Below, piece by piece: positions 1 through 64,000 of a DNA stretch of 64,000 bases (positions within the stretch are counted from its first letter, which is position 1; the number at the start of each line of letters is the position of its first letter). The position numbers were made by a program, and so were the translations under genes. The DNA is from Amyelois transitella (Eukaryota > Arthropoda > Insecta > Lepidoptera > Pyralidae). The DNA is taken from the NCBI RefSeq assembly GCF_032362555.1, contig NC_083516.1, positions 8,891,001 to 8,955,000 on the forward strand, in the 5' to 3' direction. The notes under the pieces were generated by a model. It saw nothing but the letters and a program-made list of their open reading frames with translations, did no database searches and had not been told where the DNA came from.

Positions 1-582
1 TAATCTGGTTTTTGATTGTCCATCTACTGTGCGTTCTAATTTCAGTAAATTATTCGTAGAAAGTTAGTCGATTTACTAAAACTAGCTAGTAAACGATTGT
101 ACTTTTGGTTTATGGTATGAGAGAAGGCAATTTACCACCTTTGTGATTGAGATTGATTCAAGATTTTACATTAAGATCTATCTGATACACTAATGGTATG
201 TATGTACTTTAGTTTGCAAAATAGAAATACCTAGTAATGTTTTTATTCAGGGAGATTTTCTGAATTAAATTTATCTTCTGCCGAGCTTCGACAAAAATGC
301 CTTATAAAGAGAACGTAACGTAGATGGAATCAGAACCGGCTACAAAAGACGTATTTGTAAATTGTGCGACCATGATAACTGTACACCGAAAATGTAATAG
401 CTAGCTAAGTTTAAAGTTATATGATGCAAACACTAAAAAGAAGAAAATGGGGTGTTATTTTTGTACAAGTAGATATTTTTCTACTACACTCATATAGAAG
501 AAATGTATGGTCAACTATAATGTGTATAATTTTAACAACTCTAGGCCCGTGGCTTGAAATAATGTTGCCGATTTTGGCTTCA

Positions 583-613
583 TACAATTTATTTTTCGTA
601 AAAATAAATTGTA
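583..613. repeat. Perfect 14-bp hairpin with 3-nt loop
   Basis: The arms at 583-596 and 600-613 are exact reverse complements, with the loop CGT. The hairpin is AT-rich and sits in sequence with no gene. Its function is unknown, and it may be a remnant of a MITE. Confidence 0.6.
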
Positions 614-2480
614 CAAAATTAAGCATTGTAATGCCAATTATACGATGAGGTTCAATTGTTAAAATTATACCCAATATTTACGTTACTTGATCTCATGTGA
701 TAAAACTGTCTAGCGATTTTATCAAAGGCACACCCCGAAATGCGCAAACGTGTAAGAAAGATATTTTGTATAGGTACAGTCGACAACACTACCAACTTAT
801 TCTTTTAAACTGACACGCCGCACAGAAATAGAAGGAGCCAAAGTTCGTGCAACGTGGCGCCGACTGACAGACTGGATTGAACCTGTGTAACTAAATGGTG
901 CAGTGCAACGTGCCACCGACCAACGACTAGAGCGACTAGCGGTAACGCTGCACGGGCCCTAAGGCGTACAGTCACCAACAAATCGCATACATTTTAATAG
1001 CAGATGTTTATAAAGCTCTTCTATTCTTTTATTATACGTACGAATTAGTAAGATCAGCACTTTTTTTTTATTCCTTTAATTAAATTAAGTTAAAACAAAT
1101 CACCACATTCCTACATATCTTTTCGTACTTTTGATACGGCTCTCTTTCACATCTTCGAGATTATCTGAAGAGATTGATAAAGACAGAAGATTATCAAAGT
1201 AAATAAACAAACCAGTTTTCTAATCCCGCAAATCAAGTTGTTAAATCACGTGGCGTGACTGTGGTGAATCAGTGTTGATATGTTGTCGTCTGTACCTACG
1301 TTCATTTGTGTGGCAGTGATAACAAATACGTCTTTTTAACATATTCTTAAAATGTGATAAGGTTGATCGATAAAACGCATTGCAAGTTCACTTGTCTGTT
1401 TAATGTAATCGTATTAACTGTTATCATAGAGTTAAAATGTTAAGACTCGTGTTGCACAATGTTCAATGACAATTTAACTGTTTTAGGATATCTAACTGAT
1501 TTATCTTACCTTTGTCTGATTGACCTGGGTCTCTAAACACTTTTAAAGACGATACAATGATTTTGCAATCTATTGTATACAATTTTACAGTTATGTTTAT
1601 GCTTCATTTCACCATAAAATAAAGATGGTAACAGACTTATACAAAATAAAAAAAAAACAATAAACGATCAATTTATAAGATTATTTCAAGTCCTTTATCT
1701 CACCTAATTGGTTAAATCATCAAAACATCACGGAACATTGTTCAACATGATCGAAAATTATCGAGTCACAGTAGTTTAGATTAAACACTCTTAGACCTAT
1801 CTTGAATCTTCGACGCCGTTCAACATGACACTTTAAAATACAAAAAAAAATGTGAGAAAACCCATATAAAAAGAAGCTAGATTTCTGTGAGGCATAATTA
1901 AAGTATTTTTCTACTCGATCGTTTAGGAATGCTGTTAGATATTTTTGGACCATTGTTATGATAAAAATGATCAGTATTCGGAGTGTTGGTAAAGAGTAAA
2001 TGTTAGTTTTCTTGAATGTTGGTAATGTGATCGTGGAGATTAGTCGTAAAACGCTTTTCTAGTTATATTTATCTGTAAATGCACCAAAACACTTCTGTGG
2101 CCCTGGCATTTCTCAAAGACGTTTCATTGTAGTAAACATTCCATATATTTATCATAAATCAAATAATTTTTATCATCACCATTCATAAACACTGGGATAT
2201 TTCTTTGTCTTTATCTCCTTAAAAATTTACGGGACTATTTGCAGAAACGGTGGTAAGGCGTATGTTTGTCTTCCTCTTTCTATCTCTGAGGTTAGAATAC
2301 CGTGAATAAACCCGTTTTAAAAGTATAACTTAACTTTTACATACGTCCTATTACTGCTATTATTTTTCGAATATGTATACAAAAATTGCCATCATTGTAA
2401 TATATATGTCACTTATGATTTTAATCATAACTTCTAAAATCGCATTCAAATGATCTTCTCCATCATCACTTTTTATCACG

Positions 2481-2702
2481 ACTTGCCGCCTAAAGTCACT
2501 ACCTATTTCATCACCTCTACTCACTTCCATATATTATTCATTCTCATTTGTTCATTCACTGTCAACCATTTTTGTTTCAAATGCTTCAAATGCTCATTTC
2601 AATAATACTCATCTGTTCATTGATTTCCATTCGTTCATTCATTCACATTTAATCATTCATCCATAATACATCCATTGATCTCATTGCCACTTGCCGCCTA
2701 AA
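2481..2702. repeat. 14-bp direct repeat flanking an ATTC-rich tract
   Basis: ACTTGCCGCCTAAA occurs at 2481-2494 and again at 2689-2702. The DNA between them is built largely from ATTCATTC-like simple sequence. It could be a partial tandem duplication or the flanks of an old insertion; no transposon ends are recognisable. Confidence 0.4.
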
Positions 2703-4923
2703 AAATCTCATTTTTCATTCATCAAGCGCCATCTTGGAAATGCCACGACGAAAATGGTCGTGAAGTATGACCTACGACCAATGAGAGCGTATAATAAAAA
2801 GGTGCATTTCATGTACATTTTGCATATTATAAATTAAGGTATTCAGTTACATGTCTACCGGAAACCGCTTAATATTTTTGTATTTTCCTAGTATATAACG
2901 AAGCATTATAAATTTGTGGTGTCTTCTAACGTGTATGCATTATGCTATAGATGAGTAAACATTTGGTTGAAATAATAAGTGAGTAATAAAACACTTTTCG
3001 TATTAAAACTTCATGTCTTTTATTTATTAACCTAATAAACGTATTTACAAGTATTTATAGTTTATCCTACGGCACATCTGGCATTCATTATTCTATGAAC
3101 GACCCACTCTAGTTCACATCAGAGCGCGCTAATACAAATGGCAAAACAGAAAAGTATACCACCCCTCTTCATGTACATACGTACTAACAGTAGACACGCT
3201 ACGCCTCCTTAGGGGAAATTAAGAAGGAAAAATGAACATTTATTTCACTTTTTAACAGACTTCGAAAAAGGAGGTTCTCAATTCGACCATATTTTTCTAT
3301 CTATCAGCTGGTGTGTTATTAGATGATAAGGTTGGTAAGAAAATCTGGCCAATTAGGGATATGCTATGAAGGAAAGTGCGTAAGATAGTAAATTGACGTA
3401 TATAAGTTCATAGTAAATAGTCTTTAAATCTGGGTTATTATTCACAGACGCATTGAAACGCAATATGACTTACCTCTCTCTCTTTCTAGCTAAGGTTAAC
3501 TGGAGAGGTAGAAAGAGAGAAAAGATATATTAGACATTGCATTTCAACGATCATAATTATGGGTGCTGGACCATTCTGGACCTACTCATATTTATATATT
3601 ATATGTATCAAGGTGGTGTCCTTTTCTATAATGCCCGCTGTATTGCAAAATGGTTATACCCGCTTAAAATATTTGGCAAATCAAAACTGCTTTCTCTAAA
3701 GTTCATCAATTATTTGCTTGACTTTGGTTTACACTCTTTTTTTTAATTGCTTGTTATTCAATCACTTTATTCAGAAAATCTAATCCACTTAAAACACTTT
3801 GAAAATGGCATTGCACTTAGAAAATTCAATATTTTAATCAAAAGGCAACTAACTTGTTTGAAAATGTCTCCTAAATATCTGATTAAAATACACTTACATC
3901 AAATAGAAAAACAAAACAAAAATTATTTAAAACTTGGAAAATTTCTCAAAAAACCTTTAATAAAAAAGAATATTTTGCCTACCTGTTCCTCATTCTTGCT
4001 TTTTCATATGTGCCCAATTTTAAATGGGTAATAAAAATATATTAATTAAAATAGCATGTTTTTTACAAACCCAAATGAAACCTCATTTAAATCAAATTTC
4101 ATTTAAAATAATAATCATCGTAATCATTATTTACAACACACACAGAAACTACTGGGCGTAGATAGCGGAAATTTGGTATTAATGTTCCTTAGGGAGAGAG
4201 TAGAGCACTAAGAGGGGATTTCCCGAAATTCCCATGGGAACGGAAGTTTACGAGTTCTTTGTTTTACGCGGGCGGAGCCGTGGGCGCTCCCTTGTCAAAT
4301 ATAAAAATATGTACTGTACGTCGGAATAGTCGAAAAATATTAATTTTTTGTTTCACCAAATATAAAAGAATATTTTCATAAAAAGTTATTGCTCAGGAGA
4401 TATTATGAGCTATTATTTAATTAATTACTATACTGTTATTAGTCTCAGATTATATTTATTTATTATTACATTTTTGATTCTGTAAACTTTGTAGTGACTG
4501 TAATAGGCCACCATGTGTATACATTGTAAATTGTTGCAATAAACCCAAGCAAAGTACATACATTGCGAGGCACTTAAATTTACCATTTATGCATATTTGC
4601 TTGCTTATGCCTTATTTATATATATATGAGGTATATGCGTACCGGCGCATGCGCATATCGCCGCCATATTGGTTAAACTTACGTTCCGTTTGTTACATAG
4701 CATAGCAGAGCTTCATTATTTTATATTTTACTAAATTCACTTCACTATTTTTTTTCATATTCAAATACTCTATTTGTAAAGTCGCAACATATTAATTCAC
4801 ATATATGTATGTTCCTTGTATAAAGAACATTCAAATTTTGATGCTGCAAAAGTTTGTAGGGATCTAGTCAAGTGAATAGAAGTCTCCCCTGCCTACAACT
4901 TTTTTATATGTATACAACTCAGC

Positions 4924-4929
4924 TTTATT
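4924..4929 (-). terminator. Polyadenylation signal of the zinc-finger gene
   Basis: AATAAA on the minus strand, about 20 bases after the stop codon of the zinc-finger gene. If used, the 3' UTR would be very short. Confidence 0.5.
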
Positions 4930-4949
4930 AAACACAACTTTCACTATCA

Positions 4950-6027
4950 CTATTTAGTCCTTTTCACATCCAAATCATTGACCTCTGGGAACATTTCCAC
5001 ACACGCTTTGGGGTCCATATAGTCCAGAATGTCCATTTCGTTCATACTGTTCTGACTGGCGGTGTTGTCCAGTGCCATCTGGTCAATGGCTCCTATAGTG
5101 ATGTCATTGTTCATCATCAGGTCAGATTTGAGGACCAATATCGCCTGCTGGAGCTGTGTGTCCGTCAATGTTGGCAGAGATTTGAAGAACATCTGAAATT
5201 AGAACAAAAATTTTACACACAGTAGTTTTTTTTAAGAATATTAGTTCAAAGAAATTTGTTAAGCTCAGTCCTTGAAATTATACAATTTTAGTTTTTTATT
5301 CTTTTAGACAGTCATGGTTAGGCTTGTTTAAAAAAAATTACAAATGTCTTCAGTTTTACAGATTTCTATAGGTCAAACAATTACTCATCAAAGTACATCC
5401 ATTTTATTCAGTCACCTAAAGTTTGTTAATCATGTATTTAATATTATTTGCTTACCTTGCGTGTCATCAGCGTCATACCGTGTGCACTTTTCATGTGTTG
5501 CTTCAACAGCGACATTCGTGGGTATCTGAAAATAGATAAAGGCTTTAAGCAAGTGGAATGCCGTGCGGTTCCAGGCACTTTAGAATAGGACCACTCCATA
5601 CATTTCCCATTGATGTCGTAAAAGGAGATTATAACGGAAAGGCTTGTAAACTTTTTTTAGGCAATGGGCTAGCAACCTTTCAATATTTGCATCTCAATCT
5701 CATCGTAAGCCAAACAGCTCAACGTGGCCTCTTTTCAAGACTGTTTCGGCTCTGTCTTCCCTGCAAGCAATGAATATAGAAATGTCTCTAGAGCGGTGAG
5801 GATATGCCCAAGACCATATCCAAGAATGAAGAAGAAGATGACGTGTAGCAGTGTGACCTCTTGGGACAAATCTGGCAGGCGCAGGGCGGCGGCAGGTGCA
5901 GGTGCTCGCGGCCGATGTGCAGGCGCAGCGCCGCCTTCTGCGCGTACCGCTTGTCGCACAGGCTGCAGCCGAACTTGCGGATCGCTGCAATTCACATTCA
6001 CATTCATAATGTGCACTTTAGAATAGG

Positions 6028-6122
<95 letters not shown>

Positions 6123-9100
6123 AATACCTATATATATGTATATATATATGTCATATATAAATATATATATATATATATATGTTATATATATATATATATA
6201 TTTATATATGACATATAAATATATATAAATATATATATATATATGTTAACGGAAATGTATAAAATCTAGGAATTGCATACGACTCCAAGGAAATGTATAC
6301 AATTCCGAAGCTATTTAGGAAATGTATAAAATATTGTTTTAAAAATTATTTAATACATACATAACCTGGGAGATGTATATATTTTCTAGGAATTGTATAT
6401 AATTCCTATATCGTATTACGAAATGTATTAAAAGAAGGCTTTCTGTAATAAAACACCTTGTTAAAATGAGAATAATATTTTTAGGTTAGGTTAGGTTAGG
6501 TTTATCTATTAGACCCACTTGGCATCTAGAGTTTAACTCTGACGATATAATAGGCTTTACAACGATGCTCTTTTTTATGCTGTCCTATTTCTAGCTGTTG
6601 TTTTTGCCGTGGAAACTTCTTCTATTAACTTTTTGTAACGTTCATCTTCGATATAAGCGGTGTTCTTAGCGTTTGTTAACATTCTGAATGATGCCCCTCG
6701 CCCCGCTATCCCCGCGGTCCACCACGGGTTTTACATTTCCGATTGCTATTTAGGAAATATATAGATTTCCTAGGAAATGTGTCTAATACAATTTATTTCA
6801 CATATTTCCGGGCTATTTTAGGAATTACATACATTTCCTAGGAATTGTATACAATGACGGATTACATACATTTCCGTTAACATATATATATCTATCATCT
6901 TTCTCATATATGTCGTAAAATGAATAATAAATAAAAAAAATATAAACGGAACAAATAACACAGATTTGAGTTAGTCTCAAATTGAGTTCGAGACTTATTA
7001 GATACTAATTCCCTTATATAGTTAAAAAACCAAGACCCTGGCCAAAAAGAGTCCTTTTCTCATCATGCCCTGGCCGGGATTCGAACCTAGGACCTCTGGT
7101 GTCACAGACAAGCATACTACCGATGACTAAAAGTAGAAAATAAACTTAGGGTTCTTCTATAACTGTGTAACATATAAAAGTGGTACTGTATATCTGTATG
7201 TCTAATGTATACCTGAATGCGTATCCAAGTGCGCTATGAGAGTGGGCTTAGTTTTGAAAGGCCGCTCGCAGTGGTCACAGATGAACGTTTGGTCCTTGTG
7301 TTTCTGTTTATGACGCTAAACAAAGAAGAAAACATAATAAATATCAGACATTGTAGGCAACCTTCTTGTATGCTATAGCAACGGTTGCCATGGATTTTGT
7401 TTAGTCATGGAAAATGTCAGAGTTATAATGTTATTGTCAAATATTTTTATTTTACCATAAATAGTATAGCAATTTTAAACTGATTATTTCTCTCCTCTTT
7501 TCTCCCTCTATCTTCTGTAGGAATAACTAACTTTGCAACTATACTTCCTACAGACATCTTAAAAGATTTTGAACCCATCTACCGCCTTCGAAGCAATCTT
7601 GCCAAACCAATACAAAATGGAGCGATTGTGCTGGCACTTTTTATGGCACACGTTAAAATAAACTAATTAAAAATGTACGATATAGTTGGTATTGTAAATT
7701 GTTTGCTTAGCATGGTGATAGCAAAAAATAATAATAACTGTGTCGTGAGGACATCGTCAGACACTTCTTTTTCAGAAATATGAATTATGAAAATTCTTCC
7801 TCTGTTGCAAAGGCTATATTGTTTGAGTGGCTATGTATGTAATGTACCACACCCTCCAAAAGTTATCCTCTTTCTAAATTAAAATAATTTCTAAAACTTC
7901 TCCCAACACTTGTCTGGAACCGCATCAAAAATAGATTCAGCAAAACCCCAGATCATGGACAAACATACATACAGGTAAAACTAATAACCTTTTTTTTCAC
8001 GCGGTTAAAAACACTATTTGTGACACTCACTGCTAACGCAGACACCGATGTGTAGGCGCAAGGGCACTGTTCGCAGCGGTACGGCCTGAGGCCACGATGG
8101 AGATTTTCGTGGGATTGAAGATTGCTCTTACTGTTGAAAGCTGCTGGGCATATATTGCATGGAAAGCTGTAAAAAAGAAATAGGTTTCTTTTATTAAGAA
8201 TATAATATTAAGCCTTGTGGTTTCTGGCACTTGAGAATAGAACCAAAGCCTGAAATCTGTATGGATAAAGAAAAAATGTGAAGATAGGGTTTAAAAATAT
8301 CAAAAAAGAAATTAAAAAAGGTACTCACGATTTCTTGACGGTACCAGTAGCTTTTCTCGGCAAGTATCTGTAAATACAATAATATTTATTGCTAAGAAAA
8401 CATATTTACTATTGCGCTTTTTACTATAATATGAAACAGGGCAGCAATCGTTTTTTGCTCAATAAAGATGGCATCGTGCGTGCCATACTTGGAGGTTAAA
8501 AGTATAAATAGCTTAACTTACTTTTTAGCTAGACCCAGGAAGGGCCGACTTCGACCCTTTCTTCCGAGGAAGATCGCGCGAGCCTTCAGCACTATGGAGG
8601 CGTCTTTGGCGCAACAACGCTTCTCGTGTTTGTACAGATTTGTGCAACTGGAAGATTAAAAAAGATTTTTATTTTTGGAAAAAGATAACAAGTTCATTTA
8701 AAACACATTAGGTTGACCTGCATTCTTCAAACACTAGTCTTGCACATTCTAAAAATTGTGACAAATAGTTTTACCATAAATTAAACATGAAAAAATGAAA
8801 AGCAAGCTAGATATACATTCAGTCAGAAAAGTATCGGGAATGGATTATTTATTTATGGTTCCAAATTCAAATTTTTGTTTTTTTTTGTTGTTGTTAGATT
8901 GGCACAACTGTTTTCCATTTTGGCGCGGAGTTTGAGTTGCATCTGTTGTTTACATTAAATACAGTGCTATTTTTAGTTATATCATATCTAGTGTGTATTG
9001 CTAATTTCATAATGGATAAAAACATCGAACAAAGAGTTTGTCTTAAATTTTGCATTGCCAATGGAATATCGTGTTCGGAGTCACTGAAAATGTTTCAGAA

Positions 9101-11448
9101 GGCTTACGGTGAATCGACTTTATCAAAAACTCGTGCTTATGAGTGGTACAAAGCGTTCAAAAGCGGTCGAGATGTGATGGAAGATTTGCCTCGCTCTGGT
9201 AGGCCATCAACGTCTGCAACTGAAGTTAACATCGCAAAAGTGAAGGAAATAGTGACTGAAAATCCTCATTCAACTTTGAGAGAGATAGCCACCGAACTTT
9301 TTGTATCTCACGAGTCGATCCGTACCATTTTAACTAATAATTTGGGTATGAAACATGTTGCCGCTCGGCTAGTCCCAAAAGACCTGAATTTTTTTCAAAA
9401 ACTCAATCGCATGAGAGTCGCTGAGGACATGCTAGAACGAGTCAATTCCGACCCAACATTCATGAAACGCATTGTTACTGGTGACGAGACGTGGGTTTAC
9501 GAGTTTGACATGCAAACTAGTCAATAAGCTTCGGAGTGGCGCCTTCCAACTGAACCGAAACCGAAAAAACCACGCCAAAGTCGTTCAAAAGTCAAAGTCA
9601 TGTTGACTGTTTTCTTTGACTATCGCGGTGTTGTGCACTCGGAATTCTTGCCGGAAGGTCAAACGGTAAATAAGGAATATTATTTGAGTGTTATGCGGCG
9701 TTTAAGAGAGCAAATCCGACGAAAAAGGCCAGATTTGTGGAAAGAAAAATCTTGGATTTTGCACCATGATAATGCACCTTCGCACAAGGCCATCATTGTG
9801 AACGAATTTTTAACCAAACACTCAACAAATACCATCGAGCAACCACCATATTCACCAGATATGGCTCCAGCCGACTTTTTTCTTTTTCCTAAACTCAAAT
9901 TACCACTTCGTGGCACCCGTTTTCAATCGGTAGAAGACATAAAAGAGAATTCGCGGCGAGAACAGACCTCAATTCCGGAAACAGCGTTTAAAAAATGTTT
10001 TGATGATTGGATTATTCGTTGGCGTAAGTGTATCGTTTCTAAAGGAGCATATTTTGAAGGTGATAAAATAAATTTGGATGAATAACAAACAGTTTGTGTA
10101 TTATTGATCTTTTCCTGCTACTTTCTTGACAGAGTAGTATATTTACCTCCTGAAATCAACTCCACATGCGTAGCATAACAGGTAACGTTTCCCGTGCTTC
10201 TCCTGCCAGTGTCGCCAGGCTGCCGGCTCAGTATCAGAGACAGCGCAACACTTCACACATCTATAATAAACCAAGTATTACATCTATACTAATATAATAA
10301 AGCTGAAGAGTTTGTTTGTTTGAACGTGCTAATCTCAGGAACTACTGGATCAAATTGAAAAATTCTTTTTGTGTTGAATAGACCATTTATTGAGGAAGAA
10401 GCAATTATTAGGAGCGAACAAATAATGGAGAATGTGAAAAAAATCAGGGAAAATTATTTATCGTTGAGGGCTTCAATGATGCCCAAAATAACTATTCTAC
10501 GCGGACGAAGTAGGGTAACATAGCTAGTTTTACAAATAAAGTAAGTTTGAGATTTGTGTTACAAGATATGAACTTAACCTACTTTATTTGATAATACACT
10601 CAACATTCTCAGCACCACATCTAGTAAATAATCTGCAAAAGTTATTTTAGAAATTAATACAAATAGTATAGTCATGCATTATTGTTAATACCTACTGAAA
10701 ATTTTCCTTATTATTAAGCATTGTCTGTTTTAAATACTACGCTAAAGCAATTGTGCATACACCCTTAGGATGCTACTATTAGTAAAAAGTAACATACTAG
10801 TATATTATGTCCAAATAGTGGCAACTATTTGGAACAGAATAGGTAGCATTGCCAGGATCATACCAAAAAAGGCTTGAAAATAGGAACTTACTCATATAAT
10901 ACATCATTCTTCACAAAGTAATCCTTTGGCGGCGGAGGTCTCTTAACAGATTTCATTATTCCCACCAAAGTTTTAACGAGCTGGCTTTCATCGTCTCTTA
11001 ACTCTGGATATTCCTTCCTCAGGTCTTCAACAAACGAATTACGGAACTCTGCCTTCCTTCGCCTACTACCAGAGTCACTATCAGTATGAAAATCACTATC
11101 ATTGTCTTCCAGCTCACTAACATCCATAACTTCATCAGGATTATATTCCAAATAAACATTTTCGGTGTCATCCCATTCTTCTTTCAAATATTCAGTATCA
11201 ACATATTCAGGTTCAGTTTTACATAAAATTTGGGCAGGGTCTATTTCTATATATTCCCCGACTTTAGACGCAACCTCCAGAATATTCTCTACATTTAACT
11301 CGGTATCCGGATCGGGATCCTCCTGAACCGGCTCGAGATCCTCCTTCTCCTGTTTTATTTGCACAGATTCCGGAAAGTCGCCGTTCCCGCTCTGCCAATC
11401 CTCGTCCTCCCCGATAATAACTACAAACGTGTCGTCTTCGTTCTCCAT
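4950..11448 (-). CDS. Seven-finger C2H2 zinc-finger protein, nine exons, 504 aa
   Basis: Exons on the minus strand: 11448-10892, 10260-10147, 8647-8522, 8367-8329, 8166-8031, 7315-7213, 5984-5858, 5525-5456, 5192-4950. All junctions are GT-AG, the phases agree, and the sum is 1515 nt. Exon 1 encodes an acidic N-terminal region of about 185 residues (many D/E, SDFHTDSDSGSRRRK). Fingers follow in order: CVKC...HWQEKH, CYAC...HEKRC (a C2HC finger), CNIC...HENLH, CEQC...HKQKH, CDHC...HLDTH, CSLC...HIGREH and CQIC...HMKSAH. Most are split by introns. An acidic 80-residue tail closes the protein. The family role is nuclear DNA binding and transcriptional regulation; the targets and orthologue are unknown. 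No ZAD or BTB domain is visible. The gene is transcribed divergently from the CtIP homologue. A mariner begins only 9 nt into intron 2. The start was chosen as the first ATG of the acidic exon; the structure is well supported, the name is not. Confidence 0.88.
5557..5770 (+). mobile_element. SINE copy (RTE-tailed family B), degenerate
   Basis: Starts with the family head CCGTGCGGTTCCAGGCAC and keeps the central TAGGCAATGGGCTAGCAACC and AAACAGCTCAACGTGGCC blocks seen in the other family B copies in this window. The 3' end is decayed. It lies in intron 7 of the zinc-finger gene, on the opposite strand. Confidence 0.7.
6028..6244. repeat. (AT)n microsatellite and AT palindromes
   Basis: About 90 bp of nearly pure (AT)n are followed by inverted ATATATGTCATATATAAAT and ATTTATATATGACATATAT blocks. 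It lies in intron 6 of the zinc-finger gene, next to a MITE whose TIR begins at 6245. Confidence 0.85.
6245..6881. mobile_element. MITE with GTTAACGGAAATGTAT terminal inverted repeats
   Basis: The left end GTTAACGGAAATGTAT (6245-6260) is exactly inverted at 6866-6881, and both ends continue outward into (AT)n. Near both ends the sequence is made of repeated GGAAATGTAT and palindromic GGAATTGTATAnAATTCC modules, as in foldback-type MITEs. The middle holds four exact TTAGG units at 6481-6500 and a GC-richer patch near 6690-6730. No transposase is encoded. It lies in intron 6 of the zinc-finger gene. Confidence 0.65.
6948..7125 (-). mobile_element. tRNA-derived SINE (family A), partial
   Basis: On the minus strand it carries the promoter B box GGTTCGAATCCCGGCC, followed by the family A body and the AACTCAA...TGTGTTATTTG tail, and it lacks the first few bases. 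It matches the complete copy at 23306. Confidence 0.75.
8816..10137 (+). mobile_element. Mariner transposon in intron 2 of the zinc-finger gene
   Basis: A 1.3-kb element flanked by TA. Its imperfect inverted ends share GTCAgAAAAGTAtCgGGA on the left and GTCAAGAAAGTAGCAGGA on the inverted right. It contains one transposase frame of mariner length, interrupted by a single stop. It is antisense to the host gene, and its right end lies only 9 nt inside intron 2. Confidence 0.85.
9012..10085 (+). pseudogene. Mariner DD34D transposase, one in-frame stop
   Basis: The frame encodes about 357 codons from MDKNIEQRVC to INLDE, the usual mariner length. The helix-turn-helix N-terminal half includes the SGRPSTS linker. 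The catalytic triad is visible: VTGDETWVY, HHDNAPSH and APADFFLF, with 34 residues between the second and third Asp (DD34D). A single TAA at 9525-9527 interrupts the frame just after the first catalytic Asp region; reading resumes in the same frame, so one substitution probably inactivated it and no frameshift is seen. It is otherwise well preserved, which suggests a fairly young insertion. An upstream in-frame ATG at 8937 exists, but the family alignment favours the 9012 start. The sequence style resembles the vertumnana-like group; subfamily assignment is tentative. Confidence 0.85.
10283..10527 (+). mobile_element. Non-autonomous Helitron
   Basis: Starts TCTATACTAATATAATAAAG and ends ACATAGCTAG, inserted between host A (10282) and T (10528). 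The 3' GCGGACGAAG stem region is partly decayed. It is the same family as the copy at 23099-23621, lacks the SINE nested there, and so serves as its empty-site reference. It is in intron 1 of the zinc-finger gene. Confidence 0.8.
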
Positions 11449-11889
11449 CAGTAACTTTTCTTATATTCCTTCACTGGAAGTCTTTAATACTGTAGGCAAA
11501 TAAGTAGGTATAATTTATATTCAATTTCATTTTAATATACAAAATAATCTAGCACAGTAACTTGGTACTTATGTAGCTACATTTAGTGTAATCAAATCAA
11601 ATCAGATTTGACAACGGGCGGAAAATATCGCCATGTTTTTTTCACTAAAAGACGCAAAGATGATCGTGAAACTAACAACCATTTTTTTATTTACTTAACC
11701 ACACGCAAAATGCATAATTTTATGGAACAAAAATATGTTCAATTATTTTTCGAAAACAGGGAAATAGTAAATCTTACCTTTTTTCGCTATGTACTAAGGC
11801 AAAGGAAAATTTATAACACGGAAAATATCACTACGCAGCCATGATTTGATGACGCCTTCGCTTCGCCTTGTCCTTTGCCTAGTTGCACT

Positions 11890-11900
11890 AGTGTTGCCAC
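11890..11900 (+). promoter_or_regulatory. AGTGTTGCCAC element, 5' flank of zinc-finger gene
   Basis: Exact 11-mer, about 440 bp upstream of the zinc-finger start codon. The same 11-mer occurs at 12502-12512 (minus) and 26593-26603, each in the 5' flank of a gene. Function inferred only from position and recurrence. Confidence 0.35.
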
Positions 11901-12456
11901 ATAATGTTTATGAGTAAGGATGAGGTAAGTAGGTATGTGATAAGTAAAGATTCGATCATAAAGTATTACTAATGCACTAAAACCAGCATTTATAATAATT
12001 TAGTCATAATAAAGAAGTATATTAACGGTTCGAAAGTATCGAAAAGTGCTGACAATAGGCTAAGAACATAAATAATATTATTAGCTCTCTTTCAATAAAA
12101 GAGATAACCTGCCAGAAGGCTTATGGCTGATTTCGGAGCTCAGGGGTCAACTATCTTAACGAGTATTATTTTCTAATGTAACGATGATATAAGGGTCACC
12201 CTGATTTTTTACTATTGCGTATTGTACTGTGGCGACATCACTAACGTTACACATCATTTGTTAATTGAAGAAATTGACGCAAACAGGCATAATGCCTAGC
12301 CTGGCGAAAGATCTTCCCTTTTCTTACGTATATTTTTTGTCTCTCTTTCCAAATTTGATTTATTATTGCGACAAAAGAAACCACGTGGACGCGCAGTCAC
12401 GGGTTAAAGCAAGACTTATATGTGAAATACTTTTTTGTCACTATTGATTGACAGAC

Positions 12457-12903
12457 TATCGATTATTGATAGTCGATAGTGATAGAGCACTGCTATCGAT
12501 AGTGGCAACACTTGTATCGTAATGTCATGTCATGTGTTTTCCCTCTCAATGTCATTTTGTTGTTATAATTTATGACTGTTAAGGTTGCTGAACTATTAAT
12601 GTCTGCTATCGATACGGATAGTTTTTTACTATCGGTAGTTGACCTTGTAATTCATCTACTACATTGTAGATGATGATGTAGTTCTACAACAACGATATAA
12701 TTGACAGTTTAGTTCGAAACCGTTCAATTATATTCGATCTAAAACTAAAATATTAGCGGTAGTCCTGTCCGGAGCTATTGTTTTTATTCAACTATCGATA
12801 AGCGCCCACACCCAAAGGACAAGAAAACCACGAGAAGCGTGATGAAGGATCCGATTCCAGTTTGGGAGAGTGAGGAGCGCGTAATAGACTATCGATATCG
12901 ATA
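12457..12903. promoter_or_regulatory. Cluster of five TATCGATA (DRE-like) sites
   Basis: Exact TATCGATA at 12494-12501, 12607-12614, 12793-12800, 12890-12897 and 12896-12903; the last two overlap as TATCGATATCGATA. Degenerate versions lie at 12457 and 12599-12645. In Drosophila this octamer is the DNA replication-related element bound by DREF in promoters of replication and repair genes. Whether it works the same way here is inference; the link to the adjacent CtIP homologue would fit. Confidence 0.5.
12502..12512 (-). promoter_or_regulatory. AGTGTTGCCAC element, 5' flank of CtIP
   Basis: Exact 11-mer on the minus strand, directly after the TATCGATA at 12494-12501, about 550 bp upstream of the CtIP start codon. 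Confidence 0.35.
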
Positions 12904-13060
12904 GTGGAGTATCGAACGGCAGAACTAGTTCATGCATTTTTAATTTTACATTTGTTTTGTTTATTGTCAAAGCTTTTCAATACCTATCTGTTTATTTGGT
13001 AATACGTGAAGAATAAACAATACCTGTTGTATTTCATTTTTAAACCCGTAAATCCTTATC

Positions 13061-16000
13061 ATGAGTGTCAGCGGTTACCTTTCTGGCTCTTCTAAACTCG
13101 CATGCAGTCCTGCAATAGAGACATTGGAGTCGTCGCTGCAATTGAGTTTGTCTACCTTGAAAGGTAAGTCTGAACTCACCTTAGCCCCGCGTGAATTACT
13201 CATATGCTTCTCGCTATATATTATTCACATACATAAATCAGGAACCCATAGGACTCGCACTTGGCACAGGCAACTTCTTTGTTGTCTAGGTGTCTTCTGT
13301 CTACAGACTATAAAATTAACAAAATAATACGAATAAAAAATAATAATCCGAAACCTACGAGCTTGCACGAAGAGAGTTATGAATGTGGATGAAGCGTAAG
13401 AAGTGTGCAGGATTCATGGCAAATGTAGTCCAATGTGTGGTCTCTTCCTTCTCCTCCAGGAAAAAGGCGGAATTATGTATGTTAATCTCTTAAATATTAA
13501 TTATTTTACAGATCTTGTCGTAGAATTTGAAACACTCAATGTCAGTTCAGAAAACTATAAAACCCAATTTCTGGAACAAAAAGCAAAATGTGAAAGGTAT
13601 GTCTTACAAAATTCATTTAAATGTTTATAAAGAGGAACATAATAAATTTTTACGAATACATGAATTAATTTTCAGTAACTGCTGTAAAGGCTCGGAGGCA
13701 TTGAAAGAAATAATAACTTCCAAAGATAAAATTATTCAGCTGACTGGTAAGCTATTGTTAATGTTTACATCAAATTTCCATTATTTATTACATACACAAT
13801 ATTACACCTCCTCCCGGGTTAAGTAGGCATAGACATCACAGATTTTTGTAGGTAATTATTCCTTATCTGTGGACTACTTCATAAGCCCTGATCTTTGTAT
13901 ATATCTATTACTTCATACACATTCATCAATTTGTTTATGCAAACTTGTCAGTTTAGGGTACTTTTGATCTGGTACCTTTCCCCAGGTTGTACCTGATTTT
14001 ATCAAGCTTTCCCCTTTTTGTCTTTTTCTTTTCACACTTCTTATATTATTTATTTTCAATAAGAACTACTAGAAGTTATTATTGAAGGCCTTGTCTATCT
14101 CTGTGTCTTATTTCATTGAAATTGGCTCAGTTGTTTGTGTATGCCAATCTAAGGTCTGCCGCGCCGATGGATGCATGGCTAGGGGCGAGCCTAGTCTCGA
14201 GCGTGCCACTTCCGCCATGGGGTTGGGCGACCCCCAGGTAATGGCTAGCCTTACCCTGGCATGCGGGGCTCTGCTGGGGCGGACAAAATTGTTCCCTTGC
14301 GTCTCGTGGGAATCGCATGGATGCAAATTTTTTGAAAGAGCACCTAAATGGCGGCGATGGTGTCCGCACCCCATCACGTCTCGTTCCCGGCGGGAGCGGT
14401 ATGCGGTCTGCTGAAAGCCGCTTTGCGACGATGAATGTAAGAGGAGGAATGAAGGATAAAATTGAGGAAGTATGTCAGATGATGGGTGAAAGACGGTTGG
14501 ATGTGTTGTGCGTGAATGAAACGAAGCGGAAAGGATGCGACGCGACGCAGCACGGCCCTTACACGGCGTATTGGTCTGGAATTTCCAGTACCAGCCGAGG
14601 CTGTCAAGGGGTCGGTCTAATCCTTTCTGCACGAATGGCTGAGTGTGTGAATGAGTATGAGTGTGTCAGCCCTCGTCTTCTATGGATTAGGCTGAAAGTT
14701 GGAATCACTCGGATCTTCGTTTTAGGTGTTTATGCACCGTGGGATGTGGGTTCGAGGGGTACAACTTCAGCAAAAAGCGAAAACGAGGAGTTCTGGAATA
14801 GTGTAAGAGAAGTATTGAAAGTTACCAAGCCAAATGAGAAGATTATTATGTTAGGTGATTTTAATGGATGGGTGGGTGTAAAGCGTGATGGATATGAAAA
14901 GGTGCTTGGTGCGTTTGGTGACGAAAAGGTGAATGATAATGGAAGAAGTGTATTAGAAATTTGTCTAGAGTGGGATCTTTTTGTGTCGAACTCAATGTTT
15001 CAACATAAAGAGATCCACACCTATACAAGAGTGGAAGGTATTTTAAAAAGTATGATAGACTTTGTGATTGTAGATGAAAGATTGAAGAACAAAGTGCTGG
15101 ATACCCGTGCATATCGCGGTGCTGGCATTGACTCGGACCATTTACTGGTGATATCCCGGATAAGGGGTATCTTCAATCGCTGGCGGCACAGGGTAAGGGA
15201 GCAAACCAGCGCTTTGGAAAGAGTGAAAGTAGAAAATTTGCAAGATATGGATGTAGGTAAGAAGTATATTAATAGACTGAAGGATGAAATTGAAGATTTA
15301 GATGAGAGGAGCAATATTGAAGATGGATGGAAGGAATTTAAAGAAAGAATTGTGAAAGTAGCTGTTGAAGTGTGTGGTGTAAGTAGAAGAAGGAAAGGGA
15401 AAAATCACAAAAATGCGTGGATGAGTAAAGATGTGCAAGAACTTGTGCGATTAAAGAAGAAAGCATGGCTGGATTTGTTAGCAGCAAAAGCTAACTTAAG
15501 AATGCAAGAGGTTATAGATGAGGATGTGAATGAAGCACGTAAGGAATATAAAAAAATGAAAGATTTGGTTAAGAAAGCTGTGATTAGAAAGAAAGAAGAG
15601 TATAAAGAGGATTTTGATAAAAGGCTATCAGAAGACTTTCAGTCAAATCTGAAAGTATTCTGGAAATCCGTAAGGTCAGCCCGAGGAAAAACTATAACCA
15701 GAGAGCTGACTAGGATCAGATGCCAGGATGGTAGCGTTGTGAAAGGAGAAGAATGTGTGCTAAAGATATGGAAGGACTATTTTGAGAGTTTATTTGAAAA
15801 AAAGGAAGAAAATAAGAAAGAGTTCTGCTATAGCGAAGAAAAAGAGAATGAGATGGAAGGCGAAATTGAAATGTTTGAAATTGTGGAAGCACTTAAGAGT
15901 ATGAAAGCGGGTAAGGCTGCCGGGTATGATAGAGTGTCGGTCGAGATGCTTAAAGCAGGAAAAGGCGTACAGTTGTACTGCCTTTTCAATTTGTGTTGGA

Positions 16001-19000
16001 GAAGCGGCCGAGTACCAAAAGATTGGTGTAAGGCTGTTATTGTGCCACTTTACAAAGGAAAAGGGTCACAACTGGACTGCAAAAATTATCGTGGTATAAG
16101 CCTGCTTAGCGTCGTCGGCAAATTGTATGCTAAGCTAAGTATTGATTAATAGAGTCAGGAATGAAACTGATGACAAAATATGGGATGCTCAAGCGGGATT
16201 TCGAAAGGGAATGGGATGTACTGATCAGGTCTTTTCTTTGCGGTGCATAGCCGAAAAGTTTTTGGCCAAGAGTCAAAAAGTCTATTGCACATTCGTGGAT
16301 TTGGAAAAGGCCTATGACAGAGTTGAGAGGAATGAATTGTGGTCAGCACTTTCTATGCATGGGGTGAGCAGTCTCTTGATACGAGCACTGAAATCCTTAT
16401 ATGAGGATTCGAGTGCTTGTGTCAGGATAAACGGAGCGCACACTGAGTGGTTTAAGATTGAGAAAGGTGTTAGGCAGGGATGTGTTGCGTCGCCGTGGCT
16501 GTTCAACCTATTTATGGATAGTTGTTTGACAGATTTGAAAGAGTCTGAAAGTGGATTAAGGATGAATGAATTACTCGTCAAATGTCTGCTCTATGCCGAC
16601 GATCAGGTTCTACTGGCGTCATCAGCGGAGGAGTTACAGGAGATGGTAAACTGTATGCATGAAGCTTTAAAAGAGAAAGGAATGAAAGTGAACGTAAGTA
16701 AAACTAAAACACTGGTTTTTGAAATGGAGAAAGAAATGACAGCATGTAGTATTTTGATTGGAGGAGAAAAAGTTGAGCAAGTGAAAGAGTTTGTATATCT
16801 AGGATCAAAGTTTACATCAGATGGCAAGTGTGATAGTGATATTGAAAGGAGAGTGAACGCGGGGAACATGGTGAATGGAGCTTTGCATGCCTTTGTGAGC
16901 AGTCAGAAACTATCCAAAAAGGCTCGACTGGCTGTGCACAGGGGCGTGTTGGTCCCGACATTAATGTATGGGAGTGAAAGTTGGGTATGGCAAAAGAAGC
17001 ACCAAAGCAGAATAAATGCAGTGGAAATGAGAGCGTTAAGGAGTATGTTGGGTGTGAAATTGAGTGACCGGATAAGGAACAGCGTGATAAGGGAATGTTG
17101 TGATGTGAAAGAAGATGTAGTTACAGGAATAGAAAAGGGTATGTTGAGATGGTTCGGTCATGTGGAGAGGATGAATGAAAACAGGTTGACTAAGCAGATA
17201 TACAAGGAGAGTGTGGAGGGAAAGGTCGGGGTGGGAAGACCTAGACGAACATATCTTGATCAAATTAAGGACGTCCTGGTGAAGGGTCAGGTCAAAAGTG
17301 CCCGAAACCGCCGAGCTTGCATGAAGAGAGTTATGAATGTGGATGAAGCAAAGGAAGTATGCAGGGATCGTGGCAAGTGGAAAGAGGTAGTCTCTGCCTA
17401 CCCCTCCGGGAAAGAGGCGTGAGTTTATGTATGTATGTTTGTGTAAGCAAATAAATCAAACAGTATTTTTTACAGCTTCAGCATTAACAAAACTGAACGA
17501 GACGAAAAACTTTAACATTGTGAAGGGAATATTGAAAATACTTTGCGGTGACACAACACAACCAGTAAAGCTGTCACCAATCAAAACGAATGAGGAAATT
17601 AAAAAAGAACAGGAATCGCCTGTATACAGCCCTGAAAAAGATTCAATAGACATACATTTAAAGGAGGAGTCTCTTGTAGAAATTGAGGGTACCCCCACTG
17701 GTCGTACTAGTCCGATAATACAACCGAAGAAGCTGCGTAGTACAAGTAATTCAACAGATTTTAGAGAAAAGAAAAAATGTCCTAGTGACTGGTAAGTGCT
17801 TTAAATATCTAAGTATGTGTTATAGCTAGACCGGCAACCTACCCAACTTCACACTGATAGCCCTTTATCTTTTTAAAGAATGCATTGAAATCCGTTGTGT
17901 ATTGTTTTAAAAATTTCTTTACATACAGACTAAGGGAAAGCGCGGGAAGTGACTTTATACACTGCAGCTATACTGGCTGAAGGAAATAAGTCCACGATAG
18001 TCCACATACGCATAATCCTCTCTCTATCTACTCAAAGATTATAGCAGTTATATAGATAAAGAAGTTTATAGAAATACTGGCAGAGCAGAGTTGTAAGTAA
18101 AAACTAATAAGTTATAGGCGACTAACTGATAAGATACTTGTAGGTGTGCACTCAAAGTTGGCATTCACTACTACGGAAGGCTCAACACGCACCTAACCGT
18201 TTTTTATGTCGTGTTTTCTTTTTTTCTCATAGGCATACACCAGAATCGAAAGTAGTAAAGTTAATATATCCAAGCCCTAGAGCGGCAAAAGGCAAAAATC
18301 TCCGGCTGAAACAGACCAAGATACAATTAGCGAATATAAAAAAATCCAACACCATAGATCTGACTAGTTCACCTGAGTTCTCTGGAGGCATACGAGGTGT
18401 AAGGAGCGAAAGTTTGACCGGTGTTCAGGTAAGAAGGCTTAAAATTAAGTATTTGGACCTCTGCAGTTTTATGGTTAAAGCCAGGTGAGAAAGTTAGGTT
18501 TATTTCAAAAGAAATGTTCTATGTGAGAAGTTAAAATAAAGTAAATTGAAATTTACACACGCCTTTCAGACTAGAATGAGCTAATAGAAACAAGCATATC
18601 TGGGCTTGGCTAAGTTTATTCGCGACAGTTGTGGAACTGTTCCTCTAAAAAAGAATTCCAAGATCAAAATCTGTGTGAATTTAACGACCTCTGTGGCGCA
18701 GCGGTAATTCACTTGTCTGTGACACCGGAGGTCCCAGTTCGAATCCCAGCTTATATCTCCCGAATAACTCTCGCTAACTCAATTTGTTTAATCTTTCCTG
18801 TTACTTTGCTATCACAGTATGGAAAATTTGTATTTCCTATTTGGATTAGAATCTAGAAGTGTTAATGTATGTATATTTTAATTAAATAAGGTTTGTTTTC
18901 TGTTATTATTTCAGACCTTAATCAAGAAAGAATCTATAGAAAGCGAAGATACAATATTACCTTCACCCACTAGTGGTCCTACAAATTTTTCAGCTTTGTA

Positions 19001-21575
19001 AGTAAATTAGTAAATTAACCATAGACATACATAATATTTTTTTCTTTATCGCACACACGACATGAAATATTCTATAAAAGCACAAGTATTAGTGGACTTA
19101 ATACTACCTATATTAGTATTACCTGTCGGTCAACCATTGGGTTATGGAGAATGTTTAAGGTAGTAATAATATGTCAGTATAAGCAAAGCCTGTGGTTCCA
19201 GACAAGGCAAGGGCCCAACAAATATCAATCCACTCATTCAGAAGACATGATACCACAGATAAAGATATATGTATGGTTGAAGTTTAAAAAACCTTGTTTC
19301 TTAAATATTTAATTGTCCTTTCAGGTATAAATCTTCTAAAAATAGTCCAAGTAAATTCAAGCCGCCTCTATCATTGTCTAAGTTGAAATCTGAGAATGTG
19401 CCCATGAGCATAGACAATAATCGTGATGCAAAGGAAATTGCGGACACAACCAACATTGAGGAATCTATCAATTTGCTTCAACCAAAGAGGTACATGTTAT
19501 TAACTTCTTTTGTGTAAATCATCATCAATATTTTTATTGTCTATATTGCCTTAATTCATCTCTTATTATGGCGTTATCCCTTCAGAAGTTTTTTTTAAAT
19601 TCATTAAACAATGTAATATGATCCAGACCAATAAATTGTATCAGAAGGTACAACAATTGGCTATTAGATAATGATTCATGTTCGCCCTTTCATTTATGTT
19701 TATTATCTTTTTTTTATAATATTAATTTTAATTTTCAGGAGAAATGGCTTTAAAAGACAATCGCCAATAAAATTTCCATTCATAGATAGAGACCTTACAA
19801 ATTGTGATACGCAAAATGACGAAAGCTTGTCTTTATTACATCATGTCAATATGCTTGAAGCCGATCAGGAGAATATTGGGAGAAAATCCCCAATTACCAG
19901 GTTTGTGGTTATCGATATTTTTTTTTATAAAGAACTACAATAAATGGGAGGGGAAAATATGGACCCTAGGCATACAGCCAGTCACAAACAGACTATTTTC
20001 ACGTTAATTCGCGTCATTTGAATAAATAAATAAAAAAAAAAATTCGCGCCTTTTTTTTAAATATTTTTAAGTTTTGTGCTTGGTTGGACCTATATTTTTA
20101 CATTGCATCTAAAATATATACAGTATCTACTTGTATCATTTATTAATGAAGTTTCTATAGTTTAATAGACCTAAAAGTAAGTAATAAAAAATTACATAAA
20201 TCACATAGTAATATGTGGCTTGTGAAAACCATCAACATACATAATTGAATAAAATATTTATAGACTGTTTCAAAATAAAAATATTTTTGGACAAAAGTCA
20301 TAAAATATAAGTACCTACTATCAATTCATTATAATATTTTACTGACTTCCAGCCCCACCAAAAGACCACTTGCGGAGAACATAAACGTAACAAATTTACA
20401 AGAAGACGTCCATATTGAATCCAGTATGTCGCTGTTGAGCCGGGAAATCAAACCTATTACAGAAGATAAAATTAAAAGGTACCTAATATATAAGTATTTT
20501 TATTATCCTTGAAATATTTCATACATTTTTATTAAAAAAAAAGTGCTATCAATTAGTCTGGTTTTCTTTCAATATTCATTTTTTGATAATCGTGTAATTC
20601 ACAGAAGAGTCCCAGACCCTACTGAACCATTGTACAAGGAACCAACAGTGAGGAAGAAGGCTGAGAAGCGAGCCTTGCCGGGCTGGAGCTGTGATGAATG
20701 TAAACATGTAAGTACTTCGATAATTATCTTCGATCAACTACATATAGCTGTTACTAAACAAGATTTACAGATGAACGCAAAACCGAAACCGCCAAGACCG
20801 AAAAGAGAGTTATGAATGTGGATGAAGCGAAGGAAGTATGCAGAGATCGTGGCAGTACTAAAGATGTAGTCTCTGCCTACCCCTCCGGGAAAGAGGCGTG
20901 ATTTTATGTATGTATGAATGTATGAACGCAAAATAAAACAAAATGTCCTCCTTTTATAGGTAAGTCATTTTACAGATAAGATATACTTACCATATGGTTT
21001 CCAGCAATTTAGATAGTCACACATCATAAACCACACAAACACAAACACCACTCCATAACTTTCCCATGGATATCGTAAAATGCGACTTAGGAATAGGCTT
21101 ATAAACTGAATTTTTTTGGAGATTTGGCGATGGGCCCCGCAAGATATATAAACGTGACGTATGTATGTAGCGAAATTTTTTTGGGATAAGAATTATAGTA
21201 CGTCAATGGATAAGAAGTACATTTTATTCTTATTTAAATTTTTAATTTCATAAAATTCCGTTTAGTCGATTTTGCGGCAAACACACACACACCCTTGTAC
21301 ATTTATAATTTTAGTAAGATTAGGATGACAAAATTGCAACGAGAATTTTCAAAAAATTTTTTATTGATATGATGTTTTGATTTATTTAACCGCAGTTCTT
21401 CGCCGAGCTATACAAAGACGACCCTGATATGCTCGCACAGAAGATGGACGAGTGCTCCAAACACCGCGGCAAACAAAACCCGGTCAGACCCAAGACCCCG
21501 GACGGCTTCTGGAACCCGAGATGGGACGTGCCCCTGGACACTGAAGAGTTCAACAAGAGAAACAATGCTGTTTGA
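13061..21575 (+). CDS. CtIP: CtIP/RBBP8/Sae2 homologue, DNA end-resection factor, 529 aa
   Basis: Exons: 13061-13163, 13512-13596, 13676-13746, 17476-17791, 18233-18428, 18915-18997, 19325-19489, 19739-19900, 20353-20478, 20605-20707, 21396-21575. All are GT-AG with matching phases, total 1590 nt. The N-terminal ~100 residues are leucine and charge rich, as expected for the tetramerising coiled coil of the family. The middle is low complexity, rich in SP and KxE. The last ~85 residues form the Sae2/CtIP C-terminal domain: VRKKAEKRALPGW, the CDEC pair, CSKHR, then PKTPDGFW with the TP that aligns with the CDK site (Thr847) of human CtIP. In the known family the protein stimulates the Mre11-Rad50-Nbs1 nuclease to start resection of double-strand breaks in the nucleus. 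Human CtIP is longer (897 aa); insect homologues are often shorter. A 3.3-kb RTE element occupies intron 3. Family assignment is firm; exon 1 start is the first ATG. Confidence 0.9.
13359..13482 (+). mobile_element. RTE-type LINE 3' fragment
   Basis: Decayed copy of the last ~120 bp of the RTE element seen at 14148-17435: GAGCTTGCACGAAGAGAG followed by the MNVDEAKEVC coding tail and the AGGAAAAAGGCGG... end with a TATGTATG tail. It is in intron 1 of CtIP, same strand. Confidence 0.8.
14148..17435 (+). mobile_element. Near full-length RTE-like non-LTR retrotransposon
   Basis: It starts with a GC-rich 5' UTR, has an endonuclease plus reverse transcriptase frame, and ends with GTGAGTTTATGTATGTATG. 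Putative target-site duplications are TGTTTGTGTATGCCAA (14132-14147) and TGTTTGTGTAAGCAAA (17436-17451), 14 of 16 bases identical. There is no poly(A); the tail is a TATG repeat, as in RTE-type elements. It is inserted in the sense direction in CtIP intron 3, with its 3' end 40 nt before the exon 4 acceptor. Confidence 0.88.
14317..17422 (+). pseudogene. RTE endonuclease-reverse transcriptase ORF, one frameshift
   Basis: The product is about 1030 residues. The N-terminal apurinic-type endonuclease shows NVRGG, CVNETK, YAPWD, LGDFNGW and SDHLL. The reverse transcriptase follows, with KAAGYDRVS, KNYRGISLL, FVDLEKAYDRV, GVRQGC and the catalytic YADD at 16592-16603. The C-terminal tail has LRWFGHVERM and GRPRRTYLDQ. 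Against the sister copy at 44151-46408 this copy has a 9-base in-frame deletion near 15969 and a 4-base insertion at about 16131-16138 (GCTAAGCTAA), which shifts the frame and gives an early stop at 16147. The frame then resumes at 16142-17422. It is probably inactive but young. RTE versus Proto2 clade is undecided. Confidence 0.88.
18686..18812 (+). mobile_element. tRNA-derived SINE (family A), deleted copy
   Basis: Holds the A box TGGCGCAGCGGT and B box AGTTCGAATCCCAGC, then jumps to the tail CTCAATTTGTTTAATCTTTCC. The middle of the family body is missing. It is in intron 5 of CtIP. Confidence 0.75.
20803..20935 (+). mobile_element. RTE-type LINE 3' end, 5'-truncated
   Basis: Codes for MNVDEAKEVCRDRG, followed by the CTACCCCTCCGGGAAAGAGG terminus and TATGTATG tail, close to the sequence of the 44151 copy. 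It is a typical severely 5'-truncated insertion. It lies in intron 10 of CtIP. Confidence 0.88.
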
Positions 21576-21927
21576 TAAATAGTAAAGTGAATTTCAATGG
21601 TTATAAAGTAATGTTTTGAACAAATGTGTATCAGACGTTGGCATAATTTTTATTTCGCAGAGTTTATCATAAGATGTTGTCTCAGTTTTTATATTATTTG
21701 TGTAATACATATTTAGGAAAATGTTATCTGATTACTTGTTAGGGTTTCTCTGTGTTTAGTTAAAATTATTTCTTAGCTAAGATGAAAATGACGTCATCTA
21801 AAATAAAAATAAAAAATGTGAAAGTGCTATTGATTATTTAAAAAAATATTATAAACCTTTTTTTTAACATTTCTTTTCTTAAAAAAAAGCTTTTATTCAG
21901 GTGTCTTCTAATTTTATGTATCTTTTC

Positions 21928-21933
21928 AATAAA
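21928..21933 (+). terminator. Polyadenylation signal, CtIP
   Basis: AATAAA about 350 bases after the CtIP stop codon, followed by T-rich and TGT-rich sequence. Confidence 0.6.
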
Positions 21934-22062
21934 ACCTTATTATGATTTTATATTTATTTCATTGTGATATATTAGATCTTATATAATATACTCCTTATCA
22001 TTGTATGTTATTGTGAATTTTATGTCTTCTATTAGAAGTTTATAATTCTGTATTAAATTGTA

Positions 22063-22318
22063 CAACATACATATGATCACGTCTATATCCCTTGCGGGGT
22101 AGACAGAGCCAACAGTCTTGAAAAGACTGAATGGCCACGTTCAGCTATTTGGCTTAATGATAGAACCGAGATTCAAATAGTGACAGGTTGCTAGCCCATC
22201 GCCTAAAAGAGGAATCCTAAGTTTATAAGCCTATCCCTTAGTCGCCTTTTACGACATCCATGGGAAAGAGATGGAGTGGTCGTATTCTTTTTTGTAATAG
22301 TGCCGGGAACCACACGGC
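22063..22318 (-). mobile_element. SINE copy (RTE-tailed family B), nearly complete
   Basis: On the minus strand it runs from GCCGTGTGGTTCCCGGCACT through GGCGACTAAGGGATAGGC, GGCGATGGGCTAGCAACC and GGCTCTGTCTACCCCGCAAG to CGTGATCATATGTATGT. This is one of the best copies for defining the family (about 255 bp). Confidence 0.85.
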
Positions 22319-23098
22319 AAATTGTACAAATGTATCATTATTGCTAAATACTCAATCTGTAACAAGATATTAAAAAAAAACAAGAGTAATTGAGTCTAAA
22401 TTGTTATGAGGGCAAGATTTGTGTTAAAGTCCATTTGAAAAGGCCACTGACTTCACAAGAATCACACGTATCGTATAATGAGTAATCGTATAATTGTGAC
22501 GTCACTAACGGAACTTTCGAGAACATTTGGTAAAACATTTTATTAGAATGTAAACAAAGTTTCACATGTCAGGGTATCTTTAATAGTTATGTATAAATAC
22601 TTTATTTTGTAACAAATTAAAATATAAAATAGTTTTATATAAGCTGTAATTTTTCTTTATGCACCTTTGATTTAGTTTTTTTTTTTTAATTTTCCATACA
22701 GCTATAGATTTATTTTAATACGGATGAGTCATAACTGCACCACTTTTCAAAAAAGGAGCTTTTTTCGGGATATTAAATGACAAAAAATGGTTCTATGGTC
22801 TTTTATAGAACTTAGTATTTTTGCTACTTACAATTTTGCTAAACAGATGATATACAGATGATATCGATTGGTTAGCAAAAGCTATGAGAATGTAATTTCA
22901 TATTTTATGATGAGAGTCTTATAAAAGTGTGCTAATGCCAGCCAGTACATTGCACCTGTAATAAAAATAAACAGCTGCACTGTACCTACACAGACGAAAA
23001 AGAGTTTGCATAGCTGTTTCAGTGAAAATATTTTCGTAATTGTGTTTTATTTAGAAAACGTTGTTAGAACCTGCATTCACTATACCATGTATCCAATA

Positions 23099-23621
23099 TC
23101 TATACTAATATTATAAAGCTGAAGAGTTTGTTTGTTTGTTTGAACGCGCTAATCTCAAGAAAATTCTTTTTGCGTCGAATAGAGGAAGACATTTATCGAG
23201 GAAGGCTTTAGGCTATATAACATCACGCTGCAACTATAAGAAGCAAAGAAATAATGGAAAATGTGAAAAAAACGGGGAAAATTATTCATCCTTGAGGGCT
23301 TCAATTAGGCGGCCTCTGTGGCGCAGCGGTAGTACGCTTGTCTGTGACACCGGGGGTCCCGGGTTCGAATCCCGGCCAGGGCATGATGAGAAAAGAACTT
23401 TTTCTGATTGGCCTGGGCCTTGGATGTTTATCTATATACGTATTTATTATAAAATATAGTATCGTTGAGTTAGTATCTCGTAACACAAGTCTCGAACTTA
23501 CTTCGAGGCTAACTCAATCTGTGTAATTTGTCCCGTACCTATATATTTATTTTATTTATTTATTTATTCAATGATGACCATAATATATATTCCACGCGGA
23601 CGAAGTCGCGGGCACAGCTAG
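23099..23621 (+). mobile_element. Non-autonomous Helitron interrupted by a SINE
   Basis: Starts TCTATACTAATATTATAAAG and ends with the hairpin ACGCGGACGAAGTCGCGGG followed by CACAGCTAG, between host A and T, the hallmark of Helitron insertion. Without the nested SINE it is about 255 bp and matches the copy at 10283-10527. Confidence 0.88.
23306..23566 (+). mobile_element. tRNA-derived SINE (family A), complete copy
   Basis: Begins GGCCTCTGTGGCGCAGCGGT (A box) with the B box GGGTTCGAATCCCGGCC, as in a tRNA gene, then a body of about 150 bp and an ATTT-rich tail. TTCAAT is duplicated on either side (23300-23305 and 23567-23572). The Helitron at 10283 has the uninterrupted site. Confidence 0.85.
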
Positions 23622-24325
23622 TTGAAAATAAAAATCGTTTCGTCGTGAACGAACTAATATTGTGATATCAAATTAAATACATGACCTCGTACTAAGCATT
23701 ACTTTTTCCTAGGCAGGTCTCCCCCGGTCTTGTTGGGATTTTTATTTTTTGTACGCTACCATATTACTTCTGATACATACCTACATATAGTCACGTCTTA
23801 ATCACTTGCGGGGTAGACAGAGCCAATAATTACTTATGATTATGTGTTATAACCAAGTTCTTCTTGTTATACTTAGGTACTTTCCTTTTATAAACTTTTC
23901 AGAACCTGTTTCTTGCGATTATAACGCGTTGCTAACATAACATAACGCATAACTAATCTTTAAACAATCAACAAGATAATAATCAAAATTTAAATAAACT
24001 TACTGCAAGCAGATGTTTTTGTTAAACTTGTGATCATGCCTTCTAAGTAAATAGTAGGTACATAAATAGGTTGACCTAAGAGATGAATGACTGTCATATT
24101 AGGACGTCTGCATTAGGTCATGAGGGTCATAACTTCTAAGTAGTCAATGCTAACAACTTCCACAAAAGGCTTCTTGAGAGGTACTCTACATGTATTGTAA
24201 AGTCTATGAAAGTAAAAAATATCCAGTGGCTTATGGCTGTATGTTAGGTATTTGATTGTATTTCCCATAAAATCTTTGCAAACAATAAATAAAAACAAAA
24301 TTCCTAAATTGTTTGAATAGAAAAA

Positions 24326-24535
24326 AGAAAAGGACATCTCCATCTCTCTCCATGAAAGGTGACTAAGGAAGAGGCTTATATAATTGGGATTCCTCTTTTA
24401 AGCGATGGTCTAGCAACCTGTCATTATTTGAATCTCAATTCTATCATTAAACCAAACAGCTGAATGTCGCCTATCAGTCTTTTGATGACTATTGGCTCTA
24501 TCAGCCCCGTGGGCGATATGGACGTGATTATACGT
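24326..24535 (+). mobile_element. SINE copy (RTE-tailed family B), 5'-truncated
   Basis: Contains the CATCTCTCTCCATGAAAGGT, AGCGATGGTCTAGCAACC, CAGCTGAATGTCGCCTATC and GGCTCTATCAGCCCCGTGGG blocks and ends CGTGATTATACGTATTG. It lies between CtIP and Rpn6. Confidence 0.75.
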
Positions 24536-24824
24536 ATTGTATTGTTTGAATGCCCTGAGTGACCTTTCACTATAAAACAAAAGTGCAAATATATAATAGT
24601 AAACTTATCAATAATCCAGTCAACATGACAAATTACAGGCTATTACTTACAATATTGTGTATTTATAAAGAAACATTATGCTGATGTCAGTCTCTCATGC
24701 ATATGGATTTATATAGCACACATTGTGAATCAGAGCCAAGCGTGCCAACAGTTAAAATACCGTGACTTGCTAAATCACTGAGTGGGAGTGAGGTCAAGCG
24801 ACAACAACATTTTGGAGAACACCT

Positions 24825-24830
24825 TTTATT
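24825..24830 (-). terminator. Polyadenylation signal, Rpn6
   Basis: AATAAA on the minus strand, about 350 bases after the Rpn6 stop codon. Confidence 0.5.
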
Positions 24831-25176
24831 TTTATATCAATAAAACAGAATATTACATTAAAAAAGGACAATTTATAAAATCAAAGAGAAAGGTTAGAAT
24901 TTCTTTAAACTATTACATAGTTAGATAAAAAAACAATGCTACTAATGATGCATGGGCTTCAGCCACCACTGAAGCTACATTCCCCGATTTCTACAACTTT
25001 TTCTATTTTTTTTTAAAGATACTTCCATGTCACTATTTAACTTAAATTGCAGTAAAAATAATGAATTTTGCATTGTCTCAAAAAATAGGCTCCATTTACA
25101 AATATTTGAACTGAAAATTTATGGTTACTTTGATATACATTATACTTTTAATGCTACAACAAATTTACACAAAAGT

Positions 25177-26442
25177 CTATGATAGTTTCTTGGCTTTCTG
25201 GTATAGAGTATCAACAACCTTGCTCATATGGTGGATGGTTTCAAGTACAGTCTCGTAGGTCTTCTCCAGGGGGGACTCATCAAACACAATCAGGACTCCT
25301 TCTCCTTGATCTAAAATTCCATTCAATTTCTTATCCAAAATCATTTGGGAAAGTTTCTTCTCAACTTGTACTACTGGCAGACGGATACAACGGGCAACAT
25401 GTTCTACTTGCACTCGCATGTAAGGCTCAACAATTCTACATAAATTCTGCTCCAACATCGTATCGTATAGGGCACCAAGATGGGCACGAACCACTGCATC
25501 TTCTTCCAATTCTGGTTTGTAAGTTTTAAGTGCTGCTTGGAAATCTGCAAGTGATCTCTTGTGAGAAGCAGTGGCAACGGCTCGCATTGCTTCCAACTCT
25601 TTCCCTGCATATTTCAAGGCTGCCTTACTACCACACACAGTACCAACCTCTTCAGCCTGGTTCAACATGATTTTAGACAGCAACATGTACTTCAAAGCTG
25701 TCAGGGCTTTAGGACTATCAGCTCCATCATAACCTTCAAATGCTTCATAAAAATATGAATATGCTGTTTTAAAATCGCGCTCATCTGCTGCATGAAGAAT
25801 ACCAGATTGTAGGTCAAGGGCGGCTTGCATTTTAGGGGGGCAGTAGATGGCATTTGCAGTTGTTCTAGCTGATGTTAGTGAGGCACGGGCTTTAGGCAGG
25901 TTGCTGAGTGCATGATAGGTTTTACTTTCCAGCAAGAGAACTTCTACCAACAAGTTTTTATCATCTAACTTCTTGAGTTCCTTGAGCAATGCTGTGGCCA
26001 AGTCTAAGGCTTCTGTATACATTCCAGTATCGAAATACAAGGCGATTAGTCTGGCTTCCAGACTCTGACGTAGGAACGTGCGGCGTTCTTCTTTGGCCCA
26101 TTCTATACATTCTTTACACAGTTGCACCTCAATACCGATACCAGCTTCCAGATCCAAGAAGAAATCAACCAACGAGCGCACCAACTTGGCAGCTTTCGCT
26201 TTACTGATGAGGCTCAGGAATGGTCTGGTTGCCTTTATCAATTCTGCTAATTCCTTAGCCTTGCCTTCCTTCTTGTACTTCTCGCCAAGATTCAGGATGC
26301 CTTGTTCTTTGGCCCTTATGTTTTCTTCGTCATCCTCGGGTACCTCACCAGTGCTAACCATTTTGTCGGTCATGCGGACGTCTTCGTCTCTGTTCGTCGA
26401 CGATGACACGCGTGATCTCTCGAACAACATCGCTCCAGCCAT
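25177..26442 (-). CDS. Rpn6: 26S proteasome regulatory subunit Rpn6/PSMD11, 421 aa, intronless
   Basis: A single uninterrupted frame of 421 residues matches the family length (human PSMD11 is 422 aa). Recognisable segments are [20 protein letters not shown] near residue 50, helical TPR-like repeats ([20 protein letters not shown]), and a C-terminal PCI domain with the winged-helix stretch around [20 protein letters not shown], then the terminal helix [16 protein letters not shown]. In the proteasome Rpn6 is a lid subunit that clamps lid, base and core particle together and supports degradation of ubiquitinated proteins in cytosol and nucleus. The gene has no introns although its neighbours CtIP and WIP have many. 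There are no disabling mutations, so it is either the functional gene or an intact retrocopy. It is divergent from the Dpy-30 gene; 730 bp separate the start codons. Confidence 0.96.
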
Positions 26443-26592
26443 GTTATTTATATTTATATGCTTACACTATAAAAAACGAGCTAGATAAACAGTAAACGCG
26501 CACTAAAACGACGACACTTTTTCTTTGTAATTTTGTATAATCGCAAAGTCATTGACGACCTCTCAGAAATTATTCGTAGACGCGGACTAGAC

Positions 26593-26603
26593 AGTGTTGC
26601 CAC
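26593..26603 (+). promoter_or_regulatory. AGTGTTGCCAC element, 5' flank of Rpn6
   Basis: Exact third copy of the 11-mer also present at 11890 and 12502. About 150 bp upstream of the Rpn6 start codon, close to where a transcription start would be expected. Confidence 0.4.
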
Positions 26604-26723
26604 ATTCTGTCTTATCAAATTGTACTATACTACGTATAACTTTTCCTACTAGAATACAACCATCCACAATCCACAACTACCAAAACCATCCAATCATCTT
26701 CATAAAGGCTAAAAACTATAGTT

Positions 26724-26845
26724 AGACTTATAAACTTGGGACTCTTCTTTTAGGCGATGGGCTAGCAATCTGTCACTATTTGAATCTCAATTCTATCTTA
26801 AAGCTAAATAGCTGAACGTGGCTATATATATATGTATATATATAT
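26724..26845 (+). mobile_element. SINE fragment (RTE-tailed family B)
   Basis: Contains the blocks CTTATAAACTTGGGACTC, TTTTAGGCGATGGGCTAGCA and AGCTGAACGTGGC; the terminal 40 bp are replaced by an AT microsatellite. Confidence 0.65.
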
Positions 26846-27172
26846 ATATGAATTAAATAAATAAATAAAAAAGAAACAAATTATTTTATTGGAGCATAAA
26901 ATACGTATAAGTATACCACATGTAAACAAAGAATGTTTTAAAATCTGTGAGTGAAAAATCTTGTTCTAACCACAGATTCTAACTTATATGGTACCAAAAA
27001 GGTTCTCAGCTTATTTCATGACATGGTCATGACGCTGGCTTTCAGTGGAAACTTTAAATAAAAATTATAAAATAATGACATAATAGGAGTAAAATGATTT
27101 TGTGACGTAAATAATTAATGATTTTCTGTGAAATTGACAATTTCAAATTAGGTACAATCAACAAACGTAAAA

Positions 27173-29089
27173 ATGGATTCTGAAAAGGAAGAGGCATATT
27201 TATTTGATATTACAAAAGAAGTAAAACAATTTTATGAAAGTCCCGTTATATTCTTATTAAAAAAGGATTACTCAGAGGTGATATTTGAAACTATGTGTAA
27301 GATGAAAACAGCTATTCGTGATGGTGCTAAAAATCGTATTATAGATATGATTGTTGACTTTCATTTACATTGGTTACAATCTGTTAATGAATTAGAAATC
27401 TTTAGAAATAAACTTACTACTTACGATCTAAAGAAAGAAGATATATACGATGCAATTAATTACACTATCGACTCTTTGTCATTTAGACTCAAGAAATATC
27501 TAAATTATATGGAAACACATAAGGTAGGTATTTCTTCTGACGGGCAAGCTAACATAAATTCTGACTTAGAAATTGTAGAGGAAATGCACAAAGAAGTAAC
27601 GGATGTTTTATTAGAAAAACTAAAGAAATATAGAAACTATTCCATCGAAGAACATTTCAGCAAAATTCTTAACGAAGTTGATGACCTTTTTGTATATTTA
27701 GATAAAATACATGATGGGCTATCGATTCTTTTAAGTAAATACTTAAATATGAACGTTCCACATTTGTCTGGAGATTTAACGAAAACGCTACAACAAATTA
27801 TAGATGAAATCCAATCATCTAATAAACCAACTTGTCAAAAATTTATACAAGAACTTAAGACGAAGGGCAAGGAAATAAGTTCAATGATACGTGGCACGGC
27901 TGCCCGTAATCTCGAAATCAGTAAAGTGGTGGAAAAAATTAATGTTCTCGAAGAACGAATAAAACGTTTGCAACAAGAGCAAGGATCGGCTGCTTTAATG
28001 GCGTTAGTGCATAAAAAAGAATATTTAGAAAAAAGACTAGATTCACTGGAAAATTTAAAAATTACTATAAAGCAAATGCATGAAATGACTGACGTTGAAC
28101 TAGAAGATGTAGATGAAGAAGATTTATGTATTTGTGAAGACTTTTTTCAACTTCGTATTTTCAATCATAATCTTCCAGCAGAAGAACGAGATCACTTGAT
28201 TACAGAACTTTGTTCTTTATGGGATTTGGCTGTTTTTGGTGAACGTAGTCGTAAATCCATAATTTCTATACTGAGTGCTGCTGATATGCGAGAAGAATAT
28301 GCAGATGAACTAGGCACTTTCTTCATTGACGGACATAGCCGTAAAATATATAAATTCGCCGATGATGATGTTTTATACCAGCCAAATGAACTTAATGAAT
28401 TAGTACCCCTATCGGATGATGCTGATCATGTTTATTTTTATGATGAGTGTGGTCGATATTTCATTGATCCACAAACAAGACAAAGAATATACAAAGCTCA
28501 TGCAACTGCCAGTGAGTACATGATGGACTCCACTGGAGTTCTTTTGAAAATAAAGGAAGAAAGAGACGGTATTGTTTACTATTATGATAACTACGGGCGT
28601 TATTATGTTGACCAATACGGTAAGCATATTTATAGAGATGTCGATGCAGTAAGCGAGTATGAAAATGATGGACTTGGCAATTTAGTACGTATCAGAAGTC
28701 ATTTGGATATATTTCAACCATGTCCTGATGATGCTAACGTTAGTGATGACTTTAAGTATTTAAAACGAACTGTCGGACCAGCTTTGCGTGAATCTATTGC
28801 CGATTGTATCCTGCGCCAGCCAGCAGACCCGATAAATTTTTTGTCTTCTCGTCTTCTTAAATATAGAGAAAATTTAGAACTAAAGGAGAAGCGGGCTAGG
28901 GAACAAGAAGCCTTGAACGTTGAACGAGAGATCAGAATTGCAGAGGAAAGAGCTGCAGCTGAGAGAGCAGCAATGGAAGCTGCTTTGCTGGCACAGGGTG
29001 GCAGTGAAACTAGCTATGATTCAAATTTATTTAAATACCAGCACGAAGATGGTGCTCCATCAGCATCAGCTGCTGCAAGTTCAAAATAA
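27173..29089 (+). CDS. Dpy-30 motif protein with three tandem Tyr/Gly repeats, 638 aa
   Basis: A single open frame of 638 residues, intronless. Residues ~1-330 are charged and helical (coiled coil around 255-310). Three repeats follow, spaced 46 and 48 residues: GTFFIDGHSRKIYKF (~381), GRYFIDPQTRQRIYKA (~427) and GRYYVDQYGKHIYRD (~475), consensus Gx[FY][FY][IV]Dx[4-5]IY. Residues ~530-570 carry a Dpy-30 dimerisation motif (VGPALRESIADCILRQPADP followed by INFL). The tail is an E/R/A-rich helix. The Dpy-30 motif occurs in chromatin complexes and in many axonemal proteins; long multidomain versions with charged tails are mostly flagellar, so a sperm flagellum role is a reasonable inference only. 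I do not recognise the orthologue. Codon use is AT-rich, unlike Rpn6. A tandem duplication of the last codons follows the stop. Confidence 0.85.
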   Translation: MDSEKEEAYLFDITKEVKQFYESPVIFLLKKDYSEVIFETMCKMKTAIRDGAKNRIIDMIVDFHLHWLQSVNELEIFRNKLTTYDLKKEDIYDAINYTIDSLSFRLKKYLNYMETHKVGISSDGQANINSDLEIVEEMHKEVTDVLLEKLKKYRNYSIEEHFSKILNEVDDLFVYLDKIHDGLSILLSKYLNMNVPHLSGDLTKTLQQIIDEIQSSNKPTCQKFIQELKTKGKEISSMIRGTAARNLEISKVVEKINVLEERIKRLQQEQGSAALMALVHKKEYLEKRLDSLENLKITIKQMHEMTDVELEDVDEEDLCICEDFFQLRIFNHNLPAEERDHLITELCSLWDLAVFGERSRKSIISILSAADMREEYADELGTFFIDGHSRKIYKFADDDVLYQPNELNELVPLSDDADHVYFYDECGRYFIDPQTRQRIYKAHATASEYMMDSTGVLLKIKEERDGIVYYYDNYGRYYVDQYGKHIYRDVDAVSEYENDGLGNLVRIRSHLDIFQPCPDDANVSDDFKYLKRTVGPALRESIADCILRQPADPINFLSSRLLKYRENLELKEKRAREQEALNVEREIRIAEERAAAERAAMEAALLAQGGSETSYDSNLFKYQHEDGAPSASAAASSK

Positions 29090-29236
29090 TTCTTGTCAAT
29101 CTTTTGTTATTCATATACATTCATCAATATAATTAAATTTTTATTAAATACCAGCACAAAGATGGTGCTCCATCAGTTTCAACTGCTGCGAGTTCAAAAT
29201 AATTTTGTCGTTTTTTATGTTATTCATATACATTCA
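29031..29236 (+). repeat. Tandem duplication of the Dpy-30 gene 3' end
   Basis: 29031-29123 (final 19 codons, stop and start of the 3' UTR) is repeated at 29144-29236 with about 90% identity, including the stop codon. The second copy is untranslated if the first stop is used. Confidence 0.85.
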
Positions 29237-29988
29237 TTTGCCATTTGTTATTTCTTAATTTTGTTTAAAATAGATATTTTGCTAAAAATATAACTGAGCT
29301 TTTGTTTTCAACTTTGTGATCGTACAAGAAAATGTACAAAATAGTCAATGAGGTCACTTTGGCCACCTGGGTGATCAAATTTTCGACTTTTAGAAACCTG
29401 AACTACTAAGGAGCAAAATACAAGGTATAAAATTTAAAAGATTTCTGTAAACACTAAAAATTGTCACGTTGACAGATCGTTGACATTATTTGTCAGTGTG
29501 ACAGCTGATAGTCGGCCATATTTGTCTCACAATTATTTCATTTCGTTCTTCGTTAGTTGATAATCAAGCTTTCTTTAGGAGTTTTTAGTTGTTGAAATCT
29601 GTGAATTTACTTATTTTTAAGAAACATTTCACATCTAGAAACAATCACCTGTGCTAATTGTCAGAGGTTGACGATAGTCACAATGTCAATAATGAGGTGA
29701 TAGCAGTAACAATCGTTTCTAGTGCCTACGTACTTCCTACAATGATTAATCTTTTGGGGCAAGGTTCTTCAGTATTTTGAGTAAATTAGTACGAATCGGC
29801 GTGACGTATCGAACGCTGTATGTTGTCATCACGTGCCAGTGTAAACGCGAAGGCTCTCAGTGAAGGTTCTAAGGGTCGTAGTGCGTTCAATTATCGTGTA
29901 CACATATTGCCGTAAAAGTGATTTAGTTCATTAATTTGCATCCTATGGCCCTTGGTAGCAGTGTAGACCGTTCATAAAGCCTATAACA
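29090..29988. promoter_or_regulatory. Gap between Dpy-30 gene and WIP; WIP 5' flank
   Basis: Holds the 3' UTR duplication and, from about 29450, the presumed promoter and 5' UTR of WIP. No transposon and no recognisable exon. Confidence 0.45.
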
Positions 29989-32900
29989 ATGGGTCCTAAG
30001 CCGCCTCCACCTCCAGGGCCTCCCCCGCCGCCAGGACCACCGCCTCCTCCGGTTTTTAGTGGAAATTCGAAAACATCTTCGTCAGATAATCGTGGTGCCT
30101 TGTTAAAAGATATAAGACAGGGTGCGAAATTAAAAAAGACTGTTACTGTGGATAAAAGTGGACCATATATACCAGGGAAGGTGTCAAATGTGTCAAACAG
30201 TGGTTCAGCAGTTGGAAATGGTGTGCGGAGTGCAGCTCCCATGCTGAATGGTGGTGGTGGGCCGCCGGGACTTGGAGGACTGTTTGCAGGGGGGATGCCA
30301 AAGTTGAGGCCCACTGGGAAATTGACAGGTTTGATATTCATAATTCAAACATGTACTTATCAATCCTTAAAAAATGTTAACTGGGCTGGGTTGCAATTAT
30401 TTTCATAAATACATATTATTATAGACTATAAATGAGTTATATAAATGAGGTACTTTAAAATAAGGTATTTTTCATAATGAATCACTAAGAATGAGTTTCA
30501 ATTTTACTTATAAAATAGGTAAATGTGCTTTGTCGTTCCCTGCACCAATATAAAATAATAATAACACTCCATCTCTTTCCCATGGAAGTTGTAACAGTCA
30601 ACTAAAGGATGGGCTTATAAACTTAGGATTCTTCTTATAGGTGATGGAGGAGCAACCTGTTACTATTTGAATCTCAATTCTATTGTTAAGCCTAACAGTT
30701 GAAGATGTCCTGTCAGTCTTTCAAGACTACTGGCTCTGTCTGCCCCACAAGGGATATAGACGTGATTATATGAATGAATGAAAATAGTTAAATAATTTTG
30801 CATTCATATATTTGGTAATCTTGTCCAAAAACGGTCTACTTTACCATAATAGAACACTGGTATAGGTTGGGATATGAGAAAAACTATAAAGAAATGAAGC
30901 AATGTTTTTAATGCCAAAGATCATTACAAACTTTTTTCTTATTATAACTAAATAGTAAGATCAGTCTGTCAGTTTATTATAATTAATTATCTCTTTAAGA
31001 GGAGGAGGATGATGAAACCAGGTCTAACTAAGCAAGTATACAAGGGTAGTTGCGAATGAGAAAGTTTGAGTGGTAATGCTAGACAAACATACATATTTTG
31101 ATCAAATCAGGGTTCTGGAAAAAGTAAGGTCAATATTACCAGAAACCAAAAGCTTGAATGAAGAGAGTTATGAATGTGGATGAAATGAAAGATTGTGAAA
31201 AATTGAGAAACAGGAAAGAAGACTTCTTTTCTACACTTAAATTTTCTCCACATATTATTTGCACTATCTGCTTTTGTCATCAAAGCTCTGGGTCTTTAGC
31301 CAAATCTTATAACTATGTCATTTTTATACTTGTAGTCTACATTCTAAGAAAATTTTTATACTTGTAGTCTACATTCTAAGAAATTACTTAAAATAACCAT
31401 ATTAAATAGTATAATTAGTATTATCTCTCACCACTATGATACTAAATTTTGGGCTAGCTTTATCTATGTGGATTCTTAGATCCTTTTACTTAATAAAATA
31501 TACTAAGTAAGTAGTTTCTAAACAAGCAGCAGTACATGGTATTCAAATTAAAAATCATGATGCAAATGTTCAAATTCTACATTGGCCTCACAAATTTTTG
31601 ATTTTTCTTAAGTTTTTGTTTCATAATTTTTTTTCAAGCATCTTATGGTGAGGAAAACCATCTTGAGTAAACATGCAACTGAGTGTTACCATGAGCCAAT
31701 ATGTATAAGGTTCCCTTCGAAATGTTATTGCAGTTAGACAGAAGTTGCTTCATGTAAAAACTTGACTTACCTAATCCAGCATCTCGATCGTCACAGCAGA
31801 CCTCACTCTCCTTTCTAGAGATTTGATGGTGCAACCGCACTAACGCCAGGAGAATGATCACAGTACATACATACATATGATCACGTCTTTATCCCTTACG
31901 GGGTAGACAGAGCCAACAGTCTTGAAAAGACTGATAGGCCACGTTCAGCTGTTTGGCTAAATGATAGAATTGAGATTAAAATAGTGACAGGTTGCTAGCC
32001 CATCGCCTCAAAGAAGAATCCCAAGTTTATAAGCCTATTCCTTAGTCGCCTTTTACGACATCCATGGGAACGAGATGGAGTGGTCCTATTCTTTTTTTTT
32101 ATTGGTGCCGGCAACCACACGGCATGCGTGATGCACATGCGACATGACCACAGTAACTAACAACTATCCATTTTACCAGGCACCACGCCAAACGGGGTGA
32201 AAAGCGACGCGCCCCGCTACCCCCCGCCGCAGCAGCCCCCACAACCGCCGCAACCTCACAAGTTCTCCCCAGAGAGGTTCAGGCCTGGTATCCCACCAGC
32301 TCCGCCGGGCAATGTCAGCAGTCTCTCAGCGGCGTTGTCTGAAGCCATGGCGGCCAGGGAACCTCCCTCCAGGGAACCTCCCGCCAGGCCCCCGGTTAAA
32401 CGACAGCCAAGTGATATAAGGACAAGGGGGCCGCCGCCGCAGCCGCCCGTGCAGAAGTCACCGATGCCTTTGGTGAGTCCATATTATTAGCATTCTACAT
32501 ACATAATGTATATCACGTCTTTATCCCATTCAGGTTACATCTAATCGTAAAGTATTTTTGGAGACTCATCAGTCTCTAAAAGAACATCTTTAAACCCCCT
32601 AAGGTAATAAGTCTGTAACAGACACCTGAGGGTCACTTTCAGCTGTATGGGTTGTTAGGCCATCCATATTATACAATCGTAAGCTCGTAAACCTTGATCG
32701 ATTTGATTTAACTGGTACCTAGATAATGTTTTTTCGTCGCTACTAGGCTACCATGGAAGTTTACAGTAGATTCATTCGTTCATATAATCACGTCAATATC
32801 CCTGGCGGGTAGATAGAGCCAAATAAAATACCCCAAAAATTCCATTCTATTGCGATAATTTTGATATCTCGTACACACCCTTAAAACAATATGTTTATCA

Positions 32901-35900
32901 ACGTTAATAAATGTAAGTTTTTCATTCATGACTTAACATTAAAAAAATACTTATAAAACCTGTTGAATGATTTTTTATGCTAAAATTAGCTAGCATTTCG
33001 TAAATGGTAAAATAAGTCCATCCCACGTGGTTTGTTTGTAAATGGTAAAAATATTCTTAGTGGGGACGATAGCGCAAGTGTGGATCTCGTGTGCGCCTGC
33101 GCCGCCCCTGTGCGCGTTCCGAATATGGCAACATGTTTATTTGAGTGTTACCTCACCCGCCGCGGTTTTCGGGTTTTAAAAAAATAACGAGTTCATTGAT
33201 TTGAAACAAATACGCTGCCGAAAATGCTTTATCTCCTCCTAAATTTTCGTCCTTTTTGAAAAGTGTGATCCCCAGAATACAAGCGATTTCAATTTATTTA
33301 TCTTGTCTTTGCATTTTCAAGTAAAAAGATGTTTAAAATTTTTTTACGAAAAAGATTATTTCATTAAGTACTTTTTGTATGACTTAAATAGAAACGCATC
33401 GAATTGATATTCTACTTTTTTGAAGTTGGTTAGTTTCCTAAAGCTTCTTCTTAGTGTAACAAACAGTTACCTGAAAACCGCATCAAAATCGGTTCAGCGA
33501 AACGCGAGATATCGCGGAGAAACATCCATATATACAGGTCAAACTGAAAACCACCTTTTTTTTTAAAGCGGTAAAGAATGATTAGGAATTTTTTTAAACT
33601 TTATTCCTTAGGAATAAGTATTAAAAATGCGAACTTTTCAACACTTTAATCCCTCTGTTGCTTCATACCACATCCGCAGAAAGAGATTGAGTGGACCAAC
33701 TCTATTTTACCGGAAACACGGAAGTCAAATGAATCAGAATGTAAATAAATGTGCATGCATTTGAGATGCGCATAATTTATTAGAGAATACGATGTAATCG
33801 TTACGCCTATAGTGAAATTCGCGTCGGGTGGCGTCCTTCGATGGAATTTTACTAGTTCGAATATTAATTAGTATTTTATATTCATCATGAGTTTATTTTA
33901 TAAGGTCAGAGTTTCTTCATTAGTCTATTTTATAACGATGTGCTCAAATTTATCTAAACAATATAATCACGACACTGAAACACATACTGAATTAAAAAAA
34001 AACTGTCACTTACTAAATGTCGATCATTCTGTGACTTAAGAGTTATTTGTCATCAAAGTCTCTTATGAAACCAGCTTATTCAGAATGTGTTGCCATGATC
34101 CAAGAACGCTAGGTTTAGTTTCTCTCTTTTTATAAACTGACATACATTAGGTACCATGATTTTATCCCCTTCGGGGTAGACAGCGGGGTAGAATTCGCTA
34201 TTTTCAAGTATTGTGATTAGTCACAAGAATTTTCTCAAGAAGATTAGATCGCTCTTAAGGTCCGATTCGGCTTCGTTTCAAAGGGGAACCAGCTAGGACA
34301 TATATACATATAAACACGTCTATATCCCTTGTGGGGTAGACAAAGCCAACAGACATCAAAATACCGAAAGGCCACGCCCAGCTGCTTAATGATAGAATTG
34401 AGAATCAAACAGTGACAGGTTGCTAGCCCATCGCGTAAAAGAAGAATACCAAGTTTATAATCCTACCCCTGAGTCGCCTTTTACGACATCCATGGAGTGC
34501 TCCTATTCTTTCTTCTATTGAACCGTTTCCATTGTCAGGGACCACACGGCACCAATATGTTATTTTACCTATATTTCTATGCAATAAACAAAAAATAAAC
34601 AAACAAACAAATATTTTTGTTTTTAAATACATAATGTCTTTATCCTGTATGAGGGCGTATTTTAATTGCGGAAAAGTCATATATATTATATTTATAAACC
34701 TACATTTTAAAAATATATATGACCTTTCCGCAATTAAAATTGTCTTGCATTATATTTTAAGTACTGATGTAATGTATGAAAATCCTCTTTATCATTTAGC
34801 GTGCGATATCACTGTTTACTTCGCTTTATCACTGAAACATTTTACGCAGCTATATTAGGGATAAGTAGTTGGCTAAATTGTATGTGAATAATTTATTGGA
34901 ATAGAAAAAATAATTATTTGCGAGCGTCTATTATTTAGATATAGAGTTTCGGTGGTCCAATCGGTAAGATGGGCATCTTACAGATCATCATCTTACCATC
35001 TTACAGATCGAAATAAGTGTGGCGCAAAAAGGCACAAGTTCGAATCCCATCTCGGCCATGTATTAATGACTATTTTTGAAGTTATGTACATTAGTTTGAA
35101 TACTAACCGATGCTCTTACCTTATTACTCTTACCGGTGAGGGAAAACATCGTGCACATTCAGGCAACTGGATATTCGATCCAATACGATTTGGGTTTACC
35201 GCTTCTTGTTAAAACCTGACTGACAGTCCAGGATCCATGGTCAAAGGCATACCCCCGGCTCCTCTCCAGAGTGGTGATGATGCAACCGGGACTATAGCCA
35301 GAAGGAAGAATATTTACTTAGTTGCGTTTGTACTGGGTTGGTACAGTATTTGTTTTACAATAAATTTCCTCCTATTGTTAGATTTTGCTTTATTATAATT
35401 TGGTTTATTGTTTTTGTATCAGAATATAAATAACTTTAATATTATTGTTTTACATTTAAATTTTTAATTCGTGTATTTTTTTCCCAAGACAAAGTGAGCC
35501 ATTTTTTTGCAATAACGATACTGATAAGACCATTAAAAGTAAATTTATGCTGAATTCAACAATTATTTATTATAACTTCGGACTCAGTGTTTGCCCTTAG
35601 ATATTACTTTTTATTAAATTATACGTAGATGTTGTTTGACATAATTCAATGCGAAATTAAAATTGGCTGCACTTTGCATTGCTAAGCACGGCTGTTGGCT
35701 GTAGAGTCCGGGCTGGAGGAAGTCACGTGCGGCAGCTAGTCAACAGAACTTTCTCTGTATACTTTGACACAACACAATGCTGTGTCAATATATATTTTTA
35801 TGGCTGTTTAATGTCTCGTCCACTCATCTGCAACTTTACGTAACATATATGTATTTTATATAACTAGCGTCTGCCAGCAGTTTGGTTCGCTTATGAAGTT

Positions 35901-38900
35901 TCATGCTGAATGCTATACACACACGTATAATAATAATAAGTATAATGTACATATATAATCACGTTTTTTTTTTCTCTTACGGGGCAGACAGAGCCAACAG
36001 CGTCGAAAAGTCTAAAAGCACTCATTACTTACACATTCTTCTGTGGATGGCTTAATAATGGAATTAAGATTCAATGTTGAATTTAGATTTTAGTGGAACA
36101 GAGATAGGTATCCGTCGCGTAAAAGAAAAATTCCAAGTTTATGCCTTTCCAATTTGATTGGCTGGCAGACATTGATTTATTTTTCATTACTACCAGACCA
36201 GCTTGGAAGTTAGCACTAAACGAATGCTAAAAAGCAGACTGGTATGAGAGAAAATAAGCATATCCAATTACTGTTGCTACAAAAGATAAAGCGTATCACG
36301 AAATGCGTTCACATAATAAATTATTCTTTATAAGTGCAATCAGTCGAATCAGCACTTATCATATTCGATAATATCGATTTACGATGCACATACATATTTT
36401 GGCCCGATTTTTAGTTTCATAAATAATGGAGTCAAGTACGATTTATAGAGTAAGTTTTTCTAATATAGCTTATCTCTTTTTTGTGTTTTTGTATACGTTG
36501 TAGCCGTGTAGCTTTCTTGTATGGTACTCGTTAACAACACTTGCGCTTGTTAATGTTATTGTTAAATACTTTGATGTCTTTTGTTTTAATTACTCTTGCG
36601 ATTCCTCTTATAGGCTATGTGCTAGCAACCTGTCACTATTAACATTTCAATTCCATCATGAACCGTACAGCTGAACGTAGTTTTCTTTTCAGATGTGATT
36701 ATAATGCGTATGTACTTTCTCAATAATATGTTATCATCAAATCTCGTCAATGCCCGTTCCCGTGGGAATATCGGGAAATATACTTAGTGCACCCCTAGAC
36801 CATATAAGAAACCTATCTCATAGGGTCAAATTTTAAGTCCTAGTAGGGAAGAAGCTTTTTATGTATTGTATAGTACTTGAAAAGTACCATATTATCAAGC
36901 AGTTATTGGGAAAAACTAACATACTGAGCAGACCCCACGTGGAAATGGAACCCCAAAGAGTGGGAAAAAGTAACGACAAAGAAAAAAGATTGATGTAACT
37001 ACTAATATTCAGAAATGCTAGATCGTAAACTGAAATAATCTTTATACATTTCATTATCAACGACCAAGCAGTATCTTATCTAGTCAGAGTCTTATGTTGT
37101 GATCACGTTATCCAATAAACTGAATTCCTTTCAAATTGAAGCTCAGTGTTATGGGAACTTGGACTACTTTCATTAAAATTTATCGGGGTCGGTCTAGTTG
37201 GAAAAGTGTAGTAAAAATCTAACAGTTTAATTTAATTACGTGTGTTGTTTTTGATATTAAGAGAAAGTTACATTATGAAAGAAAAACATTTACATTAACT
37301 TTTTTAATTAAGAAGAAGTAATAAGAATTTGTTTTAAATTCTTCTTACTTTATTAAAGAGTGATTGGTACATATGTCTGGCCGAGATAGGATTTGAACCA
37401 GTGCCTTTATGTCCCTCACGCATTTAATCGGTCATCTTATCGATTCGACATTCATGCACAATAAATTAAAATAAAAAAGTTAACCAAAAACGTAGTAAAT
37501 CGTTACACGTATTGATAAATTATTCTCGTATCTTGTTTAGAATATAAAGAGAAAGATAAATAATTCTGTAATAAAATGTTCCATTCATAACCACCATAAA
37601 TTTACATATTTTGCATCTTATTGACTTGGACATAACTCTTGCTATTTGATTTTTTACATTATTGACTAGCTTTTGCCCGGGGCTTGGATTCCGATTTGCA
37701 AATAAAGTTTCTTATCGGACGACTACGTCATTACCTATACTATCTTTAATCCCAATTTCAGAGAAATATTTTTGCTGTGCGTTTAGCGTTGATAGATAAA
37801 TCAGTCAGCCATTTTGTAGCACCTTTTTTGTATGCAAAAGATTCATAAAATATTAAGAATCATGTGAGATTTTATTTGGTTATGTACCTCAGAGAGATCA
37901 TATTTTTACATCATCATATATATATATACATACGTTATGATTATAATGATTTGTATCTAATGTCTAGAGCAGCTGTGATTAATTAATTTAATGTTACCGC
38001 TAATTATTATTATCGGCGCTAGTTTTGTTATTTATCGAAGTTTCAACTGATACCTCATAACATATGTATGTCGATAGCTCTTATCTCATATCGTCTTGAT
38101 TATGTATAGGTACTTAATGTTGATTTTCTCTTTCTTGCCATTTTCTTTAATTTTTTATGTTTTCCAATGAACAGTCTCTTTATTTTTTTATGAAAAATGT
38201 TGAAACAACTACGTATTCATAACAGGGTAATTTTTTGAACAACCTAAATGATAAAATTCATATAATGTTGATCTTTTATGCCAAAATGTTACCGCGAGAA
38301 AACACTATTATCAGAAAGAAATAAAATTAGGTAAATACATTTTAGAAAATGCTTTTAATTATTAAACTTCATATTTTTCCAAAGGACGCCTCTTTTTTCA
38401 GTATGGTGATAATAAAATATATTGTTTATATCAATATTTAAACTATACATATTTATTCTGTATCTTTCTAATCTAATAGATGAAAAGGTTAAGTTTGTTA
38501 TTATGATTGTTAGTTTGTAAGGCCTAAATCTTCGGAAAATTGCAGCAATCAGTAAAAAAGGGTAAAACCTTAAAAGGTTGTACCTTTTAAGGTTTTACCC
38601 TTTTTTACTTTTTTATCTGTGGGTGTTATAGGCTATATATGTACGTACAAAGTATGCAATAATTAGTTCACTTACAAACATAATTTTAATTTAGTGTGTG
38701 TCACATCTGTTCATTTTGTCAGTCAAGGAATTTCGGTTCGCTATAAAGTAATTCAGTTCACTTCGGTGTGAGGGGAGGCTACGGATGTCCTGTAAAACAA
38801 TCAACTGGATAACTGGGACGCCCGTGACATACATAATATACTTATACGTTCACTGGTGTAGCGTGGCAAAGTAATTTCATTTTGACCGGCAACCCAAAAT

Positions 38901-41900
38901 AGGTTACGTACGTACTATATCGTAAAAAATACTGGGTGGGTTGTACGGCATCGGCTCCAAAGTCAGGAGCTGCTGCTGAATGATTTGCCAATTAAGGAAA
39001 TATTAAAAATCGGAGGCCGGGTAATCTGAGTATCGAGCAACCAATTTGAATTAGGTTTTGGTGCCTATATGCAATTTTCAGTATGAATATATACACACAA
39101 TGAGATTCCCGAAATACAAAGAACTTAGTTATAAAATTATTATCTTATGTCCATAACACTATCTTTGGCTATACTAGCCTTCCGAATATGCGAAGCAGAG
39201 TCAGTTTATGACTTCAACTTTTCTTGACTATTAAGTTAAGAAAATGTACCTAATAACTATCACTACATAGTATAAAACAAAGTCGCTATTTTAGTCTGTT
39301 TGTCTGTATGCTTAAATCTTTAAAATTACGCAACGGATTTTGATGCGGTTTTTTGTAACAGGTAGAGTGATTCAAGAGGAAGGTTTTTATGTATAATTAT
39401 TTCCGAATTTTGCACCCATGCAAAGCCGGGGCGGGTCGCTAGTGTATAATAAACCAACCAACCGACAATGGTAATAAACCAACTATAACACCTTGGTGGT
39501 CGATTGTATATTCATTGATTGAATCATTGTCAATCGGTCAATAGATTCGCTCCGCCTCGCATATTATTTGTTTCGCTCCAACGCAATAAACAGTAATAAA
39601 GTACAGAGAAAACGCATTGCCAAGGTTTCAATTGCACTTGAGACATGACATTTACTCGTCTCGTTACTTGATAAACAAGTTTTGAGTAAGAACTGCGAGA
39701 GACGGCCTTTTTTATATTAACATGATTATTTTGTATGCTTCACCTGTCCGGTGTTCGTAATTAAATATTGCAAGATAAATTTGAGTTTTTTTATTAATAT
39801 TAAAAACTCAAAAAAATCCCAATCTCCCATCTCTTTCCTATGATTTAAACAAACAAACAGCTGAACGTCGCCTATCAGTCTTGTGAAGATTGTTGGCTCT
39901 GTCTACCCCGCAAGGGATATAGAGGTGACTATAATATGTATTGGTCACTTTATTTTAGCAGTCTCGACCCCCAGAGTGCACCACACCCCTTAATATCCGT
40001 ATCAGCCTGCTGACTATAATTACACATAAAAAACAGCTATCTTTTACACAAACAGCGATAACACGAAGGTTTCGCAAGTTTTATTTGGTCGTGCAATGAT
40101 ACGGCGTTGTGTTAGTCACATCACAACTCGTCGTATGCTGAATATCAATGATCATGACTCATCTCGCAGCTCCTTTACTTACGTTATGTTAACAGCTGTT
40201 ATTTTTATCCCAGTTTGTTATGAAGTGGCTACTGTTGTCCGTGGCTACGTTTTTTCGTGGGAATATCCGAAAAAATATTCTTAAGTGTCTATGTTATTTA
40301 ATGTCATATTCAGTAGGTTCTGGTTCAGCTGGTCTTAGTTAGTCTTTTTTTTGCCATTAACAGTACGACATTTAGTGTATAGGTACTTGATATAGAGAAT
40401 CCACACAAATTATAAGCACTCGGCAAATAAGTAGACCCTAAAATTTAACATCTCCGGGATGCGCAACGTCTATAAAGTAGAATTTTGTTCAACTTTCATT
40501 CTTTATTAAACGAGTAGACTTTATTTTATTCATTTTCTATTCGTCCTATCTGATTAAAATTACAGTAAAAAGGTGCTGCTTAACAGGAACCATCGGTCTA
40601 CTGGGCCAATCAGTCAAATTTCACATAAGGTCTGTTCTTATACCTATTTTATTTCTCAAAGATGAACCACTTAGGCACTTGCTTATTATAAGTATAATTT
40701 ATCATTTATATCTTTACATAACAATACAACAATTTAGTTGATGTTTTCTGAACTCATACAGCAGTATCAAATGTTCGCTTAACCAGAATAAGCCAAGTGG
40801 TGGCAGCAATCAGTTTACGGCCAATTCATTCTGCCTCGGCGGTGTTCACAGAACAATGGATACCTGCTTTAATAAGGTTAAACACTATGACATAATTAGC
40901 GACGAGGTCGGACTATGTTAATATCTAATAGCATTGATAGGTATCGTGTTGAAAATCATGGTTGAGTCTTGTTTGTTGATGAGCTCAGGTCACGTGTAGT
41001 TGTTAATACATCTGAGAGTTTTAGGTTCTATATCCTGTGTGGGGTGGTGTCTAAATTGTGTGCAATGCCACTGATAATTTTCTCTGCGTGTCTTGGGATA
41101 TCATTTCCTTTTATTGTTTTCTAATAGCCTACAATACAAGAATATAGCGTCGGTATGGTCGAATCGGTTAGAGTCCTGACTGGTAGAGAATGGTATAACT
41201 ATTAAATTGTCCTTTAAGGCTCAATAAAGTTTTAAATAAATAAATAAGTTTAGCATTTAATACTAACTAGGTGACCCACATATGCCTATCGAACCTAATG
41301 ACGGAACCACTCAACATTTTCGCTGGAATTGGGCACTACTACGTATTAAGTGTCTTAGGTAGTCGTTAAATCAAGAGCAAAGCCCCGCGTAAAAGTTAGC
41401 TAATTATTTAGTAATACATAGTTAGAAATTAATACTCTCCCGGGGACCGCCAGGAACCCGGAGTGGGCAAAGTCAGGATTTTACACGAAGTGACTCCCGT
41501 CTTACCTCCGCAATTTTTTAGGCACATACATACACATAATCACGTTTATATCCCTTACTCGGTAGACAGCGACAACAATCATGTCTGGAAGGCGAAGCTC
41601 AGCTGTATAGCTAAATGATGGTATTGAAATTGCTTGGGAACCTTGCTTAATATTATATCATGGTGATTCGTTGATTGTTACACACCCAGTTCCCTGAATG
41701 TTCAGGTTTCATCGCGATGTTTTGTGATGTGGAATGCTCTTCCGGCTTATATAAGAAAAGCTCAGTGTATTAGCAGTTTCAAAGATCTGGTCAAGTCTCA
41801 CAATCTTTCAACACTTTCCTAATTTTTATTATATCATGTACATTATTTGTAGATTGCCATAATTATGTATTTAATTTGTAGATATATATTGTGAGTTATT

Positions 41901-44900
41901 TGTTTATGTTATATATATTTATGCTTTGTATTTTATTGTATACGTACTGCGCCAATCGACTTTCTATTCTTTAGTTTCCTCCCACCCTAACGTTGACTGG
42001 AAATGATTGCTTTAGCGATAAGTCCGCCTTTGTACCTCATAACCTGTGTTTTTCATTTCTTATGGTGCATATAAATAGTCAGCTATCAGTATATGAGTAA
42101 TTCATGGGTTTACCTAGTGACCTCTTGTTGTCTTACTGTTCACTTGTTCATGTGTGATTCACGTATTATCATATAAAGGTCCTATTACCACAGAATACAT
42201 AATATATTACTTAGAATAACTTGACACATAACTTAGTTTATACGACCATTTGACTCATAAGATGACTCATTTACAGGACAAATCAAATGAAAACTGGTTT
42301 GTTTGTGACAGAGTTATTTAATTGCTATATTCATGATTCACACTAAGGAAATCATGTAAAGTAATAACTTTTCGAGCCGGGACTACTATCAGGAATGAAA
42401 TAAAATAATAAATAGAAATAATGTTACCTGTTGTACGTAAATAAATAAATTTACTACGGTAAAATTTTTTTTTGTCTTAATTCATTTGTTTGTTTATCTT
42501 TTATTTTACGAGACGTTATAACTTAGTTTATATATACTACTACATCTATATTCTGTATCAGATTCATTATCAAGTGATAATTCTCAGAGAATGTAACTAG
42601 TAGGTAGGTATAGTATTTTAACTTCTTATTCCCGAAATTCCTTCCAAAACGAAAAACAATTGAATAATTTTACTGGCCAAAATTACATAAAATCAAGTCT
42701 ATCCTATACCTACGGGGTAGATAGACCTAAGGGTCTCGACTACGCGATGGGTTACGAAGCTAGAAAATAGCTTTGTAAAATTTTCAATTGTACTAAATTT
42801 TATATCCCTAATTGACCCGACGGAGACCTTTCTATCATCACATTCAATCATAACTCTGTTACAATTATGTTTAAGAAAGTCAAGAAAGACTCTTATTTAT
42901 TTTCAGAGCTCATCAGACTCGGTGTTGACCGGTGGTTCGATATCCGATCGCATCACCAGCTTACACCAGCAGCAATCTGAGCAAGCGATACCGCAGCATG
43001 TGGTCAGCACGCTGCATAGAAACAAGAGCTCCTTACACTCTGCCGGCCAGGGGGCGCTTGGTGAGTCACATTCTGATATGATCATCAACATTTCCGATGT
43101 AGAATCTCCACTGGTGAACAAAGGCCTCCCTCAATGACTTCCACTTCGCTCTGGTGGAGGCGCGTACAATAATTTATCACCGAAATTAGTACTGTTGCCG
43201 TGGTATTTGTGAAAACAAAGAAAATCTTTTTATCTTGCTCTGCGCCAACGCCAATCTTCTGTTTGGTTTACATACACCCAAAGGTTGACTGGAAGAGATT
43301 GCATTAGCGATAAGTCCGCCTTTGTACCATCTCTGTCTGTTTTATGTTGTTTTATATGTTTTACTCTTATGGTGTAATAAAGAGTTTTATCTATTCCACG
43401 AGCGGAAGTGCAGGCAAAAGCTAGTGCATCTATAAATAAAGATAGGTATAGATTATTGTATCAAATGAAGGCTGCCTGACCAGTCAAGTGTATTAAGGTT
43501 TTCTTCACGCCACAGTTATCTCTGTGACACGCCCTGGACAAACGTCATAAAATGTGTACGTACCTTTATTTACGCTAAATATAAAATTTTAAGATATAGA
43601 TTCATTTATGGTTAAAATGGAGCAATTTTAAAGACTAAAAGTTAAATTAGTGTGATTTCCATCTGTTTAAGTGAGGGAACATTACGTGAGAGATCTTGCA
43701 CATTGAGGCAACTGGATGTGAAACCATGAACTAACAGGTTCCTCGGCGTGGTTGCGGAGGTCAGAAGGGAGATGCTTCATATCACATCACAGGCAGACCC
43801 AGGGTTCTTCTTTAGAGATCCAAGGACGCAACCCTAGGAAGGTGCCAAACACTATGATTCAAATGAGAAAAGACCAACCAAATATTAAGCAAATATGTAT
43901 ATCCACGCGATACATTATTTGCATTATTTATACAGATTTTTAATCATAATCATTTATTTCTTGAATATGGTTACAATGTAGGTCTTAAGTATTTAGGTAC
44001 AGTTTCTGTGAACACATATTCTACCTCTTAAGGTGTCGGAATTATATACATATATATTTTAAATAAGCAAGTATTAATCTTCTATACGTTTAATTTTTGG
44101 ATGGTTTTCAACGATGTTTTGTAACAGAAGGCTTTGATATAATTAAACATACATACATACATACATAAAATCACGCCTCTTTCCCGGAGGGGTAGGCAGA
44201 GACTACCTCTTTCCACTTGCCACGATCTCTGCATACTTCTTTCGCTTCGTCCACATTCATAACTCTCTTCATACAAGCTCGGCGGTTTCGGGTACTTTTG
44301 ACCTGACCCTTTACCAGGACGTCCTTAATTTGATCAAGATACGTTCGTCTAGGTCTTCCCACTCCGACCTTTCCCTCCACACTCTCCTTGTATATCTGCT
44401 TAGTCAACCTGCTTTCATTCATCCTCTCCACATGACCGAACCATCTTAACATACCCTTTTCTATTCCTGTAACTACATCTTCTTTCACATCACAACATTC
44501 CCTTATCACGCTGTTCCTTATCCTGTCACTCAATTTCACACCCATCATACTCCTTAACGCTCTCATTTCCACTGAATTTATTCTGCTTTCATGCTTCTTT
44601 TGCCATACCCAACTTTCACTCCCATACATTAATGTCGGGACCAACACGCCCCTGTGCACAGCCAGTCGAGCCTTTTTGGATAGTTTCTGACTGCTCATAA
44701 AGGCATGCAAAGCTCCATTCACCATGTTCCCCGCGTTCACTCTCCTTTCAATATCACTATCATACTTGCCATCTGATGTAAACTTTGATCCTAGATATAC
44801 AAACTCTTTCACTTGCTCCACTTTTTCTCCTCCAATCAAAATATTACATGCTGTCATTTCTTTCTCCATTTCAAAAACCAGTGTTTTAGTTTTACTTACG

Positions 44901-47900
44901 TTCACTTTCATTCCTTTCTCTTTTAAAGCTTCATGCATACAGTTTACCATCTCCTGTAACTCCTCCGCTGATGACGCCAGTATAACCTGATCGTCGGCAT
45001 AGAGCAGACATTTGACGAGTAACTCATTCATCCTTAATCCACTTTTAGACTCTTTCAAATCTGTCAAACAGCTATCCATAAATAGGTTGAACAGCCACGG
45101 TGACGCAACACATCCTTGCCTAACGCCTTTCTCAATCTTAAACCACTCAGTGTGCGCTCCGTTTATCCTGACACAAGCACTCGAATCCTCATATAAGGAT
45201 TTCAGTGCTCGTATTAAGAGACTGCTCACCCCATGCATAGAAAGTGCTGACCACAATTCATTCCTCTCAACTCTGTCATAGGCCTTTTCCAGATCTACGA
45301 ATGTGCAATAGACTTTTTGACTCTTGGCCAAAAACTTTTCGGCTATGCACCGCAAGGAAAAGACCTGATCAGTACATCCCATTCCCTTTCGAAATCCCGC
45401 TTGAGCATCCCATATTTTGTCATCAGTTTCATTCCTGACTCTATTAATCAATACCTTAGCATACAATTTGCCGACGACGCTAAGCAGGCTTATACCACGA
45501 TAATTTTTGCAGTCCAGCTGTGACCCTTTTCCTTTGTAAAGTGGCACGATAACAGCCTTACACCAATCTTTTGGTACTCGGCCGCTTCTCCAACACAAAT
45601 TGAAAAGGCAGTACAACTGACTAGCTACTACGCCTTTTCCTGCTTTAAGCATCTCGACCGACACTCTATCACACCCAGCAGCCTTTCCCGCTTTCATACT
45701 CTTAAGTGCTTCCACAATTTCGAACATTTCAATTTCGCCTTCCATCTCATTCTCTTTTTCTTCGCTATAGCAGAAATCTTTCTTATTTCCTTCCTTTTTT
45801 TCAAATAAACTTTCAAAATAGTCCTTCCATATCTTTAGTACACATTCTTCTCCTTTCACAACGCTACCATCCTGGCATCTGATCCTAGTCAGCTCTCTGG
45901 TTATAGTATTTCCTCGGGCTGACCTTACGGATTTCCAGAATACTTTCAGATTTGACTGAAAGTCTTCTGATAGCCTTTTATCAAAATCCTCTTTATACTC
46001 TTCTTTCTTTCTAATCACAGCTTTCTTAACCAAATCTTTCATTTTCTTATATTCCTTACGTGCTTCATTCACATCTTCATCTATAACCTCTTGCATTCTT
46101 AAGTTAGCTTTTGCTGCTAACAAATCCAGCCATGCTTTCTTCTTTAATCGCACAAGTTCTTGCACATCTTTACTCATCCACGCATTTTTGTGATTTTTTC
46201 CTTTCCTTCTTCTACTTACACCACACACTTCAACAGCTACTTTCACAATTCTTTCTTTAAATTCCTTCCATCCATCTTCAATATCGCTCATTTCATCTAA
46301 ATCTTCAAATTCATCCTTCAGTCTATTAATATACTTCTTACCTACATCCATATCTTGCAAATTTTCTACTTTTACTCTTTCTAAAGCTAATACTTTTACT
46401 CTTTCCAAATATAATTAAAACATCCTAATTACACCATCATCAGGTTGCTAATTGACCTAGCTCTGCAGTTTCGCCAGTTTTTAGCGAACGAAGCACATTG
46501 TCGATCGTTTTGTTAGCGAATTTTTGTGGTTGATTCCAAAAAGTTTATTTAGTGTTTGTCCTGTTAACTAATGTGTTATTTTGGATTCCCATATTGTCAT
46601 TTCGGTAGGAGAACTTGTTACTAAATCTGTATGTTAAAACTTAAATATGCAATGCGTGTGGTGCGAACAATTATAGGTGGATTTTAAAATTAGATCTTAC
46701 GTGTGTCTAATGGTATTTTCAGTCTGTAAAAAGAGCATATTGCATTCAGATAAATTTTAGTCTAAACTTCATATATAAATCGGGTATTTTAAACTACGGT
46801 TCTTTACATAATCCATTTTAAAGTATGCCAATTCGAACTTCAAGGGTAATCCGCTCATGGGTTTTTTGTAAGTGTAAAATGACTTAAATATTCGGGCACA
46901 TTTTCTTTAGTAAACTCTAAACTCTAAAGTTCTAACTCTTTAACTATATTCGTATAAGTATTAAAAAAAATAAAAGTATTAAATGTATAAAAAAAAAGTA
47001 AAGTGATAAATAAAGTTTCAAAAATCCTCTGAACTCCTTTCAGGTGGCAGTATGACGTCACTATCCTCCGCGCCCCCCACCCCCACTCCGGCGCCGTCAC
47101 TATCCGCCTCGGACCTTTCGGAGCGGCCTCGACTCAGCTACGGAAAGCCCAACTTGGCTCCGAAGCCCCCAGCGTTGGCCGCGTCGCCAGTCACTGAGAA
47201 ACCTTCGCCGCCGTTGAAGAAACTCATGATAAACGGGAAGGTAGCCTCCAGGACGCAGAGCATGAGGGTGCCAAGGTAAGTGAGGCTTTATCCTGGTAAA
47301 TAATATTAATGACCAGCGCAGAAGTTACCTCAATTCCGCTTTGTAAAGTCCAAATTGCCCAGGTAAGCACGATGTCCATAAACGATGCAATTTGACAGGC
47401 AGACTATATATATAGATAGTACAATCTTCGTTAAATGTTTGCACGTCATATTAACTGTGCACTTCTGGGACGATAAACTTTAGGTTTTGGATCATCGCCA
47501 AGAGATACGAACATCGAGATTTGAATTAAAAAGTTGGGAATGCAAAGGGAATGCGATATGATAGAGTTTTTCTATAAGTTGTACTAATTGTCTCAAACGT
47601 GTGATAGGTACTATCGCGATTATGACGCAGTGATAAAATGAACAGATTAAGATAAAATAAGCCAAACAGCTGAACGTTGCCTATAAGTCTTTTAAGACTG
47701 TGGCCCTGTCCAACCTGAAAGGGATGAAGACGTGATTATATGTATGTATAATGTGTATGTATAGAAAAAATCGAACAGCTGCATTTGTTGTTAGTAAGTA
47801 TATAAATGTTTTGAATAATGTTGAACTCGACGATAATAAACTGATTTTCGTTGTATCCCTAATAAATAATGATTAAGATTCATAAATAACACTTTTGTCA

Positions 47901-50900
47901 GTTTATATTTTAATGTACTAGGCATAAAAAAAATCTTACAGTGCCCTAAATTTTTCACATCTTTCTTCTTTCGACAAGGCACGGTTTTATACAAATTGAT
48001 AGTTAGTCTCTGCCTACCCCTCCGGGAAAGAGGCGTGATTTTATGTATGTATGTATGTATGATAGTTAGTTTCCATATTTTTTTGGGCATTCTTTAGATG
48101 AAGAATTCAGACTGAATTTAAATTTGAAGGGGAATTGTAGGCCGGTAGGTATCGTGTGACTTTACTCGTAGAATTACTAAGAATTGTATATAAATGTATT
48201 TATTTAAACTTCATTGCATAAAATACAATTGGCGGACTTAATGCTAGAAGCATTATTCTACCAATCAACCATTGGCTCTGACAGGGAACTTTATGTGGGG
48301 TCAAACAAAATATATTTATACCTACACAAAATATAAAATAAAATAATTATAAAAAACATTCATAAAAATACAATAAATAAACAATATATATAAATAAATA
48401 GGTGCAGCAACTACCGAAATGAGTGAAAAGAATTATAGTTATTAAATACGACTCGAGGAGATAAATAAATTTGTGTTGGCAACATAATACTTCATTACCT
48501 GGGCTATTCTAATGTATTTCCAGATCGCCTCCCGTGTCCCCGCCCTCCCCCCAGCCGGGCGGTATGACGTCGCGCGGTAATCTGCCGCCGACGCCTGTGC
48601 ATCCTCCCATCGGCACAAAAGTACCCGCAAGTCATTTCGGTCAGTTTGATTTTTTACTTTCTTGTTGACTTTGTGTTGGTGTTAATAAAAATTTAAACAG
48701 TGAATGATATGGTGGTAACATCATTCATTGCTACCAACCGTCTAAGTTTCCATAGTTTTTAGGTGTGGCGATATTTTAAATATGATACTTGAATTGGTTC
48801 AATTAAGGCCAAAATAGGTTAATGTGAAAGCTTTTAAGTGAAAATGAGGGTGAGGAATACTCAAGCCATTTACCTCTTGTTGGAATCACTTATTTTTTCA
48901 TTGTTCCCAGGCACCCTCCGCGCGCCGCGTGGCCTGCGTCCACCGGGCGTGTCCCCCCCTCCCCCTCCGCCGGGCGCGCCCCCTCCCCCTCCTCCGGGCG
49001 CGCCGCCGCCGCCCCCCCCGCCGCCCGCGCGCAACCAATCGCTGGCCGCGCCGCCGCCGCCTCCGCCGCACCACAGGCAGAACGTGAGTTACTTCAAACA
49101 TAACTGTCACACCATCACCATAACACCATCTTGTTGTAGTGCATCGGAGCGACGACTTCTATCATCACTACAAACATAGTGTCATTACCATCTTGTTGTA
49201 GTTGACATCGGAGTGACAGAAGAGCCGTCGCTCTCCGCATCGTGAAGTAACCTAATAGATCGAGAGAGATGTCAACGATCGTAAATAGTTTAGTTTCTTT
49301 ATACAGGGTGGCTTTTAATTCAACTGCATAAATTTAACTGTTAAGTGTACTCATCCAAAGGATATTTAAAAACGTTAAAAGAAAAATATCGGTTCATATT
49401 TCAGAAAGTACGAAAAAAAATAAAAATATCAAAATCCACGATCCTAAATAGCGTAAGATTCAGAGGTCAACGGCACAATTCATTCAGCTGAGCGATCTCG
49501 ACAACTCTGTACTTTACTTGATCTTGATACTAGAAAAATAATTTATTTTTCAGACATTTATTTACATGTTTTGTTTTAATTTCTTTTTGTAGTATTGGTC
49601 TTTAATAAAGCGTGTGACGTAGTTTTTGAGGGTTTTTTAAATGTGAAAATGATGAGGTTTAATTTAAATAAAAATAGGCTCAAACAGCTCAGAAGCATGG
49701 GTATAGTCTATGTTAAAAAGGATGCAGTTGTTTTAAATGTCACCCTGTATAGTTTTACACGTGGATATTTACTCTCAAGATAAATCCCGGTTCTAATCTT
49801 CAGTCGAATCTTGGTGGTAGAACTACCTAAGTGTTAGACCTCTGGATTAATATTTGCAGAGTATCCAAAGCATGAACGGCGAGGAGGCGGCCCCCGCGCC
49901 GCCCGCGCGCGGCTCGTCCATGTCGGGGCGGCTGGAGCTGGAGGCGCGGTTCGCGGAGCTGTTCCACCCGCCCGCCCGGTTCCCGCCGCCGGACCCCTTC
50001 CTCAGGATCACTAAGGGGTACAGCAGCACCTCCGTCGCTGGTAAGTAGGAATCGGTAAAAGAATCGGGGGGGATTTTATGTATGTCTTATCTTTCCTCTC
50101 GATAATATTGGTCAAGTGGTTTAGTGTTAACAATTTTTTAAGGCCCATCCGTATTATACTCCAATTCAAAACGAACGAAAATTCAATATAATAACGACCT
50201 TATTATAAATGCATTAAATTTGAAATCCAAATACAAATGCTATCTCGCTTATAATAGTATACAGCTTAGATCGCGGGTTTTAATAACGCGCGCTAATAGG
50301 CTTAACGGTGCAAATGTTTTCGCGCCGCGCGCAAAAATTAAAATTTGCGCAGGTATATCTGCGTGACAAGTGGCATTACAGTAAACTGGTAGAGAATGCT
50401 ATGCATTAAGGTCCTTTTACACATTTATTTTGTTCAATAAAGTTTAAAATAAATAAAGAGAGGAAAGATATGGCCATATTGTAACGCTCGTGAATAAGGC
50501 CTGCTGGTATTAAGAAAGTGTGCGCGATACTGTGTAAATTTAATCAAATTTGAAAAGTGATCAACATTTTTATTTTACCAAGAACCAAACTGACCAACAC
50601 CTATACCGAGGCAAATGTAATTGAAATATATTTTTTTAGGCATATACGTACAAAAACTTATTTTTACCTACATAGTATCGCGCACACGTAAACAATGTTT
50701 GTACGAAAGTTGGTCACAGCTGCTTTAGTGATTTATATTATATATATAAAAAAATAACCAGTTAATTAAAGGCGACATCTAATTTTACTAAATGAATACT
50801 ATTAAAATATCTCAACTGGAAGAAAATGCTATTTTAGCTTAAATCAACTTGTGCATAGAACTTTTGTTTATTGTTAAAATAATCTTGTATATCGATGTGT

Positions 50901-53841
50901 AGACGTGCTACCATAATGATATACTTACCTTATATTTCTCACAAAGTGTCTTATAAAATTCGTCATAGACGAATTCTTATCAAGTTTCGAAATAGAAATG
51001 TATTTTAAAATTTACTTAGTGGATATTATTTCGACTGAAAGTAGCGATTTATTTAAAATAAGTTGATTTTCGTATTGTAATTAGCTTCGATGTATAGAAG
51101 AGCAACGCACATATGCTCTCGAGTAGTCATATATTCATTAAATATAGTATTATATACCTTTTAGCTTTATGTGTAAGTGCAATAGGTACAAGTCAAGAAA
51201 AATGGCATAATATTTAAGTATTTTGTAGTGCGTAGGTAGAGTACTGTATGAACCAAAATTAAGTTGTTCACTGGGAACTATTGTGTAGTTAGATGATTGA
51301 TTTTTATTTCTATATTCGGTGCATGAATGCATGTTGAAAATGTCTTCATATCTCAAGTGTCCTTAATTTTAGACTGAATAGATTTTGAGATAAATGTTTT
51401 AATTTAATATTTCAATACATACCCACATCAGGTTATTTAATAGTCCAGTATTCTTTATACATATTTTATTTGCTTGCCTTATTGTGGCCTTAAAATTCTT
51501 TGGAAATAAGGTCACAGAAATCGGCCAATCAGTATTACAGGTTGATTTCATACATATCCGCTTTAGCTGAAAATAAATCGTATTGGGTAGGTGTTTTTAT
51601 ACAATATATATATATATATATAAAACAATATCAATTTGAGGTAATGCTCTCCATTGATAGTTCTTCTATTGGTTTTTTTAAATACACTAATTTGTGGGGA
51701 ACATATTGCATTTACGGAGAAATAAATTAATTCCAGGTAAACAAAATACTTGAAACTTTATTCATAGCAAAGTGTTTCCGCATTTGTTCACTACCACACT
51801 GCATTCATTTACACGTCCCATTGGCTGGTCACATAAAAAAACCATTCTCGAAGCAATTTGAACCATAACAAATCATTCCAATTCAGTCATCTAAAACCAA
51901 ATTCTCTATTTTGTACTTTATTTATTTCCAATTATTCTTCGCTAATTATATTGTTAGTTTAGATTGAACGGAATGTTAAATGTTTAATGTTGAGTCATTA
52001 CTGTAATACCTAGTATCTATTTTAGTTTAGTTAATATAAATTGTAGGCGACTTTACACGTATCAAATATGCTTTTTCTTATGTAAAGTATTACATTTATT
52101 TTTTATGACAACTTGTCTTTAGTAACCTGTAAGTTTATCTTTCTATTATTCCCTGTATTTTTGCCCAACGGATTTGATACGCGTAATGCCTCTAAACGCA
52201 ACATAAGACAGATTTTGACGTATTTATTCTTCGATGGAACTCTCGTTGTGATCATTTAATATAGTGAGGTGCCATTTACTGCAGAATTCAATGTTAAGTG
52301 ACGGCTTGTTATCGAATATTTCACATTACATTATGCTTTCACTAAATGGCTTAATTTGCCGCTTGAAATAAAAAAGATTTGCAGTTTTGACGGTAAGGTT
52401 TTTTATTTGCAGTTTTTATGCCTATCTGTCAGATAAGATGTGTGAAAAAAAATTTGCTAGGGTACATTCCAGTTGGTATCTTGTTTAGAAAATTTACATT
52501 TCTGTGGAACGATTATATAAGTATAGGAGCGATATGACAACTACTTATATACTTTTGGCACCTTATCTGGCTTTTGGTATATTTTCTTTATCACGCGTTC
52601 TAAGGCATTTAGTGAAGCGCGTCACACGCTTATGTTGAAGAAACAGGTATTGTGATAGTGATGTGTACGAAGCTTAATATATATATTATTATTTTTTATT
52701 AATAAAAGAGTAATTATTATTGACCAGTTGTCCAGTATTTCATTGTTTAACCTATTTATTTATTACATTTGTCAGCTTATTCGTGACGTCTATGCTTTGA
52801 AGGGTAATTAAATTTAATTTTGATATTTAAAACGAATTATTTTATCAACTTATAGTAATTTAGAAAAAGGTGGTTCTAAATAAGACTGAACTGCGTACGA
52901 TCGCATGTTATCGTGGGTAAGTGTATTTTGTTACATTATGCATGCCATTTTTACTAAAATATGACAGGGTTTATATATATTTGTTTGATGGATTCATATA
53001 CGTGCAAGTTTATAAATGCCCTGTAGTAATTTTCATTTCCGTATCCATATATAAACTGTCAAGGTTCTGCCTACACAGGAACATACACTTAGTCATTGTG
53101 TTTTTTTAGTTCCATAAAAATTTAAATATATTCTTATTTTCAACTGGTTTCTTTGATTACAAAGATGTATGTGTTATTTATGTATTAACATAAATAAATA
53201 TTCAGAGCCATCTTTATAAAAGCAGTTACCTTGCAGTTGATATAAAAATGCACCCAACTAGCATAATCATTGCATGCTTATGTCATATGGCACGCAGCAT
53301 GCACGCTCCAGACTAACCTCGCATTAAAACACTTTGATCTTCTATATCTTAGCGATACTTGTAGGTTACATATAAGGATTTTTTTAAAATCTGTAACAAT
53401 ACTACCAGATTAATAAACATAATTAGGGCTAGATCGAAATAAAAACATTGCGCTTTCAAGCTAAATGATCATAATCTTGTAAATACTCATTAATTTTTAA
53501 CTAAAGGTCAGATCGAATAAATCTATGTTACTGTTATCAGGCACCTAACTATGTCAGTTGAGCAATGTACTAAAAGATACATACATACTTTAAAAATATT
53601 TTAGCGTAACTGTGCTCTATTGAGGAACTGATTATGTCCTGTACTTACCACTTTTGTTCGATCCGATACAAGATTTCATTAATTTACCAACTCGACAAAA
53701 ATATTACATGGTGTCGAGTATCTTTTATATGCCATGTTAGTGATGTATCTGTTTGTGGTGACAGCGAGCAAGGCGCAGGCGCCGCCGCCGCCCCTGCGCG
53801 TGCCGCTGACGGGCTGGTCGGGCACGTCGTCGGCGTGCTAG
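29989..53841 (+). CDS. Vrp1: Verprolin/WIP (WASp-interacting protein), 8 exons, 521 aa
   Basis: Exons: 29989-30328, 32180-32472, 42907-43060, 47044-47275, 48524-48639, 48911-49083, 49860-50040, 53765-53841 (TAG at 53839). All are GT-AG, phases agree, total 1566 nt. The start is MGPKPPPPPGPPPPPG, a profilin-type polyproline run, then a WH2 actin-binding motif with LLKDIRQGAKLKKTV (~residues 38-55). The middle is proline rich, with long polyproline runs in exon 6. Exon 7 encodes the WASp WH1-binding segment, ARFAELFHPPARFPPPDPF. The family member length fits (human WIP 503 aa). Known role: binds and stabilises WASp and promotes Arp2/3 actin assembly in the cytoplasm; the fly homologue acts in myoblast fusion. 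Intron 2 is 10.4 kb and holds many transposons. The frame continues after the stop, described separately. Confidence 0.92.
30562..30780 (+). mobile_element. SINE copy (RTE-tailed family B), 5'-truncated
   Basis: Runs from CACTCCATCTCTTTCCCATG to GGGATATAGACGTGATTATA with the usual central blocks. It is in WIP intron 1. Confidence 0.8.
31003..31225 (+). mobile_element. Decayed RTE-type LINE fragment
   Basis: Matches the element's last coding part (GTCTAACTAAGCAAGTATAC, then GAGAGTTATGAATGTGGATG) with many substitutions and small indels. An older copy, in WIP intron 1. Confidence 0.7.
31321..31383. repeat. 32-bp tandem duplication
   Basis: A 32-bp unit containing TACTTGTAGTCTACATTCTA occurs twice head to tail with nearly perfect identity, in WIP intron 1. 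Recent local duplication. Confidence 0.85.
31866..32124 (-). mobile_element. SINE copy (RTE-tailed family B), complete
   Basis: From GCCGTGTGGTTGCCGGCACC on the minus strand to CGTGATCATATGTATGTATG. It ends 55 bp before the acceptor of WIP exon 2. Confidence 0.85.
34305..34552 (-). mobile_element. SINE copy (RTE-tailed family B)
   Basis: Minus-strand GCCGTGTGGTCCCTGACAAT head, GGCGACTCAGGGGTAGG, GCGATGGGCTAGCAACC and GGCTTTGTCTACCCCACAAG blocks. It is in WIP intron 2. Confidence 0.8.
34659..34740. repeat. 82-nt hairpin, 28-bp arms with one mismatch
   Basis: Arms 34659-34686 and 34713-34740 are inverted copies differing at one base, around a 26-nt AT-rich loop. Each arm contains TTTAATTGCGG. 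It is in WIP intron 2. Confidence 0.8.
34948..35310 (+). mobile_element. tRNA-related SINE (family C)
   Basis: The head GGTGGTCCAATCGGTAAGAT and B box AAGTTCGAATCCCATC are tRNA-like. The body has GAGGGAAAACATCGTGCACA, ATTCGATCCAATACG and CTCCTCTCCAGAGTGGTGAT, blocks I know from lepidopteran SINEs of about 350 bp. It is in WIP intron 2. The head carries a small local duplication (CATCTTAC). Confidence 0.65.
35951..36150 (-). mobile_element. Degenerate SINE copy (family B)
   Basis: Minus strand retains CTGTCTGCCCCGTAAG and the CGTGATTATATATG end; the rest is weakly recognisable. Confidence 0.5.
36598..36715 (+). mobile_element. Degenerate SINE copy (family B)
   Basis: TCCTCTTATAGGCTATGTGC, TAGCAACCTGTCACTATT and CAGCTGAACGTAG are recognisable; the 3' end is degraded. 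Confidence 0.55.
37666..37835 (-). mobile_element. Helitron 3' end, degenerate
   Basis: On the minus strand it ends CCGGGCAAAAGCTAG followed by host T, the usual 3' terminus of lepidopteran Helitrons. The 5' limit is not clear. Confidence 0.5.
38551..38609. repeat. Perfect 28-bp hairpin with 3-nt loop
   Basis: Arms 38551-38578 and 38582-38609 are exact reverse complements, with the loop TGT. The arms contain GGGTAAAACCTTAAAAGGT. It is in WIP intron 2, not at the ends of a recognised transposon. Confidence 0.9.
39260..39442 (+). mobile_element. Short non-autonomous Helitron (second family)
   Basis: Starts TCACTACATAGTATAAAACA, ends GCGGGTCGCTAG, flanked by host A and T. The sequence differs from the 10283/23099 family. 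Confidence 0.7.
39826..39935 (+). mobile_element. SINE fragment (family B) with internal deletion
   Basis: CCCATCTCTTTCCTATGAT is joined directly to AAACAGCTGAACGTCGCC and then GGCTCTGTCTACCCCGCAAG. It is in WIP intron 2. Confidence 0.7.
41676..42075 (+). mobile_element. LINE 3' fragment (Jockey/R1-like ORF2 end and 3' UTR)
   Basis: A short frame encodes WNALPAYIRKAQ...FKDLVKSHNLSTLS and a stop (41733-41821). This is the common C-terminal signature of Jockey/CR1/R1-type ORF2 proteins (WN-LP, FK--L). The 3' UTR with GCGATAAGTCCGCCTTTGTAC follows. It is in WIP intron 2. Confidence 0.65.
43262..43395 (+). mobile_element. LINE 3' UTR fragment, same family as 41676
   Basis: Shares AGGTTGACTGGAAGAGATTG and GCGATAAGTCCGCCTTTGTAC with the fragment at 41676-42075 and ends in TAATAAAGAGTTTTATC. 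It is in WIP intron 3. Confidence 0.65.
44151..46408 (-). mobile_element. 5'-truncated RTE-like LINE with open reverse transcriptase frame
   Basis: A 745-codon frame (46408-44171) covers the reverse transcriptase (YADD at about 44990-45002) and C-terminal domain; the endonuclease half is missing. A (CATA)n tail is at 44151-44166. Target-site duplication ATATAATTAAACAT (44137-44150) against ATATAATTAAAACAT (46409-46423). The 5' junction has a short repeat encoding ERVKV twice. Protein identity to the 14148 copy is about 97-98%. It lies antisense in WIP intron 3. Confidence 0.92.
47655..47750 (+). mobile_element. SINE fragment (family B), 3' part
   Basis: AAGCCAAACAGCTGAACGTT through GACGTGATTATATGTATGTA. 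It is in WIP intron 4. Confidence 0.75.
48004..48061 (+). mobile_element. RTE-type LINE terminal fragment
   Basis: Only the last ~55 bp of the element: CTACCCCTCCGGGAAAGAGG, then (TATG)n. It is an extremely truncated copy. It is in WIP intron 4. Confidence 0.85.
49304..49747. mobile_element. MITE with CAGGGTG terminal inverted repeats
   Basis: The left end CAGGGTGGCTTTTAATTCAA and the inverted right end CAGGGTGACATTTAAAACAA match over about 28 bp, both flanked by TA. It is 444 bp with no complete transposase and fits a Tc1/mariner-type non-autonomous element. It is in WIP intron 6. Confidence 0.75.
50370..50455 (+). mobile_element. LINE/SINE 3' tail fragment
   Basis: ACTGGTAGAGAATGCTATGC, a TCCTTTTACACATTTAT stretch and CAATAAAGTTT match a tail also seen near 41183-41240. 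It is in WIP intron 7. The rest of this intron (50456-53764) shows nothing I can identify. Confidence 0.5.
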
Positions 53842-54819
53842 CGCGCGGCGGGGGCGCGCGCCCCCTGCCCCTCGCCCTCCCCCGCGCCCGGCCCCGCGCC
53901 CGCCGCGCGCTCCGGCACGCCGCACCTGGCGCCCGGCGGGCACCCCGCGCACGCGCTGCTCTCCGTCGCCAACGCCCTCCTCTGCCCGGCCAACACCGTC
54001 GCCAAGAAGGAAAAGACGGACCTCACAGTCCTCCCGATAGAAGAAATCACGATGCCCGAGGAGGACGTCAGCGACCTGAGAGACGTGGTCGACGCGATCA
54101 ACAAACTGTGCGAGACGATGAAGACCTCCCAATATGATGACGCGGAAACTTATGAAGAGGAAGCGGTTCCTTCTGAACCTGCACAAGCCTTCGATATTGA
54201 TGAGGAATCTGTCGTCCCGCAGTACGCGGCGTCCGTCGCCGACGAGCCAGAGGAAGAGGCGGTTTATGTTTATAGAACTGAAGCGACCGTCGTCCCCCAA
54301 TACACGGAATGCCACACGGATTTGATCAGCCCGCAGGAAATATCTGTGCGGAAAGTTGAAACCTATGCGGAACAGATCAGCCCTGAAGAAACGTCGTCTC
54401 AGAGAGTGGAAGCTACGTTCCAAGCAATGGAAGCTTATCGCCCGGAGAGATGGAGTGATTCTCAGATATCACTGCCTGGTCAGACTGAAGACGTCGAGAC
54501 CGTGACGTCCGACACCGAACCGGCGGCCGCGCAGTTCGAACCGATAAGCGAAATGTACTACACGGCCTCGTCAGAAGTGTCTCTTCTGTCAGATTTAGAT
54601 GTACCTGACAGAGCCCACGTCGACGAGGAAACTTTGCCTGAAAAAGAGACTAAAGATGATAGAAAAGAATGTGTGATAGCGGGCCACGTGGCTGCCATGA
54701 GGGAAAGATTCGAGAGTATGACGCGTGCCAACACGCCGTGTCCAGACTTGATGAGGTCTATGTCGCCTTCTCTAGACGTCTTCAGGAATATCACTCCCTC
54801 GCCTGATCACTTAGGGTAG
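53842..54819 (+). CDS. In-frame 325-codon extension downstream of the WIP stop
   Basis: The WIP frame ends TGC TAG at 53839-53841. The same frame is open for 325 further codons to the TAG at 54817-54819. The first ~35 residues are Pro/Ala/Gly rich (GC-rich DNA, where openness alone means little). From about HPAHALLSVANALL the sequence looks protein-like: helical and acidic (PEEDVSDLRDVVDAINKLCE), with Tyr/Glu-rich repeats, then a Ser/Thr-Pro rich end (TRANTPCPDL, SPSLDVF, ITPSPD). No known domain is recognised. Possible routes to translation: UAG readthrough (next base C), giving a ~847-aa protein; alternative 3' splice sites at 54028 (CACAG) or 54040 (GATAG), both in frame with exon 7; or separate initiation at the ATG at 54052. 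That it is coding is likely; the mechanism is open. Confidence 0.6.
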   Translation, partial: RAAGARAPCPSPSPAPGPAPAARSGTPHLAPGGHPAHALLSVANALLCPANTVAKKEKTDLTVLPIEEITMPEEDVSDLRDVVDAINKLCETMKTSQYDDAETYEEEAVPSEPAQAFDIDEESVVPQYAASVADEPEEEAVYVYRTEATVVPQYTECHTDLISPQEISVRKVETYAEQISPEETSSQRVEATFQAMEAYRPERWSDSQISLPGQTEDVETVTSDTEPAAAQFEPISEMYYTASSEVSLLSDLDVPDRAHVDEETLPEKETKDDRKECVIAGHVAAMRERFESMTRANTPCPDLMRSMSPSLDVFRNITPSPDHLG

Positions 54820-56905
54820 GTAGTCAATCTTTCCAGTGTGTTCCGATGGTTCTTTATTATAGCTTAGAGGTGTATTGTGAAAGGTTTTATAATGTGGTAA
54901 TCAGTATTTGTGTAAAGTTACTAGTCCTCGTCTTACTAAACACCAATTTATAGAAACGTGCCAAGATGTTTATACACTCTTAGATAAACGGTTGTGATTA
55001 TTTTCCGTAGCTACATCTGATCGCAATTAACGAAAAGGTATACATATCGAGTGTTTAGTTTTAGTATTTGTTGGCCATTTTGAAGGCAATAAAGGATTGT
55101 AGAATTAGGTAAAGGCTCTACTTAGAGCTAGATATGTAATCATGTATGGAAACTATGATGCAAATAATATCCCATGTTATTAAGTGATTTTGGACGCTCA
55201 AATTTTGTAGTTTTGTAACTATTACATTGTCATAACTTAGTAACATGTAACAAATATACGTCGTCTATTTCAGACTTAAGTAGCTAATGGAAAATTGTTT
55301 TCTCTGTATTAAATTAATTTTAATTGTAAGAAATACAATGGATGCAGCATTCTCAAAAATGTTATCCGAAGACAGAAATTGCACCTTACAAAGCAAAAAC
55401 TTAGCGGTCTTTTTGTAAATGCCTATCATCATCTATCTGCACACTTTTTGACACTTGCTGTATTCATTTTTGATTATAAACAGTAATTAATCTCTTTACT
55501 CGCTTTAAAATTCCAGATTATAATAAGAATACATTACGAGAAAGTTTAGCATTGTTTGTTGCATTTTTCGAAGTTGCCATAAATACAAGGTCCACATGAA
55601 TTGAGTACAAATATGGCAAGACAGATTAAGGTCGCACTCATTTTGAGACATTACTTTGATAATATTTGTACTTAATTTGTGCAGATTTTAATAGTTTTAA
55701 GAGCACGTTAATTTTTGTTGTGACAATTTTTAGCGTCATGTTTATTTTTGAAATTATCTGTTGTGAATTTTCTACCAAAATATTTTAATTGGGTTGAAAT
55801 ACTTTACCGTGATACTAGTAGATACGAATACGATTATTTTTAAGTCTGTTGTATTCCGCGTACTTACTGTAAGGGTTTGGTATTGATATTTCTTCATTCT
55901 AGCATAGCGTTGTATTAAAATGTGTTATGTGTACAGATGGAACCTTTTATTATTGTAATTCAATATACAGCTTTATTAAAATGGTGTTTTTTTCATTTAT
56001 TAAAAGTACTTGTGAGTCGAAATGAAAGATATAAGATCTAATGTGATAATGATAAACTATATCATTAAGGATCGAATAGATGTCAGATCAACCGACAGCT
56101 GTGGCGCCTCTGGCTTCAATATTATATTAAATCACTAGTGCGCTGATGTGGTCAGATCAACTGACAAAGAAGAATCCTCAGAGTGGGTAGGGTTATAAAT
56201 TACTAACATGAAATTTATAGAAAGAACAAACGAGATGAGCGTTTAAGGGTTCGTACATTGTGGTACATTAATGAGAGCTATGTACCTACTTAGATTTTTT
56301 CTTGTAAACGGATGTCAAATCCGACGAAGGCCTTTCTCGTATGAATGTCAGATTAACAAATACTGCATCCTGCCCACGTAGCATGGTAATATCGCCGTTT
56401 CGCTTATTATTATGACGTGAAACGGGACAGCGATAGTTTTTCGCGCATGCTAGGCTACACCCGCTAGTATTGTTCCTTACCCAACCAAAATATTGACGTG
56501 GTTTAGATTTCAGATAGCGTAGACGTGATCTCCGAAGCTTTCTGAATAATCAGACCTGAAAAAGAGTTTTGTATTCCAACTAGAAATCGCTTCTGAGTAT
56601 AGTACTTTTTGTATTAAGTAGCGATTGAACGGGTCTTGAACCGACAGCTTTGATGTGTGTCGTGGAAACGAACCGACGAGTCGTTATAGTGATAATGATT
56701 TCTTTTCAGTTCATACACATCGAAATCGAAAAATCTAGTACATAGGTCCAAACTATTCTATTCGCTAATAGTCTATCGCACCAATTTGAGAAAAAACGAA
56801 GTGTAAAGAAGTGTTGTTACCTTTTACAGAATTAAGTCGATTCAAAATGGTTCTTAACGTATTGATTTTCTTTATTTCTCGTAATTGGACCTTATGTGAA
56901 CTGGG

Positions 56906-57640
56906 GGCCAATCGCGGTAAAATTAACGTATTAACCAAAACAAAACTACAACCAAATACGTTACGTTATGCATATTTCGTATCGCGCTATTTTTTGACAG
57001 CGGTTTTATCCTAAACCTTATATTTTTTTTATTGACATTTGCACGTCACGTCGTTGACATATTATCGTAAGAAATAGTGCTGCCAACATCGCTATCTCTA
57101 TAATCAACCATCGATTACAAAAGTAACAAATGGTATTTTGTAAATACTCATGAAAGCCCTAAACGTCTCACGTTCGTCATTTCTGCGGAAACGATTCGGT
57201 AACGTCAACGATTCAACTGCTAGCGCGATACCATTTTTGGCAACGTAAAAACAAACTAAACCGAAGCTTAACTAAAACCAAAAACGTTACGCTAAACGGT
57301 TTAACCTTCGTAAAATACCGCGATTGCCCCCCTGATTGATTATAGAAATAGTGATGTTGGCAGCACTATTTCTTACGATAATATGTCAATGACGTAACGT
57401 GCAAATGTCAATAAAAAAATATAAGGTTTAGGATAAAACCGCTGTCAAAAATAGCGCGATGCCATTTCTTCGGTGAAACCAAATGTCAAACGTTAATCGA
57501 ACGTTCCGTGAACGTATCTTCCAAACCAAAGCTGAACCGTTTCCGTTTGACAAATAGCGCGATACGAAATATGCATAACGTAACGTATTTGGTTGTAGTT
57601 TTGTTTTGGTTAATACGTTAATTTTGGCCCCTTGCATACT
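56906..57640. mobile_element. Complex inverted-repeat (foldback/MITE) cluster
   Basis: Left GGGGGCCAATCGCGGTA (56906) is inverted at about 57338 (TACCGCGATTGCCCCC), defining a ~430-bp element. The segment 57345-57440 is an inverted copy of about 57000-57115 (GCTGCCAACATCGCTATCTC side). The segment 57555-57637 is an inverted copy of about 56908-56990, sharing ATTAACGTATTAACCAAAAC and TATTTCGTATCGCGCTATTT. So at least two overlapping copies of a long-TIR element lie head to head. No transposase is seen. Confidence 0.65.
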
Positions 57641-57875
57641 TCTTTCGCTTCATTCACATTCATAACTCTTCATGCAAGCTCGTCGGTTTCGGATACTCTT
57701 GCGCTGACATTTCGCTAGGATGTTCCTGATTAGATCAAGGTACGTTCGTCTTTTCACTCCACCGTTTTCATTCAAGCTCTCCTTGCATATTTGCAAAGTC
57801 ATCCTGCTTTCATCCACTCCACATGACCAAACCATCTAAGCATTCCCTTTTGTATTCCTGACACTAACTTTTTTC
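57640..57875 (-). mobile_element. RTE-type LINE fragment, degenerate
   Basis: The minus strand reads the element's C-terminal coding part (GGTTTGGTCATGTGGAGTGG, CGAGCTTGCATGAAGAG, GAAGCGAAAGAAGTATGCAA) without the terminal tail. It abuts the inverted-repeat cluster. Confidence 0.75.
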
Positions 57876-58284
57876 TTATTGTAAGTACCTACTTACCGAC
57901 TTACCCCTTTTGTTTTGTATTCATCTACAAGTCCGAGTGTATTCTCATTACATCTTGCTGGCTGCTTTTCTCGCCTAGGGTCTTATATACAACATAGATT
58001 ACTTGTTTCCCGCATATACCAAGTTATATGTTACAATACAACACATACTGTATGCAATTACCGAAACTTCCAATAGTAGGATGAGTGCCCGATGGTAACT
58101 CCAATGCGGTGTGAAGGGAAATGATGGTTATTTATTAACCGTTCCAAATTAAGCGTGAAGTTGATAAAAAGGTCGAAAAAGTTATATACACGTCGTACAC
58201 AAAAGCGGGATAAGCCGACACACATCCATTTGGAACAGCCCATAAATATTAAATAAAAACAAAAAATGTCTCAAGTCCACAGCG

Positions 58285-58290
58285 TTTATT
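58285..58290 (-). terminator. Polyadenylation signal, BuGZ homologue
   Basis: AATAAA on the minus strand about 330 bases after the distal stop codon at 58623. Confidence 0.55.
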
Positions 58291-58622
58291 GAGTAAAATA
58301 GTCAAAATCTACAAGAGTAGGCAAACGTCACAACTTCATGTGGAAATGCTTAAGAAAAATTCAAGGCAGATGATAACATTAACTCGTCTATTTAAATTAT
58401 CCTTACACACATCTTAACACCAGAAATTAATTAATTCACTACTAAGTCTGCCGTCGACAGTCTATGTGAGAGCCGGTGATAGATAGATAGTAGCAATCGC
58501 GGGGACAGGGGGCCGGTAATCCAACAACGCAAGTTGTGACTCGGGCGTCGCCTGCGGTCCGCAGGGAACTGCCGGCCCAACCCCAGCGGGCGACCGCGGT
58601 CACCTGTCCGCTTACCTGCCGG

Positions 58623-61600
58623 CTACCGGAAGCGCGGCTGCATGACCGGCAGCCCGGGCACGCCGCCCGGGAACACGGCGCCCATCGGCACCACGCCGCC
58701 CGGCAGCAGCATCCCTGCGACACAAGGCGCGTTACGCGGGCCCGAGGGCGGCCACGGGACCGCGGGGCGGCCGCGGCCCCGGCCGGAGACCACTCGGTTC
58801 AGGTGCAGTATAAGCATAGGAACACAGGTAGGTAGGATAAATAATTCACATGAAAAAATCACACTTTAAAATACTCGGCGATGTAATCGTATTCGTAGTC
58901 ATGCATGTTCAGTGTGATCCGAGACTGTTGCTCGTGGAATCCAATTCAGCCAACGACTATTAACTCGTTCGTTTCATGCACATTGTAAAGCGACAAACTA
59001 CTGTACGTAAATATAATATTAGTGTACCCACCCGTGAAACCGACAAAAAGTCATTTTTTATAATGACACTACGAGAAAATCGAGACAGTAATAAGATAAG
59101 AGCTACTACAATAAGCAAATCCATTAACGAATGAGAATAAAATTACCGCTCATATATTCCGATGCTCGTGCGGATGGCACATCAAAATCACAGTTTTAGC
59201 TCTCGGTAGTGTTGGCTAGGAGGTCGGCCCGGAGGCCGTGTTAGTGGGTGTTAGGGAATGAGTATCGACAAGCTGTTATGTGTTTATCTTATGAGATGAG
59301 ACAGAGATTATGCCGGTCTCCGCACGCTCCAGTGCTTTGCTTATCATATAGAGTAATACAAGAGGCACCCACCGAGCGCTCCTTAGCCGGAATCCGCCTT
59401 CGGCATTATGCGTATAATCGCAGAGCTCGACCGCGCTCTTAAAACATAATCCATTTTTACAGACAGTGATTAAATACAGCTAGTTCAGTTACCTTCAGGT
59501 TATTCGTCGTGGAAAATAGAAAAATGGTAAGTTTGCATTATTACAATTTATTCAAAATAATCAACACAATCACTCCCATTTTCCACGTGGATAAAGAATA
59601 CTACATTATGAAAAACTAATGTGTATCTATTGAGCAAAAATTCCATTGAATTTAGTCAACACACATTACAGTTGGCAGAGTTCAACCGCTCTATATTAAC
59701 CTTAATAAATGCATTAATAATACTGTGTCATTAAACATTGGTACTTTGAAATGTTATCCTAACACCAAAATTTCATCGGAATTATAAAAAATATGGACGA
59801 ATAGAAATATGAATCGACACCTATTTTTCCATCATTAGAATGTGATAACCAGTCTTTTAAACATTTCATAAATAAATTCATGTTGTACACATTATACAAA
59901 ATTTAACGCGTTTTGGATCAAGTAACATCAAAAATACATTTTTTCACATGTTAAGGTGACTGTTGTCGTTATGCGACATCAAAATAACAAATGTTATACT
60001 TATATCCTAACTCCTAACCTATGATATTAAGACTTGAATGATTAGAATACATAACACTGACTATCGAAGTTTTTCTAATAAGGTTTGCCAGAAAGGCCAA
60101 AGACAGTTGTAGACACCATGTCAAATTTGATATTATTATACAAAACACACAAATGAATGGAATATAACGATAGCAATCGATATCAAACTTCGTGGATCAC
60201 CTAACAGTTGGCGATATTTGCAAATTGTCGATAAAAAAAATGTGTTGCATCACCTTGATTGTTCAACCTATTCATGGATAGTTGTTTAACAGGTCGGAAT
60301 TGGTATAGATGAATGAGTTACTCGTCAAATGTTTTCTACGCTGACGATCGGGTTATACTCCATATTCTCGTCCCAAAAATTGTCAATTTCCTCTTATTTT
60401 AAAACAGTGAAAAAAAAAAAATAAAGACCGGCTTAATTCCGAAAGACGTTAAATCTTTCGCTATCGTTAGACAAAAAAGTGTCAATCTTCACCTGAATTT
60501 GAATGAAATTTATAACTCGTTCAACATGTTGTTTACTGTTTTTTTTTTTTGTGTTTGCCTATTTAGATGTAAACTCCTCAACGCCATCTATCGACAATTT
60601 GCAAATAACAGTCCCCCTCCCCCTGTCTAACGGTACGCATAATGCGGGTAGTTATACTGACCGGGTTGTATGGGGCGCATGAGGTTGAACTGCGGCATGA
60701 CGGGCAACATGCCCATTACAGGCGGCATGGAGACGGGCACCCCCACTCTTACAGGCTGGAATCAAGTTGTTATACTTATTAGGGTGACTAACCGTCACAC
60801 ATTTATTTAATAACGTCGAATGGAAAATTACTATACCTACGGGACAAATTACACAGATTGAGTTAGCCTCAAAGTAAGTTCGAGACTTGTGTTACGAGAT
60901 ACTAACTCAACGATACTATATTTTATACTTATATAGATAAACATCCAAGACTCAGACCAATCAGAAGAAGTTCTTTTCTCATCATTAATTCATCAAAAAA
61001 GAGTAATTACTCTTTCACGTAAAAACTGGTGATTTTGAATTTTTATCATAAAATTTTCCATCAACGTAAGAGCATCAGAGAGGAATAATTACAATTTGAA
61101 CATACATACATACATATTGTCACGTCTATATCCCTTACGGGGTAGACAGAGCCAACAGTCTTGAAAAGACTGAATGGCCAGGTTCAGTGGCTTTATGATA
61201 GAATTGAGATTCAAATAGTGACAGGTTGCTCTAGCCCATCGCCTAAAAAAAAAAGAATCCCAATTTTGTAAGCCTATCCCTTAGTCGCCTTTTACGACAT
61301 CCATGGGAAAGAGATGTCCTATTCTTTTTTCATTGGTGCCGGGAACCACACGGCCACCAATTAAAAAAAAGGCAATTTGAAAGCTGCAGTGAACGCCATA
61401 CCTGCATCATGACCGGCGGCAGCATGGGCCGCCGCATGGCCGCCTGCTGGCGCGCGGCCGCCACCGCGGCGGACATGTGCGCCGCCACCTGCGACAAGTA
61501 CGACTGCTGCTACATCAAACATGGCCGCCCGCGGCGGGCGCGGCGCGCTGTACGCGGCGGCGGTGGTGGGGCTTTGTGATTTTGTTGTATTATATGGACG

Positions 61601-63480
61601 CTCGTCAAGAATGAACAGATGGTATACAACAGCCAGCAGAACACCCATATATGTATATTATACCATTGGTTTTTATCGTATACCGATATTTCCCCTATAA
61701 AAACTCTATATCACGGCCAGATAGATACTCGGTATTCTTTCTACGTTTTGAACGCCACTTGTAAAACAGACAAACTGATTTTGTTGTGACATTTCTATTA
61801 TATGGACGCTCGTAAAGAATGAACAGATGGTTGAACATAAAACAGGCCATATATATTATAGCATTGGTTTTTGTCGTATACCGATTTTTTCCCTATAAAA
61901 ACTCTATATCTCGGCCAGCTAGATACTCGGTATTCTTTCTACGCTTTGAACGGCGCTAGTAAAACAGACAAACTGTTATAACACTGATAATATAATACTT
62001 CAGAGAAGGGAGGCTCCTTGCATGACTTAGATACTGTTTTTACTTGAAGTAATCTTCTTATTTTTATTTCTATTATTATGAAAATTCTAAATGTTGAACT
62101 TTTTAAATTATAACTAAATCTCCACCACCTTGTGTTACATTTACTACAAACAAATTACAATAACAAATAGCCCAATATAATCAAAATTGGTGCCATGCCA
62201 CTATTACAAATTTCGTGGTAAATAAGTACATATGTAAAAAAAAACGACAAGTTACCATTTACATCATGCACTAAATAAAAACACTGAAAAACGATGAGAT
62301 ATATTGATTAATTAAAACTTGAAAAATCCATAAATCAAGTAGAAATAATAAATTCAACATAGATCTTCCATTTCAACAAAACATAATAAAATTAATCGTA
62401 AATCAGTAGATAATAATAGATCTGTACCTTATTTTCAACCTTAAAAAACTTTCGAATTAAATTGAGAAAAGCCAAATTCGTGTAAACCATAAATCTAAGA
62501 AGCAATAGATCTGTACCTTATCTTCAATATTAAAAAATAATAATCATAAAGATTTTTAAAAATTTAAATTATGAAAATAGAACAAGCCCCATTTGCCATA
62601 TTTAGACCGATAAATCACAAAAGCTTCTACCACCAACCTTTACCTTACACACATAGGATAATTGTTGACGAACTCACCTCCGCTTGGCTCGTGCTGGGAG
62701 TGATCATAACTGGGGCTGCTTGAGGTTGACTATGCGGAGCATCTGGTTTCGGTTTGGGACGATATCTGGGAGAATAACAGTTCAATTATTTATGGTAAGT
62801 TAAAACATCAGTTTTGGAATGTTTATTTATATCAACCAACATATGCAAAATTCAATTGTTCAAATTGCAAAGTTGCAGAGTGATAGAATTTTAGCAAAGC
62901 TTTTGTGACAAGCAAGAGAGGATCTTCACATACCCTTTGGTTCTGATCAAGAATTCAACAAATAAATTACCTACTTTAAACTAAGTTTACTGCAATTTCC
63001 AAACAGTCAGTGCAGGAGAACCGCTAACAAACTGCACGGCAGCATTTTCTTCAATAACGTCAACTTCAGAATTATCCAAACATAGAAATGTGGTGTGTAG
63101 AGAGGGAGAGCGAATGAGAGAGAGGGAGAGCGAATGAGAGAGAGGGAGAGCGAATGAGAGAGAATGAGAGAGAGGGAGAGCGAATGAGAGAGAGGGAGAG
63201 CCAATGAGAGAGAGGGAGAGCGAATGAGAGAGGGAGAGTGAATGAGAGAGGGAGAGCGAATGAGAGAGAAGGGAGAGCGAATGAGAGAGAGAGACAGCCT
63301 TACCTGGCGTTCCTGGCGCGCATCTCCTCGAGCGAGACGTCCTCGGGCGGGTGCACGATGCGGGAGCCCGCGCCCGCGGCCGGCACCAGCGCGCCCGCCT
63401 CGCCGCCCGCCGCCTCGCCGTTCTCGCGGGGCTCCGCGCCGCCCGCCGCGCCGCCCGCCGACGACGTCGTGGGCGGCGCG
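58623..63480 (-). CDS. BuGZ: BuGZ/ZNF207 homologue, 3' exons only (runs off the right edge)
   Basis: Minus-strand exons seen: 63480-63304, 62765-62678, 61506-61402, 60755-60662, 58714-58623 (stop TAG at 58625-58623). Phases agree. The first visible exon is Ala/Gly rich and ends with the Bub3-binding GLEBS motif, HPPEDVSLEEMRARNARYR, close to human ZNF207 (HPDEDISLEERRAQLPKY). After it come Pro/Met-rich segments (ending MQPRFR). In the known family the protein binds Bub3 and microtubules, assists kinetochore loading and spindle assembly, and also acts in splicing. The N-terminal zinc fingers must lie beyond base 64000. If the 60662 donor is not used, the exon reads on to a different stop at 60629-60627 (ending NYPHYAYR), giving a second C-terminus. 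Convergent with WIP. The 59.1-60.2 kb part of the last intron shows nothing identifiable. Confidence 0.85.
60255..60358 (+). mobile_element. RTE-type LINE internal fragment
   Basis: Matches the reverse transcriptase region around the catalytic site: TTGTTCAACCTATTCATGGA, ATGAATGAGTTACTCGTCAA and TACGCTGACGATCGGGTTAT. It lacks both ends and contains small deletions. It is in the last BuGZ intron, antisense. Confidence 0.75.
60838..60990 (-). mobile_element. tRNA-derived SINE (family A), 5'-truncated
   Basis: Matches the 3' two thirds of the copy at 23306 (GTGTAATTTGTCCC tail, AACACAAGTCTCGAACTTAC, TTCTGATTGGTCTGAGTC). The tRNA-like head is missing. In a BuGZ intron. Confidence 0.75.
61096..61354 (-). 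mobile_element. SINE copy (RTE-tailed family B), complete
   Basis: Minus-strand GCCGTGTGGTTCCCGGCACC to GGGATATAGACGTGACAATA with a TATG-rich tail. It lies 47 bp downstream of the BuGZ exon at 61506-61402. Confidence 0.85.
61578..61975. repeat. Tandem duplication, two ~199-bp copies
   Basis: 61578-61776 and 61777-61975 share GATTTTGTTGT, TATATGGACGCTCGT, AGAATGAACAGATGG, CCCTATAAAAACTCTATATC and AGATACTCGGTATTCTTTCT in the same order, with roughly 85-90% identity and small indels. In the BuGZ intron upstream of the 61506 exon. Confidence 0.85.
63105..63296. repeat. 18-bp GA-rich minisatellite next to a splice donor
   Basis: Units of GAGAGAGGGAGAGCGAAT are repeated about nine times with small variants. 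On the coding strand this is a long pyrimidine-rich tract starting about 10 nt after the donor of the BuGZ exon 63480-63304. Confidence 0.9.
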
Positions 63481-63927
63481 CTGATTGTCGCGTTGCTGTT
63501 TAGTTGAGTAGATTAGTTTCAATTAAGTTTTAAAATGTAAATACATCATCCATAGACGTAGAAAAAAAGAGGAACATAGTGTGGCTAAAAAAAAATTGTT
63601 AAGCTTCGTAACGGAGGGATTGTACGCATGTGTAAAGTGTGAGTAAGAAAGGTTGCATTCGGGGGATAATCTATGACGCAATGGCGGCCGGCTGTCCCGA
63701 TTGGTGAGTGTGCGTGAGGCGTGTATATGTACAGTAAGCCGGCTTACTATTGGTACTTAATTTTGCGGTATAGTACAACTCAGTCTGCCTTTTTTTCCAC
63801 GTCTATGAAATCATCGTCCTAGCGTTGGTCCTGAAGCCTTTTGACCGTAATCCTGTTTTGTTTCCTAATATTCTTTATTGCATAAAAATTTAAACAGTTC
63901 AAAAAATTGTTACAAATATAAATATAT

Positions 63928-64000
63928 ACGGGAGAAATTACACAGATTGAGTTGCCTCGAAGTAAGTTCGTAACTTGTGTTACGAGATACTAACCCTAAG
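63928..64000 (-). mobile_element. tRNA-derived SINE (family A), 3' end, continues past the window
   Basis: Reverse of the family A tail: ACACAGATTGAGTTGCCTCG, ACTTGTGTTACGAGATACTA. Cut off by the window edge. Confidence 0.7.

Follow-up and report, generated by a model that had tools for sequence, protein, structure and literature searches.

Stop-codon readthrough is an already known source of extended proteins in insects. In the Drosophila gene dfr/vvl, as its published account describes, a UAG followed by C is read through into a second open reading frame (ORF2) of 286 amino acids, and a peptide with glutamine at the UAG has been reported (PMC8417969). The same source ranks readthrough potential as UGA > UAG > UAA, so that UAG is intermediate, and describes a C after the stop codon as favourable. 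Long readthrough extensions in flies tend, in the account available, to be disordered and to be without a Pfam match (PMC4999894). The median readthrough given for conserved fly extensions is 5.2% (PMC3840789). For Lepidoptera, the authors of one genome paper state that they are unaware of a documented frequency of readthrough (PMC10917498). Vrp1, the Drosophila WIP/verprolin, is not named in the main text of the three readthrough studies that were searched, the supplementary gene lists of which may include it, and the title and abstract matches listed hold no report of WIP/Vrp1 readthrough.

A WIP gene and the open frame beyond its stop codon

The window (the whole stretch of DNA analysed, 64,000 nucleotides from Amyelois transitella) carries an intact WIP/verprolin gene of eight coding exons, which encodes 521 amino acids and ends in TGC TAG C (Table 1). 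Like WIPF1 and Vrp1, its product has an N-terminal WH2 actin-binding motif (PF02205, residues 32-58, E 8.5e-11), a proline-rich body and a C-terminal WASP-binding motif, the last of these in exon 7, alignable with WIPF1 in 9s9x_B at E 7.8e-4 and with the WIP segment of 2ifs_A at E 0.021. These motifs and the intact frame uphold the identity that the original prediction, made from the sequence letters, had given to the gene. To these shared features the locus would add an acidic tail of 325 codons that is without significant match in Pfam or among PDB sequences (no hit better than E 0.4); none of 20 viral-contig and 557 prokaryote-contig pattern matches encodes a relative.

Past the TAG at 53839-53841, the WIP frame stays open from 53842 to 54816, 325 sense codons, exactly as had been predicted. 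In the GC-rich first part (53842-54003) this openness is uninformative, as all 2000 dinucleotide shuffles are open there too, and the earlier caution that missing stops in some 60 GC-rich codons are weak evidence was well placed. In 54004-54816, none of 2000 shuffles is open, stops number 15 and 18 in the two remaining forward frames, and the extension frame is the best of six by codon use. A chance ORF is therefore rejected for this part, and the claim that the downstream block reads like a real acidic protein is sound in its composition as well as its openness. The whole extension, a short Pro/Ala-rich stretch followed by a long acidic tail, contains 63 Asp/Glu residues and has a net charge of -38; predicted alone by AlphaFold, it has a mean pLDDT of 43.8. 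A search for internal protein repeats, intended as a synonymous/non-synonymous test, gave a best self-match of 41, which 27 of 200 shuffles also attained, and the test was discarded for that reason. Neither AATAAA nor ATTAAA occurs between 53842 and 54819, and thus the tail is probably present in the mature mRNA.

The extension is the 11th longest among 27 stop-to-stop ORFs of at least 170 codons in 314 kb. Many of the longer ORFs look transposon-like by eye, Pfam having been applied to four of the 27, the extension aside. A scan for bacterial promoters and terminators was uninformative for the WIP locus.

Table 1. Positions of the WIP coding exons and of features downstream of the WIP stop codon
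Feature	Positions	Strand	Remarks
WIP coding exon 1 (ATG, WH2 motif)	29989..30328	+	WH2 PF02205 E 8.5e-11
WIP coding exon 2, leaves phase 0	32180..32472	+	
WIP coding exon 3	42907..43060	+	
WIP coding exon 4	47044..47275	+	
WIP coding exon 5	48524..48639	+	
WIP coding exon 6, poly-proline, leaves phase 0	48911..49083	+	
WIP coding exon 7, WASP-binding motif, leaves phase 1	49860..50040	+	matches WIPF1 chain 9s9x_B
WIP coding exon 8 including TAG stop (53839-53841)	53765..53841	+	
Extension, GC-rich first 54 codons	53842..54003	+	third positions 54/54 G/C; no AG inside
Extension, acidic part, 271 codons	54004..54816	+	0/2000 shuffles open; codon model best of six frames
Earliest ATG of any frame past the start of exon 8	54052..54054	+	in frame with the extension; A at -3; possible internal start
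Second stop codon TAG	54817..54819	+	overlaps donor-like site AGG/gtaggt (54815/54816)
AATAAA, first canonical poly(A) signal past second stop	55088..55093	+	

Coding signal, splice sites and RNA structure around the TAG

From 53766 to 54009, across the TAG, every one of 82 consecutive codons has G or C in third position, compared with 121 of 163 at the other positions (Fisher 9e-9). The part downstream of the TAG alone gives 56/56 against 86/112 (1.6e-5). Within 53842-54003 the values are 54/54 against 86/108 elsewhere in the codons, a contrast reached in none of 5000 shuffles. For 53923-54003, only 0.18% of shuffles reach the contrast in any frame; for the first half of the block (53842-53922) it is not significant (12.7% of shuffles). 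WIP exon 6 breaks the rule that G/C content is highest at third positions.

In 53842-54003 a small codon-usage model gives the extension frame no preference, its results being neutral to adverse. It was trained on approximately 1,760 codons from WIP exons 1-7 and three presumed host ORFs, one of which (10891-11460) is without a Pfam match, and for one run additionally on exon 8 and 54052-54816. In two runs the best of six frames in this block was an antisense frame whose third positions are, by coordinates, identical to those of the extension, and thus the wobble signal alone cannot tell the strands apart. All of the G/C run lies ahead of the first ATG (54052), and all but its two final codons lie ahead of 54006, where the first AG beyond the stop occurs. 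Such a position favours coding before that AG, which in turn favours readthrough rather than a splice that bypasses the TAG.

As stated in the original prediction, no position from 53842 to 54003 is the end of an AG. The spliced routes proposed there, through acceptors at 54028 and 54040, do fit in phase; they overlooked further in-frame AGs at 54043 (phase 1) and at 54006, 54009 and 54015 (phase 0), and also the AG supplied by the TAG itself (53840-53841), which is compatible with exons 2 and 6, as these leave phase 0, and not with exon 7. Acceptors were scored with a matrix built on seven sites, the WIP acceptors, which themselves obtain leave-one-out scores of 1.4 to 10.1 and contain 9-14 pyrimidines in 17 bases. 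The in-frame AGs from 54006 to 54043 are weak by this measure, being outscored by 58.5-96.9% of all AGs in 314 kb.

The stop context is TAG C, which had been called comparatively leaky: this is apt for the C, and UAG has only the intermediate potential noted above, not the highest (PMC8417969). There is no CAGCAGCA near the WIP stop. RNA following the stop is stable, not beyond shuffles (z +1.14 for a stretch of 101 nt; between -1.04 and +1.56 in seven windows), and a programmed RNA structure after the stop is accordingly unsupported.

Proposed readthrough and its alternatives

The continuity of G/C third positions across the TAG to 54009, together with the poor acceptors, makes the sequence lean to readthrough over a spliced isoform. 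The initial proposal of readthrough or a hidden isoform was sound and can be tilted to its first member, with the codon model unsupportive in the GC block. We consider the best explanation, which we judge to have about an even chance of being correct, to be that the last WIP exon gives two products through UAG-C readthrough. Ribosomes halting at the UAG would produce canonical WIP of 521 amino acids, and a small fraction would decode it, perhaps as glutamine by analogy with dfr, and continue through 325 more codons to the second UAG, yielding an extended WIP of approximately 847 amino acids. The acidic tail behind the WASP-binding motif could then tune WIP partners or phosphorylation-based regulation. 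We propose more tentatively that such readthrough may be regulated and conserved in Lepidoptera, giving a minor long WIP whose 325-residue acidic, phosphorylatable tail would provide an undescribed layer of Arp2/3 actin control.

Alternatives to readthrough are taken here in descending order of probability. An unlikely one is that the tail forms a second cistron, translated alone from the ATG at 54052 (255 codons), either because ribosomes re-initiate once WIP is finished or because the GC-rich block contains the start of an alternative transcript. This ATG, 210 nt past the TAG, has the frame and the A at -3 listed in Table 1, the coding signal is clearest from about 54052 onward, and the codon model detects nothing before 54004. 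However, the third-position purity of 53842-54009 suggests coding ahead of the ATG, and the match to the WIP frame would be a 1-in-3 coincidence.

Likewise unlikely is an alternative 3' splice site, by which exon 7 would be joined to 54029, 54041 or 54044 (phase 1) and the TAG skipped, producing an acidic-tailed WIP without readthrough. The phases fit, and the 12 pyrimidines of 17 at 54040 fall inside the range of the WIP acceptors. Yet the three sites score -2.5, -2.5 and -5.4 against the 1.4 to 10.1 of those acceptors, on a matrix from only seven sites; 58.5-84.1% of all AGs in 314 kb outscore them, and the third-position signal of 53842-54009 would be left unexplained.

The ancestral WIP might also have been longer, with the TAG due to a recent nonsense mutation, to an allele or to a sequence error; a single long protein would then be, or have been, the norm. 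A single substitution would be enough, third-position purity is unchanged across the TAG, and the GC block reaches 0.92 GC; assemblies may err more in very GC-rich sequence. We nevertheless find this improbable, since the TAG lies about 25-30 residues past the WASP-binding motif, presumably about where mammalian WIP ends, and so looks like an ancestral stop.

Splicing of exon 6 (phase 0) to 53842, with the AG inside the TAG as acceptor, would skip exon 7 and exchange the WASP-binding motif and stop for the acidic tail. The phase fits exactly, the coding signal from 53842 itself would be accounted for, and the score of 1.19 is near that of the exon-8 acceptor at 53764 (1.38, leave-one-out). Against this very unlikely route, only 9 of the 17 bases at the site are pyrimidines, 3 of them T, it is outscored by 23% of all AGs, the 53764 acceptor is 77 nt upstream, and the product would be without the WASP-binding motif.

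Least probable is that the ORF does not truly end at 54819 and that splicing continues from the donor-like site at 54815 (5.2% of GTs outscore it, and about 3 sites per kb are of this kind), in which case the tail would be an internal exon, either in a longer isoform or in a different gene. Between 53842 and 55100, three further sites (54478, 54569 and 54835) outscore it, so scores at this level are common. Composition becomes AT-rich immediately past the ORF end, with AATAAA at 55088. The next 59 kb gave 13 candidates (phase-2 acceptors scoring at least 3.4, about the top tenth, with at least 60 open codons, a scan that shorter exons would escape), of which the seven longest, in 68.9-71.8 kb, lie in ORFs that look transposon-like by eye.

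Comparison with known readthrough systems

If the readthrough explanation is correct, WIP is one more insect gene in which translational readthrough determines the C-terminus, and the tail directly behind its WASP-binding motif offers a new handle on actin nucleation. It would also supply a case from Lepidoptera, an order in which readthrough has hardly been studied. Extended WIP is a candidate member of a class already known in insects. The 'abundant readthrough' candidates of Anopheles and Drosophila (PMC5100048) and of bumblebees (PMC7826183) share with it, as they are presented there, a second in-frame ORF and a cytosine after the stop, but rest on many-genome PhyloCSF and conserved stops, usually TGA, whereas here the stop is TAG and the genome a single one. 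The tail is compatible with the long fly extensions in its Pfam result and low mean pLDDT. In the published account of dfr/vvl, readthrough is proven by mass spectrometry, by a tagged construct and with an antibody that recognises the extension, and a stem loop is predicted, whereas the WIP extension is known from sequence alone and has no RNA structure beyond shuffles. Both genes nevertheless have a UAG followed by C and a long in-frame ORF2 directly after it (286 amino acids there, 325 here), and in both a regulator gains, or in WIP would gain, a C-terminal extension.

WIP and its genomic surroundings

The gene for WIP (verprolin), a WASP-partner actin regulator, lies on the + strand of the window (8891001-8955000 of its contig, from a 327-Mb genome), and its eight coding exons join in an unbroken spliced frame to yield 521 amino acids. 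The product carries a WH2 motif (E 8.5e-11). Its exon 7 portion aligns with the part of WIPF1 that binds WASP (9s9x_B, E 7.8e-4; 2ifs_A, E 0.021). A 'putative transmembrane protein' (9tu0_D, E 3.3e-5) outscores WIPF1 in that search; the hit comprises two stretches of ~36 residues with independent E values near 0.2 each and was taken as compositional. The protein ends in WSGTSSAC, followed by TAG and then C.

On the 5′ side, a 645-codon ORF (27152-29086, +; Dpy-30 motif, E 6.5e-5) ends ~0.9 kb before the WIP ATG, and a 429-codon ORF (25180-26466, -) encodes the 26S proteasome subunit RPN6 (RPN6_N, E 3.3e-36; PCI; RPN6_C_helix). Two adjoining ORFs at 8898-10082 (+), with similar frames 5′ of the window, resemble a broken mariner-type transposase. 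Intron 3/4 of WIP holds a 747-codon reverse transcriptase ORF (RVT_1, E 2.1e-41; 44171-46414, -). Minus-strand frames at 58623-58865 and 63300-63512, one Pro/Gly/Met-rich and the other with VHPPEDVSLEEMRA, have no Pfam match at E 0.01; we take them to resemble a GLEBS-bearing protein of the BuGZ/ZNF207 type; if that is what they encode, this gene and WIP would be convergently transcribed neighbours.

Coding exons of WIP, all joining in frame, and candidate acceptors, with the share of 16,439 AGs scoring higher
Feature	Position	Strand	Score	AGs higher	Remark
Exon 1	29989-30328	+			
Exon 2	32180-32472	+			
Exon 3	42907-43060	+			
Exon 4	47044-47275	+			
Exon 5	48524-48639	+			
Exon 6	48911-49083	+			
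Exon 7	49860-50040	+			WASP-binding segment
Exon 8	53765-53841	+			includes TAG
Acceptor	53841		1.19	23%	AG of TAG
Acceptor	54006		-6.3	89.5%	
Acceptor	54009		-8.4	96.9%	
Acceptor	54015		-4.1	74%	
Acceptor	54028		-2.5	58.5%	
Acceptor	54040		-2.5	59.3%	
Acceptor	54043		-5.4	84.1%	

The open frame beyond the stop

As the original prediction stated, the WIP frame stays open for 325 codons past its TAG (53842-54816), reaching a second TAG at 54817-54819. Openness of 54004-54816 is far from chance: none of 2000 dinucleotide shuffles retains it, and the other two forward frames carry 15 and 18 stops. WIP exons 1-7, together with three presumed host ORFs, served to train a codon model that ranked the WIP frame best of six in both halves of this part (0.03 and 0.10 bits/codon; others -0.26 to -0.47), and a variant of the model placed it 33.6 bits above its flat counterpart (others -38 to -97). 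A stricter version, with base composition fitted per position first, gave -3.6 bits against the flat model; here stops ruled out the five remaining frames. The preceding block, 53842-54003 (GC ~0.86), was open in all 2000 shuffles; its openness is therefore worthless as evidence, in line with the earlier caution about GC-rich DNA.

The 325 residues are acidic (63 Asp/Glu, net charge -38), as foreseen for the part from 54052. No relatives were found in Pfam, PDB sequences, viral contigs or prokaryote contigs, and a DNA search of the 327-Mb genome with 54052-54819 matched only itself. AlphaFold, which was run without an alignment and is thus weak evidence here, suggests that the tail may be disordered (mean pLDDT 43.8; low-confidence helices at residues 35-47, 74-97, 186-197 and 271-296). 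Neither AATAAA nor ATTAAA occurs in 53842-54819 and the first AATAAA beyond the second stop is at 55088, so the tail probably belongs to the WIP mRNA whichever reading holds.

Routes into the tail

Coding between the TAG and the first acceptors or ATG decides between readthrough and splicing or a second start. Across 53842-54003, G/C occupies 54/54 third positions of the WIP frame vs 86/108 elsewhere (Fisher 1.2e-4), a contrast matched in 0/5000 shuffles. The less repetitive 53923-54003 gives 27/27 vs 37/54 (4e-4; reached in any frame by 0.18% of shuffles). For 53842-53922 alone the contrast falls short of significance, 12.7% of shuffles reaching it in this frame and 36% in any frame. G/C third positions are continuous over 82 codons spanning the TAG (53766-54009), with A/T at 42/163 non-third positions (Fisher 9e-9 vs third positions). 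Three codon model versions did not favour the WIP frame in 53842-54003: the first scored it -1.82 bits/codon (six-frame range -1.71 to -2.14), and the others put on top an antisense frame that, by coordinates, shares its third positions. WIP exons 7 and 8 obey the rule that G/C content peaks at the third codon position; exon 6 does not. We regard the block as moderately, not firmly, supported as coding in the WIP frame. Stop-codon readthrough is the likeliest reading, and we give it an even chance.

Translation from ATG 54052 is unlikely; this is the first ATG of any frame past the exon 8 start, in the extension frame and with A at -3, which makes a 255-codon second cistron a real rival. Entry through acceptors 3′ of the TAG is similarly doubtful, and none of the six at 54006-54043 looks good. 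The scoring matrix is a rough one, derived from the seven WIP acceptors, which themselves score 1.4 to 10.1 in leave-one-out tests. A recent nonsense mutation or sequence error is improbable too: the TAG sits about where mammalian WIP ends, which speaks for an old stop. The original prediction that 53842-54003 lacks an AG stands for AGs ending there, but the TAG itself supplies one ending at 53841. Its use as acceptor, despite the better score, is quite improbable; an exon beginning at 53842 would be phase 0, fitting the donors of exons 2 and 6, not exon 7. The tail could be spliced onward from a donor-like AGG/gtaggt at 54815 (54815-54821; 5.2% of GTs score higher, ~3 per kb) overlapping the second stop, which we consider very unlikely: three other donor-like sites in 53842-55100 outscore it, and 59 kb downstream offers 13 good phase-2 acceptors with continuations of at least 60 codons, none convincing, a search that shorter exons would escape.

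Stop context and known readthrough

The RNA 3′ of the TAG is very stable (-57 kcal/mol over 101 nt), a stability not beyond that of shuffles (z +1.14; seven windows, -1.04 to +1.56). CAGCAGCA, enriched among fly readthrough candidates according to PMC5100048, is absent from 53700-55200. The same paper gives hundreds of candidates in flies and mosquitoes, and PMC7826183 gives 851 in bumblebees, at least 306 of them estimated to be functional; the prior for readthrough in an insect is therefore not small, and WIP would at best add one case to a known phenomenon. Leakiness falls from UGA through UAG to UAA, and a C after the stop may help, according to PMC8417969. The WIP context, UAG-C, is that of Drosophila dfr/vvl, for which the same paper describes a detected peptide with Gln at the UAG and a second ORF of 286 aa, compared with 325 codons in WIP.
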